IMG/VR virus record: IMGVR_UViG_3300036770_006519
Span: 1-50,558 of that record
Length of the DNA: 50,558 nt
Reading direction: 5' to 3' (one strand)
From: a virus
Part shown: positions 1 through 50,558 of the stretch, piece after piece
How the letters are laid out: each line of letters begins with the position of its first letter
How positions within the stretch are numbered: the stretch's first letter is position 1
Program-made: the position numbers and the translations under genes
Notes under the pieces: generated by a model
What the model saw: only the letters and a program-made list of their open reading frames with translations
The model's database searches: none
What the model was told of the DNA's origin: nothing

Positions 1-1
1 C

Positions 2-346
2 CCAACCCAAACCAAATTCCCCCACCCCCTAGACATCTATTCAAACAAAGAAGGACTATTCTTTGAGATAGCTTGTACTGGTCTTGAGAAAAATGATGTT
101 GAAATAAGCACTGAAGGGGATACTTTAAAAATAATCTACAACAAACCAGAAGATGATAAATGTTGTGATGTAAACGAATGTGAATATATCCATAAAGGTA
201 TAGCACGTCGTTCATTTAATTTAGGTTATAGGATTTCATCTAAATTGGACATTACAAAAACAGATGCTGAAATGAAGAATGGTCTTCTTAAAATCTTTAT
301 CCCATATTCAGAAGTATCTAAACCAAAAGTTTTGAAAATTAAATAA
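2..346 (+). CDS. Small heat shock protein Hsp20 (5' truncated by window edge)
   Basis: An open frame enters the window without a start codon and ends in TAA at 344-346, so only the C-terminal ~114 residues are present. The translation reads like an alpha-crystallin domain: an FFEIACTGLEKNDVEIS stretch (beta strands 2-3), then ARRSFNLGY, then ITKTDAEMKNGLLKIFIP, matching the Hsp20 A-x-x-x-n-G-v-L-x-i-x-i-P signature, followed by a short tail. Hsp20 proteins are ATP-independent holdases; related genes occur in T4-like cyanophages. It sits immediately before groES/groEL, which suggests a phage folding block. The cysteine pair (KCCDVNEC) in the middle loop is unusual. Confidence 0.9.
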   Translation, partial: PTQTKFPHPLDIYSNKEGLFFEIACTGLEKNDVEISTEGDTLKIIYNKPEDDKCCDVNECEYIHKGIARRSFNLGYRISSKLDITKTDAEMKNGLLKIFIPYSEVSKPKVLKIK

Positions 347-374
347 GAGTTTTAAAGAAAAAGTGCCCTAAAGC

Positions 375-404
375 TTGTTTTTTTAAAATATCTTTCTTAT
401 ATTA
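375..404 (+). promoter_or_regulatory. Putative host-sigma-type promoter (TTG-N20-TATATTA) for the chaperonin operon
   Basis: TTG at 375-377 and TATATTA at 398-404 are separated by exactly 20 nt, the arrangement shared by about fifteen other sites in the window. It lies about 20 nt before the ATG at 425 and could drive 425-2984. Confidence 0.55.
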
Positions 405-424
405 TAAACAAAAATAAAAGTTTT

Positions 425-777
425 ATGGAAGAAATGAAAAGAAAAGGTCGCCCTAAAAAAGGCGAATCAGAAAATTTTACTACACAATGTATTATTAAGG
501 ATCCACTAATGGAACCATTCTACATTAAAAAAGATGCTAGCAACTTTGAGGTAATTGAAGTTTCAATATCTACACGAGGGTTTAAAGGCAAAAAAACCGA
601 ACCTAAAGAGGTAGAAAAAACTGTAGGTTACTATACTAGTTTTAAAAATGCTCTAAATTGTGTTGCTAAACATAAATTCTATGAAAATGAAGGTGAATTC
701 ACCTCCATCCAATCCTACATCAACTCATGGGATAAAGTAAAAACCGGAATCGAAACACTATTAAACAAAAACGAAAT

Positions 778-781
<4 letters not shown>
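425..781 (+). CDS. Hypothetical protein with basic GRPKKG N-terminus
   Basis: A 118-residue protein, not recognised. It opens with KRKGRPKKG, an AT-hook-like basic patch also present at the N-terminus of the RecA-like ATPase at 34482 (KRRGRPSK). The rest is a mixed alpha/beta domain with no transmembrane segment. The centre (EKTVGYYTSFKNALNCVAKHKF) resembles a family of small phage proteins with a 'YYTSF..AL' motif, but I cannot name it. It overlaps groES by ATGA, so translational coupling with the chaperonin genes is likely. DNA binding is only an inference from the basic patch. Confidence 0.75.
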
Positions 782-2725
<1,944 letters not shown>

Positions 2726-2726
2726 T

Positions 2727-2984
2727 ATGGAAATACAAACAGTAGAACATAATATCCTTATAGCAGAACGTGTTAAAGGAAAAGGTGATACTTGGATTTT
2801 AGTAGGGGAGGATGTTGAACGTCCTTCCCTTACTGAAGCTCTAGAAGCATATTTTCAAAAAACAGGTGAAAATGTTCATTTTAGGTTAGAGCCTTTAAAT
2901 AGTAAACTCTATGCTATAAAAGAACATGAAGAAGAAGTGGTGGTTGAACCACCAAAACGTTTTAACATATATGGGGATTACTAG
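2727..2984 (+). CDS. Hypothetical small protein, chaperonin operon
   Basis: An 85-residue acidic protein, not recognised. It starts 1 nt after groEL's stop and presumably shares its mRNA. Residues 20-60 alternate short strands with one helix (SLTEALEAYFQKTGENVHFRLEPL), suggesting a small alpha/beta fold; there is no signal peptide, cysteine or membrane segment. Operon position is the only clue to its role. Confidence 0.75.
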   Translation: MEIQTVEHNILIAERVKGKGDTWILVGEDVERPSLTEALEAYFQKTGENVHFRLEPLNSKLYAIKEHEEEVVVEPPKRFNIYGDY

Positions 2985-2993
2985 TATCTTGCA

Positions 2994-3002
2994 ATATTTA
3001 TC
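2994..3002 (+). promoter_or_regulatory. Weak ATATTTAT late-type element
   Basis: ATATTTATC occurs 20 nt before the ATG at 3022, a tagged-protein gene. It is a partial match to the ATATTTATAATAAAA element seen better at 5076, 30196 and 30977. Confidence 0.25.
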
Positions 3003-3021
3003 ACCATATAATTGACTTTAA

Positions 3022-3549
3022 ATGAAACACTCCGAACTAAAACAACTCATTAGAGAAGAGATACATAAAATAAATCTCTCCCCGGATTACCAAGAGTTGG
3101 ATATAGTCGGAAAAAATTTGTTTGAAAGTTATTGGTTAATGGGTGAATTACTAGACCCAACCAACTCTTACCCATACGAAGAATTAACTAAAGGATATTG
3201 GGTATTTAAAGATGACGGTGGGTATGAGTTTTTTGTTCGAATGTTGTTTCAACCTGTTGGAGAAGGATATTGGGAGATAAAAATGGGGTGGGTTGACTTA
3301 CCAAAACAACAAAAATATTTAAAACAAAGTGCTAGAGAAATAGATGAAAGAAGAAGTGATACTATAGCTAAAATATACAAAGATGAAATTTTACCTAGAT
3401 TCCTATCACAAAACTACAACAATACTCTTAAAATAATCCCTTTAGATATTAAAAGATACCAATTTACAAAAAGACTCATAACCAAATACCCCCACCCAGA
3501 TATTAAAATAGTAGAAAATAAACCAAAAGAGATAATATTATCAAAATGA
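3022..3549 (+). CDS. Hypothetical protein with capsid-targeting-like N-terminal tag
   Basis: A 175-residue protein of unknown fold. Residues 1-17 (MKHSELKQLIREEIHKI) are nearly the same as the starts of the proteins at 4525, 8248 and 31218, while the remaining sequence is unrelated to them. In T4, short amphipathic N-terminal propeptides ending near an (L/I)-x-E site direct internal proteins into the prohead and are cut by gp21. By analogy this may be a virion-internal protein; here the exact x-E cleavage site is unclear (INLS follows). The body is aromatic-rich (FESYWLMGELL, EGYWEIKMGW). The last bases overlap the next gene by ATGA. Confidence 0.75.
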   Translation: MKHSELKQLIREEIHKINLSPDYQELDIVGKNLFESYWLMGELLDPTNSYPYEELTKGYWVFKDDGGYEFFVRMLFQPVGEGYWEIKMGWVDLPKQQKYLKQSAREIDERRSDTIAKIYKDEILPRFLSQNYNNTLKIIPLDIKRYQFTKRLITKYPHPDIKIVENKPKEIILSK

Positions 3550-4523
3550 AATTAACCGACCTCTTAAAAGAAGTAGAAGATGAGCAAGGTGGAGAGCAAA
3601 AAGTTGTTCGAGCCCAATACGACCTTGCTATCCAACCATCATCTATTGAAGATGCTATTAAAGCATTAGATAACATAGATAATTACGGAATCTACGCACA
3701 AAACATGCGTAAACCTGATGTTATCAAAAAAGTATTTGGTCCTTCTATTCCTGCACAAAAAGCAGGAGCTGCTTGGAAAGATTGGGATGAAAGATCCAAT
3801 GAAGAAAAAGATGCTAAAATAGCAGATATAAAAAATCGTGTTCCTGAGGAATGGTCAAACACGGTTGAGAAAAATACTTCAAAATTTGAGGCTTGGAAAG
3901 CTGAAGGGAACGAGGGGGATTTTGAAGAATGGTTAAAATCTCTAAATGGAAGATCTTTACCTCTAGAATTCTATGGAAAATATGGTAAAAACTATTTCCC
4001 CATGAAAACCCCAGACAACCTTAAAAAATATGCGGGGAAAATGGATAAAGATGTTCATTACGTGGTTAAAGATAATGTTATAGTATTCCCACAAGAAAAC
4101 TCACCCTTTAACCCTAAATCTTATCTTAAAAAAGTTTTAAAAACTATAATGGATAATTCGGGGTTGGATTATAAGATAGTTGATGTTGAGAAAGAGGGTG
4201 GAGAAATAGAAACTGCTCCTGTAATCGCTAAAGTAGAAAAACCAACAGTACCACCTCTATCAACCACTGTAAACACTGCTGATCAAGCAGATAAACTTCG
4301 TAAACTATTGCAAAATAGATTAGGAGATGTTCAAGGAGCAAAATATGAAATTGAACCTGTTGGAACAGGAGCAGACAGAAAATATAAACTAGTTGTAACA
4401 GGAATTTCATCAGATCAAAGATCCAAAATTCAACCTCTAGCCTTTGATTTTAAACAAAATCTTAAAGAAGAAGCTGATTTTGAAAAGCGTAGGATGCTTG
4501 TTAGAGCAGGAATTATAAAATAA
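3546..4523 (+). CDS. Hypothetical protein, possible virion component
   Basis: A 325-residue, highly charged protein, not recognised. The N-terminus MKLTDLLKEVEDEQGG is a short leucine-containing helix followed by an acidic stretch, reminiscent of the tag on neighbouring genes but shorter. A Lys/Glu-rich central region contains tryptophan repeats (AWKDWDERSNEEK, FEAWKAEGNEGDFEEWL), then a KYAGKMDKDVHYVVKDNVIVFP strand region, a proline-rich linker (EKPTVPPLSTTV) and a C-terminal alpha/beta unit. It is translationally coupled to both flanking tagged genes, so a structural or internal head role is plausible but inferred. Confidence 0.75.
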   Translation: MKLTDLLKEVEDEQGGEQKVVRAQYDLAIQPSSIEDAIKALDNIDNYGIYAQNMRKPDVIKKVFGPSIPAQKAGAAWKDWDERSNEEKDAKIADIKNRVPEEWSNTVEKNTSKFEAWKAEGNEGDFEEWLKSLNGRSLPLEFYGKYGKNYFPMKTPDNLKKYAGKMDKDVHYVVKDNVIVFPQENSPFNPKSYLKKVLKTIMDNSGLDYKIVDVEKEGGEIETAPVIAKVEKPTVPPLSTTVNTADQADKLRKLLQNRLGDVQGAKYEIEPVGTGADRKYKLVVTGISSDQRSKIQPLAFDFKQNLKEEADFEKRRMLVRAGIIK

Positions 4524-4524
4524 A

Positions 4525-5076
4525 ATGAAAAAAGAACAACTCAAACAAATGATCAAAGAGGAAATCAAAAAAATCCTCACCGAAGAAATTGATATAGCTT
4601 CTGAATTGGATAGTTTTTTCCAAAACAACCCATACACAAAAGAAAACCAGTGGTCTCATGAATATGAAGCTAAAAACCATATTCAAAATGTAATGGGTAG
4701 ACCTTTAACACCTCAAGAAAAAAGCAAAGTTACTAAAATGGTAAAAAAATACCGCGATGATTTTTGGGGAAAAAGCTATAGAGAAAAAAGAGACACAGAA
4801 GATAAAATAGCCCGAGAACGTTACTTAAACAACCTCCTCCCTTTAACTACAGACAATGGGAGAGGTACCCCAGATAGCATGTACTACACTTTAGCTAACA
4901 TGTATCGTGATGTAGATAGAGATGGAAATGTACGCATTTCATATAGTGATCCAAAAAGTGGATACACTGACTATAAACTAAAAGATAAATGGATAAACAC
5001 CCCAGTAGACAAAGCAACATTGGATAGGTATTGGCATCCTGGGCAATTACGAATGATAGGAATAAAAAACCTATAA
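4525..5076 (+). CDS. Hypothetical protein with capsid-targeting-like tag (ILTE)
   Basis: A 183-residue protein. Residues 1-20 (MKKEQLKQMIKEEIKKILTE) are the shared amphipathic tag and end in L-T-E, matching the L-x-E pattern of T4 gp21 prohead-protease sites. The body is charged and helical (TPQEKSKVTKMVKKYRDDFWGK) and then contains DNGRGTPDSMYYTLANMYRDVDRDGNVRISY, with an Asp-rich D-x-D-x-D-G loop that could bind calcium. No enzyme family recognised. It starts 1 nt after the stop of the gene at 3546, within a run of four tagged genes. Confidence 0.78.
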   Translation: MKKEQLKQMIKEEIKKILTEEIDIASELDSFFQNNPYTKENQWSHEYEAKNHIQNVMGRPLTPQEKSKVTKMVKKYRDDFWGKSYREKRDTEDKIARERYLNNLLPLTTDNGRGTPDSMYYTLANMYRDVDRDGNVRISYSDPKSGYTDYKLKDKWINTPVDKATLDRYWHPGQLRMIGIKNL

Positions 5077-5090
5077 TATTTATAATAAAA
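5076..5090 (+). promoter_or_regulatory. ATATTTATAATAAAA element (candidate late promoter)
   Basis: An exact copy of the recurrent element, 3 nt before the ATG at 5094. It contains TATTTATA, the reverse complement of the T4 late -10 TATAAATA, so its direction of action is uncertain. Confidence 0.4.
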
Positions 5091-5093
5091 AAT

Positions 5094-5615
5094 ATGTCAA
5101 CAGAAAAATCAAGATGGGCTAAACTAGCAGGCCTACCAGAACCAACAGATAAACAACAGCTAGATGAAAACTTCGTTGGAATGGGGATGGTTGGAAACAT
5201 TTTCGATCGTGAAAAAGAGCAATACGAAGATGCTTTCGAACACTTCCTATCAGAAAGATACGAAGAAAAAGTAGAAGAAAACTACGCAACAGAAGTACGA
5301 GATGCTTGGCCTTCACTATCAATTGACGATAGAGTAAGTCTTCTCTTAACAGTATTTGACGATCCTGATATGGCAGAGGAAATGGCAGAGAAAGATTTTA
5401 ATGAACTACCTGAAGCTGCAAAAGCAAACATGCGAATGGATATGTTGGAGGAAGGGGAGTTGAATGAGGGTGAATTGGATTTTGAAGGGAAAGTAATTGG
5501 AAGACAAACCTATGATGTATTAGATGAGTATTTACCTAAACTGACCTCCAATCAAAGGTTTAAACTCTGGCAAACTATGTTGAGTTTCGTTAAAAAAGAA
5601 AAAGATAAATATTAA
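5094..5615 (+). CDS. Hypothetical acidic protein, candidate virion-internal
   Basis: I chose ATG 5094 (MSTEKSRWAKLAGLPE) because it follows the ATATTTATAATAAAA element; the upstream in-frame TTG at 5031 lies inside the previous gene. The 173 residues are strongly acidic (EDAFEHFLSERYEEKVEENY, DDPDMAEEMAEKDFNEL) and mostly helical. The N-terminal KLAGLPE...QLDEN segment contains an L-x-E site, so it could be another type of prohead-protease-processed leader. No family recognised. A clear terminator follows at 5661, closing the 3022-5615 group. Confidence 0.72.
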   Translation: MSTEKSRWAKLAGLPEPTDKQQLDENFVGMGMVGNIFDREKEQYEDAFEHFLSERYEEKVEENYATEVRDAWPSLSIDDRVSLLLTVFDDPDMAEEMAEKDFNELPEAAKANMRMDMLEEGELNEGELDFEGKVIGRQTYDVLDEYLPKLTSNQRFKLWQTMLSFVKKEKDKY

Positions 5616-5660
5616 AACAAATCATTACTTTACGACTATAAAAAATTAAATTCCTAACAA

Positions 5661-5693
5661 AAAGAGCTTGTCTATCGACAGGCTTTTTTTTTT
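5661..5693 (+). terminator. Rho-independent terminator
   Basis: AGCTTGTC (5665-5672), loop TATC, GACAGGCT (5677-5684), followed by ten T residues. The stem has a single G-T wobble. Confidence 0.9.
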
Positions 5694-5730
5694 ATCTTTA
5701 GATAAAATGTAGCTAGTCCGTAAAACCATA

Positions 5731-5745
5731 ATATTTATAAATATG
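5731..5745 (+). promoter_or_regulatory. ATATTTATAAATATG element (candidate late promoter)
   Basis: A variant of the recurrent element running directly into the ATG of the GIY-YIG gene at 5743. Confidence 0.35.
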
Positions 5746-6333
5746 AAATACTATGTTTATACACATTTGAATCCTAAAACCAAAGAAGTATTTTATGTTG
5801 GTATAGGAAAGGGTAACCGTGCTTGGAATCAATGGGCTGGGAGGAACAAATTTTGGGAAAACTATGTTAATAAACATGGTTTTAAAGTAGAAATGATAGC
5901 TGAAAATTTAACTAGAGAACAAGCTGAAGATATTGAAATGAAGTTAATATCTCATTTAGGGAGGAGGCAAATAGATGAAGGAGGTACTCTTGTTAATAGA
6001 AGTATAGGAGGGGATGGAAATAAAGGGTATACCCATACTGAAGAATTTAAACAAAAAATGTCCCAAGACCGAAAAGGTAAATGTACAAGGAAGGTTAGAA
6101 AATTAAGTAAAGAATCTAAAGAAAAGATAAGTAAAAAACTCAAAGGAAGAAATATTACTTGGGGCAAACCAGTACTACAATATGACAAAAATGGAAATTT
6201 TATAAAAGAATGGGATAGTATGAAAGAAGCAGAAAGAGCCACTGGAGCTAAAGCAATATTTGAAGTAGCCAGTGGCTACCAAAACCAAAAATACAAATCC
6301 TCAGGGGGTTACATTTGGAAATATAAAAATTAA
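5743..6333 (+). CDS. GIY-YIG homing endonuclease with NUMOD3 and NUMOD1-like modules
   Basis: 196 residues. The N-terminal nuclease core reads YYVYTHLNP...VFYVGIGKG...R (GIY-YIG strand variants YVY/YVG), followed by the conserved acidic helix (EQAEDIEMKLISHLG) and an N-x-x-x-GG-x-G segment. Two NUMOD3-type DNA-binding repeats follow (HTEEFKQKMSQDRKGK, SKESKEKISKKLKGR), then a NUMOD1-like tail (VLQYDKNGNFIKEWDS...GGYIWKYK). This layout is that of free-standing phage homing endonucleases that cleave intron- or gene-lacking alleles and spread by recombination. It stands alone between a terminator and the clamp loader promoter, i.e. an insertion between two phage operons. Confidence 0.92.
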   Translation: MKYYVYTHLNPKTKEVFYVGIGKGNRAWNQWAGRNKFWENYVNKHGFKVEMIAENLTREQAEDIEMKLISHLGRRQIDEGGTLVNRSIGGDGNKGYTHTEEFKQKMSQDRKGKCTRKVRKLSKESKEKISKKLKGRNITWGKPVLQYDKNGNFIKEWDSMKEAERATGAKAIFEVASGYQNQKYKSSGGYIWKYKN

Positions 6334-6341
6334 ATTTTTAT

Positions 6342-6371
6342 TTGGAGTTTTATAAAAGGGTTCATATATTA
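6342..6371 (+). promoter_or_regulatory. Putative promoter (TTG-N20-TATATTA) for clamp loader operon
   Basis: TTG at 6342-6344, 20-nt spacer, TATATTA at 6365-6371; the gp44-like gene starts at 6401. Confidence 0.6.
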
Positions 6372-6400
6372 ACCTATAATTAGTTATAAAAATATAATTT

Positions 6401-7324
6401 ATGAAGGATCACGGGTTATTAAATGAAAGATATAGACCTAAAACATTAGACACTTTTGTGGGGAATGACAATATAAAAACTAATATACAAAAATTTATTG
6501 ATCAAAATGACATTCCTAATATGCTATTCTATAGCCCTGCGGGTTGTGGAAAGACAACTTTAGCTAAGATTATAGTACAAAATATGGACTGTGATTATCT
6601 TCTTTTAAATGCGAGTGATGAGCGTGGGATTGACACTATCCGAGAAAAAGTAACAGGTTTTGCATCCACAGCATCTTTCAAATCTCTAAAAGTGGTAATA
6701 TTAGATGAAGCAGATTTTCTCACTATTAACGCACAGGCTTCATTAAGAAATGTGATAGAGACTTTCTCACGCACCACTCGCTTTATTTTAACTTGCAACT
6801 ACATCGAAAGAATCATTGACCCAATCCAATCTAGATGCCAGGTTCTAAAAGTAATCCCACCCTCTAAAAAAGAAATAGCACACCATCTAGTTGAAATACT
6901 TGATCAAGAAAATGTATCCTATGAATTAGAAGATATAGGAAATATTGTAACCCAATTCTATCCAGATCTTCGAAAGATGCTTAACACAATCCAACTTTCA
7001 ATCATAGATAGTACTTTGAAAGTAGATAAAACAGTTGTTGTATCCTCTAGCTATATGAACTCTATTTTAAAGGAACTCAAACAAACTAAACCTAGTTGGA
7101 CTACCCTGAGGCAAATTATTTTGGACTCTGGTGTAAATGATTTTGAAGAACTATATAGGTTTTTGTTTGACCATGTTTCAAAATATGCTCCTGGAAGGGA
7201 GGGAACAGTGTCTGTTATCTTAAATGAACATCTGTATCAAGCAAATTTTAGAATAGACAAAGAAATTAACATTGCGTCATGTTTAAGTAAGATTATAGAT
7301 GCTATAAAACCCCAAGTAATTTAA
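6401..7324 (+). CDS. Sliding-clamp loader large subunit (T4 gp44-like AAA+ ATPase)
   Basis: 307 residues, close to T4 gp44 (319). AAA+ motifs: ERYRPKTLDTFVGN at the N-terminus (the RFC/gp44 box II signature), Walker A SPAGCGKTT at 45-53, Walker B VVILDEADF near residue 100, sensor-1 TCNY, and the SRC arginine-finger motif (QSRCQVLK). The C-terminal region is the helical collar domain. Known role: with gp62 it uses ATP to open and load the gp45 sliding clamp onto primed DNA for the replicative polymerase. The next-but-one gene looks like gp62, supporting the assignment; no clamp gene is seen in this window. Confidence 0.95.
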   Translation: MKDHGLLNERYRPKTLDTFVGNDNIKTNIQKFIDQNDIPNMLFYSPAGCGKTTLAKIIVQNMDCDYLLLNASDERGIDTIREKVTGFASTASFKSLKVVILDEADFLTINAQASLRNVIETFSRTTRFILTCNYIERIIDPIQSRCQVLKVIPPSKKEIAHHLVEILDQENVSYELEDIGNIVTQFYPDLRKMLNTIQLSIIDSTLKVDKTVVVSSSYMNSILKELKQTKPSWTTLRQIILDSGVNDFEELYRFLFDHVSKYAPGREGTVSVILNEHLYQANFRIDKEINIASCLSKIIDAIKPQVI

Positions 7325-7346
7325 TTAAAAACAAATATATATTGTT

Positions 7347-7595
7347 ATGATGGAAAATCAACCACAAATGAACATTGACCTAAAAAACACAACATCCGTA
7401 GAAGGATTTGATGGTGGGGTACTATTTGGTCAAGCAGTAATCCTTAGAAAAGTATCCAAATTCGTAGTTGGAGGATCCGAAGATGCCCTTCTCCCCATCC
7501 CTGTATTCTATGATTTGGAAACTCGTAAAATTTTAGTAGATTCAATTCCAAAAGAATTGCGTGAAGAATATAAAGACTATGTCATCGAAGCATAA
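7347..7595 (+). CDS. Hypothetical protein between clamp loader subunits
   Basis: 82 residues, not recognised. The N-terminal half (MNIDLKNTTSVEGFDGGVLFGQAVILRKVSKFVV) is beta-rich and the C-terminal half ends in a helix (PKELREEYKDYVIEA). Its 3' end overlaps the gp62-like gene by 17 nt, so it belongs to the replication operon. A replication accessory role is possible from position only. Confidence 0.75.
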   Translation: MMENQPQMNIDLKNTTSVEGFDGGVLFGQAVILRKVSKFVVGGSEDALLPIPVFYDLETRKILVDSIPKELREEYKDYVIEA

Positions 7596-8010
7596 CATAA
7601 AAAATATCTTTGATTGGTTAAACCATATGACCTACTACAAAACCCCCTCCTCTGAATTTACAGAGGAGGATTGGGATAAGTTTAATTCTTATATGGTTAA
7701 TAGGTTTATCTCAATGGATAAAAACTATGTTGAGTTAGCTAATTATGTTCAAATCACTCCCTATGATAATAAAGAACAACTTTATAATATTTATAAGGAG
7801 TATTTACCCAAAAAGAAAATGTTTTTTAAATATCTAAAATCCTCCCACAAGTCTCCACCTCAAAAACTCGTAGAGGAATTCACAAAGTTTTTTGAATGTA
7901 GTGTAAGTGAAGCAGAATCACATGTCAAAATCCTTAAACCCAAAGACCATAAAAATATTCTTTCTCATATGGGATATGATGAAAAAGAAATTAAACATAT
8001 TTTAAAATGA
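7579..8010 (+). CDS. Clamp loader small subunit (T4 gp62-like)
   Basis: I use ATG 7579 (MSSKHNIKNIFDWLNHMTYYK); a GTG 18 nt upstream is less likely. The 143 residues carry a pattern I associate with gp62-like proteins of T4-related phages: FDWLNHMTYYKTP, then EEDWDKFNSYMVNRFISMDKNYVELANYVQ, then a YLPKKKMFFKYLKSS segment. gp62 is a non-catalytic subunit that completes the pentameric clamp loader with four gp44 subunits. It is one gene away from the gp44-like gene, as expected. The gp62 family is poorly conserved, so confidence is moderate. Confidence 0.72.
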   Translation: MSSKHNIKNIFDWLNHMTYYKTPSSEFTEEDWDKFNSYMVNRFISMDKNYVELANYVQITPYDNKEQLYNIYKEYLPKKKMFFKYLKSSHKSPPQKLVEEFTKFFECSVSEAESHVKILKPKDHKNILSHMGYDEKEIKHILK

Positions 8011-8234
8011 ACGAATTCTCCTCTAGAAAAATCCCCGTAACAGACACCATTGTAGACTCTATCATTGACCAATTTGTAGAAAGAGCAAAAGTTGGAAAGA
8101 AAAAATATGGAACCGATTTAGATAGAAACGACTTAACCCTCCAAGAGTGGATTGTCCACATGAAACAAGAGTTAATGGATGGAATTTTATATTTAGAAAA
8201 ATTAGAAAAGCTGTTTGGAAACCGTCCTCTTTAA
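8007..8234 (+). CDS. MazG-like small all-helical protein
   Basis: 75 residues. The sequence KKYGTDLDRNDLTLQEWIVHMKQELMDGILYLEKL matches a pattern common in T4-like phages, where a short helix with E-W-I-x-H is followed by E-L-x-D-x-I-L-Y-L-E. This resembles the paired acidic helices of MazG/all-alpha NTP pyrophosphohydrolases, which bind Mg2+ and clear (d)NTPs, but at this length it would be a minimal or degenerate version. Overlaps the gp62-like gene by ATGA. Confidence 0.7.
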   Translation: MNEFSSRKIPVTDTIVDSIIDQFVERAKVGKKKYGTDLDRNDLTLQEWIVHMKQELMDGILYLEKLEKLFGNRPL

Positions 8235-8247
8235 ATATGTATAACAT

Positions 8248-8619
8248 ATGAAACCGTCCCAACTTAAAGATCTAATCCGAGAAGAGCTTAAACAAGCCCT
8301 CACCGAAAAATACCAGGACCAGTACAAAATGAAGGGTCGTTTGATCACAAACATTAAAAACAGACCACAAAAAGAAATCTTGTCTGACATTAGAGCTATT
8401 GCAGGTATAACAGTTGTTTCAACAACTGAACTTGAAGATTATAGTGAACAAAATTTTGATCAATTCACAACTATCCTCAACCTAAAAATAGATGGATATC
8501 CATTTATAAAAACAGGTGGTTTCTCTCGAGAAAAAATTACCGATATAGCAAACATGATCCGAAAAGTTCCAGATGTGGTTTCATTTAACTATAACCCCGA
8601 AAGCATAACCCCAATGTAA
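8248..8619 (+). CDS. Tagged protein with ferredoxin-like C-terminal domain, candidate virion-internal
   Basis: 123 residues. Residues 1-19 (MKPSQLKDLIREELKQALT) plus E form the shared N-terminal tag ending in L-T-E, a T4 gp21-like cleavage pattern. The remaining ~95 residues show beta-alpha-beta-beta-alpha-beta spacing (ILSDIRAIAGITVVSTTE, FTTILNLKIDGYPF, KITDIANMIRKVPDVVSFNY), typical of an ACT/ferredoxin-like fold. The ligand is unknown. Position after the clamp loader operon and before a hairpin cluster suggests it ends the transcription unit. Confidence 0.75.
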   Translation: MKPSQLKDLIREELKQALTEKYQDQYKMKGRLITNIKNRPQKEILSDIRAIAGITVVSTTELEDYSEQNFDQFTTILNLKIDGYPFIKTGGFSREKITDIANMIRKVPDVVSFNYNPESITPM

Positions 8620-8621
8620 AG

Positions 8622-8652
8622 ATACGGTTTAGGACCGTTTGCGTTACGCAAA
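8622..8652 (+). other. Two short tandem hairpins in the 3' region
   Basis: ACGGT-TTAGG-ACCGT (8624-8638) is followed immediately by TTTGCG-TTA-CGCAAA (8638-8652), just ahead of the terminator stem. Possibly a structured 3' end. Confidence 0.5.
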
Positions 8653-8654
8653 AT

Positions 8655-8693
8655 TAAAAACCACTTAAGTGTCGCTACCTAGGTGGTTTTTTT
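8655..8693 (+). terminator. Rho-independent terminator
   Basis: AAAAACCAC pairs with GTGGTTTTT across an extended imperfect stem (TTAAGT/ACCTAG), followed by a T run. Ends the 6401-8619 unit. Confidence 0.85.
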
Positions 8694-8694
8694 C

Positions 8695-8724
8695 TTGGAA
8701 ATTCAAAATAAAGTTTGTATATTA
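8695..8724 (+). promoter_or_regulatory. Putative promoter (TTG-N20-TATATTA)
   Basis: TTGG begins at 8695, immediately after the terminator; TATATTA is at 8718-8724, only 5 nt before the ATG at 8730. Confidence 0.6.
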
Positions 8725-8729
8725 AAATT

Positions 8730-9074
8730 ATGAAACTTGCAATAATAGGAAGTAGAGATTTTACAGATTATGAATTTCTTTGTTCAACCTTAGAAAAATA
8801 TAAACCCAAAATCACTCTAGCAGTATCAGGTGGTGCTAGAGGAGCAGATAAGTTAGGAGAAAAATGGGCTATTGAAAATAGTATTGAAACTTTAATCTTC
8901 TATGCTGATTGGGATAAACATGGTAAACGTGCTGGGTTTATCCGAAATGATGATATAATTAAAAACTGTGATGTTTGTATAGCGTTTTGGGATGGGATAT
9001 CTAAAGGAACCCAACACTCACTTTCACTATGTAAAAAGTATGACAAGCCTGTCAAAGTTATAAAATATGGCTAA
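8730..9074 (+). CDS. SLOG/DUF2493-family nucleotide-binding protein
   Basis: 114 residues from ATG 8730 (MKLAIIGSRDF); the TTG at 8715 sits inside the promoter. The N-terminal AIIGSRDFTDYE and the central VSGGARGADKLGEKWA motif (glycine-rich SGG-x-x-G-A-D) are the marks of the YspA-like DUF2493 branch of the SLOG (SMF/DprA-LOG) superfamily, followed by VCIAFWDGISKGTQHSL. SLOG proteins bind nucleotides or NAD-derived ligands; some act in defence signalling and many phages carry DUF2493 genes of unknown role. It overlaps the nuclease gene downstream by 8 nt, suggesting linked function. Confidence 0.85.
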   Translation: MKLAIIGSRDFTDYEFLCSTLEKYKPKITLAVSGGARGADKLGEKWAIENSIETLIFYADWDKHGKRAGFIRNDDIIKNCDVCIAFWDGISKGTQHSLSLCKKYDKPVKVIKYG

Positions 9075-10014
9075 AAAGAAAAAAATTCCCCAAATCGTAA
9101 AAGATATACGAAATTTTAAACCCCAAGAAATAGATTGGGTAAATCAAAAAGTAATATCCTATTCACAATTTTCTATGTTCACTGAGTGTCCTAAAAAATG
9201 GTCCCTACAGTATAGAGAAGGATACAAACAATTTACCTCAACAATCCATACAGTTTTTGGAACAGCATTACATGAGGTACTTCAACATTATATAACTGTG
9301 ATGTATGATGAGAGTGGGGCAGCAGCAGATCGTATAAACACATATGATATGTTTGAGGAAAAATTAAGAGAAGAATATAAAACTCAATATAAAAAAAACA
9401 ATGGGCAACATTTCTCTTCTCCACAAGAACTTAGAGAGTTTTTTGATGATGGGATTGAGATTATAAGAGATTTTGCTAAAAATAAAGGTAAATATTTCTC
9501 AAAACGTGGGTGGTGGCTTGTAGGATGTGAAATTCCTATCCAAATCACACCTGACAAAAGTAAACCCAATGTTGTTTACAATGGTTTTCTAGATATAGTA
9601 ATGTACCATGAACCCACAAATACCTTTAAAATCATAGACATTAAAACTAGCAAAAGTGGATGGAATGACAAAACAAAAAAAGATGAACTCAAACAATTCC
9701 AATTGATCCTCTATAAAAAATACTTCTCAGAAATATTTGGAATAGATGAGAAAAATATTGAAATTGAATTTTTTATTGTGAAACGCCATCTATATGAACA
9801 TGAAGATTTTATTATCAAAAGAATCCAAACCTTCTCTCCCCCTTCAGGAAAAATTAAACAAAAGAGGGTAGGAGAAGCTTTGCAAAAGTTTATAACAGAG
9901 GCATTTGATTCTAGTGGATATAAAGAAGTAGATCATCAACCCTTAGAAAATAATAATTGTAAGTGGTGCCCCTTTTACAAAACTCACCACTGTTCTGCGA
10001 CTTTCCAAAATTAA
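9067..10014 (+). CDS. PD-(D/E)XK nuclease, RecB/Cas4-like
   Basis: 315 residues. Motifs: SYSQFSMFTECPKKW at the N-terminus; GTALHEVLQHYI with the conserved His of RecB-type nucleases; GFLDIVMY (metal-binding Asp) and FKIIDIKTSKSGWN (D-x-K catalytic pair plus Thr-Ser); then DELKQFQLILYKKYF (motif QxxxY). One cysteine in TECPKKW plus the C-terminal C-x2-C-x5-C type cluster (CKWCPFYKTHHC) could ligate a 4Fe-4S cluster as in Cas4/AddB. Likely an exonuclease or flap nuclease in phage DNA processing or host DNA degradation. Confidence 0.88.
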   Translation: MAKKKKIPQIVKDIRNFKPQEIDWVNQKVISYSQFSMFTECPKKWSLQYREGYKQFTSTIHTVFGTALHEVLQHYITVMYDESGAAADRINTYDMFEEKLREEYKTQYKKNNGQHFSSPQELREFFDDGIEIIRDFAKNKGKYFSKRGWWLVGCEIPIQITPDKSKPNVVYNGFLDIVMYHEPTNTFKIIDIKTSKSGWNDKTKKDELKQFQLILYKKYFSEIFGIDEKNIEIEFFIVKRHLYEHEDFIIKRIQTFSPPSGKIKQKRVGEALQKFITEAFDSSGYKEVDHQPLENNNCKWCPFYKTHHCSATFQN

Positions 10015-10017
10015 CAT

Positions 10018-10028
10018 ATATTTATATA
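10018..10028 (+). promoter_or_regulatory. ATATTTATATA element, weak late-type match
   Basis: A partial version of the recurrent element located 23 nt before the small gene at 10051. Confidence 0.2.
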
Positions 10029-10050
10029 CAAACAATAAATATAAGTATAT

Positions 10051-10224
10051 ATGAGTGATAAACAAAAATTAACAAGCGTAAAAATAGATGAGGATCTATT
10101 TAATGATTTTAAAGTAGAATGTATCAAAAGAAAATTTTCTTTTCAAAAACTAGCAGAACGTGCTATAGATCTTTATATGAAAGATGAGGATTTTAGAAAG
10201 AAAGTTCATGGTCATAAAGTTTAA
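10051..10224 (+). CDS. Small ribbon-helix-helix-like protein
   Basis: 57 residues (MSDKQKLTSVKIDEDLFNDF...). A short beta strand (LTSVKIDED) followed by two helices (LFNDFKVECIKRKF, SFQKLAERAIDLYM) fits the MetJ/Arc ribbon-helix-helix layout. It resembles the 50-residue protein at 12567, which is linked to a homing endonuclease. RHH proteins usually dimerise and bind operators; here it could be a transcription factor or the surviving accessory gene of a lost homing module. Confidence 0.65.
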   Translation: MSDKQKLTSVKIDEDLFNDFKVECIKRKFSFQKLAERAIDLYMKDEDFRKKVHGHKV

Positions 10225-10225
10225 C

Positions 10226-10255
10226 TTGGAATATTCAAATTAGTTTTTTACATTA
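10226..10255 (+). promoter_or_regulatory. Putative promoter (TTG-N20-TACATTA)
   Basis: TTGG starts at 10226 and TACATTA is at 10249-10255, keeping the 20-nt spacer with one -7 substitution; precedes the GT4 gene at 10273. Confidence 0.5.
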
Positions 10256-10272
10256 CCAATAAAAGTTTTTAA

Positions 10273-11709
10273 ATGAAAGAAAAATTCGGTTATCTCCCTC
10301 AAAATGAGAGGAAAAAAATCTTGCTAATCTGTGATGATATTCGAGTACATTCAGGTGTAGCAACAGTTGCTCGTGAGATTGTCATCAACACTGCTCAGCA
10401 CTTTAATTGGGTAAACATAGCAGGAGCAATACAACACCCTGAAAAAGGAAAACGTTTTGACATTTCAGCAGACACCAATAAAAATGCTGGGATAGATGAT
10501 TCATCTGTTTTTCTCTATCCTGTAGATGGATATGGCACTCCTGACCTACTTCGTCAGTTTATCCAAGTAGAAAAACCAGATGCTATCATGATCATCACAG
10601 ATCCAAGATACTTTGAATGGTTGTTTGCTATGGAGGCAGAAATCCGTAAAACAACCCCAATTATCTATCTTAACATTTGGGATGATTTTCCAACTCCAAT
10701 GTATAACAAACCATACTATGAGGCTTGTGATGCGTTGTTAGCGATTTCAAAACAAACAAAACTCATCAATGAGCTAGTTTTAGGGGATAAAGCAAAAGGT
10801 AAAATCCTAGAATATGTTCCACATGGTCTGAACGAAAAACTATACTACCCTATCCCTGACAATGATCCATCTATGGTTTCTTTTAAAAAGAATGTGTTTG
10901 CAGGAGAAGAAAAAAACTTTATACTATTTTTTAATTCTAGAAACATCCGAAGAAAACAAATTCCAGATGCAATGTTGGCTTGGAGATATTTTCTAGATCG
11001 TTTGCCAAAAGAAGAAGCAGAAAAATGTGCTTTTATTCTTCACACAGAAGTAGTAAGTGAACATGGGACAGATTTAGAGGCAGTTAGAAAAGTATTGTTT
11101 AAAGACTATCCAAATGCTATCTATTTCTCTCAATCCAAACTTCCACAACAAGAACTAAACATGCTATATAATATAGCAGATGCACAAATCTTGTTAACAT
11201 CAAATGAAGGTTGGGGTCTTACCTTAACAGAGGCTATTTTAGCAGGTACACCCATTATAGCAAATGTAACAGGTGGAATGCAAGATCAAATGCGTTTTGA
11301 AGATGAAAATGGAGAGTGGTACACACCAACCCCTGAAGTACCTTCTAATCATACAGGTAAATACCTGAGACATGGTAGGTGGGCCTTCCCAGTATATCCA
11401 ACTAACCGTTCGTTACAAGGCTCACCTAAAACACCTTATATTTGGGATGACAGATGTAAACCTGAAGATGCAACTGAACATTTGGTTGAGCTATACAATA
11501 TGAGTAGAGAAGAACGTAAAGAGTTAGGTAAAGCCGGTAGAGAATGGGCATTGTCTGATGAGGCAGGTTTCACAGGTGAGTTGATGGGGGTTCGTGTAAT
11601 AAACGCGCTAGATAAACTTTTTGAAACGTGGACACCACGAGTAAAATTTGAATTCATCAATGCCAATGAGACCCAAGATGAATATGTTTCACACGAATTA
11701 TTATATTAA
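10273..11709 (+). CDS. GT4-type glycosyltransferase
   Basis: 478 residues with a GT-B layout. N-terminal Rossmann half: KKILLICDDIRVHSGVATVAREI (the glycine-containing acceptor loop of GT4 enzymes) and VEKPDAIMIITDPRYF; a YVPHGLNEKLYYP hinge; then the donor half with FFNSRNIRRKQIPDAMLAW, LPQQELNMLYNIADAQILLTSNEGWGLTLTEAILAGTPIIA, containing the E-x7-E motif (EGWGLTLTE) that binds the nucleotide-sugar. The sugar is unknown. A second GT4 lies at 13382. Phage GTs may modify DNA bases, virion proteins or host surface glycans; the sugar genes at 19272-24428 point to surface glycan or protein glycosylation. Confidence 0.9.
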   Translation: MKEKFGYLPQNERKKILLICDDIRVHSGVATVAREIVINTAQHFNWVNIAGAIQHPEKGKRFDISADTNKNAGIDDSSVFLYPVDGYGTPDLLRQFIQVEKPDAIMIITDPRYFEWLFAMEAEIRKTTPIIYLNIWDDFPTPMYNKPYYEACDALLAISKQTKLINELVLGDKAKGKILEYVPHGLNEKLYYPIPDNDPSMVSFKKNVFAGEEKNFILFFNSRNIRRKQIPDAMLAWRYFLDRLPKEEAEKCAFILHTEVVSEHGTDLEAVRKVLFKDYPNAIYFSQSKLPQQELNMLYNIADAQILLTSNEGWGLTLTEAILAGTPIIANVTGGMQDQMRFEDENGEWYTPTPEVPSNHTGKYLRHGRWAFPVYPTNRSLQGSPKTPYIWDDRCKPEDATEHLVELYNMSREERKELGKAGREWALSDEAGFTGELMGVRVINALDKLFETWTPRVKFEFINANETQDEYVSHELLY

Positions 11710-11712
11710 AAA

Positions 11713-12282
11713 ATGGCAGACGATTTTAACTTAAAAGAATACCTTAACAATAACCCCCTCCTTCAAGAAGGATCAGACCAAATATATGAGTTTGGTTGTG
11801 CTATGGTATATTTCAATTTTCCTGAAATGAATAAAATACATGATGTTATTGACCCTGAAGATATATATTATGAAGAAGGAGATAGAACATTTGGGTTAGA
11901 AGATGAACCTCATTGTACTCTTTTATATGGTCTTCATCCTGAAGTGACTACTGAAGATGTAGAAAAAGTAACAGATAAATATACATTTTATACTTGTAAA
12001 CTTCATAATGTTTCTTTATTTAAAAATGAGCAATATGATGTTTTAAAATTTGATGTTGTTGGAGATAATCTTCATGAAATAAATAAAGAATTAACCCAAT
12101 ACCCTCACACAACAAATTTCCCTGATTACCATCCCCATACTACTATAGGGTATCTCAAACCAGGACAAGGGCAAAAATATGTAGACATGCTAAAAGGACA
12201 AGAATTTCAATTAACCCCTCAACTCGTTATATATTCAAAACCAAATGGAGACCAAGATAAAATTAATATAAACATAGATTAA
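11713..12282 (+). CDS. 2H phosphoesterase (2'-5' RNA ligase-like), candidate anti-CBASS Acb1-type enzyme
   Basis: 189 residues. Two H-x-T motifs, HCTLLYG (H67/T69) and HTTIGY (H142/T144), about 75 residues apart define the 2H phosphoesterase fold. Members hydrolyse cyclic phosphodiesters: 2',3'-cyclic RNA ends or, for T4 Acb1 (gene 57B), the cyclic nucleotides that trigger CBASS immunity. The following gene resembles Acb2, which binds the same messengers, so an anti-CBASS role is attractive but inferred. The N-terminus FNLKEYLNNNPLLQEG ends with an L-x-E site and resembles a virion-targeting leader, raising the possibility of packaging and injection. Confidence 0.82.
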   Translation: MADDFNLKEYLNNNPLLQEGSDQIYEFGCAMVYFNFPEMNKIHDVIDPEDIYYEEGDRTFGLEDEPHCTLLYGLHPEVTTEDVEKVTDKYTFYTCKLHNVSLFKNEQYDVLKFDVVGDNLHEINKELTQYPHTTNFPDYHPHTTIGYLKPGQGQKYVDMLKGQEFQLTPQLVIYSKPNGDQDKININID

Positions 12283-12284
12283 AC

Positions 12285-12509
12285 ATGGAAAATCAAGAAA
12301 ACACAATTGGAGAACAAAGAGTTCGCGTTTCATTTAATGTAAAAAATGACAATTTAGTGACTGAGTTAAAAATAAAAACAGCTGAATTGATAGATATATG
12401 TGAAGCTTTAAAAAAACAAGATGCCCGTTTAGCATCCCTAGCCCAAACCAGCTATGAAGAAGCAGCAATGTGGGCAGTTAAAGCAGCAACCTCCCCAATA
12501 AATAATTAA
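12285..12509 (+). CDS. Acb2/Tad1-hairpin-like protein, candidate cyclic-nucleotide sponge
   Basis: 74 residues. After a short leader (IGEQRVRVSFN) two helices form a predicted antiparallel hairpin: DNLVTELKIKTAELIDICEAL and DARLASLAQTSYEEAAMWAVKAAT-SP. This spacing and the R-x-x-x-A-x-T...A-x-M-x-A-V-x-A-x-x-x-P pattern resemble the Acb2-type hairpin (DUF7681) of phages, whose oligomers sequester CBASS or Thoeris signalling nucleotides. It begins 2 nt after the Acb1-like gene, so the two are co-expressed. Resemblance is by pattern only. Confidence 0.7.
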   Translation: MENQENTIGEQRVRVSFNVKNDNLVTELKIKTAELIDICEALKKQDARLASLAQTSYEEAAMWAVKAATSPINN

Positions 12510-12528
12510 TAAAAGAGTAATATAAAAA

Positions 12529-12546
12529 GGTATACTTTGGTATACC
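12529..12546 (+). other. Hairpin GGTATAC-TTTG-GTATACC
   Basis: A perfect 7-bp inverted repeat with flanking A and T runs, at the border between the anti-CBASS-like pair and the inserted homing module. Could be a terminator. Confidence 0.55.
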
Positions 12547-12552
12547 CCTTTA

Positions 12553-12567
12553 ATATTTATAATAAAA
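12553..12567 (+). promoter_or_regulatory. ATATTTATAATAAAA element (candidate late promoter)
   Basis: An exact copy whose last A is the first base of the ATG at 12567; transcripts starting nearby would have almost no leader. Confidence 0.4.
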
Positions 12568-12719
12568 TGAAAAAGTCTATAATCATCAAAGAAGAAGTTC
12601 ATACACAATTAAAAAAATATTGTGACGATAATGGATTAAAACTTCAAAAATTTGTAGAAAATTTAATTTTAAAAAATATTAAAGATGAAAGAAGAAAAAT
12701 GGGAGAAAAATTGCCCTAA
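12567..12719 (+). CDS. Small ribbon-helix-helix-like protein of homing module
   Basis: 50 residues (MKKSIIIKEEVHTQLKKYC...). A beta strand (SIIIKEE) plus two helices (HTQLKKYCDDNG, KLQKFVENLILKNI) give an RHH-like layout, similar to the 57-residue protein at 10051. It overlaps the next endonuclease gene by 35 nt, so both probably move as a unit; a DNA-binding or repressor role for the nuclease gene is inferred. I start at ATG 12567, right after the ATATTTAT element. Confidence 0.65.
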   Translation: MKKSIIIKEEVHTQLKKYCDDNGLKLQKFVENLILKNIKDERRKMGEKLP

Positions 12720-13389
12720 ATGTCAAAAATTAATAACTTATAAAGACAAGTATAGTTACTTAAAAAGTAAAAAAGGAAATAAAATATGTAGTTATTGCTC
12801 TAGACAAAACACAGGTTTAAAAAATAAGGGTAAAAAGAGAAGCCAACATGTCAAGGATGCTATTTCAAAAAAGATGTTGAACCATCCCTCTATAAAAAAT
12901 AACACTTCTAGAGGAGAAAAAATATCTAAAAAACTAAAAGGTAGGGATACATCTTATATATGGGAATCTCACCAAAAATTAACTATCCAATGTCTAGAAT
13001 GTAACAATCTAATAGAAAGTCAAAAACATAGATTAGATTCCCACCATTTTTGTAATAGGGATTGCCAAAAAGAATATTATTTTAAAAATAAAATATGGAA
13101 ACCTAAATTTAATCCTAAAGCTTGTGAAATAATAGAACAATATGGAAAAGAAAATGGATATAGCTTTCAACATGCGTTAAACGGAGGGGAATTTAGAATA
13201 AAACAATTAGGTTATTGGGTTGATGGGTATGATATTGAAAGAAATGTGGTTATAGAATATTATGAAAAACATCACTCCCTCCCCAAACAAAATAAAAAAG
13301 ACAAGAAAAGACAAGAAAAAATTATAAAAGCTTTGAAATGTAAATTTATCATCATACATTACAATAACAAAATAGAAATCCATGAATAA
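12685..13389 (+). CDS. Vsr-like (EDxHD/PD-(D/E)XK) homing endonuclease with zinc fingers and NUMOD3
   Basis: 234 residues. Two CxxC-type zinc motifs at the N-terminus (CPKCQK, CSYCSR), NUMOD3-like basic repeats (KKRSQHVKDAISKKM, RGEKISKKLKGRD), another zinc motif (CLECNN...FCNRDC), then a C-terminal nuclease: GGEFRIKQLGYWVDGYD, VVIEYYEKHHS, KDKKRQEKIIKAL, KFIIIHY. The E...D-x-Y-D...E-Y-x-E-x-H-H pattern matches the Vsr-like EDxHD family of phage homing enzymes (I-Bth0305I type). The gene overlaps the RHH gene upstream and the GT4 gene downstream (8 nt), showing a compact insertion. Confidence 0.82.
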   Translation: MKEEKWEKNCPKCQKLITYKDKYSYLKSKKGNKICSYCSRQNTGLKNKGKKRSQHVKDAISKKMLNHPSIKNNTSRGEKISKKLKGRDTSYIWESHQKLTIQCLECNNLIESQKHRLDSHHFCNRDCQKEYYFKNKIWKPKFNPKACEIIEQYGKENGYSFQHALNGGEFRIKQLGYWVDGYDIERNVVIEYYEKHHSLPKQNKKDKKRQEKIIKALKCKFIIIHYNNKIEIHE

Positions 13390-14686
13390 AACAACATGCG
13401 CAATATACGCCCCAGTACAAACCTTTTCAGGTTACGGAGCTCGAAGTAGAGATATAGCTAAAGCTATTATTGAGTTAAAAAAAGATGAATGGGATATTAA
13501 AATTATCCCTTGTAGGTGGGGAAATACCTCTATGAATTTCATAAATGAAAACCCAGAATGGAAATTTTTAGAGGAGTACTTCACCCCCCAACTATCATCC
13601 CAACCCGACATTATGTTTTGGATCACCATCCCTTCAGAAGCCCAGCAAGTTGGAAAATGGAATTGTTTAATTACAGCAGGAATTGAAACCACAATTGCTC
13701 CTGCAGAGTGGGTTGAAGGTTGTCAAAGAATGAATCTAGTACTTGGATCCTCAAAACATACAATTGATGTTTTGAAAAATTCTAAATTTGAAAAACGAGA
13801 TCAAAGAACACAACAAGTTGTTGGGTATATTGAGTGGACAGGAGATAGTGAAATATTGTTTGAAGGAGCAAATACAGAAGTTTATAAACCTGATAATTCA
13901 CCTTGTAAAGTAGATTTTAATGTTAAAGAAGATTTTGCATATCTTTTTGTAGGACATTGGATGCAAGGACAAATGGGTGAGGATAGAAAAAATGTTGGGT
14001 TGCTTATCAAAGCATTTTTTGAAACATTCAAAAACAAATCTAAAGCACCTGCTCTCATTTTAAAAACCTCAACAGTCTCAACATCATATATGGATCGTGA
14101 TGAATTGTTAAAAAGAATTAGAGCAATCAAATCAACAGTAAAAGCAACTAAACTACCCAATGTGTATCTTTTACATGGAGATTTTACAGATGAGGAAATG
14201 AACTCCATCTACAATCACTCCAAAGTTAAAGCAATGGTTAACCTAACTAAAGGGGAAGGATTTGGTAGACCTCTACTTGAATTCAGCTTAACAAACAAAC
14301 CAATCATCACAACAAATTGGAGTGGCCATACAGATTTCCTAGACCCCGAATTCACAACTCTACTCCCAGGAAATATGACAAAAGTTCATCCATCTGCAGC
14401 AAACAATATGCTTCTCCAAGAAGCAGAATGGTTTAGCGTTGATACAGGTCATGTAGGTCAATACTTGAAAGATGTTTTTGAAAACTATAAAAACTATGTA
14501 GATAAAGGGAAACGTCAAGGATATAAATCACGTACAAACTTCTCCTTTGAAAAAATGAAAGAAAAACTTGGAGAAATACTCGACAATAAAATCCCAGAAT
14601 TCCCAAAACAAGTTCAATTGCAATTGCCCTCCCTCAAACGCATTCAACTCCCCAAATTGAGTAAAGTTGAACCCCAAAATGGGTAA
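13382..14686 (+). CDS. GT4-type glycosyltransferase
   Basis: 434 residues, GT-B fold. Seen: CAIYAPVQTFSGYGARSRDIAKAI, the N-terminal nucleotide-fold strand with the G-Y-G loop; AGIETTIAPAEWVEGCQRMNLVLGSS; the donor half FVGHWMQGQMGEDRKNVGLLIKAF; and MVNLTKGEGFGRPLLEFSLTNKPIITTNWSGH, holding the E-x7-E motif (EGFGRPLLE). A basic, proline-rich C-terminal tail (LQLPSLKRIQLPKLSKVEP) may anchor it to a partner or membrane. Substrate unknown. The homing module upstream separates it from the other GT4 at 10273; ancestrally the two may have been closer. Confidence 0.88.
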   Translation: MNKTTCAIYAPVQTFSGYGARSRDIAKAIIELKKDEWDIKIIPCRWGNTSMNFINENPEWKFLEEYFTPQLSSQPDIMFWITIPSEAQQVGKWNCLITAGIETTIAPAEWVEGCQRMNLVLGSSKHTIDVLKNSKFEKRDQRTQQVVGYIEWTGDSEILFEGANTEVYKPDNSPCKVDFNVKEDFAYLFVGHWMQGQMGEDRKNVGLLIKAFFETFKNKSKAPALILKTSTVSTSYMDRDELLKRIRAIKSTVKATKLPNVYLLHGDFTDEEMNSIYNHSKVKAMVNLTKGEGFGRPLLEFSLTNKPIITTNWSGHTDFLDPEFTTLLPGNMTKVHPSAANNMLLQEAEWFSVDTGHVGQYLKDVFENYKNYVDKGKRQGYKSRTNFSFEKMKEKLGEILDNKIPEFPKQVQLQLPSLKRIQLPKLSKVEPQNG

Positions 14687-14702
14687 AATTTAAAGTTTCC
14701 AT

Positions 14703-14717
14703 ATATTTATAATAAAA
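14703..14717 (+). promoter_or_regulatory. ATATTTATAATAAAA element (candidate late promoter)
   Basis: An exact copy, 6 nt before the ATG at 14724 of a GIY-YIG gene. Confidence 0.4.
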
Positions 14718-14723
14718 CGATAT

Positions 14724-15503
14724 ATGGAAATTTTTTATGTTTATAGATTACTTTCAAATGGGGTTATTTTTTATGTTGGAAAAGGAAAACGAACTGAAAC
14801 TTATGATAGAATCAATTATCATTTAAACTATTGGGTTCACAACAAAAATAAAAAATTGACCAATAAAATAAAAAAATTGAATGGAGTATTTGATATTGAA
14901 ATTGTTTTTGAATCAAAAGATGAACAAGAATGTTTGGATCTTGAAAAGAAAATTATATTGGAAATAGGGAGAAAAAATTTATGTAATTTAACAGATGGTG
15001 GAGAAGGTGTATCTGGATTTAACCATTCCGAAGAAACAAAGCAAAAGATATCTATTTGGAGAAAGGGAAAACCTTTATCTGAGGAAACCTGTAAAAAGAT
15101 AACCCAAAATAAAATTGGAAATGCCTACAAATTAAAAAATATCCCTGAAGGTAAGATAGAAGAATTATATGAAACTAAAAACATTCAAGAGATAGCCAAT
15201 ACATTAAATGTTACTTTCTCCACTATTAAAAAATACCTTATAGAAAAAAATCTATATATTCCTTTCAACAACAAACCTCCAAAAACACAGGAAACTAAAG
15301 ATAAAATGTCATATTTAATGAAAAATAAAGGTAATAAACCAGTTACCCAATATGACAAACAAGGAAATCATATTAAAGATTTCCAAAGTATAACAGAAGC
15401 ATGTTTATATTTAGAGAAACCAAACAGACAAGGAGATATAACAGCCTGTTGTCAAGGAAAACAAAAAACAGCTTTTGGATATATTTGGAAATATAAAAAA
15501 TAA
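14724..15503 (+). CDS. GIY-YIG homing endonuclease with NUMOD3, HTH and NUMOD1-like modules
   Basis: 259 residues. Core: FYVYRLLSNGVIFYVGKGKR, acidic helix DEQECLDLEKKIILEIGR, and NLTDGGEG. DNA-binding parts: two NUMOD3 repeats (HSEETKQKISIWRKGKP, SEETCKKITQNKIGN), an inserted helix-turn-helix-like segment (IQEIANTLNVTFSTIKKYLIEK), a third NUMOD3-like unit (TQETKDKMSYLMKNKG), then the NUMOD1-like tail VTQYDKQGNHIKDF...AFGYIWKYKK. A free-standing homing gene inserted between the GT4 gene and the conserved hypothetical at 15527. Confidence 0.92.
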   Translation: MEIFYVYRLLSNGVIFYVGKGKRTETYDRINYHLNYWVHNKNKKLTNKIKKLNGVFDIEIVFESKDEQECLDLEKKIILEIGRKNLCNLTDGGEGVSGFNHSEETKQKISIWRKGKPLSEETCKKITQNKIGNAYKLKNIPEGKIEELYETKNIQEIANTLNVTFSTIKKYLIEKNLYIPFNNKPPKTQETKDKMSYLMKNKGNKPVTQYDKQGNHIKDFQSITEACLYLEKPNRQGDITACCQGKQKTAFGYIWKYKK

Positions 15504-15526
15504 TTAATATATTAAAATAAAAAAAT

Positions 15527-15973
15527 ATGCAACACGACGAAATAATCAAATGCCCAAAATCTCAAGGATCTTTATGCTATAAAATCCAAAATACCCCTGA
15601 AATTACAACCTATATGAGTTTATCTTGCGGTTTTTGGACAAATAGTTTAATGAAAGAAGGAGAAGAATTCTACCAACAACAAACAGAAACCCTTCCCGAA
15701 CTCTATAAGGACCTAGCATGGAAAGATCCTGAAACTGGATTAACATGGATACCACAAACCGTTAATGCTGAAGGGAAAGGCATGGTGTTTCCCTATGGAT
15801 CAAATGGTTCAAATTGGAAGTGGGCCTCTGTTAAATCACGCCCTGTAACAGAAGAAGAACAGTCAAACTCCACTTTAAAAACTTCTTACAAAACTGATAT
15901 GAACACTATGAAGTTGTTTGAAGAGTATGAGTATGTAGCGGCTTTGGACTATATTGGAGCTTTAGAAGGATAA
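15527..15973 (+). CDS. Conserved T4-like phage hypothetical protein with Cys motif
   Basis: 148 residues. The pattern IIKCPKSQGSLCYKIQNTPEITTYMSLSCGFWTNSLMKEGEEF, followed by LPELYKDLAWKDPETGLTWIPQTVN and a C-terminal MKLFEEYEYVAALDYIGALEG, resembles a conserved hypothetical of marine T4-like phages in which the cysteines form a rubredoxin-like zinc knuckle. Here some ligands are changed (KCPKSQG rather than CPxC), so zinc binding may be reduced. Function unknown. A hairpin-containing promoter follows. Confidence 0.78.
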   Translation: MQHDEIIKCPKSQGSLCYKIQNTPEITTYMSLSCGFWTNSLMKEGEEFYQQQTETLPELYKDLAWKDPETGLTWIPQTVNAEGKGMVFPYGSNGSNWKWASVKSRPVTEEEQSNSTLKTSYKTDMNTMKLFEEYEYVAALDYIGALEG

Positions 15974-15980
15974 AAAAACG

Positions 15981-16010
15981 TTGGCCTCTTAAAGAGGCTT
16001 TCGTATAATT
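15981..16010 (+). promoter_or_regulatory. Putative promoter with palindromic spacer
   Basis: TTG at 15981-15983 and TATAATT at 16004-16010 flank a 20-nt spacer containing GCCTCTTAAAGAGGC, a perfect 6-bp stem. The same hairpin recurs in the promoter at 32804; it may double as a terminator for the upstream gene. Confidence 0.6.
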
Positions 16011-16026
16011 TATCAAATTAAAAGTT

Positions 16027-16245
16027 ATGAGAAGCAAACATCCCGCAGACGTTTTAGTATGGTTAGAGAAAGTTATTGATTCTTGTCAAACCTATCAACA
16101 AACTTTCCCTGCAATGAAATGTATTCAAAACTTTAAAAATCAAAATCATTTTAATGCAGATGAATATTTGTGGCAAGCTGACCACTTAAGAAGCAAATTA
16201 AACTATAAACGAGAACAACTTTTAGAACAAAATCTATTAAAATGA
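16027..16245 (+). CDS. Hypothetical small helical protein
   Basis: 72 residues, not recognised. Predicted all-helical (VLVWLEKVIDSCQTYQQTF, NADEYLWQADHLRSKLNYKREQLLEQ), soluble, with two cysteines. It starts about 15 nt after a promoter -7 element behind an AAAAGTT leader and overlaps the next gene by ATGA, heading the operon that runs into the sugar island. Confidence 0.72.
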   Translation: MRSKHPADVLVWLEKVIDSCQTYQQTFPAMKCIQNFKNQNHFNADEYLWQADHLRSKLNYKREQLLEQNLLK

Positions 16246-16481
16246 CAAAAAAAGAAATACAACTTCTAGGTTTTGAAAAACAAACCTCCCCAGATAATGA
16301 TTTCTATTACTATACATTAGATATAGCAAACGGACTAAGCTTTATCTCAAGTGCTAACGATGAGGTTAAAAATGGTGAATGGTTTGTTGAGTTTTTTGAC
16401 ACGGATCCGGCTGTTAGATACACGAACTTTGCTGATCTTCAAGCTCTATTGAATAATCTTAAAAGACACGTATTAAAATGA
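16242..16481 (+). CDS. Hypothetical small protein
   Basis: 79 residues, not recognised. Alternating strands (FYYYTLDIANGLSFISSA, EWFVEFFDTDPAVRYTNF) followed by a helix (LQALLNNLKRHVL) suggest a compact alpha/beta unit common among small phage proteins. ATGA overlaps on both sides couple it to the flanking genes. Confidence 0.72.
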   Translation: MTKKEIQLLGFEKQTSPDNDFYYYTLDIANGLSFISSANDEVKNGEWFVEFFDTDPAVRYTNFADLQALLNNLKRHVLK

Positions 16482-17101
16482 AAATCTCTTACGCAATAAC
16501 AGTCTGTAACGAAATAGAGGAAATCAAACGTTTGATTCCATTCATCCTCAAACATAAACGAGAGGAAGATGAGATTGTTGTGCAACAAGATAATGGAGGT
16601 CAACTAGATAATGGTGTTTATACCTATCTTACAAGTGATGGAATAAAGGATAATATTACTTTTTTAATTCATGAGCTTGACAAAGACTTCGCTCAATTTA
16701 AAAACAACCTAACCAAACATTGCTCAGGCGACTACATCTTTCAAATAGATGCAGATGAGATTCCAAATGAATTCTTAATAGAAAACCTTCATAACATTAT
16801 AGAGTCAAATGATTTTGATGTTTGTATGGTACCTAGAGTCAACACAGTTGAAGGCTTAACCGACGCACACGTTCAAAAATGGGGCTGGAGAGTAAATGAA
16901 CATGGATGGGTGAATTGGCCCGATTATCAAATGAGACTTTATCGAAATGATCCTGCAATTAAATGGGAAGGTAAAGTGCATGAAAAAATAACAGGATTTA
17001 AAACGTGGACAAAATTTCCTGAGGCTTTAGAGATGTCTTTATTTCATCCAAAACAAATAGAAAGACAAGAAAAACAAAACAAGTTTTACGAGACGATATG
17101 A
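16478..17101 (+). CDS. GT2-family glycosyltransferase
   Basis: 207 residues, GT-A fold. Seen: ISYAITVCNEIEEIKRLIPFILKH, the N-terminal nucleotide-binding strand; ITFLIHELDKDFAQFKNNL; YIFQIDADEIPNEF, the DxD metal/nucleotide-sugar motif; and a later YQMRLYRNDPAIKWEGKVHE, a pattern typical of GT2 enzymes related to WaaE-type lipopolysaccharide transferases. Short and without a membrane segment. Substrate unknown. It opens the sugar island and is coupled by ATGA to both neighbours. Confidence 0.88.
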   Translation: MKISYAITVCNEIEEIKRLIPFILKHKREEDEIVVQQDNGGQLDNGVYTYLTSDGIKDNITFLIHELDKDFAQFKNNLTKHCSGDYIFQIDADEIPNEFLIENLHNIIESNDFDVCMVPRVNTVEGLTDAHVQKWGWRVNEHGWVNWPDYQMRLYRNDPAIKWEGKVHEKITGFKTWTKFPEALEMSLFHPKQIERQEKQNKFYETI

Positions 17102-17268
17102 GTAACGAGGTGTATACTGGCTTAGAAAAAGATAACTTTAACAATAAGGTTAAATATTTAGACTTAAAACTAAAACTTGATATTATCACAAGTTTAACTA
17201 ACTCATACCCAAATGATCAAGAGTTAGGAGCTAAAGTTAGAGAATTTGTTAAATTACAGAAGAAATGA
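17098..17268 (+). CDS. Hypothetical small protein between glycosyltransferases
   Basis: 56 residues (MSNEVYTGLEKDNFNNKV...), not recognised. Helical, charged, soluble; ATGA overlaps with both glycosyltransferase genes argue that it is real and co-translated. Confidence 0.6.
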   Translation: MSNEVYTGLEKDNFNNKVKYLDLKLKLDIITSLTNSYPNDQELGAKVREFVKLQKK

Positions 17269-18107
17269 TGAACCCATTGACATTTTGTATATCTACTTAT
17301 AATAATCTTCCATATTTAAAACTGGCTATTAAATCTGTTAGAAAAAATAGTTATTTTAAAGATGCTCCTTTTATTATCCATGCTGAAAATTGCACAGATG
17401 GGACTGATGAGTGGTTAAAGGAAAATCAAGATAAGTATAACCTAGAATATTATATAGATAAAAATGATGTACCTCTAGGGATTGGGGGTGGGATGAACTT
17501 TTGTGCAGATAAAGTAAAAACAGAGTTTATTAACTTTTTACATTCTGATTTTTATGTAACTAAAGATTGGGATAAAGCATTATTAGATATCCATGAAAAG
17601 TACCCAAATGAAAAATTATGGGTGAATTCATATAGAATAGAACCTAACATATTTAACTCCCCAGATAGATATGGAACATCTTTAATTCCATTGGATATGT
17701 TTGGAGCATACTATCATGATTTTGATAGTGCTTCATTTGAGAATTGGGTAGAAGAATTTAAACAAATGAATGAAGGTTATGAAATTCCTAAAGGTGAAGG
17801 TGTTTCCGGGTTAGTTAAAAAATCATTATGGGATGAAGTTGGAGGAAATGATCCATTATTTGCTCCTACATCTTGGGATGACCATGATTTATTTTTAAGA
17901 ATGTTACAACATAGTGTTCGTTTTATCCTACCTTCATCTTCAATAGTATGGCATTTTGGAGCTAGAGGAAGCCATAGATTAGAAGAAAATAACGGTCGAT
18001 CTTCAGATCGTCAAAGAAAAGCAGAAGCAGACAATGCTCAAAAATGGTTATCAAAATGGGGAAAAATGCCTCAATTTGATCAATATGGAATGATCAAACA
18101 ATTTTAA
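17265..18107 (+). CDS. GT2-family glycosyltransferase
   Basis: 280 residues, GT-A fold. TFCISTYNNLPYLKLAIKSV and PFIIHAENCTDGTDEWL at the N-terminus are the standard GT2 strand-helix and sugar-binding segments; EFINFLHSDFYVTKDW replaces the DxD with an H-S-D variant. The acceptor part includes GEGVSGLVKKSLWDEVGG and TSWDDHDLFLRML, where the E/W-D-D-x-D motif supplies the catalytic base, then a W-H-F-G-A-R-G-S-H motif. It resembles the enzyme at 26317 (I-F-H-A-D and Y-H-F-T-G-R-G-A-G), so the two are probably paralogs. Confidence 0.88.
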   Translation: MMNPLTFCISTYNNLPYLKLAIKSVRKNSYFKDAPFIIHAENCTDGTDEWLKENQDKYNLEYYIDKNDVPLGIGGGMNFCADKVKTEFINFLHSDFYVTKDWDKALLDIHEKYPNEKLWVNSYRIEPNIFNSPDRYGTSLIPLDMFGAYYHDFDSASFENWVEEFKQMNEGYEIPKGEGVSGLVKKSLWDEVGGNDPLFAPTSWDDHDLFLRMLQHSVRFILPSSSIVWHFGARGSHRLEENNGRSSDRQRKAEADNAQKWLSKWGKMPQFDQYGMIKQF

Positions 18108-18109
18108 AC

Positions 18110-19270
18110 ATGAGAAAAAAAATATTAATATATGCTTCTGATAATAGAGGATATATTGAAGTAAAGAATGTGGTTAATGAACTATCACAAAGAGATTGTG
18201 ACTATATTTTTGTTTACCCTACAGATGGTCAATTTGGATATGAATCAAATATAGATTACTTTACTTACCCTAATTTTGAATCTAAATCAGTTGGATTTCT
18301 ACTCCCATTCAAACCAGACATAGTTTTAATTACTAGAGAATCATGGTTACCTGAAACAAATATAATAATAGAATTTAAACAAATTGGGGCTATAGTATGT
18401 AATTTAGAAAATTCATCTTGGCTTTATAATAATATAAAAACTAGATTAGAAATTTTAAGTAGAATGAAATTTCCAACAAATATGATTGATGTTTTCTTTG
18501 ATCATAGTACATGGACATATCAATCTAAACTTGAAGCGGGTTGGATTAAAAGAAAATCTATTGTAACAGGTATCCCTAAATTTGACATTTTAAAAAATGT
18601 CCCAACAGAAACCATTCAACAGAAATATAACCTAACCAAACCAGTAATAGTTTTATATGGTTCAATGGAAGATAATATTAGACCAAACATTATTAATATT
18701 TCCAAAGAATTAGAAAGTAAATATGGTTCAACTCATCATTTATTCTATAAACCACACCCAAAAGAATTTACAGATTTTCCTAGTGATTTTACAGAAAATA
18801 ATCTCACCCCATCTCCACAATTTAGACTAATTAGAGATGAAAATGAAATGTATTCATTCTCCCAATTAGGAGATATTCATATTGGGGTTATTACATCAGT
18901 TATGTACTATCCATTATACTTCAATAAAACAGTATATTATGTTGACTCAGATGATAGTGGAGTTATGTTTGATATGGATTTAGAAAATTTTAAGGGAAAT
19001 GAATATAATTTTTGGGCTCCATTAATGAATGTTAATTCATGGGATGAATTTGTAGAAAAAATAGGAGAACATAGAATAGAAAAATTTAAAGATAGATACG
19101 ATTTGTTTATGAGTAAATTTAAAAATATTTTGAAACCGTATGAAGATGTCGTAGATTTAAATCAAAAATTCGAATATGACAATACGGCATTGCTAGAATT
19201 ATATGATGAATTCAATGATGGTAATGCATCCCAAAGAATAGCAAATTATTTAATAAACATATACAATTAA
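18110..19270 (+). CDS. GT-B glycosyl- or glycerophosphotransferase-like protein
   Basis: 386 residues. The N-terminal half has Rossmann strands (KKILIYASDNRGYIEVKNVV, KPDIVLITRESW), then TGIPKFDIL, and the C-terminal half VIVLYGSMEDNIRP...HHLFYKPHPKEF, followed by GDIHIGVITSVMYYPLYFNKTVYYVD. The Y-K-P-H-P motif and the S-x-x-x-x-P-L placement resemble the CDP-glycerol glycerophosphotransferase/polysialyltransferase-like GT-B group. Such enzymes transfer a polyol phosphate or sialic-type sugar; combined with the NeuB pathway beside it, a transferase using the CMP-activated sugar is possible. Tentative. Confidence 0.75.
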   Translation: MRKKILIYASDNRGYIEVKNVVNELSQRDCDYIFVYPTDGQFGYESNIDYFTYPNFESKSVGFLLPFKPDIVLITRESWLPETNIIIEFKQIGAIVCNLENSSWLYNNIKTRLEILSRMKFPTNMIDVFFDHSTWTYQSKLEAGWIKRKSIVTGIPKFDILKNVPTETIQQKYNLTKPVIVLYGSMEDNIRPNIINISKELESKYGSTHHLFYKPHPKEFTDFPSDFTENNLTPSPQFRLIRDENEMYSFSQLGDIHIGVITSVMYYPLYFNKTVYYVDSDDSGVMFDMDLENFKGNEYNFWAPLMNVNSWDEFVEKIGEHRIEKFKDRYDLFMSKFKNILKPYEDVVDLNQKFEYDNTALLELYDEFNDGNASQRIANYLINIYN

Positions 19271-19271
19271 C

Positions 19272-20282
19272 ATGGCTGATAATTTTAACAACAAAACAAT
19301 TTTGATTACAGGAGGTACTGGTTCTTTAGGTAGAGCTATTATCCAAAAATTAAAAAAATACAATTGTAAAATAATTGTATACAGTAGAGACGAAGGTAAA
19401 CAAGCATTATATTTCGGTCAAGACAAATCAATTATTCGAGTAATTGGCGATATAAGGGATTATGAACAATTATCTAAAACATTACGTTTATATAAACCAA
19501 ATTATGTTATCCATACTGCGGCTTTAAAACGAATTGATGATATGGAATATTACCCTGAAGAATGTGTTAAAACAAATATTCAAGGTTCTATTAATGTAGC
19601 TAATGCTTGTTTAGAAGCTATGGTTGATAAATGTATTTTAGTATCAACAGATAAAGCATGTATTCCTATTAATGTCTATGGAGCATCTAAATTTACCGCT
19701 GAACGTTTATTCTCCAATTTTGATCATAATTCAAACCACACCATTTTTAGTTCAGTACGATACGGAAATGTAATTGCAAGTAGAGGTTCATTTATTCCAT
19801 TATGGGTGGATTTATTATCTCAAGATAAAAACATTAATGTTACATCATTAGATTGCACCAGATTTTTATTTACATTAGAAGATGCAGTTAACACGGTTTT
19901 ATCTTCATTAATCAACAGTATTGGAGGAGAGGTATTTATTCCTTATTTTGATTCATTTGATATGGAAACTATTATTCAATCATTATCTCTTAAATTAGAT
20001 AAAAAAATTAAATATAAAGTTGTTGGAATGAGACCCGGGGAAAAATTTCATGAAGATATGATTGCTAAAACAGAATTACCTTTTACATACGAATCTAAAT
20101 TTTTAGATGGGTTTACAACAGAGCATTGTAATAGATTACTTTGTGTTATCCCACAATTTACAAATAAAGAATATCCCCTTAAAAAATATGATGGCCCTGA
20201 GTTCAACTCAGGGATTTTCTTAAATCATGATAAAGAATATTTAATTAAATTAATTGAAAAAGGATTACAAGATGCTAACTAG
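19272..20282 (+). CDS. UDP-sugar 4,6-dehydratase/5-epimerase (PseB/CapD-like SDR)
   Basis: 336 residues. Extended short-chain dehydrogenase: NAD(P)-binding TGGTGSLG (GxxGxxG) near 15-22, DIRDYEQL, HTAALKRIDDMEYYP (the A-A-L-K/H-V-P-like motif of PseB/FlaA1), STDKA, and the catalytic YGASKFTAER (Tyr-x3-Lys). Late in the protein, GMRPGEKFHEDM matches the conserved R-P-G-E-K-x-H-E of UDP-GlcNAc inverting 4,6-dehydratases. Predicted to make a 4-keto-6-deoxy sugar nucleotide, the first step of pseudaminic or legionaminic acid synthesis. The following aminotransferase gene overlaps its end. Confidence 0.93.
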   Translation: MADNFNNKTILITGGTGSLGRAIIQKLKKYNCKIIVYSRDEGKQALYFGQDKSIIRVIGDIRDYEQLSKTLRLYKPNYVIHTAALKRIDDMEYYPEECVKTNIQGSINVANACLEAMVDKCILVSTDKACIPINVYGASKFTAERLFSNFDHNSNHTIFSSVRYGNVIASRGSFIPLWVDLLSQDKNINVTSLDCTRFLFTLEDAVNTVLSSLINSIGGEVFIPYFDSFDMETIIQSLSLKLDKKIKYKVVGMRPGEKFHEDMIAKTELPFTYESKFLDGFTTEHCNRLLCVIPQFTNKEYPLKKYDGPEFNSGIFLNHDKEYLIKLIEKGLQDAN

Positions 20283-21549
20283 AAAAAAAATCAATGAAGA
20301 AGAACTCTGGGGGAATGCTCTTAGGTTAATGCCTAGAGGTACTCAAACGATGAGTAAATGTCCTGATCAATTTGTTGATGGGGTTTATCCTAAATTTGTA
20401 AAATCAGGAAAAGGAGCTTATTTGTATGGTTTAGATGGAAAAAAGTATCTTGATTACATGTGTGCTTTAGGTCCTATTATTTTAGGATATAATCACAAAT
20501 CAACAAATAAAGCCATTAAAAAACAACTTAAAGATGGAATCATATTTTCTTGGCCTACATTATTAGAACAAGAATTAGCCCAATTAATTTCAGATGTAGT
20601 CCCTTGTGCTGAACAAGTTAGATTCTGTAAGAATGGTACTGATGCTGATTTGGCTGCTGTTCGAATTGCTCGCTCATATACTGGTAAAGAAAAAATCCTT
20701 AAACCAGCAGGTGGTTATCATGGTTGGGGAGATTGGCATGCTATTTCAATGAGACCATATGGAGTACCATCTTGTTTAAAAGAATTAATTGGTGAATTCG
20801 AATATAATAATCTTGAAAGTTTAGAGAAATTACTTGAAAAAGGAGACGTTGCGGGTGTTATTATTGAACCCCAAGCCTTAACCACCCCTAAACCAGGATT
20901 TTTAGAAGGTGTTAGAAAATTATGTACTAAATATAAAGCCGTACTTATTTTTGATGAAGTAGTAACTGGGTTTAGATGGAGTTTAGGTGGGGCTCAAGAA
21001 TATTTTGGAGTTACCCCTGATTTATGTTGTATGGGAAAAGCAGTAGCTAACGGGATGCCTTTAGGTATTATTGCTGGTAAAGCAGAATACATGAATGAAT
21101 TGAATCATGCTTTCTTCTCAATGACATTTGGTGGTGAAGCATTATCTATAGCAGCTGCTATTGCTACTGTTAAAGAATTACAAACTAAAGATTATAATCA
21201 TATTTGGGAACTTGGAAATATGTTGGATGTTGGTATTAAAAATGCAGCCAAAAAACATAATTTAGATGTAATATTTGCTGGAGATGCCCCAAGACATAAC
21301 CTAACATTTAACCCAGAAACGTATGAAGATGCAGATGGGTTAAAATATTTATTTTATCAAGAAATGGTAAAACAAAATATATTATTTCCGAATGTTATTT
21401 ATATCAATTTTTCACATACGAAGAAAGATATTCAAAAAACAATTGATGCTGCTGATAAAGCTTTTGAGTTTGTGAGTAAAAATATAAATAATATTGATTC
21501 TGCATTAGAAGGTAAACGTGGTACTGCAATCTTTAGAAAAAATAGCTAA
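20272..21549 (+). CDS. Class III PLP aminotransferase/aminomutase-like (HemL-type)
   Basis: I begin at ATG 20272 (MLTRKKINEEELW), overlapping the dehydratase by 11 nt. The ~425 residues match glutamate-1-semialdehyde aminomutase/class III enzymes: LMPRGTQTMSKCPDQF, GAYLYGLDGKKYLDYMCALGPIILGYNH, VRFCKNGTDADLAAVRIARSYTGK, GGYHGWGDWH, IFDEVVTGFRW (Asp contacting PLP nitrogen), then GKAVANGMPLGIIAGKAE, with the PLP lysine in GKAVANG, and FFSMTFGGEALSIAAA. Standard nonulosonate pathways use DegT-type aminotransferases, so a HemL-type enzyme here is unusual; it probably aminates the keto sugar. Confidence 0.9.
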   Translation: MLTRKKINEEELWGNALRLMPRGTQTMSKCPDQFVDGVYPKFVKSGKGAYLYGLDGKKYLDYMCALGPIILGYNHKSTNKAIKKQLKDGIIFSWPTLLEQELAQLISDVVPCAEQVRFCKNGTDADLAAVRIARSYTGKEKILKPAGGYHGWGDWHAISMRPYGVPSCLKELIGEFEYNNLESLEKLLEKGDVAGVIIEPQALTTPKPGFLEGVRKLCTKYKAVLIFDEVVTGFRWSLGGAQEYFGVTPDLCCMGKAVANGMPLGIIAGKAEYMNELNHAFFSMTFGGEALSIAAAIATVKELQTKDYNHIWELGNMLDVGIKNAAKKHNLDVIFAGDAPRHNLTFNPETYEDADGLKYLFYQEMVKQNILFPNVIYINFSHTKKDIQKTIDAADKAFEFVSKNINNIDSALEGKRGTAIFRKNS

Positions 21550-22238
21550 TGAAAAACATTAAAGACACCGTTTTTATAATTCAAGCTCGAACACAATCAA
21601 CCCGTGTTCCAAATAAAATGCTTAGACCATTTGCTCACTCAAGTTTATTTGAAATAACAATTGAGAAAGTACTCCAATCATCAATCATCCCAAAAGATAA
21701 CTTTTATCTTTCAGTTATGGATGATGAATTGATTGAAATTGCTAGAAAACATAATGTAAATTATTTTGTTCGAAGTGAGGAATCAACTCAAGAACCCGTT
21801 ACATTACAAAAAGCCCTAGAATGGCATGATAAACTTCCATTCAAACACTTTGTAATCATTAATGCTTGTAACCCACTATTAAAAGTAGAAACAATAGATA
21901 ATTTTGTTAAGCAATTTTTAGAGGTAGATTCAAATGGTTTATTTGGAGTATTTGAGAAAAAAACATTTTTATTTGATAATGAAGGTAAAATGTTAAATCG
22001 TTTCTTTGGAGAAGATAAATACTTAGCTACATTAGAGACTAAGTTTGTTGAAACCTGTTATGAAGCAGCCCATTCATTGTACGCGGGATCTACAGAAGAT
22101 ATTGCAAACGGAATTTATATGGGAACTTTTAAAGAACCAGGCAATCCTAATTTCTTTGTAATGGAAGAAATTGAATGTTTTGATATTGATTGGCCTTGGC
22201 AATTTGAAGTAGCAGAAAAATTATACTTAAACAAATGA
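21549..22238 (+). CDS. Cytidylyltransferase (SpsF/NeuA/PseF-like)
   Basis: 229 residues. The N-terminal VFIIQARTQSTRVPNKMLRPF is the nucleotide-binding signature of CMP-sugar synthetases (R-x-x-S-x-R-x-x-x-K). Further segments: LSVMDDELIEIARKHNV, FVRSEESTQEPVTLQKAL, FVIINACNPLLKVETID (NACNP replaces the usual D-x-x-P), and FDIDWPWQFEVAEKL at the C-terminus, the D-I-D-x-x-x-D-x-x-x-A motif of the family. Predicted to activate a nine-carbon or similar sugar acid with CMP. It overlaps neighbours by 1 and 4 nt. Confidence 0.9.
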   Translation: MKNIKDTVFIIQARTQSTRVPNKMLRPFAHSSLFEITIEKVLQSSIIPKDNFYLSVMDDELIEIARKHNVNYFVRSEESTQEPVTLQKALEWHDKLPFKHFVIINACNPLLKVETIDNFVKQFLEVDSNGLFGVFEKKTFLFDNEGKMLNRFFGEDKYLATLETKFVETCYEAAHSLYAGSTEDIANGIYMGTFKEPGNPNFFVMEEIECFDIDWPWQFEVAEKLYLNK

Positions 22239-23044
22239 AAGCAATTATAATAGGAGGAGGCTCAATTGGAAAAAGACATTCTACTAATTTGAATAATCTA
22301 GGAATCCAAACTAAAATAGTTGATATAGATGAAATTGATAATATAGATGATATATTGCAAGAAGGTTTTGATTTAGGTTTTGTTTGTTCTCCAAATATAA
22401 AACATATAGAACATTGTATTAAGTTAGCTCAATATAATATCCCTATATTTTGTGAAAAACCATTCTATTCGTCAAATGAAGGGGTTGAAGAATTATTAAA
22501 TATAATTAAAAAAAAAGATTTAACCACAATGGTGGGATGTAATCTACGATTTACAGACGAAGTAAAATCAATTAATCCAAATTCAAAATATATTAACGTT
22601 TACTTTGGGTATGATTTAAAAAAATGGAGATCACAAACTGATCACTTAAAATCGTATAGTGCTAATAAGCATTTGGGAGGTGGAGTACTTTTAGATGTTA
22701 TACATGAATTGGATTATCTTTATTCTAAATTTGGAGATATAAAAAATATTTCGTATATTAAAAATAAGTTAACAAATATAACAAATGATACTGAAGATTT
22801 AGTTATTGGTAGAATAGAGTTTCAAAATGGAACTATAGCTGATTTTACTTTAAACTATCTTTCAGAAGAATACCATCGTTATTTTGATATTTTAGAAGGG
22901 GATATATTACGTAGAGTACATTTTGAAATAAAAAATGATATGTATGTTGAAGAAATAAAGTATTTTGTTAATTGCGTTAAAAATAATGCACATTGTATAA
23001 ATAGTTTTGAAGAAGCAAATAAGTTATTAAAATATTTAATATGA
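22235..23044 (+). CDS. Gfo/Idh/MocA-family oxidoreductase
   Basis: 269 residues. N-terminal Rossmann: AIIIGGGSIGKRHSTNL (GxGxxGxRH), then DLGFVCSPNIKHIEHCIKLAQYNIPIFCEKPF with the conserved E-K-P motif. The C-terminal domain holds GGGVLLDVIHELDYLYSKFG, the catalytic His-containing D-x-x-x-H-x-x-D motif. NAD(P)-dependent oxidation or reduction of a sugar or sugar nucleotide is expected. Shorter than typical members (~330), with a reduced beta-sheet domain. It sits between the cytidylyltransferase and the synthase, so its substrate is likely an intermediate of the same sugar. Confidence 0.9.
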   Translation: MKAIIIGGGSIGKRHSTNLNNLGIQTKIVDIDEIDNIDDILQEGFDLGFVCSPNIKHIEHCIKLAQYNIPIFCEKPFYSSNEGVEELLNIIKKKDLTTMVGCNLRFTDEVKSINPNSKYINVYFGYDLKKWRSQTDHLKSYSANKHLGGGVLLDVIHELDYLYSKFGDIKNISYIKNKLTNITNDTEDLVIGRIEFQNGTIADFTLNYLSEEYHRYFDILEGDILRRVHFEIKNDMYVEEIKYFVNCVKNNAHCINSFEEANKLLKYLI

Positions 23045-24018
23045 ACACATTTGTAATAGCAGAAGCAGGAGCTAATCATAATAAAAATTTTAAACAAGCA
23101 CTATCATTAATTGATGTTGCTTTAGAAGCTGGAGCATCTGCTTGTAAATTTCAAACATATTCATCAAATACTTTATATAGTAAAAACACTCCTGATTTTG
23201 CTGGTTATAAAGATATTAATAAACTAATTGATGATATTGCCTTACCACGTGAATGGCAAAAAGATTTAAAACAATACTGTGATGAAAAAGGTATTGAATT
23301 TATGTCAACACCATTTGATGAAAAAGCAGTTGATGAATTAGTTGCCCTAGGTGTTAAACGTCTCAAAATAGCAGGATTCGAATCAACCGACTTCAGATTT
23401 GTTGATATGGTTGCCTCAGCTAAATTACCTTTAGTTATTTCTTTAGGTATTGGGTTTGAAATGAATTACTTAGGTAAAATATTTGAAATAGCAGACAAAT
23501 ACGGAAATGATTTAACTTTAATGCATTGTAATAATGCTTATCCTACCCCAATGCAAGATGCTGGATTAAAAATAGTTCAATCATTATCTTTAGACTCTAG
23601 ATATAAAACCGGATTCTCAGATCATACTATGTCTACTTTAACTCCTGCTTTAGCTGTAGCTATGGGAGCAACAGTAATTGAAAAACATTTTACTCTAAGC
23701 AGACATTTACCAGGCCCTGATCATCCATTTGCTTTGGAACCTAATCAATTAAAAGAAATGATTGATTTAATTAAACAAGCAGAATTAACCATTACTCCCC
23801 AACTTAACCAATACTCCGAATCAGAACAATCATTCAAACAAGCAATGCGTTCAGTAGTAGCTAAAACTGATATTAAGAAAGGGGATATATTAACTGAGGA
23901 TAATATTACAACTAAACGACCATTTTTAGAAGGAAATATACCTGCAAAACATTTTGAATTTACTTTAGGTAAAACAGCAGATAGAGATTATAATGAAGAC
24001 GATTTTATATGCAATTAA
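23041..24018 (+). CDS. NeuB-type nonulosonic acid synthase (with SAF domain)
   Basis: 325 residues. The N-terminal TIM barrel shows FVIAEAGANHNKN (NeuB signature with metal-binding residues), CKFQTYSSNTLY, FMSTPFDEKAVDEL, KIAGFESTDFRFVD, MHCNNAYPTP, GFSDHTMSTLTPALAVAMGATVIEKHFTLSRHLPGPDHPFALEP; then a C-terminal SAF/antifreeze-like domain (RSVVAKTDIKKGDILTEDNITTKRP). Known chemistry: condensation of PEP with a 6-carbon amino sugar to give a sialic, legionaminic or pseudaminic acid. Which sugar cannot be told from sequence alone. Overlaps the GNAT gene by 10 nt. Confidence 0.95.
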   Translation: MNTFVIAEAGANHNKNFKQALSLIDVALEAGASACKFQTYSSNTLYSKNTPDFAGYKDINKLIDDIALPREWQKDLKQYCDEKGIEFMSTPFDEKAVDELVALGVKRLKIAGFESTDFRFVDMVASAKLPLVISLGIGFEMNYLGKIFEIADKYGNDLTLMHCNNAYPTPMQDAGLKIVQSLSLDSRYKTGFSDHTMSTLTPALAVAMGATVIEKHFTLSRHLPGPDHPFALEPNQLKEMIDLIKQAELTITPQLNQYSESEQSFKQAMRSVVAKTDIKKGDILTEDNITTKRPFLEGNIPAKHFEFTLGKTADRDYNEDDFICN

Positions 24019-24428
24019 GAAAATCAACACATAACGATTGGAAAATTCTCCTAGATTGGAGAAATGATCCTACAACTAGAGAAAATTCATTTGAAACAGG
24101 AGAAGTATCTGAACAAACTCATAAATTATGGTTCAACGATAGTTTACTCAATCCATATAGAGAAATTTATATCCTAGAAGATAATAACATTCCTGTAGGA
24201 TCTATTAGATCAGATAATGTAGCAACTAACAAATATATTTTATCATGGAGTATTGCTCCCAATCAAAGGGGAAATGGTTATGGAACTAAAATTCTTGAAT
24301 TATTTTTAAAAGATAAAACAGGTAATTTTATAGCTGAAATTAAACCTGAAAATATAGCTTCAATTAAAATGGTCCAAAAGAATGGATTCAATCAATTAGA
24401 TGAAATAAAATACATTAAACAACAATAA
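24009..24428 (+). CDS. GNAT N-acetyltransferase (PseH-like)
   Basis: 139 residues. The N-terminal LRKSTHNDWKILLDWRNDPTTRENSF matches PseH/RimJ-like acetyltransferases acting on amino sugars; LSWSIAPNQRGNGYGTKILELFL holds the acetyl-CoA-binding motif (Q-R-G-N-G-Y-G); NIASIKMVQKNGFNQL is the C-terminal N-x-x-S...N-G-F motif. Predicted to acetylate the amino group introduced by the aminotransferase at 20272. Its place at the end of the sugar operon fits the pathway. Confidence 0.9.
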   Translation: MQLRKSTHNDWKILLDWRNDPTTRENSFETGEVSEQTHKLWFNDSLLNPYREIYILEDNNIPVGSIRSDNVATNKYILSWSIAPNQRGNGYGTKILELFLKDKTGNFIAEIKPENIASIKMVQKNGFNQLDEIKYIKQQ

Positions 24429-24429
24429 T

Positions 24430-24615
24430 ATGACTGATTTAGAAATTATTGATGAAATCCAGAAAGTAAGAGGTAAAAACAATGTAAATTGGATGGACAT
24501 TTTACGTATAGCATTCACTCATGCTCCTGAAGAAACAAGAGAAGTATTTAAGAGAATTACTAATGATGATAATCTTATAAATGAATTATCTAAAAAATTA
24601 GCTAATAATAAATGA
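24430..24615 (+). CDS. Hypothetical small helical protein in sugar island
   Basis: 61 residues, three predicted helices (DLEIIDEIQKVR, NWMDILRIAFTHAPEETREVFKRI, NLINELSKKLAN). Not certain, but the layout resembles small proteins in nonulosonate clusters that accompany the acetyltransferase. Soluble, acidic; ATGA overlap with the next gene. Confidence 0.7.
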   Translation: MTDLEIIDEIQKVRGKNNVNWMDILRIAFTHAPEETREVFKRITNDDNLINELSKKLANNK

Positions 24616-25472
24616 GTTATATAAATGATAATTGGAAAGGTATAGCAAAAGGTCATACGGCGTTTTGTATTTTAGGAGGTCCTTCAACTAACCAAGTTAA
24701 AGACATCCAAGATATTATTTCTAATAACTTTACCATTACTGTAAACCATAATATTAAAACATATCCAAATTGTGATATGTATATTACTGCTGATAATTCA
24801 ATTGCAAGAGAATACTTTGAAGATAAAGAATTTTGTTTATTTAAATTTACTGGTGGGAAATTACTTAGAAATCAAGCAGGATTTAATTATGATTCTGAAC
24901 CAATTTGGATACAAGGTAAAAAAGAAATTATACAACAAAATCCTAACTTAATTAAAGTTATTGCTTGTAATGAATTTCCAATTTATAATTATTCATTTAC
25001 AACAGGTCAATTACCCAAACATCATGGAGAAGAATATTGCAAATCAACACCTAACACCCACCTTTGTATCGAATATAGAAATGAACAAGGTGAATCTTAT
25101 CCCCCATTAAGCCCAGACATCCCAGAAAGTATTATTGGATATGGCACTAATCCACTCCAATTAATCCCTGGCGGTAATGTATCTGGTATTTTATTTCAAT
25201 TACTTTGGTTTATGGGATTTGATAAAGTAATAGTAGTTGGATATGGTGATAATGGTATATCAAATGGTTATGATGGAAAAACATTTGAATGGAGTAATGA
25301 AGAAATCCATGCTATGGTAACTCATAATACCATTTGGAAAGATAAACTTACCTCACTCCATGGTTCAGAAATATGTAAAGAATATTGTGATTTCAAACAA
25401 TCAACATATGATGATTTAGAAATTACACCTTTTAAAAAACAACAATTAATTAATAAACTAATCAAATTATGA
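24612..25472 (+). CDS. DUF115/MAF-like glycosyltransferase
   Basis: 286 residues. KGHTAFCILGGPSTNQVKDIQ carries the G-G-P-S loop of MAF/DUF115 (MptE-like) and related sialyltransferase-like folds; TVNHNIKTYPNCDMYITADN follows, then GGNVSGILFQLLWFMGFDKVIVVGYGDNG. In flagellated bacteria MAF proteins attach pseudaminic or legionaminic acid to flagellin from the CMP sugar; here it lies directly after a nonulosonate-type pathway, so it is a good candidate for the final transferase. The acceptor might be a virion protein or host glycan. Assignment is from pattern and context. Confidence 0.7.
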   Translation: MSYINDNWKGIAKGHTAFCILGGPSTNQVKDIQDIISNNFTITVNHNIKTYPNCDMYITADNSIAREYFEDKEFCLFKFTGGKLLRNQAGFNYDSEPIWIQGKKEIIQQNPNLIKVIACNEFPIYNYSFTTGQLPKHHGEEYCKSTPNTHLCIEYRNEQGESYPPLSPDIPESIIGYGTNPLQLIPGGNVSGILFQLLWFMGFDKVIVVGYGDNGISNGYDGKTFEWSNEEIHAMVTHNTIWKDKLTSLHGSEICKEYCDFKQSTYDDLEITPFKKQQLINKLIKL

Positions 25473-26320
25473 AAAAATTTCTTCTTTTACTCCATATATT
25501 CCCTAGAGAAATAGATGATTTTGATAATATTGCTTCCCAATTAAAAGTAGCATCTAAATATACCTCAGATAACATGTTGATAGATACTCATATTGTTTTA
25601 AATCTTAACACTGAAATTATTGATTGGGATAAAAGTATTCTTTCTAAAGATTTTATTTTAGATAAATTTAATCATATACTAACTAAATTTGATTGGACTA
25701 ATGAAAATAAAATTGAAATAAATCACACAGACAAATATTGGGGTATTGTTGATCAAAGAGTATACTTACAAACATTAACAGATCAATATGATGGATTTAT
25801 TTTATTAGATCTAGATGTAATATTTAATGATTATATTTTTTATTATTTACAAGAAACGCTTGAACATGTAAAAGAAGATTTATACATTATATCCCCACAA
25901 GTTTATAAATTTTGGGACCAATCATGGGATTCTTTAAGTTATTTACCTTACGATGGGACTGATGTAAATGCAGTTGATCCTTTTATAGTAAAAGCAATCA
26001 ATCAAGAAGTTGAATTAATTCAAAATAAAAATATAAAGTTTGCAGGTGGTTGGTTTACTACTATAAGTTCTAAATTAATATCCCAAATTCAATTCCCATC
26101 AGATGTTAAAGGGTATGGATTAGAAGATACATTTATAGCAGAATCATCCAAAAAATTAAATGCTACCCAATATATTATGAAGGGTATCACTATACAAGAA
26201 AATAGAAAATATTTAAATAATCCCATTTATGTAAATTATATTAAATATAATTCTGAAAAATTAACTCAAATTAATAATGATACTAAACATATATTTAATT
26301 TAGCCCTCCAATCATTATGA
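25469..26320 (+). CDS. GT-A glycosyltransferase-like protein
   Basis: 283 residues. The central YDGFILLDLDVIFND is a D-x-D metal/nucleotide-sugar motif in the GT-A context; KFAGGWFTTISSKLISQIQFP and VKGYGLEDTFIAESSKKL follow, the latter being the E-D acceptor/base motif of GT2/GT27-type enzymes. The N-terminus KKFLLLLHIFPREIDDFDNIASQL is a Rossmann-like strand. Not close to the two obvious GT2 paralogs at 17265 and 26317. Substrate unknown. Confidence 0.75.
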   Translation: MKKFLLLLHIFPREIDDFDNIASQLKVASKYTSDNMLIDTHIVLNLNTEIIDWDKSILSKDFILDKFNHILTKFDWTNENKIEINHTDKYWGIVDQRVYLQTLTDQYDGFILLDLDVIFNDYIFYYLQETLEHVKEDLYIISPQVYKFWDQSWDSLSYLPYDGTDVNAVDPFIVKAINQEVELIQNKNIKFAGGWFTTISSKLISQIQFPSDVKGYGLEDTFIAESSKKLNATQYIMKGITIQENRKYLNNPIYVNYIKYNSEKLTQINNDTKHIFNLALQSL

Positions 26321-27381
26321 AACAAATAACCTTTTGCATCCCAAGTAAATCAAACTTAAGATACCTTAAAACTTGTATCCCCTCAATTAGAGAAAATGCA
26401 TCCCGAAAAGACCATGAAATTATAATATTCGTTGATTCTGATGAAGATGGGACGGTAGAGTGGTTAGAACAAGTAAAAGATGAATATAATTTAAAGTACT
26501 TTGTAAATCCAAATTTGGGTAAAAGTTTATTTGGAATTGGAAAAGCATATGACTATTGTATTGAACATTCAACCACAGACATATTCATGATATTCCATGC
26601 TGATATGATTTTGGCCCCAAATGCTGATTATGAGTTGTATAAACACTTGAAAGAAAAAACAGTAGTATGTGCAACTCGTATTGAACCACCTTTACATCCA
26701 AATAACGGAGAAAAAATATTAGAAGATTTTGGGGTGTACCCTGAAGAATTTAAAGAGGATGAATTTAACAAATATGTTAAAGAATATAACCCAACAATCC
26801 CAACCACAGAAGGTATATTTGCACCTTGGATGATGTACAAAAAAGAATATTTGGAAATACTAGGTGGACATGATCCAATCCTTCACTCTTGTAGAGAAGA
26901 TTCTGATATTTTTAATAGGATGGATTTAGCTGGGTTTGGATTTGTCCAAACATGGAGTGGGTTTGTTTATCATTTTACGGGTAGAGGAGCAGGTTCATTT
27001 GATGGAGATGAGCAAAGACATAAAAAATGGAAGGAAGATATGGATAAATCAACTATTGCTTTCATTAAAAAATGGGGTACAAATGTTCAACATACTAATA
27101 TGATGAAACCCATTGTATCACCTGTTTATAAAAAAACCTATAAGTTAGTTAACCCAAACCCTCAACTAAAACAAGCTCTAGAACCATGGTTTAATGAGGG
27201 GAAGGATATAATAGTAGAGATAGATGGAAACAAATTCTCACAACAAGATTTTCAAATAATTCAACAGCTAAATGCTATAATCAAAGATAGTGGAGAAATA
27301 GGAGAATTTGAATTAGGAAATTTAAAAATAACAATAAACTCACTAACAGAATATCAAAAAGATCTCATAAAACTTTCCTAA
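26317..27381 (+). CDS. GT2-family glycosyltransferase with C-terminal extension
   Basis: 354 residues. N-terminal GT-A features: TFCIPSKSNLRYLKTCIPSI, EIIIFVDSDEDGTVEWL (D-S-D), IFMIFHADMILAPN (H-A-D in place of D-x-D), and EILGGHDPILHSCREDSDIFNRM (E-D-S-D base motif). A C-terminal extension of ~90 residues (KLVNPNPQLKQALEPWFNEG...) is shared by none of the other GTs here and may be a partner-binding domain. Last gene of the sugar island; no hairpin follows, only a C-rich stretch at 27382. Confidence 0.87.
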   Translation: MKQITFCIPSKSNLRYLKTCIPSIRENASRKDHEIIIFVDSDEDGTVEWLEQVKDEYNLKYFVNPNLGKSLFGIGKAYDYCIEHSTTDIFMIFHADMILAPNADYELYKHLKEKTVVCATRIEPPLHPNNGEKILEDFGVYPEEFKEDEFNKYVKEYNPTIPTTEGIFAPWMMYKKEYLEILGGHDPILHSCREDSDIFNRMDLAGFGFVQTWSGFVYHFTGRGAGSFDGDEQRHKKWKEDMDKSTIAFIKKWGTNVQHTNMMKPIVSPVYKKTYKLVNPNPQLKQALEPWFNEGKDIIVEIDGNKFSQQDFQIIQQLNAIIKDSGEIGEFELGNLKITINSLTEYQKDLIKLS

Positions 27382-27397
27382 CCCACCCCACCCCACC
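27382..27397 (-). other. C-rich tract; possible G-quadruplex on the minus strand
   Basis: CCCACCCCACCCCACC lies just after the stop of the gene at 26317; the complement has G-runs of 2, 4, 4 and 3 separated by single T residues. This is striking in AT-rich DNA. Confidence 0.35.
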
Positions 27398-27433
27398 TTA
27401 ATACGTATATACAGTCCTCAAATTAAAAACCCC

Positions 27434-27463
27434 TTGTAAACTCAAACTTTCTTTCGTATATTA
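27434..27463 (+). promoter_or_regulatory. Putative promoter (TTG-N20-TATATTA)
   Basis: TTG at 27434-27436, 20-nt spacer, CG-TATATTA with the core at 27457-27463; 11 nt before the ATG at 27475. Confidence 0.65.
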
Positions 27464-27474
27464 AAACCATAAAG

Positions 27475-27639
27475 ATGAAAACTTACATTTTTTATAGTAA
27501 AAACGACCCAAACCAAGAGCCCATAGGCTCTACATTGGCTCAAACACACCAAGAGGCAACACAAATGTTCGCCAAAATTAAAAAATTAACTATTGAAGAA
27601 TTTACAAAACTGTTTAATGTTGAGAAAAGAAGAAGGTAA
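27475..27639 (+). CDS. Small conserved phage-type protein (MKTYIFYSKNDPN family)
   Basis: 54 residues: MKTYIFYSKNDPNQEPIGST, then LAQTHQEATQMFAKIKKLTIEEFTKLFNVEK. Two strands and two helices. I have seen similar short ORFs with a K-x-D-P-N-x-E-P-I-G start in Bacteroidota phages, where the function is unknown. First gene after the promoter at 27434; its end overlaps the next gene by 23 nt. Confidence 0.65.
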   Translation: MKTYIFYSKNDPNQEPIGSTLAQTHQEATQMFAKIKKLTIEEFTKLFNVEKRRR

Positions 27640-28015
27640 GATTTTAAAAAGCATCACCGATTTTATGGGTGAGGGAGTTCAAATCACCGAGAACCCCAAA
27701 TCCTTGGAGAGAAAAGAGGAGGAGTTCTTCTGTAACCTATTGGAGGCAATAACTACCCTGGATGAGAGAACTCTACAACTATTGGAGGTAGGAATTGATT
27801 TGACCTTATATGAGGATCCACTACACCATATTATAGAGGGGCTGATATATAAATATTATGGACAGGTTAAGGCGCAAATCATAATGTGGTGGGTGTTGTC
27901 CTATCCTGAAAAAGAGAAGGGAAAAAACTTGACCTTAAGGTTAAATGATGGGAAGGAACACATCATAAACACTCCAAAACAATTGTATAGGGTTTTGAAA
28001 AAAATTAAAATATGA
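27617..28015 (+). CDS. Hypothetical protein
   Basis: 132 residues from ATG 27617 (MLRKEEGKILKS); an upstream TTG at 27593 would put more of the start inside the preceding gene. Helical N-terminal two-thirds (KEEEFFCNLLEAITTLDERTLQLLEVG, DPLHHIIEGLIYKYYGQVKAQIIMWWVL) and a C-terminal LTLRLNDGKEHIINTPKQLYRVLKKIK strand-helix unit. Resembles small phage proteins with no known role. Confidence 0.7.
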   Translation: MLRKEEGKILKSITDFMGEGVQITENPKSLERKEEEFFCNLLEAITTLDERTLQLLEVGIDLTLYEDPLHHIIEGLIYKYYGQVKAQIIMWWVLSYPEKEKGKNLTLRLNDGKEHIINTPKQLYRVLKKIKI

Positions 28016-28040
28016 CATACATATTGGAAAAATATATGAT

Positions 28041-28214
28041 ATGAACTGTGTAAAATGTAAAAATGAAATTAACCCTTTAAGACTTAAAGCATTGCCAAAC
28101 ACCAAAGTGTGTGTTGATTGTTCTGATATGAAACCTAAACGCGTACAGACGCGACTTTATGGGGAAAAGGAGGATACGTGGAATGATATTGAGTTTGTAG
28201 AGGATGATGAATAA
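28041..28214 (+). CDS. Small zinc-ribbon protein (DksA/TraR-like C4)
   Basis: 57 residues. MNCVKCKNEINPLRLKAL followed by VCVDCSD gives a C-x2-C...C-x2-C zinc finger with the I-x-x-x-R-L-x-A-x-P spacing of the DksA/TraR C4 fingers, which bind RNA polymerase. The remainder is an acidic tail. Too short to be a full DksA; it may modulate host RNA polymerase or simply bind nucleic acid. Confidence 0.7.
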   Translation: MNCVKCKNEINPLRLKALPNTKVCVDCSDMKPKRVQTRLYGEKEDTWNDIEFVEDDE

Positions 28215-28217
28215 CGC

Positions 28218-28868
28218 ATGCCTAGAAGAAAAGATTATACCAAAGGACAGATTATAGATGCTATGGAGAAGACCAAATCGGTACGTGCAGCAGCACGTTA
28301 CTTGAATTGTTCTTATTGGCATTTGAAAGATTGGATGAAGAGATATGTGGATGAGGAGACGGGGAAAACCTTGTTTGAACTACATAAGAACCAATCTGGG
28401 AAAGGTATTCCAAAGTTTGCCGCCAATGGTGGGAATTATAAAAGAAAAGAACCACCTCTACTTGATATAATAGAGGGTAGGGTAGATGCATCTCATTTTT
28501 CTCCTCAAAAACTAAAACATAGGATGGTTGTTGAGGGGTTGTGGAAAGAGGAATGCCACTCGTGTGGGTTTCATGAGAGGAGAGTTTTGGATAATAAAGT
28601 GCCCTTGATATTGCATTTTAAAGATGGAAAATCAACAAATTGGGGAAATGGGAATGCTTCCCTTGTATGCTATAATTGTTACTTTCTATACTATGGCCAG
28701 ATATTCTCTGAAAAAGATGTTGAGAAATTAGAATCTCACCAAACAACTCAGAAAATTCAAAACGACCAAATGCAGTTGGATGAATATCACATTGCTAGGT
28801 TACGTGAACTAGGGTTCTATGATAACGAAGATGATGATCCATATTCATTAGTTAGTAAAAAAGTATAA
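28218..28868 (+). CDS. HTH plus degenerate HNH/zinc-finger protein
   Basis: 216 residues. N-terminal helix-turn-helix: YTKGQIIDAMEKTKSVRAAARYLNCSYWHLKDWMKRYV. Middle NUMOD-like basic segment (KNQSGKGIPKFAANGGNYKRK). C-terminal zinc-binding unit: CHSCGFHERRVLDNKVPLILHFKDGKSTNWGNGNASLVCYNCYF. This is the layout of HNH endonucleases (C-x2-C, L-H-x-x-D-G, N-x-x-L-x-C-x-N-C), but the first catalytic His pair is H-F rather than H-H and the final CxxCH lacks the His, so activity may be lost. Common in T4-like phages, role unknown. Confidence 0.75.
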   Translation: MPRRKDYTKGQIIDAMEKTKSVRAAARYLNCSYWHLKDWMKRYVDEETGKTLFELHKNQSGKGIPKFAANGGNYKRKEPPLLDIIEGRVDASHFSPQKLKHRMVVEGLWKEECHSCGFHERRVLDNKVPLILHFKDGKSTNWGNGNASLVCYNCYFLYYGQIFSEKDVEKLESHQTTQKIQNDQMQLDEYHIARLRELGFYDNEDDDPYSLVSKKV

Positions 28869-28878
28869 TATTTATAAT
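28868..28878 (+). promoter_or_regulatory. ATATTTATAAT element (partial late-type motif)
   Basis: Partial copy of the recurrent element, overlapping the stop of the preceding gene and 2 nt before the ATG at 28881. Confidence 0.3.
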
Positions 28879-28880
28879 TG

Positions 28881-29036
28881 ATGAAAAATAAAAAGCATAC
28901 CAAGATTGTTAAAGACTTTGATAAGCAAAAAGAAAAACACTTAGAGAAGTTAGCAGATAAGATGCTTAAAGATGATGAGAGGAATGAAAAGCTCAAATCA
29001 AAACAAATAAATACTGATTTTTTAAAATTATTTTAA
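28881..29036 (+). CDS. Hypothetical small basic coiled-coil protein
   Basis: 51 residues (MKNKKHTKIVKDFDKQKEKH...). Almost wholly charged and predicted to be a single long helix (KQKEKHLEKLADKMLKDDERNEKL). Function not recognised. It starts just after a late-type element and ends 1 nt before the next ATG. Confidence 0.6.
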   Translation: MKNKKHTKIVKDFDKQKEKHLEKLADKMLKDDERNEKLKSKQINTDFLKLF

Positions 29037-29037
29037 C

Positions 29038-29343
29038 ATGGCTTTGGAACTTACAGTAAACAACAATGATGAATTTGAGGATTTGATCAATAACCAAGAT
29101 AGAGAAGTTTCGGGAGCATTAGTTGAAACTATTTTGAAGAACCTTAAGGGTAGAAAAAGACATTTACACGTTTTTAGTGTGGCTGTGATTGAGGATGGGA
29201 GTATATATGATATTACCATTGATAGAAAAGATTTTGAGGAAACCTTAACCAACCAACTTCCCATTTTAGAGAAATATGAAATGTATGAGGTATGTTCGGA
29301 GGTGGTTAAAGCATTAGAATATTTAAAGGAAAAGAAAAAATAA
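29038..29343 (+). CDS. Hypothetical protein
   Basis: 101 residues, alpha/beta: ALVETILKNLKGRKRHLHVFSVAVIEDGSIYDITIDRKDFEETL then helices ILEKYEMYEVCSEVVKALEYL. No family recognised; the strand order resembles small phage regulatory proteins. It abuts the next gene with no gap. Confidence 0.72.
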   Translation: MALELTVNNNDEFEDLINNQDREVSGALVETILKNLKGRKRHLHVFSVAVIEDGSIYDITIDRKDFEETLTNQLPILEKYEMYEVCSEVVKALEYLKEKKK

Positions 29344-29682
29344 ATGGCAACATATACCTCTTCTCAACTATATGGGACAGGATCTATTGGTGAGGATTTG
29401 AGTGGAGCTCAAACTTTCACCTTCACAAACCCTTCAGTATCATCCTATTTTACAATGGAGACCAACAGAAACTATTATGGGTTTTATGATAGTGGGTCTG
29501 TTAAGAATTTTGAAGGAACATACGTTGTATCAAGTTCAATGAGTTTGGTTACTTCATCCTATATAGCATCTGTGGTGGTTCAACCCGGAGTATCTTCATT
29601 TGTTTTCACCCCCGATTTGGCTGTTACAGGAAGTACCTATAGGTTAAGAGGAACAGGAGCTTACTCACTTACTATATCTTAA
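29344..29682 (+). CDS. Beta-rich hypothetical protein, possible virion component
   Basis: 112 residues, Ser/Thr/Tyr-rich and cysteine-free (YTSSQLYGTGSIGEDLSGAQ, TFTFTNPSVSSYFTMET, GVSSFVFTPDLAVTGSTYRL). The composition and repeating TFTF/SSY strands are typical of phage head-decoration or fibre proteins, unlike the charged neighbours. No signal peptide. The structural role is an inference. Confidence 0.65.
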   Translation: MATYTSSQLYGTGSIGEDLSGAQTFTFTNPSVSSYFTMETNRNYYGFYDSGSVKNFEGTYVVSSSMSLVTSSYIASVVVQPGVSSFVFTPDLAVTGSTYRLRGTGAYSLTIS

Positions 29683-29683
29683 C

Positions 29684-29713
29684 TTGGATTTTAAAAAATC
29701 CTTTCGTATATTT
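29684..29713 (+). promoter_or_regulatory. Putative promoter with palindromic spacer
   Basis: TTGG at 29684, TATATTT at 29707-29713, 20-nt spacer containing GGATTTTAAAAAATCC (29687-29702, slightly imperfect inverted repeat). Precedes the gene at 29733. Confidence 0.6.
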
Positions 29714-29732
29714 TGTTTATAAAAAGAAGGTT

Positions 29733-30197
29733 ATGCTTTACGAAGTTTGGAGAATATACATGGACTATTCCGAGGATAAAGAAATTGTGAGTGGTCAACC
29801 AATAATCAAAATCAAAGATGAGGGGATTAGACACTGTTTAGTAAAACCCTTTAAATATAAAGTTGAAAAACACGATTATACCCCTCCAGCAATTGTAAAA
29901 CTAGGCACCAAAACCTACATTTTCCCATCAGGAATTGAATGTCATCCCGATACTGAATTCTCTGATATTGTAGAGGTAAAATCTCAAAAACATATTCAAC
30001 AGGAAAAAGAGGAAAAGATAGTTGAGGAACCAAAAACATGGAAATTTGAATCCTCAAGTGGAGGAGGTACATATACCGTTCGATATACAAAGAAAGGTAC
30101 TCTGTTTTGTGATTGTTTTGGAGCTATAAGATCTAAAGGAAATTGTAAGCATTTGAAAGAAGTTCGTTCCTGGGTGATGGAGAGTGGAAAAATCTAA
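29733..30197 (+). CDS. SWIM-type zinc finger protein
   Basis: 154 residues. The C-terminal GTYTVRYTKKGTLFCDCFGAIRSKGNCKHLKEVRSW fits the SWIM finger (C-x-C-x(n)-C-x-H), a zinc fold used for DNA, RNA or protein binding. The N-terminal ~100 residues form a separate domain (YEVWRIYMDYSEDKEIVSG, HCLVKPFKYKVEKHDYTPP). SWIM proteins of this size are common in T4-like phages of marine bacteria, function unknown. Own promoter at 29684. Confidence 0.85.
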   Translation: MLYEVWRIYMDYSEDKEIVSGQPIIKIKDEGIRHCLVKPFKYKVEKHDYTPPAIVKLGTKTYIFPSGIECHPDTEFSDIVEVKSQKHIQQEKEEKIVEEPKTWKFESSSGGGTYTVRYTKKGTLFCDCFGAIRSKGNCKHLKEVRSWVMESGKI

Positions 30198-30210
30198 TAT
30201 TTATAATAAA
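30196..30210 (+). promoter_or_regulatory. ATATTTATAATAAAA element (candidate late promoter)
   Basis: An exact copy overlapping the stop of the SWIM gene and 5 nt before the ATG of a GIY-YIG gene. Confidence 0.4.
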
Positions 30211-30215
30211 ATATT

Positions 30216-30977
30216 ATGGTTGGAATATATAAATGGACATCCCCAACAAATAGAGTTTATGTAGGACAAAGTAAAAATCTAGATGGAAGGAGGAAATGGT
30301 ATCTATCTGGGGGAGTAAATAAGGCTAGTATGCCTAAAATAAAAAGATCTTTTGAAAAATATGGTATAGAAAACCACGTGTGGGAAATTATTGAAATATG
30401 TCCCCTTGAAAAACTAAATGAGAGAGAAATTTATTGGGGTTTGTTCTATGATGCCTTAGAAGATGGATTGAATTGTAAATTAGGAGAACAAAACTCTCTG
30501 TTTAGTAGTCAAACTAAAAAACTAATGAGTGAAGCTAAAAAAGGGATATCCCAAAGTAAAGAACATAAAAATAAAAGATTAAAAGTATTAAAACCCCTAT
30601 GGGAAGAAAAAAGTAAGGCTACTCTGAAAAGAGAAAAAGAAAAACCTTCTAGGCCTCCTTATAAAATGAAAGAAGAAACTAAAAAGAAAATTTCAAAATC
30701 CAAAACTGGGGTTCCAATACATACTGAAGAATCCAAGCAAAAATTTAGAGAAATAGGAAAGAATAGACCTTGGTTAGATAAAATGAGAAAAAAATCCATT
30801 GAATCCACCTCAACCCCTGCCTCCCAGTACGATAAACAAGGAAATTTCATTGCTCAATATCCCTCAGCAGCATCAGCAGAAGAATCATTTAATAAAAAAG
30901 GAAGTGACAACATAAGAGCATGCATCAGAGGAAAACAAAAAACTGCTTATGGATATATATGGAAAGAAAAACTTTAA
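30216..30977 (+). CDS. GIY-YIG homing endonuclease with NUMOD3 and NUMOD1-like modules
   Basis: 253 residues. VGIYKWTSPTNRVYVGQSKNLDGR holds the classical GIY-x10-YVG core with the catalytic Arg; the acidic helix is LEKLNEREIYWGLFYDALEDG-LN. Three NUMOD3-type units (SSQTKKLMSEAKKGIS, KEETKKKISKSKTGVP, TEESKQKFREIGKN) precede a NUMOD1-like tail (ASQYDKQGNFIAQYPSAASAE...AYGYIWKEKL). It is similar in build to the enzyme at 45851. Inserted between the SWIM protein and the conserved gene at 30994. Confidence 0.93.
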   Translation: MVGIYKWTSPTNRVYVGQSKNLDGRRKWYLSGGVNKASMPKIKRSFEKYGIENHVWEIIEICPLEKLNEREIYWGLFYDALEDGLNCKLGEQNSLFSSQTKKLMSEAKKGISQSKEHKNKRLKVLKPLWEEKSKATLKREKEKPSRPPYKMKEETKKKISKSKTGVPIHTEESKQKFREIGKNRPWLDKMRKKSIESTSTPASQYDKQGNFIAQYPSAASAEESFNKKGSDNIRACIRGKQKTAYGYIWKEKL

Positions 30978-30991
30978 TATTTATAATAAAA
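30977..30991 (+). promoter_or_regulatory. ATATTTATAATAAAA element (candidate late promoter)
   Basis: An exact copy that begins on the last base of the GIY-YIG stop codon, 2 nt before the ATG at 30994. Confidence 0.4.
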
Positions 30992-30993
30992 AT

Positions 30994-31221
30994 ATGTCAA
31001 ACCCAAAAGATGTAATAAAACTAGATGTTCCTTTGTTCATTCGTCTACTTGAATATGCAAGAGAGGATGCTAAAACAGATATGGATCTTCATACATTAGC
31101 AGATAATATTATTGAAATGTCTAGTGAAGGCAGAGTATTGTCCATGGATGACTATGACTATGTTTTACCTAACCAAGAGGAAGCTGAATTGAGAGAATTT
31201 TTTAGAAAAAGAATGCAATGA
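30994..31221 (+). CDS. Conserved phage hypothetical protein
   Basis: 75 residues from ATG 30994 (MSNPKDVIKLDVPLFIRLLEYA). The upstream in-frame ATG at 30949 is inside the endonuclease. The pattern I-K-L-D-x-P-L-F-I-R-L-L-E-Y-A-R-E-D-A...D-M-D-L-H...M-D-D-Y-D is one I recall from marine T4-like phages as a small helical protein of unknown role. It overlaps the tagged gene at 31218 by ATGA and may be expressed late with it. Confidence 0.75.
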   Translation: MSNPKDVIKLDVPLFIRLLEYAREDAKTDMDLHTLADNIIEMSSEGRVLSMDDYDYVLPNQEEAELREFFRKRMQ

Positions 31222-31733
31222 AACACTCACAACTAAAACAACTCATTAGAGAGGAACTTAAAAAAGCCCTATCAGAAAACACCTATGAGGTAGGAGAAAC
31301 AATCCTATGGAAAGGTGGAAGAGCCGAGGTTATAGAGGATGATGGTGGTCCCACTCTAAAAATTCAACTCACAAATGGGAATATAAAATTAGTGTTTAGA
31401 AAGGATACTTCCTTACCATTGAATGAATCACCTTATCCTTTAATTCCAAGAAAAGACATTATAGCTAATGCTTTAGCAATCAATGATATCCCAGATGAGG
31501 AGTTTGAACCACAACAAAGTAAAGATGTTGTAGTTTCTTTTATTTTAAATGGAAGACCAAGTGAAACTTACCTTGAAAAAATGATGGGAATTTTGAGGAG
31601 AAATGGAGTTGAAGTTACCTTCCCAAAAATCAAATATCCTAAAACCAATTTTGGCTTTAAAGAAAACCCCAATATAAACCCTTATGAACAGCCTGGAGGA
31701 AGACCTTCAAAAGGAGGATGGACAGGAGATTAA
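31218..31733 (+). CDS. Hypothetical protein with capsid-targeting-like tag (ALSE)
   Basis: 171 residues. Residues 1-20 (MKHSQLKQLIREELKKALSE) are the clearest copy of the N-terminal tag shared with 3022, 4525 and 8248, ending in L-S-E, consistent with a T4 gp21-type cleavage site. The body has a beta-rich domain (TYEVGETILWKGGRAEVIEDDGGP-TLKIQL) followed by KDVVVSFILNGRPSETYLEKMMGILRRNGVEVTF, an alpha/beta unit, and a glycine-rich tail (PGGRPSKGGWTGD). Predicted virion-internal protein by analogy. Confidence 0.75.
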   Translation: MKHSQLKQLIREELKKALSENTYEVGETILWKGGRAEVIEDDGGPTLKIQLTNGNIKLVFRKDTSLPLNESPYPLIPRKDIIANALAINDIPDEEFEPQQSKDVVVSFILNGRPSETYLEKMMGILRRNGVEVTFPKIKYPKTNFGFKENPNINPYEQPGGRPSKGGWTGD

Positions 31734-31748
31734 TCTAACAAAATACAA

Positions 31749-32798
31749 ATGAAAAAGTTATTAACAACCTTAATGTTGAGTTTGAGTAGTATCTCAAATT
31801 CACAAACCCCTATCTACTACGATTATATTGAAAACTTTACTTGGTTTGGAGACTGGTGGCTCTATAACTCCTCAGGATTCTACACAGACATATCAGTTTC
31901 TCCAACAGTATCGGCAGCATTAATTGGATTTGGAACAAGCACCTACGAATACGATTGGTATGTTTTACCAAATGTTCCGTTAGACCCAACAAAACCACAT
32001 CTTTTTAAGTTTAGGTTAGCAGCTCAACGCCTATCAAATCCTGCAGCAGCATCAGGTGGGATGGATACTGGAGATTATGTTGAAGTTCAGGTTTCAACAG
32101 ATGGAGGATTTTCATATTTGGCTGAAATGAGAATCCGTGGGTTCAATAATGCAACATGGAACTATAATACAAATGGGGTAATCTCAGAAACATTGGATGG
32201 GGTAAATCAAGTTTATACACCAACAGCGGGGGGAGATAGAACCAATACAGGTGATGGATGGTCAGATATATCATTAGTTATACCGCAAGGAAACACTAAT
32301 TTAGCGGTAGATTTATATGTTAGAGCAAATGCAAATGGAGAAGATTGGTGGATAGATAATATTGAACTTTTTGAACTATCAGGGTTACCCGTTGAGTTGA
32401 TCATGTTTAATGGGATTACAGTTGATAACCTCAATATTATTAGATGGGAAACTTCCTCAGAGCACAATTCATCTCACTTTTTGCTTAAAAGATCCTCTAA
32501 TGGAGTGTTTGATGAATCTACACCTATCTCAATAACCGAAGCCTCAGGGAATAGCCAAGAAAAGATACAATACAGCTTTGTGGATAAATCTTTTCCAAAC
32601 CAAATCAACTATTACCAACTAGTTCAGGTTGATATGGATGGAAATTCTAAAACATATGGGCCTATCTCAATAGATAATAGAGTAAAGAAAAATCTTGTTA
32701 AAATAACAAATATGTTAGGACAGGATATAGATGAAAGTTATAGGGGAGTTGTCATTGAAGTATATGATGATGGTTCTACCATAAAAACTCTTAGATAA
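31749..32798 (+). CDS. Secreted protein with T9SS type A-like sorting domain
   Basis: 349 residues. Signal peptide MKKLLTTLMLSLSSISNSQ, likely cleaved after NSQ. A beta-sandwich-like domain follows (WFGDWWLYNSSGFYTDIS, DGWSDISLVIPQGNTNLAVDLYVR, DWWIDNIELFEL). The C-terminal half matches flavobacterial secreted proteins: LPVELIMFNGITVDNLNIIRWETSSEHNSSHFLLKRS, INYYQLVQVDMDGNSKTYGPI, then ITNMLGQDIDESYRGVVIEVYDDGS, the N-M-L-G-Q...G-V-x-I motif of T9SS type A sorting domains. Predicted to use the host T9SS for secretion or surface attachment. Very unusual in a phage. Confidence 0.85.
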   Translation: MKKLLTTLMLSLSSISNSQTPIYYDYIENFTWFGDWWLYNSSGFYTDISVSPTVSAALIGFGTSTYEYDWYVLPNVPLDPTKPHLFKFRLAAQRLSNPAAASGGMDTGDYVEVQVSTDGGFSYLAEMRIRGFNNATWNYNTNGVISETLDGVNQVYTPTAGGDRTNTGDGWSDISLVIPQGNTNLAVDLYVRANANGEDWWIDNIELFELSGLPVELIMFNGITVDNLNIIRWETSSEHNSSHFLLKRSSNGVFDESTPISITEASGNSQEKIQYSFVDKSFPNQINYYQLVQVDMDGNSKTYGPISIDNRVKKNLVKITNMLGQDIDESYRGVVIEVYDDGSTIKTLR

Positions 32799-32803
32799 AA
32801 AAG

Positions 32804-32833
32804 TTGGCCTCTTAAAGAGGCCTTCGTATATTT
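32804..32833 (+). promoter_or_regulatory. Putative promoter with palindromic spacer
   Basis: TTGG at 32804 and TATATTT at 32827-32833; the 20-nt spacer contains the perfect palindrome GGCCTCTTAAAGAGGCC (32806-32822) followed by TT. Almost identical to the promoter at 15981; could also terminate the T9SS-protein mRNA. Confidence 0.65.
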
Positions 32834-32847
32834 TACTATATTTAAAA

Positions 32848-33234
32848 ATGAAAGTTATGATAAAAACAGAATTCCCAATCACAAACCAATTTCTTGATCT
32901 TAAACAAATGTTTAAAAGCGATAACATAGATGTTGAGGCTTTTGACCATTTGAGTGGACAACTCCTAGTTCATCTTTCAGAGTTAACTGAAAATGGGATG
33001 AAAGGAGATGATATTATTGAAGGGGTTAAGTTGGACCTTTGGAAAGATCGAGTTTGGCATTTAATTGAACGTGTTGGATTATTGCCTGAATACAAAGATG
33101 AAGATGGGGATGAGTTGATAGAGGCTTTGGAAAGAGATGATTGGTATGAAGATGACTCTAAAGAGTTTGATGTTGAAGAAAAGGAACCTAAAAAAGGTAT
33201 GGATCTATCTTTTGACCCATTCTATGGATTTTAA
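32848..33234 (+). CDS. Hypothetical acidic protein
   Basis: 128 residues, strongly acidic at the C-terminus (DEDGDELIEALERDDWYEDDSKEFDVEEKEP). N-terminal helix-rich part: FLDLKQMFKSDNIDVEAFDHLSGQLLVHL. Family not recognised. Own promoter at 32804 with an AAAGTT leader. Confidence 0.7.
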   Translation: MKVMIKTEFPITNQFLDLKQMFKSDNIDVEAFDHLSGQLLVHLSELTENGMKGDDIIEGVKLDLWKDRVWHLIERVGLLPEYKDEDGDELIEALERDDWYEDDSKEFDVEEKEPKKGMDLSFDPFYGF

Positions 33235-33236
33235 GT

Positions 33237-33449
33237 ATGAAAAGACTTTTAAATAAAAAATATCAAGAGGAAAAAGAACCCGAGTTCTACCTATTGAATG
33301 AAAATGCAGAGGTATTTGCAGGGTTGAAGGGAGGATATCCCTTCTTCTCTCCTAACTTAGAGGATGCTAAACCTCTTGTAAACGATAATCAGGTTAAGAT
33401 GATTAAAAAAGGAACGTATTTTACTCACTTAGAAAAATATTATGTTTAG
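33237..33449 (+). CDS. Hypothetical small protein
   Basis: 70 residues, basic N-terminus (KRLLNKKYQEEKEPEFYLL) then NAEVFAGLKGGYPFFSPNLEDAKPLVNDNQVKMI, which resembles a small strand-turn domain seen in phage proteins (x-V-F-x-G-x-x-x-x-x-P-x-F-S-x-x-x-x-x-A-x-x). Role unknown. Overlaps the membrane-protein gene by 8 nt. Confidence 0.68.
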   Translation: MKRLLNKKYQEEKEPEFYLLNENAEVFAGLKGGYPFFSPNLEDAKPLVNDNQVKMIKKGTYFTHLEKYYV

Positions 33450-33654
33450 TTATAGCGTTTTAAATTATTGTTTAATAGGGTTGGTATTTCTTATCTTTAT
33501 AGAAGTACTTCATTCAAAAACCAAAGGTGAATTAAAAATGTATGAACGTTTTATAATAGCTGTTATTTGGCCATTAACTCTTTTAATATTTATAGGCGCA
33601 TTTATCTATGGAATCTTCCAGAACATAAAAAACCTAAAAGATAGGGATGATTGA
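33442..33654 (+). CDS. Small membrane protein, two transmembrane segments
   Basis: 70 residues with hydrophobic stretches at about 8-23 (NYCLIGLVFLIFIEVL) and 41-60 (FIIAVIWPLTLLIFIGAFIY), joined by a charged loop (HSKTKGELKMYER) and ending in NIKNLKDRDD. It could be a holin-like or host-membrane-modifying protein, but there is no lysis enzyme beside it. Overlaps the genes on both sides by 8 nt. Confidence 0.72.
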   Translation: MFSYSVLNYCLIGLVFLIFIEVLHSKTKGELKMYERFIIAVIWPLTLLIFIGAFIYGIFQNIKNLKDRDD

Positions 33655-33745
33655 TCTGTTAAAAATATTAACTCAAACTTGGATGTGGGTAGTTGCTGTT
33701 GGTGGTTTGGGAGCAATATTATATGAAATCTTTAAAAGAAAATGA
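33647..33745 (+). CDS. Very small single-TM protein
   Basis: 32 residues (MIDLLKILTQTW, MWVVAVGGLGAILYEIF, KRK). A single hydrophobic helix with a basic end, N-out/C-in by the positive-inside rule. Overlaps of 8 nt upstream and ATGA downstream support real translation despite the small size. Confidence 0.5.
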   Translation: MIDLLKILTQTWMWVVAVGGLGAILYEIFKRK

Positions 33746-33954
33746 AACAGTTATATATTCACGGTGGAAAAGCCTACCTCATCTTAAGAACTTTACCAAT
33801 CTCCAGATTCAACATTTCAGATAATCTCTTAAACATGGATAATGTAAAAATATTTAGAGATTGGTGTGGGGCAGATCATGTTTTAAGAGATAATACCCAT
33901 TTTATGTTTTGTGAGACTATAGAAGATATTGAGTGGGAGGAATTGGATTTTTAA
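33742..33954 (+). CDS. Hypothetical small protein
   Basis: 70 residues, alpha/beta: QLYIHGGKAYLILRTLPISRFN, then NVKIFRDWCGADHVLRDNTHFMFCETIEDIEWEEL. The pattern (strand, short helix W-C-G-A-D-x-V-L-R, strand F-M-F-C-E) is seen in small phage proteins of unknown function. The next promoter overlaps its 3' end. Confidence 0.68.
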   Translation: MKQLYIHGGKAYLILRTLPISRFNISDNLLNMDNVKIFRDWCGADHVLRDNTHFMFCETIEDIEWEELDF

Positions 33955-33972
33955 ATTTTCTTTCGTATATTA
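33943..33972 (+). promoter_or_regulatory. Putative promoter (TTG-N20-TATATTA)
   Basis: TTGG at 33943 lies inside the end of the preceding gene; TATATTA at 33966-33972; the gene starts at 33996. Confidence 0.6.
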
Positions 33973-33995
33973 AAGTATATTAAAAAATTAAGGTT

Positions 33996-34184
33996 ATGTA
34001 TTCACAAGATTATTTATATAAACTTGCTTTAGCAGAAAAAAACGCTAGAAGAGTTGTTACACAAAAAGCCCCACAAGGTGGTATAAATGACTTTTGCAAT
34101 CTAGTTAGGTGGCAAATAAAAAACCCAGACCTAAAACTACAAGAGGCATTTGAGGTTGTTGTGTTTTCAACTAAATTTAATTAA
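33996..34184 (+). CDS. Hypothetical small protein
   Basis: 62 residues, helical (YSQDYLYKLALAEKNARRVV, GGINDFCNLVRWQIKNPDLKLQEAFEVVVF). No family recognised. Own promoter at 33943 with an AAGGTT leader. Confidence 0.65.
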   Translation: MYSQDYLYKLALAEKNARRVVTQKAPQGGINDFCNLVRWQIKNPDLKLQEAFEVVVFSTKFN

Positions 34185-34185
34185 A

Positions 34186-34413
34186 ATGAAAGATTTTTTA
34201 AGAGGGTTAGGTTTTTTAGCGTTTATCTTCATACTATTCTACTTTATGTTCCATCCCAAACATTGGTGGAAAGCATGGTTAATAGTAATAGGATTGAGTG
34301 TATTTGGAAACTATATGAAGGAAAGACAAGATAAACTTGACAAGGAAAACTACGATCACACTCCTGGATACGTTTATTTTCAACGTAATTTGGATATGAA
34401 CAATTGGAGATAA
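34186..34413 (+). CDS. Small membrane protein
   Basis: 75 residues from ATG 34186 (MKDFLRGLGFLAFIF). One strong hydrophobic segment (GFLAFIFILFYFMF), a second weaker one (WWKAWLIVIGLSVFGNYM), then a charged tail KERQDKLDKENYDHTPGYVYFQRNL. No known family. The GTG-type start at 34150 would overlap the preceding gene and is less likely. Confidence 0.65.
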   Translation: MKDFLRGLGFLAFIFILFYFMFHPKHWWKAWLIVIGLSVFGNYMKERQDKLDKENYDHTPGYVYFQRNLDMNNWR

Positions 34414-34422
34414 TTGTTTAAT

Positions 34423-34452
34423 TTGGATTTTAAAAGAATTTTTCGTATATTA
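34423..34452 (+). promoter_or_regulatory. Putative promoter (TTG-N20-TATATTA)
   Basis: TTGG at 34423, TATATTA at 34446-34452; the RecA-like gene starts at 34482. Confidence 0.65.
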
Positions 34453-34481
34453 AGGTTATAAATTTGAAAAAGTAAAAGGTT

Positions 34482-35270
34482 ATGCAAGTTACAAAAAGAA
34501 GAGGAAGACCAAGTAAAATGGAAGTAAAAAAAGAAATTGATCTTTCAACAGTAAAACTGTTTAGAGGAAGTGAATTACAGTTTAACGAATCACTGTTTAT
34601 TCCATTAAAAACAAACACAGAAATAGATATTATATTATCTACTGAAGGTGGTTTAATGCCAGGTACATCAATGATGATTGCAGGTGGACCGGGGTCAGGT
34701 AAATCTACCCTAGTAATGGATATGCTTTCAAAGTTTACAATGCAAGGTTTGAAATGTTTGCTAGTGCAAGGAGAAATGGATAAAATTGGCCATTACAAAT
34801 ATTGTAAGAGAATGCCTGCATTCAGTTGTATCCAAACATTGTTTCTAAAAGATCACATGGACAATGTTAAAGAAGTAATTGAACATGTCTTTAATTTAGG
34901 GTATGACGTGATTGCTATTGATTCAATTGCTGAGATATTAGATATGTATAAGGATCAAAATGGAGGTTCATCTAAACAAGCCGAATCGTGGTTCTTGAAA
35001 CTTCAGGATGAAGTTAAAAATGGAAAAAATACAAAAGGATATTATACTTCATTCATCAATATCCAACAATTCACCAAATCAGAGGAATTTGCAGGATCAA
35101 ATAGATTAAAACATATGATGGAATCCTATTGTAAAGTAGAACGTTCAAAAGATGGTTTAGAGAGAACATTACATTTTGAGAAAAATCGAGACTGTGATAA
35201 AGATTTTAAAATATTCTTTTCGATCTATAGAGATGGTGTGCACTATGCTTTCAATCAAAATGAAGAATAA
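34482..35270 (+). CDS. RecA/RadA-like recombination ATPase
   Basis: 262 residues. The N-terminal basic patch KRRGRPSK is followed by the ATPase core: GGLMPGTSMMIAGGPGSGKSTLVMDML with Walker A GGPGSGKST near residue 70, LLVQGEMDKIGHY (the conserved E-M near the RadA/DnaB-type E-E-S position), and GYDVIAIDSIAEIL as Walker B, then FINIQQFTKSEEFAGSNRLKHMMESYCKVER, corresponding to RadA/KaiC-type loops. A recombinase or branch-migration ATPase is likely (functional partner of T4 UvsX/RadA), though a DnaB-type helicase domain cannot be excluded. The N-terminal zinc finger of RadA is absent. Confidence 0.85.
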   Translation: MQVTKRRGRPSKMEVKKEIDLSTVKLFRGSELQFNESLFIPLKTNTEIDIILSTEGGLMPGTSMMIAGGPGSGKSTLVMDMLSKFTMQGLKCLLVQGEMDKIGHYKYCKRMPAFSCIQTLFLKDHMDNVKEVIEHVFNLGYDVIAIDSIAEILDMYKDQNGGSSKQAESWFLKLQDEVKNGKNTKGYYTSFINIQQFTKSEEFAGSNRLKHMMESYCKVERSKDGLERTLHFEKNRDCDKDFKIFFSIYRDGVHYAFNQNEE

Positions 35271-35276
35271 AAGGAA

Positions 35277-35306
35277 TAGGGAGAGCAATCTCCCTTTCGT
35301 ATATTA
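35277..35306 (+). promoter_or_regulatory. Putative promoter, hairpin spacer, weak -33
   Basis: TATATTA at 35300-35306 preceded by CTTTCG; the -33 position reads TAG instead of TTG. The spacer holds GGGAGA-GCAA-TCTCCC (35279-35294), a good hairpin that may terminate the ATPase mRNA. Confidence 0.5.
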
Positions 35307-35331
35307 ACTGAAAGTTCAAAAATCAAACGTT

Positions 35332-36084
35332 ATGAAGTACAAATTTATTCCTGTTGACAACAACATCGACAAAGCTATTGCATTCGCTAACACACTAGAT
35401 TCAAGCAATATTAAAAATGTTCAAAAAATTAAACAAAAACCTTTTTATATTGATACACTAGATGTTATAAAACAACTACAAGGTGAAGGTTGGGAATTGA
35501 AAGGTGTAGCTGAAGCAAGACTATCAAACAGAAAAGTAGGATTCAACTATGCTCAACTACAACATCCTGATTTTAATATTAAAAATAGCAATGGAAAAAT
35601 CGAAGCGCTTGCCTCTATTACTATTCAAAATAGTTGCAGTGGAGCAAAACCTTTAGATATGAGTTTAGGTGCCTTTCGTTTAGTTTGTTCTAATGGATTG
35701 GTTAAAATGGAAAAAGCAGAACATACCAAGATTAAACATACCGAAATCAACTACAGTAAACTACCTCAGCTCATTACAGAATTAAATAATAAATCAATAA
35801 TCTTAGCAGATGAAATTGATCGTATGAGAAACACAAATATGTCTATAGATGATATAAAGAAGTTTGCATACAATGCTGCAAAATTACGTTTTGGAAATGA
35901 AGTTAAAGAAGATCATGTAAATGAACTTTTAAGAGTAAATAGAATAGAGGATGAAGGAACAGATGCTTGGAAAGTATTTAACCGCATTCAAGAAAATCTA
36001 ACTATGAATGTTAGAGATATGAGACAAGATTTTAAATTAAACAAGGAATTATTTGGAATGGCAAACCAATTAGTTTTAAATTAA
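35332..36084 (+). CDS. DUF932 (DUF945)-family phage/plasmid protein
   Basis: 250 residues. The SITIQNSCSGAKPLDMSLGAFRLVCSNGLVKMEKAEHTKIKHT segment is the signature of DUF932/LGT_TIGR03299 proteins (N-S-x-x-G-x-x-x-L-x-x-x-x-x-x-x-V-C-x-N-G-L). Upstream strands (DTLDVIKQLQGEGWELKGVAE) and C-terminal helices complete the domain. These proteins are widespread on phages and plasmids and have no established function; a role in replication or DNA management is often assumed. Own promoter at 35277 and a strong terminator after it. Confidence 0.85.
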   Translation: MKYKFIPVDNNIDKAIAFANTLDSSNIKNVQKIKQKPFYIDTLDVIKQLQGEGWELKGVAEARLSNRKVGFNYAQLQHPDFNIKNSNGKIEALASITIQNSCSGAKPLDMSLGAFRLVCSNGLVKMEKAEHTKIKHTEINYSKLPQLITELNNKSIILADEIDRMRNTNMSIDDIKKFAYNAAKLRFGNEVKEDHVNELLRVNRIEDEGTDAWKVFNRIQENLTMNVRDMRQDFKLNKELFGMANQLVLN

Positions 36085-36109
36085 GATATACTTTCATAAC
36101 CTATAACTT

Positions 36110-36133
36110 GAGCCCCTTTTTAGGGGCTTTTGT
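36110..36133 (+). terminator. Rho-independent terminator
   Basis: GAGCCCC-TTTTTA-GGGGCTTTT; a 6-bp G/C-rich stem followed by T residues, immediately after the DUF932 gene. Confidence 0.88.
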
Positions 36134-36144
36134 TAACTAAAAGT

Positions 36145-36174
36145 TTGGGTTTTTAAAAAAGATTTCGTATATTA
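36145..36174 (+). promoter_or_regulatory. Putative promoter (TTG-N20-TATATTA)
   Basis: TTGG at 36145, TATATTA at 36168-36174, behind the terminator and before the gene at 36196. Confidence 0.65.
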
Positions 36175-36195
36175 TAGTATAAAAGAAAGAAAGTT

Positions 36196-36624
36196 ATGGA
36201 AAATAGATTTAGATTAAACATGCATATTGAAGACCGAATTGAAATAAACGGAGTATGGTATGTTAGAGAAGATTCTATCAATGATCCACTAGATCACTTA
36301 GAAGCAGAAGAGATAGCCGTAACAAATTCACTCACATGCACCTATGAGTCAGGTGATTGGGCATTTGAGGCATTTGTTATCTTAAGAGATGAAGCAGAAA
36401 CATTCCAAGACCACTACCCAGACCCTTCCATTCAAATTACAGATAAAAGACTCCCGGATAGAGATGATTGGACTGTAGAAGATGTAGATAATCCTATTTG
36501 GATGAGGGGTATTTTAGAGAATAACCCAGAATCTATGAAAGAAGCACGAGATATGTTTGACCCAACCGGGTTAAAAGAATTTAAAAACTTTCTAAGACAC
36601 TTAGAGCAAAAAGGATGGTTATGA
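36196..36624 (+). CDS. Hypothetical acidic protein
   Basis: 142 residues, acidic. The N-terminal half (RIEINGVWYVREDSINDPL, EAEEIAVTNSLTCTYESGDWAFEAFVI) is beta-rich; the middle carries DHYPDPSIQITDKRLPDRDDWTVEDVDNPIW and the C-terminal helix KEFKNFLRHLEQKGWL. I associate this pattern with small T4-like phage proteins but cannot name a function. Starts behind an AAAGTT leader and overlaps the next gene. Confidence 0.72.
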   Translation: MENRFRLNMHIEDRIEINGVWYVREDSINDPLDHLEAEEIAVTNSLTCTYESGDWAFEAFVILRDEAETFQDHYPDPSIQITDKRLPDRDDWTVEDVDNPIWMRGILENNPESMKEARDMFDPTGLKEFKNFLRHLEQKGWL

Positions 36625-36875
36625 AAACAAGGTTATTAAAAAAGGTTAGAAAAAGATATAAAATAAATTTTCATCCAAAAGGAGTATTTTTATATGATAC
36701 ATTTTGGGAAGGACCTATATGGACATTAGAAGACTCCCACAATTCTTGGAGGACAAACATTTATGGGAGAGAAAATGAATATCTAATTAATGGAAAACTC
36801 CTAGATTGGATCAGGAAAGATTATGGTTATGTTAAAAATACAAATACACCAAAAATAAAGATATGGCCAAAATAA
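36621..36875 (+). CDS. Hypothetical small basic protein
   Basis: 84 residues from ATG 36621 (ATGA overlap with the previous stop; ATG 36615 is also possible). Basic N-terminus (KTRLLKKVRKRYKINFHP), then aromatic-rich YDTFWEGPIWTLEDSHNSWRTNIYG and a WIRKDYGYVKN C-terminus. Not recognised. Confidence 0.68.
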   Translation: MKTRLLKKVRKRYKINFHPKGVFLYDTFWEGPIWTLEDSHNSWRTNIYGRENEYLINGKLLDWIRKDYGYVKNTNTPKIKIWPK

Positions 36876-37357
36876 AATACTGGTTTACTCGTAAATTTCA
36901 ACAGATAAGAAACGTATTCCGATGGTTACCAATCATCTGGAAACAGTATGATTTTGACTACCACTATTCAATCGAGGTATTCAAATTTCAACTTCAAAAA
37001 CAAGCAGAATTTTTAGAATCGGATAAAGCAATCACTCGGTGCGCTAAGGATACAGCAAAACGTATTCGCACTATTATTAAGTTGATGGATAAAGTTTATG
37101 AAGATGATTATGCTTGTGAATACCAGGAAATACTAAAAGAAATGTATGGAGAGAATGTTTTGGATGTGAACTTTATTGAAGATAAATCCAAACCAACAAT
37201 GTTTAAAATGCAATTTGAATATGAGAAATGGGATAACGCAGAAGAAATCTCACAGATAAAGGATGAACTATTCAAAATGTCACAAGAAAAACAAGATCGA
37301 GCACATAGAATACTATGGAAGATGATAGAAAAAGATATTAGAGGATTCTGGGATTAG
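36863..37357 (+). CDS. Conserved T4-like phage hypothetical protein
   Basis: 164 residues. The N-terminus KIKYWFTRKFQQIRNVFRWLPIIWKQYDFDYHYSIEVFKFQL with helices HRILWKMIEKDIRGFWD at the end resembles a family common in T4-like marine phages (pattern R-x-x-x-W-x-P-x-I-W-x-D-x-D-x-D). Helical, basic at the N-terminus, no membrane segment despite the aromatic run. The function of the family is unknown. Overlaps the previous gene by 13 nt. Confidence 0.75.
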   Translation: MAKIKYWFTRKFQQIRNVFRWLPIIWKQYDFDYHYSIEVFKFQLQKQAEFLESDKAITRCAKDTAKRIRTIIKLMDKVYEDDYACEYQEILKEMYGENVLDVNFIEDKSKPTMFKMQFEYEKWDNAEEISQIKDELFKMSQEKQDRAHRILWKMIEKDIRGFWD

Positions 37358-37360
37358 ATT

Positions 37361-37390
37361 TTGGATTCTTAAAATATTTTTCATATATTT
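37361..37390 (+). promoter_or_regulatory. Putative promoter (TTG-N20-TATATTT), duplicated with 43555
   Basis: TTGG at 37361, TATATTT at 37384-37390. The spacer GATTCTTAAAATATTTTTC is the same as in the promoter at 43555, and the genes downstream share their first ~50 nt. Confidence 0.65.
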
Positions 37391-37412
37391 AGAGTATAAA
37401 AGAAAGAAAGTT

Positions 37413-37571
37413 ATGGATAAAGACAAAAAAGAGATGAAGATAACAATGGAATTTGATGGAATAGAAGAGCAACAAGAAGCAAGAGATGCTATCTATTCTA
37501 ATGCTGCATGTGTATTTGATGGAAGATTTGATAAAGGACTAACATCATACGGAAACATTATTAACCTTTAA
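37413..37571 (+). CDS. Truncated paralog of the protein at 43604
   Basis: 52 residues: MDKDKKEMKITMEFDGIEEQQEARDAI then a different tail (YSNAACVFDGRFDKGLTSYG). The KIT-x-EFDGIEEQQEARDA part equals the start of the 80-residue protein at 43604; after residue ~27 the sequences diverge. With the shared promoter this looks like a partial duplication that lost most of its C-terminus. Possibly still translated. Confidence 0.6.
   Translation: MDKDKKEMKITMEFDGIEEQQEARDAIYSNAACVFDGRFDKGLTSYGNIINL
37449..37490 (+). repeat. 42-nt direct repeat, copy 1
   Basis: Starts GAATTTGATGGAATAG and ends GAAGCAAGAGATGCT; identical over 42 nt to 43619-43660. With the promoters the repeated block is ~130 nt, lying on both sides of the integron-like region. 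Confidence 0.9.
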
Positions 37572-37583
37572 ACAACAAAAACA

Positions 37584-37778
37584 ATGAAACAAACAGCAGT
37601 AATGTGGTTATTACAAGAGCTTAAAAAAGTTAATTATCATCCAACAGAAGCAATGATTATGTATGCTAAGAAGTTGGAAAAGCAACAGATAATAGATGCT
37701 TATTCTAATAATGGATGGAATGATCAAGATGAAAGAGCAGATGCAGAACAATACTACAACGAAACCTATTCAAAATGA
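37584..37778 (+). CDS. Conserved small phage protein
   Basis: 64 residues: MKQTAVMWLLQELKKVNYHP, ending QDERADAEQYYNETYSK. The M-K-Q-T-A-V-x-W-L start and the A-E-Q-Y-Y-N-E-T end are a pattern I associate with small ORFs in Bacteroidota phages; function unknown. ATGA overlap with the next gene. Confidence 0.7.
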   Translation: MKQTAVMWLLQELKKVNYHPTEAMIMYAKKLEKQQIIDAYSNNGWNDQDERADAEQYYNETYSK

Positions 37779-38341
37779 AAGCAAAACTAATATTAAAGCA
37801 TAGAGGAGATTATAATTATTTCCTTGTTTCAAGAACTGATAATTCGGAAGCACTTGTAGCATCATTAAATCCTGATGAAGAAATATTTGAGCAAAAACTC
37901 TCCAAACAAAACTGTGACGAGATATTTGGAGTTGTCGATGTTGAGAAGTTGGCTAAAGAAGATGCTGATTTAAGATTTCCTAATCAAGGTGATGAAGAAT
38001 CTTGGTTGGCAAGAAATTCTGGGGTTGTTTGGGGCTTCAACAAAGCAATGGAGTTGAATAAAGATAAGGTATTTACTATAAATGAAGTTAAAAAACTTAT
38101 GCTTGAAATTGCTAAAAAAAGTAGAGAAGAAAAAGATTTAACACTACCTGATTATGTTAATAACATTTTAAATAACATTGATTATATTTTAGAACACAAA
38201 AATAAAGTTAATGAAATAAGAGTTGAAATTGAAACAGAAAAAATATATTACCCAGCAAATATGCCCAAAGAAGGAGAAGAAAGACCAGAATATAGACCTA
38301 AACTCGATTCAAATGGCTGCTTAATACTTAAAAAGATTTGA
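37775..38341 (+). CDS. Conserved phage hypothetical protein
   Basis: 188 residues. KAKLILKHRGDYNYFLVSRTDNS at the N-terminus, then SWLARNSGVVWGFNKAMELNKDKVFTINEVKKLMLEIAKKS and a C-terminal NEIRVEIETEKIYYP...RPKLDSNGCLILKKI strand region. The W-x-x-G-x-N-K-A-x-E-x-N-K-D-K-V-F-T motif is typical of a widespread Bacteroidota phage hypothetical family. Soluble; function unknown. Confidence 0.72.
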   Translation: MKAKLILKHRGDYNYFLVSRTDNSEALVASLNPDEEIFEQKLSKQNCDEIFGVVDVEKLAKEDADLRFPNQGDEESWLARNSGVVWGFNKAMELNKDKVFTINEVKKLMLEIAKKSREEKDLTLPDYVNNILNNIDYILEHKNKVNEIRVEIETEKIYYPANMPKEGEERPEYRPKLDSNGCLILKKI

Positions 38342-38342
38342 T

Positions 38343-38612
38343 ATGAAAAACATTAAGTATATAACATTAGCCTTTATATGTGGAATTATATTTTCCACAA
38401 TGTTGTCAGTTTCTCAATCTGATGCAAAAAAGAGAAATAATAATACTAACATTGAATATACAATTCCTGTCAAACCTTTAAATACAGTTTATGTGGTAGG
38501 AACAAAAAATATGTATAAGTACTTGTCTAAAGGTTATCAAGTACAAGAAACAGTTGCTGCTAGATCAACATCCCCCCAGTATGTAGGATTTTTAATGGTG
38601 AAATATAAATAG
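38343..38612 (+). CDS. Small exported or membrane-anchored protein
   Basis: 89 residues. The N-terminal MKNIKYITLAFICGIIFSTMLSVSQ is a signal peptide or single anchor (Lys, hydrophobic core, then SQSDAKKR). The remainder is short and beta-like (IEYTIPVKPLNTVYVVGTKNMYKYL, YVGFLMVKYK). Family not recognised. It is the last phage-type gene before the cassette array; its stop lies about 45 nt before the first degenerate attC-like site. Confidence 0.65.
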   Translation: MKNIKYITLAFICGIIFSTMLSVSQSDAKKRNNNTNIEYTIPVKPLNTVYVVGTKNMYKYLSKGYQVQETVAARSTSPQYVGFLMVKYK

Positions 38613-38654
38613 ACAACCTGAAAAAAATGTAATAAATTAAATATAAACCTTAAT

Positions 38655-38682
38655 AGGGTATTGCATATATACCTTGTTAGCA
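38655..38682 (+). repeat. attC-like site A (degenerate or half site)
   Basis: GGTAT (38657-38661) and ATACC (38669-38673) form a short stem, followed by GTTAGC (38676-38681). The segment GCATATATACCTTGTTAGC resembles the right half of site D; the left half appears lost, marking the distal end of the array. Confidence 0.5.
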
Positions 38683-38696
38683 AACGTAACTTTATT

Positions 38697-38969
38697 ATGG
38701 AAACAAAACATTTGAGTAAAGACAAAGCAAATAAAGTGTATGACCTTTTGGTTTCAATTGGTGGTGCAAATGAAGAAGATAGAAGTAGTTTTATATACCA
38801 CCATTGCGATGATAAGTATGGATGTAGAGAGTGGCGGTTTTGTGGAAAACTTGGATTTGGTGGTAAATACAGAAGCACTTGTAATGGTGTAACATATTAC
38901 CCCGAAGATGAAACGCCCGAACGGATTGAAATTAGAAACCAATTGAATAGCGAACTGCAAAAAATTTAA
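38697..38969 (+). CDS. Cassette 1 gene: hypothetical protein
   Basis: 90 residues from ATG 38697 (METKHLSKDKANKVYDLLVS). Helical N-terminus, then EEDRSSFIYHHCDDKYGCREWRFCGKLGFGGKYRSTCNGVTYYPEDE, a Cys/His/Gly-rich region with four cysteines and two histidines that could bind zinc, and a helical end (ERIEIRNQLNSELQKI). No family recognised. The gene fills the interval between attC-like sites A and B almost completely, as expected for an integron cassette. Confidence 0.75.
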   Translation: METKHLSKDKANKVYDLLVSIGGANEEDRSSFIYHHCDDKYGCREWRFCGKLGFGGKYRSTCNGVTYYPEDETPERIEIRNQLNSELQKI

Positions 38970-38974
38970 TTGCA

Positions 38975-39028
38975 GCTAACGTCCGATGATAAACAATCGT
39001 TTTAATGTTGTTTATCATTTGTTATATG
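38975..39028 (+). repeat. attC-like site B
   Basis: GCTAACG (38975-38981), left arm ATGATAAACAA (38986-38996), 11-nt loop, perfectly complementary right arm TTGTTTATCAT (39008-39018), then GTTATATG (39021-39028). Confidence 0.82.
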
Positions 39029-39067
39029 AATGTGTTATTTTAGATTTTACAAATAAAAGAAGAATAT

Positions 39068-39376
39068 ATGAAAAAAGAAGATTTTGAACAAAAGGGTTGG
39101 AAATTCAGTTTTGAGTTTGACAACGAAATGAAATTTGAAAAAGGTGATGTATGGAAAGATGATGGACAAGGTGCTTTTCTATATGTGAAAACTAAAAAAA
39201 CTGAATATGAAATGGATAGTAAAAATCATTCATTCAATACATACACAGTAAAACTTATAACAACAGATAATGGATTTAATCAAGATAGTCCAAATCACTC
39301 TGTTAAGTTTAATGGTGAATGTAATACTATGGATGAATTTGATATGATTTGTAAAATGATTAAACTCAAAATCTAA
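39068..39376 (+). CDS. Cassette 2 gene: hypothetical protein
   Basis: 102 residues (MKKEDFEQKGWKFSFEFDNEM). Beta-rich with regular strands (AFLYVKTKKTEYEMD, TYTVKLITTDNGF, HSVKFNGECNTMDEF) and a C-terminal helix (DEFDMICKMIKLKI). The E-D-F-E-x-K-G-W opening resembles small cassette-type proteins of Bacteroidota; function unknown. It occupies the interval between sites B and C. Confidence 0.75.
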   Translation: MKKEDFEQKGWKFSFEFDNEMKFEKGDVWKDDGQGAFLYVKTKKTEYEMDSKNHSFNTYTVKLITTDNGFNQDSPNHSVKFNGECNTMDEFDMICKMIKLKI

Positions 39377-39387
39377 AATAACATTTC

Positions 39388-39520
39388 ATATAACGGTTCT
39401 CGGCTTTGCGAAGCGGTGGATTTTGAAAAACAAATGTTCAATTTTAAACTAAAGATAAAATGAAAAACAAAAGTACAGAATTAGCACAGAACCCACCGTT
39501 TTGCAAAACCGATGTTAGTG
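39388..39520 (+). repeat. attC-like site C (long loop)
   Basis: ATAACGG (39390-39396), left arm 39400-39422 (TCGGCTTTGCGAAGCGGTGG...) and right arm 39490-39512 (AACCCACCGTTTTGC...), 23-nt arms pairing at 19 positions plus two G-T wobbles, then GTTAGTGGCA (39514-39523). The loop is about 67 nt, VCR-like in size. Confidence 0.8.
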
Positions 39521-39540
39521 GCAGTGTATTTGGTCACTTA

Positions 39541-40056
39541 ATGTTAGATATTGAAACTATGGGAAACGAAAGTTTTTCAAGTATAGTAAGTATCGGGGCA
39601 TTAGAATTTGATATTGAAACAGGTAAGACTGGAAAAGAATTTTATGTAAATGTAGATTTACAAAGCTGTATGGATTTAGGTTTAATCGTAAATGCTTCAA
39701 CTATTATGTGGTGGATAAATCAAAATGAACAAGCAAAAAAAGATTTGACTGAAGGAATGGTTTTACCTATTCAAAAAGCACTTTTAGAGTTTTCACAATT
39801 TTGTAATAAGGATTATCAAATATGGGGTAATTCAGCAAGATTTGATTGTGGGATTTTACAAAATGCTTATAATAAAGCTGGTATTCCTATTCCGTGGGAT
39901 TTTAGAAAAGAAAGATGTGTTAGAACACTTGTAAGTTTCAATCCTGAAATAAAAAACAACTTTAAATCTGTTGGGACTGCTCACAATGCTATTTCAGATT
40001 GTTATTTTCAAGTTGGTTACTGTTCAGCGATATGGTCGTCTTTACATTGCCACTAA
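39541..40056 (+). CDS. Cassette 3 gene: DEDD 3'-5' exonuclease (Rv2179c-like)
   Basis: 171 residues from ATG 39541 (MLDIETMGNESFSSIVSIGALEF). L-D-I-E-T (Asp3, Glu5) is exonuclease motif I; QIWGNSARFDCGILQNAY supplies the second Asp region; KSVGTAHNAISDCYFQ supplies the last H-x4-D motif. Together with TIMWWINQNEQAK this matches the 3'-5' exoribonuclease family (Rv2179c/YdaM-type) common on mobile elements. An upstream in-frame ATG (39460) adds 27 residues, but these would be encoded by attC site C, so I reject it. The stop TAA is built into site D. Confidence 0.85.
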   Translation: MLDIETMGNESFSSIVSIGALEFDIETGKTGKEFYVNVDLQSCMDLGLIVNASTIMWWINQNEQAKKDLTEGMVLPIQKALLEFSQFCNKDYQIWGNSARFDCGILQNAYNKAGIPIPWDFRKERCVRTLVSFNPEIKNNFKSVGTAHNAISDCYFQVGYCSAIWSSLHCH

Positions 40057-40146
40057 CGGCTGCGTATATGATGGGTACGCCACCGATAAATTTAAATAAA
40101 TGTAAAACCGCTTATTGGCGTATCCATTATATACGTTGTTAGGCAC
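40051..40146 (+). repeat. attC-like site D
   Basis: CACTAACGG (40051-40059), left arm 40063-40081 CGTATATGATGGGTACGCC, right arm 40117-40135 GGCGTATCCATTATATACG (pairing with two G-T wobbles), then GTTAGGCAC (40138-40146). The gene 3 stop TAA is at 40054-40056. Confidence 0.88.
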
Positions 40147-40159
40147 AGTAATTTATAAT

Positions 40160-40294
40160 ATGAAAATTTGGATACATAAACACGCACCAAGAGCATGGTA
40201 TCAATATTGGAGACCAGTATGGCTCAATAGAATAACGTGGAAACAAGGTGACCCTAAAATATATAGATGGTTATTCTGGGGTTATTGTGCCTAA
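40160..40294 (+). CDS. Cassette 4 gene: very small Trp-rich protein
   Basis: 44 residues (MKIWIHKHAPRAWYQYWR, PVWLNRITWKQGDPKIYRWL, FWGYCA). Seven tryptophans in 44 residues, basic, no hydrophobic span long enough for a clear membrane helix. The stop TAA (40292-40294) overlaps GCCTAACG of site E. No family recognised; the cassette architecture is the main support for the gene. Confidence 0.6.
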   Translation: MKIWIHKHAPRAWYQYWRPVWLNRITWKQGDPKIYRWLFWGYCA

Positions 40295-40355
40295 CGTTTT
40301 GAGGCTTGGCGCACCTCGAATATGATTGTGATTGCGCCAAACCGCTGTTATGTGC
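40289..40355 (+). repeat. attC-like site E
   Basis: GCCTAACG (40289-40296), left arm GGCTTGGCGCA (40303-40313), right arm TGCGCCAAACC (40333-40343), then GTTATGTGC (40347-40355). At about 67 nt it has the typical attC length. Its reverse complement ends in GTTAGGC, a perfect GTTRRRY core. Confidence 0.88.
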
Positions 40356-40391
40356 TGGGCGGTTTATCAGCACTAAATTTAATTTGAAACG

Positions 40392-40640
40392 ATGAAAGTA
40401 AAAGAAATAATTGAAAAACTTTGTAGCCACGAAATTACAAAACAAGAAGCTATTGAACAAATAACCATTATTACAGATGGATTGAGAAGAAATAACGCAC
40501 TTGAATTTACAGTTGAAGAAAGTGGATTTACAGTAGAAAGCAATCACGGTTATTTGAAATTGAAACTACCTTACCAATATTCAAAGATGGAAGGTAGAAT
40601 AAAACAGGGCGACAAAGTTGATGTGGTATTCCTTCCGTAG
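40392..40640 (+). CDS. Cassette 5 gene: hypothetical protein
   Basis: 82 residues. Helix-rich start (KVKEIIEKLCSHEITKQEAIEQITII) then strands (LEFTVEESGFTVESNHGYLKLKLPY) and GDKVDVVFLP. The first part resembles the small 'helix-turn-helix with E-I-T-K-x-E-A' domains common in Bacteroidota mobile genes; function unknown. Lies between sites E and F, with the stop TAG 4 nt before GCACATAACG. Confidence 0.75.
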   Translation: MKVKEIIEKLCSHEITKQEAIEQITIITDGLRRNNALEFTVEESGFTVESNHGYLKLKLPYQYSKMEGRIKQGDKVDVVFLP

Positions 40641-40644
40641 CCTT

Positions 40645-40768
40645 GCACATAACGTTTGCAAATATAAAACGTTGCAACACGAATGTAAATAAATGTAATA
40701 AAATTTGAAATTAAACGTATAATATATAGAAACCACGACAGCAATGTTTTATATTTGTTGTTATAGAA
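40645..40768 (+). repeat. attC-like site F (long loop)
   Basis: GCACATAACG (40645-40654), left arm CAAATATAAAACGTTGC (40659-40675), right arm GCAATGTTTTATATTTG (40741-40757; one G-T wobble), then GTTATAG (40760-40766). The left end is the exact reverse complement of the right end of site E. Confidence 0.85.
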
Positions 40769-40778
40769 CGTTAATATT

Positions 40779-40910
40779 ATGAAAATAAAACATAAAGCAC
40801 CACATTTGGAAAAGTTAAAACACTTAGATGTGGAAGACAGAAAAGCAATTAAATCTTACACAAATACACGTAAGCGAAAAATTAGAGCATTGAAGAAAGT
40901 TAAACCTTAA
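40779..40910 (+). CDS. Cassette 6 gene: very small basic protein
   Basis: 43 residues (MKIKHKAPHLEKLKHLDVED, RKAIKSYTNTRKRKIRAL, KKVKP). Strongly basic, helical; possible nucleic-acid binder or antitoxin-like peptide. Last cassette before the recombinase. The far boundary is placed at TTTTATAAC (40913-40921), which mirrors GTTATAGAAC at the cassette's start. Confidence 0.55.
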   Translation: MKIKHKAPHLEKLKHLDVEDRKAIKSYTNTRKRKIRALKKVKP

Positions 40911-40972
40911 TGTTTTATAACTCTTATATATATGTAACCACATTTAACTCATTAAAAATCAACTAGTTACAA
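40911..40972 (+). other. Candidate attI-like junction before the recombinase
   Basis: GTTTTATAAC (40912-40921) marks the last cassette boundary. After it, TGTAAC (40930s) and GTTACA (just before 40973) form a short inverted repeat; this 50-nt AT-rich stretch is the only place for a primary attachment site. No strong stem is seen. Confidence 0.35.
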
Positions 40973-41770
40973 ATGAAGATTCTTGAAATTTTTACAGAAA
41001 AATTAAGATACAAAAATTATTCACCTCGAACAATTGATGTGTATAAATCATATCTTAAGACTTTTCTACAACATAACAACATAAAAGACCCATACCAAAT
41101 TACAACAAATCAGATTGTTAAGTTTTTGGAATCATATAACTTCACATCCACCTCTCAACAAAATCAATATATTGGATGTTTGAAATTATTTGCTAAATAT
41201 GTCCTGAATAAGAAAGATGTACACCTATCCAAAGTAGAACGACCCAGGAATGAAAAGAAACTACCTAGAGTTATTGATAGCGAATTTATCAAATCCCAAC
41301 TTAACAAAATCAAAAATTTAAAACACAAAACAATCCTTACCCTAACATTTTCAGTTGGACTCCGTGTTTCCGAAATAGTTAATCTTAAAATAGAAGATAT
41401 TGATTCTAAGCGAATGTTAATCCATATTAAAAATGCCAAAGGAAGAAAAGATAGAATAGTACCATTATCACAAACAGTACTAGAAATGTTGAGAAAATAT
41501 TTTTTAGAATATAAACCAAAAGAGTATTTATTCAATGGTCAAAAGGGAAGAAAATATTCTGTAGGGAGTTGTCAAAAAATGTATAAACGTTATATTGATC
41601 CAAACTCATCTATTCATACTCTAAGACATTCTAGTTTTACTAATCTTTTGGAAAATGGAACAGATCTAAGAATTATCCAAAAAATTGCAGGTCATTCCTC
41701 CTCCAAAACAACAGAGATTTATACACACGTTTCAAATCAACTTTTAAACAAAGTTAATCTTCCCATTTGA
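40973..41770 (+). CDS. Tyrosine recombinase (Xer-like) next to cassette array
   Basis: 265 residues with an N-terminal SAM-like core-binding domain (EIFTEKLRYKNYSPRTIDVYKSYLKTFL) and a catalytic domain holding all key residues: R131 (VGLRVSE), K156 (NAKGRKDR), H215/R218 (HTLRH), H241 (AGHSS) and nucleophile Y250 (EIYTHVS). The T-T-E-I-Y-T-H-V-S end resembles integron integrases, but the protein lacks the extra helix-containing insertion between patches II and III that defines IntI, and at 265 residues it is shorter than IntI (~320-340). It is the best candidate for the enzyme acting on the attC-like sites, or alternatively for phage genome recombination. Confidence 0.93.
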   Translation: MKILEIFTEKLRYKNYSPRTIDVYKSYLKTFLQHNNIKDPYQITTNQIVKFLESYNFTSTSQQNQYIGCLKLFAKYVLNKKDVHLSKVERPRNEKKLPRVIDSEFIKSQLNKIKNLKHKTILTLTFSVGLRVSEIVNLKIEDIDSKRMLIHIKNAKGRKDRIVPLSQTVLEMLRKYFLEYKPKEYLFNGQKGRKYSVGSCQKMYKRYIDPNSSIHTLRHSSFTNLLENGTDLRIIQKIAGHSSSKTTEIYTHVSNQLLNKVNLPI

Positions 41771-41795
41771 TATTTAAAATATTTTTTATATATTA
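41767..41795 (+). promoter_or_regulatory. Putative promoter (TTG-N19-TATATTA)
   Basis: TTG at 41767-41769 (overlapping the recombinase stop) and TATATTA at 41789-41795; 19-nt spacer, one shorter than the others. Precedes the gene at 41819. Confidence 0.55.
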
Positions 41796-41818
41796 TAGTA
41801 TAAAAAGAAAAGGAAAAT

Positions 41819-42616
41819 ATGTCTAAAAACATTTACATAGGAGATATTCACGGTCTTGATGTTTGGAAACAAATTGTTGAAAAGCATGGTGATGCCGACA
41901 ATATTGTTTTCATAGGAGACTATTTTGATTCTTATGATCTAGCAGGGTTAACCCAACTCCGTAATGCTCAAGACATAGTAGAGTTTAAAAAATTTCAAGA
42001 ACTAGACCCATCCAAAAAAGTATACCTGCTCATTGGCAACCACGACATCCATTATTGGCCAGGTGTAAAAGATAGAGGAGGAACTTCAGGATTCCAACCT
42101 ACCATGATGTTTCAGTTTGAGCAATTCTTTAGAGAAAACGAAGATATGTTTCAAATGGCAGTTTCTTTGGGTACAACTATTAATCGTAGATTGTGTACAC
42201 ACGCTGGTGTAAGTGCGAAGTTTTTAAAAGATGTTGGTTATTGGACACATGATTATGGAGATGAATCTCATGTAGCAGAGTTTTTGAATGCCTTGTTTAA
42301 ATACAAACCAAACGAGTTTACATTTAACTCTTATGTGGACCGGTATATGGGGTTTGTTGATGGGTATGGTAACAATGAAGAACAATCACCAATTTGGATT
42401 CGACCTAACTCATTACAACGAGCAAACAAAAACGAAGATATAAAGAAAATGTATACCCAAATCGTAGGACATACAGTACAGAATTCTATTGATATTAAAG
42501 GTAAAACTACAGGTGGTAAATATTATTATATTGATACCTTACCATCTGGTGAATATCTTGTTGAGGTAGATGGTGAATTTAGTGTTGATTATTGTACAAT
42601 TGTAAAATATATTTAA
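41819..42616 (+). CDS. Calcineurin-like metallophosphoesterase
   Basis: 265 residues. All five metal/phosphate motifs are visible: GDIHG at 8-12, GDYFDSYDLAG, LLIGNHDIHYW (G-N-H-D/E), LCTHAGVS and IVGHTVQNS. This is the PPP/serine-threonine phosphatase-type metallophosphatase fold of which T4-like phages carry copies. Protein or nucleotide phosphatase activity is possible; the substrate is unknown. Own promoter at 41767 directly downstream of the recombinase. Confidence 0.93.
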   Translation: MSKNIYIGDIHGLDVWKQIVEKHGDADNIVFIGDYFDSYDLAGLTQLRNAQDIVEFKKFQELDPSKKVYLLIGNHDIHYWPGVKDRGGTSGFQPTMMFQFEQFFRENEDMFQMAVSLGTTINRRLCTHAGVSAKFLKDVGYWTHDYGDESHVAEFLNALFKYKPNEFTFNSYVDRYMGFVDGYGNNEEQSPIWIRPNSLQRANKNEDIKKMYTQIVGHTVQNSIDIKGKTTGGKYYYIDTLPSGEYLVEVDGEFSVDYCTIVKYI

Positions 42617-42617
42617 G

Positions 42618-42842
42618 ATGAAAAATATGCACTACCCACAACCAGGAGAAAGATGGCTACATTATAAAGGTGGCCAATATGAAATAGTTTGTATGTGTAA
42701 TCATACAGAAACAAATGAAGAACTTGTAATTTATCGTTCACTTTCATTTGGAGGATGGCACGCTCGTCCCTACAGTGAATGGTATGATAAGATACCAGTT
42801 GAAGGTAAAGAATATACTACTAATCGTTTTATAAGAAGTTAA
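42618..42842 (+). CDS. DUF1653 family protein
   Basis: 74 residues. GERWLHYKGGQYEIVCMCNHTETNEELVIYRSLSFGGWHARPYSEWYD matches the DUF1653 pattern (Y-x-H-x-K-G-G-x-Y-E-V...H-T-E-T-x-E-x-L-V-x-Y-x-x-L...x-R-P). A small beta-barrel-like domain of unknown function, frequent in phages and bacteria. 1 nt after the phosphatase stop. Confidence 0.85.
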   Translation: MKNMHYPQPGERWLHYKGGQYEIVCMCNHTETNEELVIYRSLSFGGWHARPYSEWYDKIPVEGKEYTTNRFIRS

Positions 42843-42846
42843 CAAA

Positions 42847-43101
42847 ATGGCATTTCATAATCGAGATTACAAGTATGAAAATGGTATTAAAATACTTGAA
42901 CATTTGCAAGATCCTAACAAAGAACTACCGAGATCTTTACAAAACATCACTATCGAGGAGAAATTAAATTTTCTTGTTTATGTGATTAGCAAAAAAGATA
43001 AATATTCAAATGAACTAAGAGATAGGTTAAAAGAATATCAAAACATATTTTTCATGATGAAAAAGTTTATTCCACATAAAGGACCGACTGTTTATAAATA
43101 A
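42847..43101 (+). CDS. Hypothetical small protein
   Basis: 84 residues, helical and charged: YKYENGIKILEHLQDPNKEL, NITIEEKLNFLVYVISKKDKYSNELRDRLKEYQNIFFMMKKF. No family recognised, no membrane span. Same operon as the phosphatase. Confidence 0.68.
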   Translation: MAFHNRDYKYENGIKILEHLQDPNKELPRSLQNITIEEKLNFLVYVISKKDKYSNELRDRLKEYQNIFFMMKKFIPHKGPTVYK

Positions 43102-43108
43102 AAATAAA

Positions 43109-43348
43109 ATGGAGCTCAGAATTAAAATATCAACTTTAAATAATGGAGAAAAAAGTTATGGTGTTCAGCAAGCCAATCTTAAAATAACAGGAGGTTGGAT
43201 TAAACGCCCACAGATTGTATGGGAAGACATATATAAAGACATTCTCACAGAAGAAGAGGCAATTAGGGCAGCAAAAGATTATCTTGAATATTATGAGCAA
43301 AAAAAACTCCAGGAAGTAAAATCAGTTACATATAAAAAAATACAATGA
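43109..43348 (+). CDS. Hypothetical small protein
   Basis: 79 residues. An N-terminal two-strand unit (LRIKISTLNNGEKSYGVQQANL, GGWIKRPQIVWEDIYKDIL) followed by a helix (EEEAIRAAKDYLEYYEQKKLQEV). Resembles small phage proteins with W/P-rich loops; not recognised. ATGA overlap with the next gene. Confidence 0.66.
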   Translation: MELRIKISTLNNGEKSYGVQQANLKITGGWIKRPQIVWEDIYKDILTEEEAIRAAKDYLEYYEQKKLQEVKSVTYKKIQ

Positions 43349-43566
43349 AACGAACAACAGTGTATAAAGGCAATGCTGCCTGGAGTCGTAAGACATATTT
43401 AACCCTAGAAGATGATATGGTTGAATTTGATTGTTCGGATGGTGAATATGGTCCTATACGATTTCCATTACAGGATTTAATTAACGCTATAAAATCACAT
43501 ACAGATGATGATATGTCTGATTGGGATGTTACTTTGATGGATGGGTTAGAGGATTTGGATTCTTAA
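43345..43566 (+). CDS. Hypothetical small acidic protein
   Basis: 73 residues, acidic (DDMVEFDCSDGEYGPIRFPLQDLINAI, SHTDDDMSDWDVTLMDGLEDLDS). No family recognised. The promoter for 43604 begins inside its last codons (TTG at 43555). Confidence 0.66.
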   Translation: MKRTTVYKGNAAWSRKTYLTLEDDMVEFDCSDGEYGPIRFPLQDLINAIKSHTDDDMSDWDVTLMDGLEDLDS

Positions 43567-43584
43567 AATATTTTTCGTATATTA
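43555..43584 (+). promoter_or_regulatory. Putative promoter (TTG-N20-TATATTA), duplicated with 37361
   Basis: TTGG at 43555, TATATTA at 43578-43584. Same spacer as the promoter at 37361. Confidence 0.65.
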
Positions 43585-43603
43585 AAGTATAAAAGAAAGA
43601 ACA

Positions 43604-43846
43604 ATGAAAATAACTCTAGAATTTGATGGAATAGAAGAGCAACAAGAAGCAAGAGATGCTTTAGATGGTTACAAATGGAAACTTGCAATGTGGGATTTAG
43701 ACCAGTTATTAAGGTCAACAACAAAGTATGGCACATCAATAATCAGTCATAATGAGGAAGCATCTTCCGAAGAGGTTGAGGTTGCAGATAAGCTGAGAGA
43801 AGAGATACGAGGTATCCTCGAATCATATGGATTAAACTTAGATTAA
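43604..43846 (+). CDS. Conserved small phage protein (KITLEFDGIEEQQEARDAL family)
   Basis: 80 residues: MKITLEFDGIEEQQEARDALDG then YKWKLAMWDLDQLLRSTTKYG and a C-terminal EVEVADKLREEIRGILESYGLNL. A family common in T4-like and other phages (K-W-x-x-x-x-W-D-L-D-Q-x-L-R-x-T-T-K-Y-G motif) of unknown function. A truncated paralog with the same promoter and first 20 codons lies at 37413. Confidence 0.78.
   Translation: MKITLEFDGIEEQQEARDALDGYKWKLAMWDLDQLLRSTTKYGTSIISHNEEASSEEVEVADKLREEIRGILESYGLNLD
43619..43660 (+). repeat. 42-nt direct repeat, copy 2
   Basis: Identical to 37449-37490. The two copies and their promoters bracket the cassette array and recombinase. Confidence 0.9.
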
Positions 43847-43847
43847 C

Positions 43848-44252
43848 ATGAGAATAAAACAAAGATGGTTACGACATAAGGTTAAAAAACGCGCATCTAA
43901 ACGCGAAATCACTTCTCCCGACCCAATCGAACAAAAAGGGGTGAACATATTTTTAACACTACTCAAAGAGCAGGATAGTCAATTGGTTAGTGCACCTTTA
44001 TCCTCGGAACGTTTGATTGAAAACTCTAAACGTGAAATATTAGCCATTCTTGAGCATGGTAAAATGACCATCATCAACAGTGTCTATCAGTATGAGATCA
44101 AGATAGCAGAGAAAACCGAAGATAAACTCCGAGAACAGTTCAATGAGGTTCAAGAGAAGAGAGCACAGTCAATTAAGAGAAGATCGGGTGTGAAAGTGAA
44201 GAAGAGTCTGGACAACATAATTGAAGAATTAAACCAAAACAAAGATGAGTAA
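43848..44252 (+). CDS. Conserved T4-like phage hypothetical protein ending in NQNKDE
   Basis: 134 residues, helical and charged: RIKQRWLRHKVKKRASKREI at the N-terminus, then VNIFLTLLKEQDSQLVSAPLSSERLIENSKREILAIL and a coiled coil (YQYEIKIAEKTEDKLREQFNEVQEKRAQS). I recall related sequences in T4-like phages without a function. The C-terminal LNQNKDE is encoded by a repeat that also starts the next gene (ATGAGTAAA). Confidence 0.72.
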   Translation: MRIKQRWLRHKVKKRASKREITSPDPIEQKGVNIFLTLLKEQDSQLVSAPLSSERLIENSKREILAILEHGKMTIINSVYQYEIKIAEKTEDKLREQFNEVQEKRAQSIKRRSGVKVKKSLDNIIEELNQNKDE

Positions 44253-44253
44253 A
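44229..44253 (+). repeat. Gene-junction repeat, copy 1
   Basis: TTAAACCAAAACAAAGATGAG then TAAA: it encodes the LNQNKDE ending of one gene and the MSK start of the next in an 8-nt overlap. Identical 25-nt copies at 44651 and 45528; partial copies at 44435 and 44814. Confidence 0.9.
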
Positions 44254-44463
44254 GAATATATCGGAAAAGAAACTACAATTGATTTTGGGAGAGATCTAAG
44301 AATGTCACAACCTTGGAGAAATTATAGAAATGAAGAAATCTTTACCATTATAAGAAAAACCAAATCAGGGTTGTATATGGTTAGAGATTCAAAAGGTAAT
44401 GAACATCCAATATCTAAAAGACATATAATTTATTTTAACCAAAACAAAGATGAGAATTTATAG
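44245..44463 (+). CDS. Hypothetical small protein ending NQNKDE
   Basis: 72 residues: SKEYIGKETTIDFGRDLRMSQPW, then EEIFTIIRKTKSGLYMVRDSKGNEHPISKRHIIYF, ending NQNKDENL. An SH3-like small beta-barrel is plausible from strand spacing. No family recognised. Confidence 0.68.
   Translation: MSKEYIGKETTIDFGRDLRMSQPWRNYRNEEIFTIIRKTKSGLYMVRDSKGNEHPISKRHIIYFNQNKDENL
44435..44454 (+). repeat. Gene-junction repeat, copy 2
   Basis: TTTAACCAAAACAAAGATGA lies at the 3' end of the gene at 44245 and the start of 44450; one base differs from copy 1. Confidence 0.75.
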
Positions 44464-44674
44464 ACACCCAGAAATAGATTATGATTTTCACATAAAAGAC
44501 ATTTCAGCATTTGAAATAGAGATTGAAGGTATAAGAATACATCAAAGAGATTGTGATTGGATGGTTTTGATGTCTAACCATTGTGGAAGTGAACAAACGA
44601 CTACTCTTCAAGATTTGTCTTTACCTTTTTTACAAAGTATATTAGAGGCATTAAACCAAAACAAAGATGAGTAA
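44450..44674 (+). CDS. Hypothetical small protein ending LNQNKDE
   Basis: 74 residues: MRIYRHPEIDYDFHIKDISAF, IEGIRIHQRDCDWMVLMSNHCGSEQTTTL, then LPFLQSILEALNQNKDE. Contains two Cys and several His residues. Not recognised; flanked by junction repeats. Confidence 0.66.
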   Translation: MRIYRHPEIDYDFHIKDISAFEIEIEGIRIHQRDCDWMVLMSNHCGSEQTTTLQDLSLPFLQSILEALNQNKDE

Positions 44675-44675
44675 A
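44651..44675 (+). repeat. Gene-junction repeat, copy 3
   Basis: The same 25-nt sequence as copy 1, bridging the genes at 44450 and 44667. Confidence 0.9.
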
Positions 44676-44831
44676 TTAGAAATCAAAAAATGCGTTTTAG
44701 AAATCATAGATTCATTGTGTGATAGAAATGGGTTTGATGATTGGTGGTATAACCTTGATGATAATATTGAAAATGAAATAACAGCAGAACTCGAATCCAT
44801 TATTGAAAAAAGATTAAACAAAGATGAATAA
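44667..44831 (+). CDS. Hypothetical small protein ending LNKDE
   Basis: 54 residues: MSKLEIKKCVLEIIDSLCDR, then NGFDDWWYNLDDNIENEITA, ELESIIEKRLNKDE. Helical and acidic. Starts within junction repeat 3, ends within a shorter version of the repeat (LNKDE). Function unknown. Confidence 0.62.
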   Translation: MSKLEIKKCVLEIIDSLCDRNGFDDWWYNLDDNIENEITAELESIIEKRLNKDE

Positions 44832-44832
44832 A
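44814..44832 (+). repeat. Gene-junction repeat, copy 4 (partial)
   Basis: TTAAACAAAGATGAATAAA, a version lacking the CAAAA segment, bridging 44667 and 44824. Confidence 0.65.
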
Positions 44833-44964
44833 GAACAAGCAAAAGACGCTCTAATCGAGCTGCTATACATTCAGATGATTGATCTATCCCTGATGTCAAA
44901 GATTGAACTAGGTGATGATGTTATCGAAGAGATTAAAAGACTTAAAGAAATTATCAATGAATAA
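44824..44964 (+). CDS. Hypothetical small helical protein
   Basis: 46 residues: MNKEQAKDALIELLYIQMID, LSLMSKIELGDDVIEEIKRL, KEIINE. Predicted two-helix protein. Starts inside junction repeat 4. No family recognised. Confidence 0.55.
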   Translation: MNKEQAKDALIELLYIQMIDLSLMSKIELGDDVIEEIKRLKEIINE

Positions 44965-44976
44965 TTTAGATTAACA

Positions 44977-45378
44977 ATGACTCCAGAACAATTTACATAT
45001 TGGTTGCAAGGATTTATGGAGATATTCAATCCAACTAACTTGGACGAAAGACAAACCCAAATTATAAAAGATCATTTAAATTTGGTATTCGAAAAAGCAA
45101 CTCCAAACAGAGATAACATAAAAGATCCTTATCATATAAAACCATCATTTACTCCTGTTTGGGAAACTGATCCAAACATATTTAGACCCATTTGTGAAAC
45201 ACCCATTCAAACAGAAACTGATCCTATGAAGGTTAAATACTGCACCCCTTCAGAAATACTCACCAGCCATATGATACCTCAAGGCATGTTTGGGAAAAAG
45301 GAAGAAGATACCATAGGTACGGATTCATTGAAAGTAGTAAATGAAAAAAAGAAATTTAGAGGAGGGTTAAAATGTTAA
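44977..45378 (+). CDS. Conserved small phage protein (MTPEQFTYWLQGFMEI family)
   Basis: 133 residues. The MTPEQFTYWLQGFMEIFNP...LDERQTQIIKDHLNLVF opening is a pattern shared by small ORFs of many phages, with an N-terminal helical domain. The C-terminal half (PVWETDPNIFRPICETPIQTE..., GTDSLKVVNEKKKFRGGLKC) is extended and low in structure. No function known. Overlaps the next gene by 7 nt. Confidence 0.75.
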   Translation: MTPEQFTYWLQGFMEIFNPTNLDERQTQIIKDHLNLVFEKATPNRDNIKDPYHIKPSFTPVWETDPNIFRPICETPIQTETDPMKVKYCTPSEILTSHMIPQGMFGKKEEDTIGTDSLKVVNEKKKFRGGLKC

Positions 45379-45551
45379 ACATGAGTAGCTACATTTCAGT
45401 AAAAATATCTCCAACAGAATACAAACATTTCAAAGTTGATGAAGCTGTTCTAACTTACATTAAACAATTAGAAAGTGCAATCAACAATGAACGTGTTAGA
45501 GATGTTTTAAAAGAGTTATATCCAAGATTAAACCAAAACAAAGATGAGTAA
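45372..45551 (+). CDS. Hypothetical small protein ending LNQNKDE
   Basis: 59 residues from ATG 45372 (MLNMSSYISVKISPTEYKHF); ATG 45381 is an alternative. Then KVDEAVLTYIKQLESAINNERVRDVLKEL and YPRLNQNKDE, with the last residues encoded by a junction repeat. Helical; function unknown. Confidence 0.6.
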   Translation: MLNMSSYISVKISPTEYKHFKVDEAVLTYIKQLESAINNERVRDVLKELYPRLNQNKDE

Positions 45552-45552
45552 A
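45528..45552 (+). repeat. Gene-junction repeat, copy 5
   Basis: The same 25-nt sequence as copies 1 and 3, bridging 45372 and 45544. Confidence 0.9.
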
Positions 45553-45777
45553 TTAGATAAAGAAAGACAAGGTAAAGTAAATACCATCATATCAGAGATA
45601 GGGGGGTTTATGTTAGAGTTTCCCCCACAATATGAAACTGATAAGGAAAGTATGTTAGGATATTTCTCTAATATTATTTGTCAATTAGATACTGACATTG
45701 CAATTGAGGTGATGAAAGATTTTGGCAAAGCAGGTGAGAATCAAGCAATGGCAATCAAGGTAAATTATGGATATTAA
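45544..45777 (+). CDS. Hypothetical small protein
   Basis: 77 residues: MSKLDKERQGKVNTIISEIG, GFMLEFPPQYETDKESMLGYFSNIICQL, then DTDIAIEVMKDFGKAGENQAMAIKVNYGY. Helical with one Cys. Last gene of the junction-repeat run; no family recognised. Confidence 0.66.
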   Translation: MSKLDKERQGKVNTIISEIGGFMLEFPPQYETDKESMLGYFSNIICQLDTDIAIEVMKDFGKAGENQAMAIKVNYGY

Positions 45778-45832
45778 ACTAAAACAAATAAAACTTTCCT
45801 TTACTAACTAATAAAAAAGCTAGCCCTTCCAT

Positions 45833-45847
45833 ATATTTATAATAAAA
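45833..45847 (+). promoter_or_regulatory. ATATTTATAATAAAA element (candidate late promoter)
   Basis: An exact copy, 3 nt before the ATG at 45851 of a GIY-YIG gene. Confidence 0.4.
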
Positions 45848-45850
45848 TGT

Positions 45851-46522
45851 ATGGTAGGAATATATAAAATTACAAACCCAAAAGGTAAAGTTTATATTGG
45901 GCAAAGTATTAATATTGAACGAAGATTTAAAGAATATAAAAGATTAGCCAAACGCTCAGCTGGAAGGAAAATTTTAAATTCATTAAAAGGGTATGGTGTA
46001 GAAAACCATACATTTGAAGTTATTGAAGAATGCTTAAAAGAACAACTACATGAAAGAGAATACTATTGGAAAAAATATTACACCTCAGTAGAAGATGGTT
46101 TAAATTGTGATTATTTTGATAGTAGTGGAGGACCTAGGAGTGAAGAAACAAAACAGAGAATTTCTGAAGGGGCCAAAGGTAAAAAACGCTCTGAAGAAAC
46201 AAAACAAAAACTTAGAAAACCTAAAACAGAAGAACATAAACAAAATATAAGTAAAGCTAAACAAAATATCTCTGAAGAAACTAAACGTAAAATATCCGAA
46301 GGGAAAAAAGGAAAAACACCTAATAGAGATTATAAAACATGGGCTAAACAGCAACAGAAACCCATTTTACAATATGATTTAGAAGGTAATTTTATTAAAG
46401 AATGGGAGGGTACAAAAGTAGCAGCTGCATATCTTGGATGTGACCCAACTACTATAACAGCTAATTTAAGAGGAATAACAAAAAAAGGATACGGTTATAT
46501 ATGGAAAAGAAAAACAATTTAG
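45851..46522 (+). CDS. GIY-YIG homing endonuclease upstream of thymidylate synthase
   Basis: 223 residues. VGIYKITNPKGKVYIGQSINIERR gives the canonical GIY-x10-YIG with catalytic Arg; the acidic helix is LHEREYYWKKYYTSVEDGLN. Four NUMOD3 repeats (SEETKQRISEGAKGKK, SEETKQKLRKPK, TEEHKQNISKAKQN, SEETKRKISEGKKGK) and a NUMOD1-like tail (ILQYDLEGNFIKEWEG...GYGYIWKRKTI). Start ATG 45851; the ATG four bases earlier (45847) is out of frame. Its last 22 nt overlap thyA, placing the nuclease beside the gene that T4's I-TevI also exploits. Confidence 0.94.
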   Translation: MVGIYKITNPKGKVYIGQSINIERRFKEYKRLAKRSAGRKILNSLKGYGVENHTFEVIEECLKEQLHEREYYWKKYYTSVEDGLNCDYFDSSGGPRSEETKQRISEGAKGKKRSEETKQKLRKPKTEEHKQNISKAKQNISEETKRKISEGKKGKTPNRDYKTWAKQQQKPILQYDLEGNFIKEWEGTKVAAAYLGCDPTTITANLRGITKKGYGYIWKRKTI

Positions 46523-47742
46523 ATCCCCAATATAATAAATTATTAGAGGATATTTTAGAAAACGGAACTAAAAAACAAACCAGAAACGGAGAAGTAATTT
46601 CAGTATTTGGAAGACAGATTCGACACAAGATGTCAGACGGTTTTCCACTTTTAACATGTAAACGAATGCCATTCCGTCTTATAGCAACAGAATTGTTATG
46701 GTTCCTACATGGTGATACAAATATCAAATACCTTGTTGATAATGATTGTCATATTTGGGATGGTGATGCTTATAAGAACTATTGTAAAAGTCACACTTCA
46801 CCCCCATCTAATACAGGTGGACCGCTATTGAGTGATAATCTTATCTCAGTTAGACCGATACAATACACACAAGAAGAGTTCATCAACAAAATCAAAACAG
46901 ATGCAGAGTTCGCAAAGAAGTGGGGTGATTTAGGTCCTGTGTATGGTAAACAATGGAGAAGTTGGGGAAGACGGAATGTAATAAATTATGACCTAAAGGA
47001 TGTAAAAGGTTCTGACCAGCCTAAAGTACTTGAAGCAATTAACAATGGTGAGGATGTTACCAAATATGGCGTTAAGATAGAATATCAAAATAATTCTTTA
47101 GACCAAATCAAAAACCTAATCAACGACCTTAAAACAAACCCAGACTCAAGACGACTAATGGTTAATGCTTGGAATGTAGGTGAATTAGATCAAATGGTGT
47201 TACCACCTTGTCATTATGGTTTTCAAGTTTATACTAGAGAGTTGAGTTTGGAAGAAAGGTCACAATATAGAAGAGGAAACAAAGAAACATACCCTGTCTC
47301 TAAATGGAGAGATGATATGGGGATATCAAAAGAAGAATACTTTAATCAAATCGGAATCCCAACCAGAGCAATTTCTCTAATGTGGAATCAACGTTCAGTA
47401 GATACATTCTTAGGTTTACCATTCAACATTGCATCTTACGGCTTGTTATTAGAAATCATAGCAAAAGAAGTTAATATGGTTCCTGATGAATTGATTGGGA
47501 ATTTAGGTGATGTTCATTTGTATTTGAATCATATTGAACAAGCAAAGGAACAAATGACGAGAGAACCATATCCACTACCTAAACTAAGTTTTGGATGGTT
47601 TATTGAAAGTTGGACAACTGAAAACGCAAAAGAAGTGAGGAAAGAATCATTTGATGCTTACATTAGACAAATGAAGCCTTCTGATTTTACAATCGAAAAC
47701 TATCAATCACACCCAACAATTAAAGCACTTTTATCGAATTAA
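46501..47742 (+). CDS. thyA: Thymidylate synthase (ThyA type)
   Basis: 413 residues, much longer than T4 Td (286) or E. coli ThyA (264). Conserved parts: RQIRHKMSDGFPLLTCKRMPFR, ATELLWFLHGDTNIKYL, GDLGPVYGKQWRSWG, the active site VLPPCHYGFQVY (Cys near 237), SRRLMVNAWN, LMWNQRSVDTFLGLPFNIASY, and GDVHLYLNHIEQA. Insertions around residues 95-130, 165-195 and 250-285 explain the length. It converts dUMP to dTMP with methylene-THF for phage DNA synthesis. The start codon lies inside the tail of the upstream homing endonuclease. Confidence 0.96.
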   Translation: MEKKNNLDPQYNKLLEDILENGTKKQTRNGEVISVFGRQIRHKMSDGFPLLTCKRMPFRLIATELLWFLHGDTNIKYLVDNDCHIWDGDAYKNYCKSHTSPPSNTGGPLLSDNLISVRPIQYTQEEFINKIKTDAEFAKKWGDLGPVYGKQWRSWGRRNVINYDLKDVKGSDQPKVLEAINNGEDVTKYGVKIEYQNNSLDQIKNLINDLKTNPDSRRLMVNAWNVGELDQMVLPPCHYGFQVYTRELSLEERSQYRRGNKETYPVSKWRDDMGISKEEYFNQIGIPTRAISLMWNQRSVDTFLGLPFNIASYGLLLEIIAKEVNMVPDELIGNLGDVHLYLNHIEQAKEQMTREPYPLPKLSFGWFIESWTTENAKEVRKESFDAYIRQMKPSDFTIENYQSHPTIKALLSN

Positions 47743-47744
47743 CG

Positions 47745-47759
47745 ATATTTATTAATATG
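47745..47759 (+). promoter_or_regulatory. ATATTTATTAATATG element (variant late-type motif)
   Basis: A variant of the recurrent element running directly into the ATG at 47757 of a secreted-protein gene. Confidence 0.3.
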
Positions 47760-48338
47760 AAATGGTTATTGACATTACTTACACTATTACATGGAATTGC
47801 ATATTCTCAATGTAATGGAACCCAGTCATTCACACTAACCCCACCTCCAATTGCAAACCAATACTCACCAGGCCAAACGGTAACAATGTGTTTTACTATG
47901 AATGGATATTCTCAAGTTGGGAGCAATTGGTTTGAGGGATTTGATTTGACACTAGGTTCTGGTTGGGCAAGTGTGCAACCTGCATCAGCTCCTGCTAATT
48001 GTGGAGGAAATGCATCTGGTGGTCAATGGATATGGTTAAATTCAGTGAATACACCCGTAGGTGTAGTTGGACCAGGATATTTCTTTGACTTAGACTTAGA
48101 TGGTCAGACTGGTGATGATTTTGGCGATTCAGGATCCTGCACATGGACTTTTTGCGTAACACTTACAGTAGCACAAGGATGCACTCCTCAAAGTTTGGCA
48201 ATAGCTGTAACACCAGGTTCAGATGGACTATGGGGGAGTTGGAATAGCACTAGTTGCGATGGAGCAACACCATTTCAAGTATTTAACGGAACTATTAACC
48301 CACAGCTTCCTAGCATAGGAGCTATATTACACAATTAA
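47757..48338 (+). CDS. Secreted flavobacterial-type protein, possible adhesin
   Basis: 193 residues. Signal peptide MKWLLTLLTLLHGIAYSQ with cleavage expected at YSQ-C. The mature part is Ser/Thr/Gly-rich and beta-sheet-like (TFTLTPPPIANQYSPGQTVTMCFTMNGY, GWASVQPASAPANCGG) with eight or so cysteines. Such domains are common in gliding-motility-type extracellular proteins of Bacteroidota. It ends in AILHN, almost the same as the end of the next protein (PISHN). Predicted to be exported to the host envelope, or to be a virion surface protein. Confidence 0.78.
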   Translation: MKWLLTLLTLLHGIAYSQCNGTQSFTLTPPPIANQYSPGQTVTMCFTMNGYSQVGSNWFEGFDLTLGSGWASVQPASAPANCGGNASGGQWIWLNSVNTPVGVVGPGYFFDLDLDGQTGDDFGDSGSCTWTFCVTLTVAQGCTPQSLAIAVTPGSDGLWGSWNSTSCDGATPFQVFNGTINPQLPSIGAILHN

Positions 48339-48342
48339 TAAT

Positions 48343-48906
48343 ATGAAAAAGTTACTATTATCTTTAAGTCTTTTAACAAGCACATTTGCTTTCACACAGC
48401 TAACCACTATTAACCCTGATACGGTATGTTACCAAACCCCCGGATCTATTTATCAAGTTACCAATACTCCGGGTACCACCTACACATGGACTGTAGCAGC
48501 ACCTGGTACAATCACATCGGGGCAAGGAACCAATCAGATTGGAGTTGATTGGTCGAATGCAGCACCAGGCCTGATACCAAATGGTGTAAGTGTTGTAGCA
48601 TCAAATGGTACAGGATGTGATTCTCCACCTTCAACATTGGATGTGTTCATATTGCTAGTTAACCCTACAATAACAGCATTGGGACCTTTCTGTGATACAG
48701 ATGCTTGTGTTCCCGTTACTACAACTCCAGCTGGTGGTGTTCTAACTGGTACGGGTGTAGTAGGAAATACTTTTTGTCCTCAAACAGCAGGACCTGGTAC
48801 ATTTACATTAACATATACATTTACTCAAGGAGGATGTACATTCACAACAACTACCACAGTCACTGTTAATCCAACACCAACCTTATCACCAATATCGCAT
48901 AACTAA
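48343..48906 (+). CDS. Secreted PKD-like domain protein
   Basis: 187 residues. Signal peptide MKKLLLSLSLLTSTFAFTQ. The mature chain has PKD/Ig-like features (CYQTPGSIYQVTNTPGTTYTWTVAAPGTITSGQG, then TITALGPFCDTDACVPVTTTPAGGVLTGTGV, and GTFTLTYTFTQGGCTF), of the kind repeated in SprB-like gliding adhesins and other T9SS cargo of flavobacteria. No sorting domain of its own; that is supplied by the next gene. Overlaps it by 1 nt. Confidence 0.8.
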   Translation: MKKLLLSLSLLTSTFAFTQLTTINPDTVCYQTPGSIYQVTNTPGTTYTWTVAAPGTITSGQGTNQIGVDWSNAAPGLIPNGVSVVASNGTGCDSPPSTLDVFILLVNPTITALGPFCDTDACVPVTTTPAGGVLTGTGVVGNTFCPQTAGPGTFTLTYTFTQGGCTFTTTTTVTVNPTPTLSPISHN

Positions 48907-49469
48907 TGAGGTTGTTTCTATTCATATTATTATGTTGCAATGTTGCACTATCGCAACAATCCATAACCATATGCAATGATGAACCACAAACCTTTCTGTA
49001 CTCTGCAGAGTCTAGTGAAGGTGGAGAAACAGAATGGCAAGTTGATGGACAGTACTATTATGGAAATCCTGTAGCCATTACTTGGTTAGATACCGGAGTA
49101 TTCACAATCACAGCAATTCATTATGCTTTGAATTGTCCTAGCGAACCAGTAACATATGTTGTAACTGTTACCGAATGTGATCCTTTAATTTATTATGTTC
49201 CAAATTCATTCACACCAGATAAGGATGAAGTAAACAATAGTTGGGGGCCGGTTTTTACTTCTGGATTTGATCCTCAAGATTTTCATCTGTTAATATTTAA
49301 CCGATGGGGAGAAATTGTATGGGAATCTTTTGATCACACAGTACAATGGGATGGAACATATGCAGGCAGAATCTGTCAAAATGGAACATATACTTGGGTA
49401 ATTTGGTTTGGAGACAAATACACAGATGCTCGATACAAAGAAATAGGCCACGTAACAATCATTAAATAA
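48906..49469 (+). CDS. Secreted protein with gliding-motility/T9SS type B C-terminal domain (CHU_C)
   Basis: 187 residues. Signal peptide MRLFLFILLCCNVALSQ. The second half is a clear CHU_C/type B sorting domain: IYYVPNSFTPDKDEVNNSWGPVF, FHLLIFNRWGEIVWESFD, VQWDGTYAGRICQNGTYTWVIWF, followed by YKEIGHVTIIK. In flavobacteria this domain sends proteins through T9SS and links them to the surface. A phage gene with it, after two other secreted proteins, suggests three parts of one exported assembly. Confidence 0.9.
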   Translation: MRLFLFILLCCNVALSQQSITICNDEPQTFLYSAESSEGGETEWQVDGQYYYGNPVAITWLDTGVFTITAIHYALNCPSEPVTYVVTVTECDPLIYYVPNSFTPDKDEVNNSWGPVFTSGFDPQDFHLLIFNRWGEIVWESFDHTVQWDGTYAGRICQNGTYTWVIWFGDKYTDARYKEIGHVTIIK

Positions 49470-49477
49470 AACCATAA

Positions 49478-50194
49478 ATGGAAACAACCCAACTAGAATG
49501 GTCAGGTTATAAATGGATAACAAATGAAAGATGGGGACAATGGGATGCCTCTAATCCTAGATTTTGGATGGATCCATCCGCTGTCTCAATCCACAAAGGC
49601 ACACTTCATTTAACTACTCACCTCAATAAAAAAACATTCACCACCCCAACCGGAGAAACATACACTGCAACACATGGTATGGGAACAGTATCATGTTTGG
49701 AAAAGTTTGGATATGGTGAATTTGAAATAGAAGCTAGACTACCCTATGGATCCTATAATTGGCCAGCGTTTTGGATGTGGAGTTGGGATTCTTGGCCACC
49801 TGAAATAGATATATTTGAGGGGTATTCTAACAAGAATGGTTCATACTTTAACTGGGCTGATTTTCTTTTGGGGAAAATTTGGAGAGTGGAGAGCAATATT
49901 CATCTCGGAAAGCATCCATACAACTATAGCATTGGGGCTGAAAGTGCAAGATGGGGGTGGAAAAATCCTCACAAACATTTTATAAAGTATTCTTTGTTGT
50001 GGACACCAGATGTAATTGAAATTAAATGGGATGGGAAAGTGGTAAGAAAGATTACAGATAAAAGTATATTAGCCCAATTTGAAAATACAAAAATGAATGT
50101 TTTGATAAACAATTGGTTGCAAAAAGATTTACCTTTAAACCACCACCAACCTAGTTTAATGCAAGTTAAATATTTTAAATACAAACAGTTATGA
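49478..50194 (+). CDS. Glycoside hydrolase family 16 enzyme
   Basis: 238 residues. FGYGEFEIEARLPYGSYNWPAFWMWSWDSWPPEIDIFE contains the GH16 catalytic motif E-I-D-I-F-E (E109 nucleophile, D111, E114 acid/base). WRVESNIHLGKHPYN and YSLLWTPDVIEIKWDGKVVRKI complete the beta-sandwich. GH16 enzymes cleave beta-1,3/1,4-glucans, agars, carrageenans and similar polymers. There is no signal peptide, so it would act in the cytoplasm, at lysis, or as part of the virion. It follows the T9SS genes after 8 nt and may degrade the host's capsular or algal-derived glycan. Confidence 0.9.
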   Translation: METTQLEWSGYKWITNERWGQWDASNPRFWMDPSAVSIHKGTLHLTTHLNKKTFTTPTGETYTATHGMGTVSCLEKFGYGEFEIEARLPYGSYNWPAFWMWSWDSWPPEIDIFEGYSNKNGSYFNWADFLLGKIWRVESNIHLGKHPYNYSIGAESARWGWKNPHKHFIKYSLLWTPDVIEIKWDGKVVRKITDKSILAQFENTKMNVLINNWLQKDLPLNHHQPSLMQVKYFKYKQL

Positions 50195-50349
50195 ATGAAG
50201 TAAGTTTAAAAATCCGTGATGAAGAAACTCAAAAGAAGTATATCATTGAGAGAATGGAAAAATATCTAATGAAATACGATTTGTTGGATTTGGTAGATAT
50301 TTATCTTAAAATAAAAGAAGATTCTGTTAAGAAAGAATTGGAATCTTAA
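50191..50349 (+). CDS. Hypothetical small helical protein
   Basis: 52 residues: MNEVSLKIRDEETQKKYIIE, RMEKYLMKYDLLDLVDIYLK, IKEDSVKKELES. Helical and charged, ATGA overlap with the GH16 gene. No family recognised. A promoter begins in its last codons. Confidence 0.58.
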   Translation: MNEVSLKIRDEETQKKYIIERMEKYLMKYDLLDLVDIYLKIKEDSVKKELES

Positions 50350-50367
50350 GATTAAGTTTGTATATTA
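50338..50367 (+). promoter_or_regulatory. Putative promoter (TTG-N20-TATATTA)
   Basis: TTGG at 50338, TATATTA at 50361-50367, before the gene at 50389. Confidence 0.6.
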
Positions 50368-50388
50368 CCTCATATTAAAGAAAAAGTT

Positions 50389-50547
50389 ATGAAAATTGTT
50401 AATCTAACAAATGATACCTGGCAATTGATAAATGAAGATGATAATTCTGTAGTGTTTCAAGGTTCATTCGAGGATTGTCAAATGGTAATGTGGATTGAAG
50501 AAGAAAATAAACAATATCGTGATTTTTTGTTAATGATAGGAATATAA
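50389..50547 (+). CDS. Hypothetical small protein
   Basis: 52 residues: MKIVNLTNDTWQLINEDDNS, VVFQGSFEDCQMVMWIEEEN, KQYRDFLLMIGI. A strand-strand-helix unit; not recognised. Complete within the window (TAA at 50545-50547). Confidence 0.6.
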   Translation: MKIVNLTNDTWQLINEDDNSVVFQGSFEDCQMVMWIEEENKQYRDFLLMIGI

Positions 50548-50558
50548 TAGTCAGGTGG

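Follow-up and report, generated by a model that had tools for sequence, protein, structure and literature searches.

Why should a virus carry, one behind the other, three short genes for apparently secreted proteins, the last of which ends in a gliding-motility domain? The question is raised by an IMG/VR virus record whose 50,558 bases are the window analysed here. Within it, three consecutive plus-strand open reading frames, which we call A, B and C, encode proteins of 193, 187 and 187 aa; the start of C overlaps the stop of B (TAATG), a thymidylate synthase gene (46501-47742) lies upstream of A, and a relative of glycoside hydrolase 16 (49478-50194) lies downstream of C. A preliminary description of the locus saw in these genes one host adhesin split in three. 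Our own reading is that A, B and C probably represent a single phage T9SS type B adhesin, cut at two linkers into subunits that are exported, rejoined through their tails and held at the surface. The features on which the argument draws are these:

47757..48338, + strand: gene A (193 aa), the 'head' slot; signal peptide and Ig-like domain, ends GAILHN
47757..47807, + strand: signal peptide of A, residues 1-17, cleavage before Gln18 (from sequence; Q18 invariant in 24/24)
48318..48335, + strand: C-terminal tail GAILHN of A, the cut linker between head and B
48343..48906, + strand: gene B (187 aa); signal peptide, PKD_6 and a second Ig-like domain, ends SPISHN
48343..48396, + strand: signal peptide of B, residues 1-18, cleavage before Gln19 (from sequence; Q19 invariant in 20/20)
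48406..48627, + strand: PKD_6 domain of B (Pfam PF19408, E=2e-11)
48886..48903, + strand: C-terminal tail SPISHN of B, the cut linker between B and C
48906..49469, + strand: gene C (187 aa); signal peptide, PKD-like domain and T9SS type B C-terminal domain
48906..48953, + strand: signal peptide of C, residues 1-16, cleavage before Gln17 (from sequence)
49197..49448, + strand: CHU_C / TIGR04131 type B sorting domain of C

All three N-termini are built as signal peptides: M[K/R], a hydrophobic stretch and an A-x-[S/T] site ahead of Gln (AYS, AFT and ALS, each followed by Q). In family alignments, Gln at or adjacent to the expected +1 position is invariant, in 24/24 sequences of A, 20/20 of B and 20/20 of C; a Gln in that place is what the Bacteroidetes 'Q-rule' describes for substrates of signal peptidase I (PMC5837995). 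These assignments were made from sequence features, family alignments and a home-made hydrophobicity rule, by which the window's C lies above threshold and A and B just below it. As all three pieces have retained such a signal peptide, with Gln in the +1 position, we strongly infer Sec export of A, B and C, in agreement with the signal peptides that the preliminary description had assigned to each.

The same description had called the second protein PKD-like and given the third a type B sorting domain, and both assignments were borne out by profile searches. B matches PKD_6 (PF19408) with 44.5 bits against a gathering cut-off of 25, while C exceeds the cut-offs of both CHU_C (50.3 bits; cut-off 27) and TIGR04131 (39.8 bits; cut-off 35), a domain that is C-terminal in every copy of C. 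Alignment of the C family reveals conserved FTP[DN], NRWG, W[DN]G and Y, and an end of the form G-x-[VIL]-x-[LIV]-x-[RK]; according to PMC12618676, type B substrates need five conserved motifs within their last 100 residues for secretion. A and B match none of PF13585, PF18962, TIGR04131 and TIGR04183, and thus have no known T9SS C-terminal domain. For A there is no Pfam, NCBIfam or PHROG family match at all, and SprB repeats (PF13573) are absent from the window's A, B and C. The AF2 model of B comprises two Ig-like domains (pLDDT 90), with the tail as an extended, exposed end without a strand. The model of A (pLDDT 70) is all-beta, a beta-sandwich, and a PDB fold search with this model of moderate confidence yielded weak pilin/adhesin-like Ig folds, none below E=0.001. 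A match of A to iota-carbonic anhydrase spans 47 residues and was set aside as too short to use.

A-B-C recurs in constant order in about 70 distinct viral contigs, the longest of 436 kb and nearly all of them metagenome fragments. Matched viral loci number 35 for A, more than 130 for B and about 390 for C; removal of near-copies left 72 distinct B proteins, and our counts are of distinct sequences rather than independent events. Across the roughly 70 contigs the pieces are 25-70% identical at the protein level, each with its own conserved start, signal peptide and stop, and the TAATG overlap of B and C is found in 47 of 66 copies. C is present in 29 of 30 contigs, one per contig, and three contigs carry a second, fused CHU_C protein. 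Single members have already been deposited, from uncultured Caudovirales phages, as 'PKD-like domain-containing protein' or 'Gliding motility-associated, C-terminal domain'. Our literature search found no description of a split phage adhesin, and a term search for CHU_C in phages was swamped by unrelated matches.

The clue to how the three genes belong together lies in how the first two end. Among the 72 distinct B proteins, 70 end IxHN and two IxHD, and the protein directly upstream of B ends [IV]xHN in 67 of 70 cases. CAT/CAC and AAT/AAC are used freely to encode these two residues, a third-base variation which indicates that selection acts on the protein. In a background sample of 1,206 genes of at least 100 aa, from six large related contigs (123-296 kb), HN ends are confined to cassette-type secreted proteins and one unrelated cytosolic gene; this rules out HN as a general feature of these phages, and the shared (I)xHN end to which the preliminary description had drawn attention is not a product of chance. 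Both cut ends are under selection to finish in HN. An intein or Asn-cyclisation reading of HN was rejected, since A and B have no Hint/intein Pfam match and a stop codon follows HN. Internal IxHN in host adhesins, a possible origin, is almost absent from 82,000 residues of long frames, and a pattern search of phage proteins for an N-terminal 'ITESQL' motif gave almost nothing.

The residues ahead of HN depend on the slot. Tails in the A slot follow the consensus PxIVLG[PNA]IxHN on heads that are unrelated to one another (Gly-rich, SprB-repeat, A-like and beta-propeller-like), and those in the B slot follow a different one, P-x-L-[ST]-P-I-Q-HN; that residues specific to a slot are common to unrelated heads points to slot-specific partners. 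At one locus (L416) the A-slot and B-slot tails have both changed to HD. Alternative occupants of the A slot include a 349-aa Gly-rich protein, a 262-aa protein with an SprB repeat, a 322-aa protein, proteins of 425-428 aa, and one of 632 aa that weakly matches a T9SS-associated galactose-binding-like domain. Additional HN-ended proteins with PKD or propeller-like folds occur in some phages.

Fused versions, for which the preliminary description had proposed a search, reveal what the tails once were. In one myovirus lineage the gene order is sheath, sheath, tube, A, B, C, terminator, baseplate hub and tape measure, and the site between tail tube and terminator holds, in related myoviruses, either A-B-C or a single protein of 730-820 aa; between split and fused carriers the tube is 80-83% and the terminator 59-82% identical. 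The single protein has a signal peptide, a different head, SprB repeats, PKD_6 and CHU_C, and profile mapping identifies its last ~340 residues as B then C. At the linker between head and B, the fused form reads VLGPINGTDTIC, with VLGPIN continuing into GTDTIC, whereas the split form has VLGPIN and then the HN end; at the linker between B and C, P-T-I-T-P-I-T-PYN-EFFELC of the fused form stands against P-T-L-S-P-I-Q-HN and the end of the chain. As aligned, the split tails are the cut interdomain linkers of the fused form. Wherever the sequence ahead of a split C gene could be read, in 74 cases, the protein encoded there ends IxH[ND]; ahead of 25 fused C genes no such ending occurs. HN is thus restricted to places where the chain has been cut, and it marks both cuts. 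Comparison of the two forms thereby establishes, at the level of sequence, their common descent, the conserved order and coupling of the pieces, and the HN tails at both cuts. In the tree of C, fused phage copies are interspersed among split ones on long branches; the tree accords with either direction of change, and with a single splitting event as well as with later re-fusion.

The fused phage type B adhesins (L405 3063-5522; LR745206 26.. kb, 732 aa; G006 119544-121766) thus share with A-B-C the signal peptide, homologous regions of B followed by C, and the CHU_C end; they also occupy the tail-operon site at which close relatives have the split form. They differ in being one chain, with a different head, continuous linkers and no IxHN. 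In three related phages (G007, G003 and G002) sheath, tube and hub are present and the cassette is tens of kilobases away, about 70 kb from the tail genes in G007 and about 50 kb in G003, with nothing between tube and hub. Together with its position beside thymidylate synthase in the window, this makes the tail-operon site one of several genome positions taken up by A-B-C, a unit that travels together.

Fused versions exist in hosts as well. Of 399 Flavobacteriales genomes, 61 contain the A domain, nearly always as part of a long adhesin-like open frame; in five MAGs (L113-L117) it is N-terminal in CHU_C proteins of ~1330 aa with Ig-like repeats, which thereby resemble the cassette in their A-like N-terminal domain, Ig/PKD repeats and CHU_C end. 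A 400-aa protein that unites B and C is encoded on a host contig longer than 630 kb (L246 1369-2571, in G032:C1). Unlike the cassette, all of these host adhesins are fused and lack IxHN. In the L246 protein, B-like and C-like domains are followed by a type A (Por_Secre_tail) sorting domain in place of type B, a sorting-domain swap on an unchanged scaffold.

The B signature PDTVCYQ occurs in one of 399 Flavobacteriales genomes and in none of 395 Bacteroidota genomes. Its carrier, G144:C101 (L275, 3340-7117), encodes a 927-aa protein with CUB, PKD and P domains that ends ITHN; B comes next, where the contig stops. The neighbouring 781-aa gene, 81-85% identical in five relatives, identifies this as a host locus, and hence split adhesins do exist, rarely, in host chromosomes; this one perhaps sits on a mobile island. 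The site beside the conserved 781-aa gene is empty in three Flavobacteriales relatives, and in two (G034:C138/L364 and G250:C150/L360) another secreted protein starts there before the contig breaks. The site is also of interest in itself, as a chromosomal hot spot in a Flavobacteriales family. Over the sequences compared, head, B and C taken together form a phage lineage rather than a recent copy of one host gene. The preliminary view of one host adhesin in three parts is supported as to the split adhesin; as to its belonging to the host, it is not supported as worded.

How does the cassette compare with known T9SS cargo? According to PMC12618676 and PMC9143113, type B domains need and bind PorP/SprF-like proteins. 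T9SS export requires a C-terminal domain and a shuttle (PMC12618676); PorP-like barrels serve to hold type B proteins (PMC9143113). With type B substrates and gliding adhesins such as SprB of Flavobacterium johnsoniae (PMC9143113, PMC12618676), the cassette shares the Sec signal peptide, Ig/PKD modules and, in C, CHU_C/TIGR04131 at the extreme C-terminus; the likeness to SprB extends to SprB repeats in some A-slot heads (L099) and in fused relatives. Unlike SprB-type adhesins, the cassette is phage-encoded and distributes one adhesin among three chains, with A and B lacking any T9SS domain and ending in IxHN. A linked PorP/SprF-like gene was found in none of 30 viral contigs, by a search in which control genomes were equally silent. 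Such a linked shuttle gene is frequent for type B substrates, but not obligatory. The sole sequence match of C to a solved structure is GhpA of Aureispira (PDB 9flp), the C-terminal end of which matches C residues 83-171 (E=7e-5); GhpA is a 5898-aa cellular predation protein, and its kinship with C is confined to the C-terminal domain.

We propose that the A slot would supply an exchangeable head, B an Ig-like spacer, and C the base with its secretion and anchoring domain. As remnants of covalent links, the tails are natural docking elements, and would rejoin head, B and C where the linker formerly ran. Since A and B have no T9SS domain of their own, and passage through the T9SS depends on such a domain and a shuttle, they would reach the surface by docking to C, leaving the host as riders on its C-terminal domain. 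A host protein of the PorP/SprF type would then hold the complex on the surface, and the phage would depend on the host's T9SS and shuttles. Once displayed, the adhesin may alter what the infected cell sticks to, or which phages adsorb to it; the mimicry of host adhesins and blocking of phage receptors suggested in the preliminary description would be possible roles of this kind. The tail-operon copies suggest that the cassette is expressed late, and late expression would fit a part in release or spread no less well than it fits the exclusion of other phages. A more specific version, which we put forward tentatively, treats IxHN as a C-terminal assembly code, in which slot-specific tails click exchangeable heads and a spacer onto a base bearing the T9SS signal, such that signal-less passengers are exported preassembled. 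If true, this would be the first multi-subunit, mix-and-match T9SS cargo, which phages would have evolved, or at least amplified, and would share with the host locus of G144.

Several other explanations deserve consideration. A, B and C could be three independent exported proteins derived from one adhesin, with HN as a stability feature, for instance against periplasmic tail-specific proteases. A short tail that is extended and strandless in the model of B, with a polar end befitting an exposed terminus, would suit such a role; many polar ends would do, however, yet His-Asn (rarely His-Asp) is nearly fixed, and the slot-specific residues before it are common to unrelated heads, so that we think this account rather unlikely. 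A virion component is a distinctly unlikely alternative, in which A, B, C or the fused protein would be tail fibres or decorations that bind surfaces or an SprF-type barrel in adsorption. One myovirus lineage always has the cassette or the fused gene between the tail tube and the terminator or baseplate hub, Ig-like domains are frequent on phage virions, and the unrelated folds nearest to B are tail and capsid proteins. Against these points, Sec signal peptides with an invariant +1 Gln on all pieces make no sense for cytoplasmic assembly, the related phages G007 and G003 keep their tail genes far from the cassette, and no PHROG structural family is matched by A or C, or significantly by B (E=0.7). 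The preliminary description had held that virion fibres assembled in the cytoplasm would tell against its reading; the retained signal peptides and the distance from tail genes in relatives point away from them.

Composed of a signal peptide, one PKD-like domain and CHU_C, C might instead be a minimal type B domain that fills the host's SprF/PorP shuttles and strips the surface of gliding adhesins and phage receptors, as a form of superinfection exclusion with A and B as accessories. Type B substrates do require cognate PorP/SprF shuttles (PMC12618676), but the strict retention and diversification of A-slot heads, and the tails, would be left unexplained, and the late tail-operon position fits a late role better than exclusion; we consider such a competitor improbable. 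That three adjacent frames stand where relatives have one could also signal a broken adhesin, pseudogenised or frameshifted. This is scarcely tenable, and is refuted by the conservation of all three pieces, each with its start, signal peptide and stop, over about 70 divergent contigs.

Should the split adhesin be rejoined and displayed as proposed, widespread uncultured viruses of Bacteroidota would dress the infected host with an adhesin by way of the host's own T9SS, in three parts with an exchangeable head and joined by a two-residue signature. Such a self-assembling split form of a known class of surface protein looks to be new. It would provide a natural system for studying T9SS export of complexes and type B substrate recognition, and would bear on the roles of late phage genes at the Bacteroidota cell surface. 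Because one site holds split alleles in some phages and fused ones in others, the question of linker and tail is directly testable.

The remainder of the window offers several observations in their own right. The GH16-like protein directly after C (49478-50194) has no evident signal peptide, and a 44% relative of it sits upstream of A at another locus (L007). The thymidylate synthase (46501-47742) is 413 aa long, against 266 positions in the Pfam family, and is preceded by a GIY-YIG/NUMOD homing endonuclease gene (45851-46522). Between 44217 and 45567, a 21-base element, TTAAACCAAAACAAAGATGAG, occurs in four exact copies across gene junctions. It gives several unrelated small proteins the ending LNQNKDE and contains the start codon of the gene that follows; it looks like a repeated translation-start element. 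A sugar or surface-glycan block at 10273-27381 comprises glycosyltransferases, a nucleotide-sugar epimerase, an aminotransferase and a weak GtrB-like match. Elsewhere the window encodes a phage GroEL (1079-2725), a close relative of the tail-terminator-like protein from the tail-operon group (8248-8619) and a tyrosine integrase (40973-41770).
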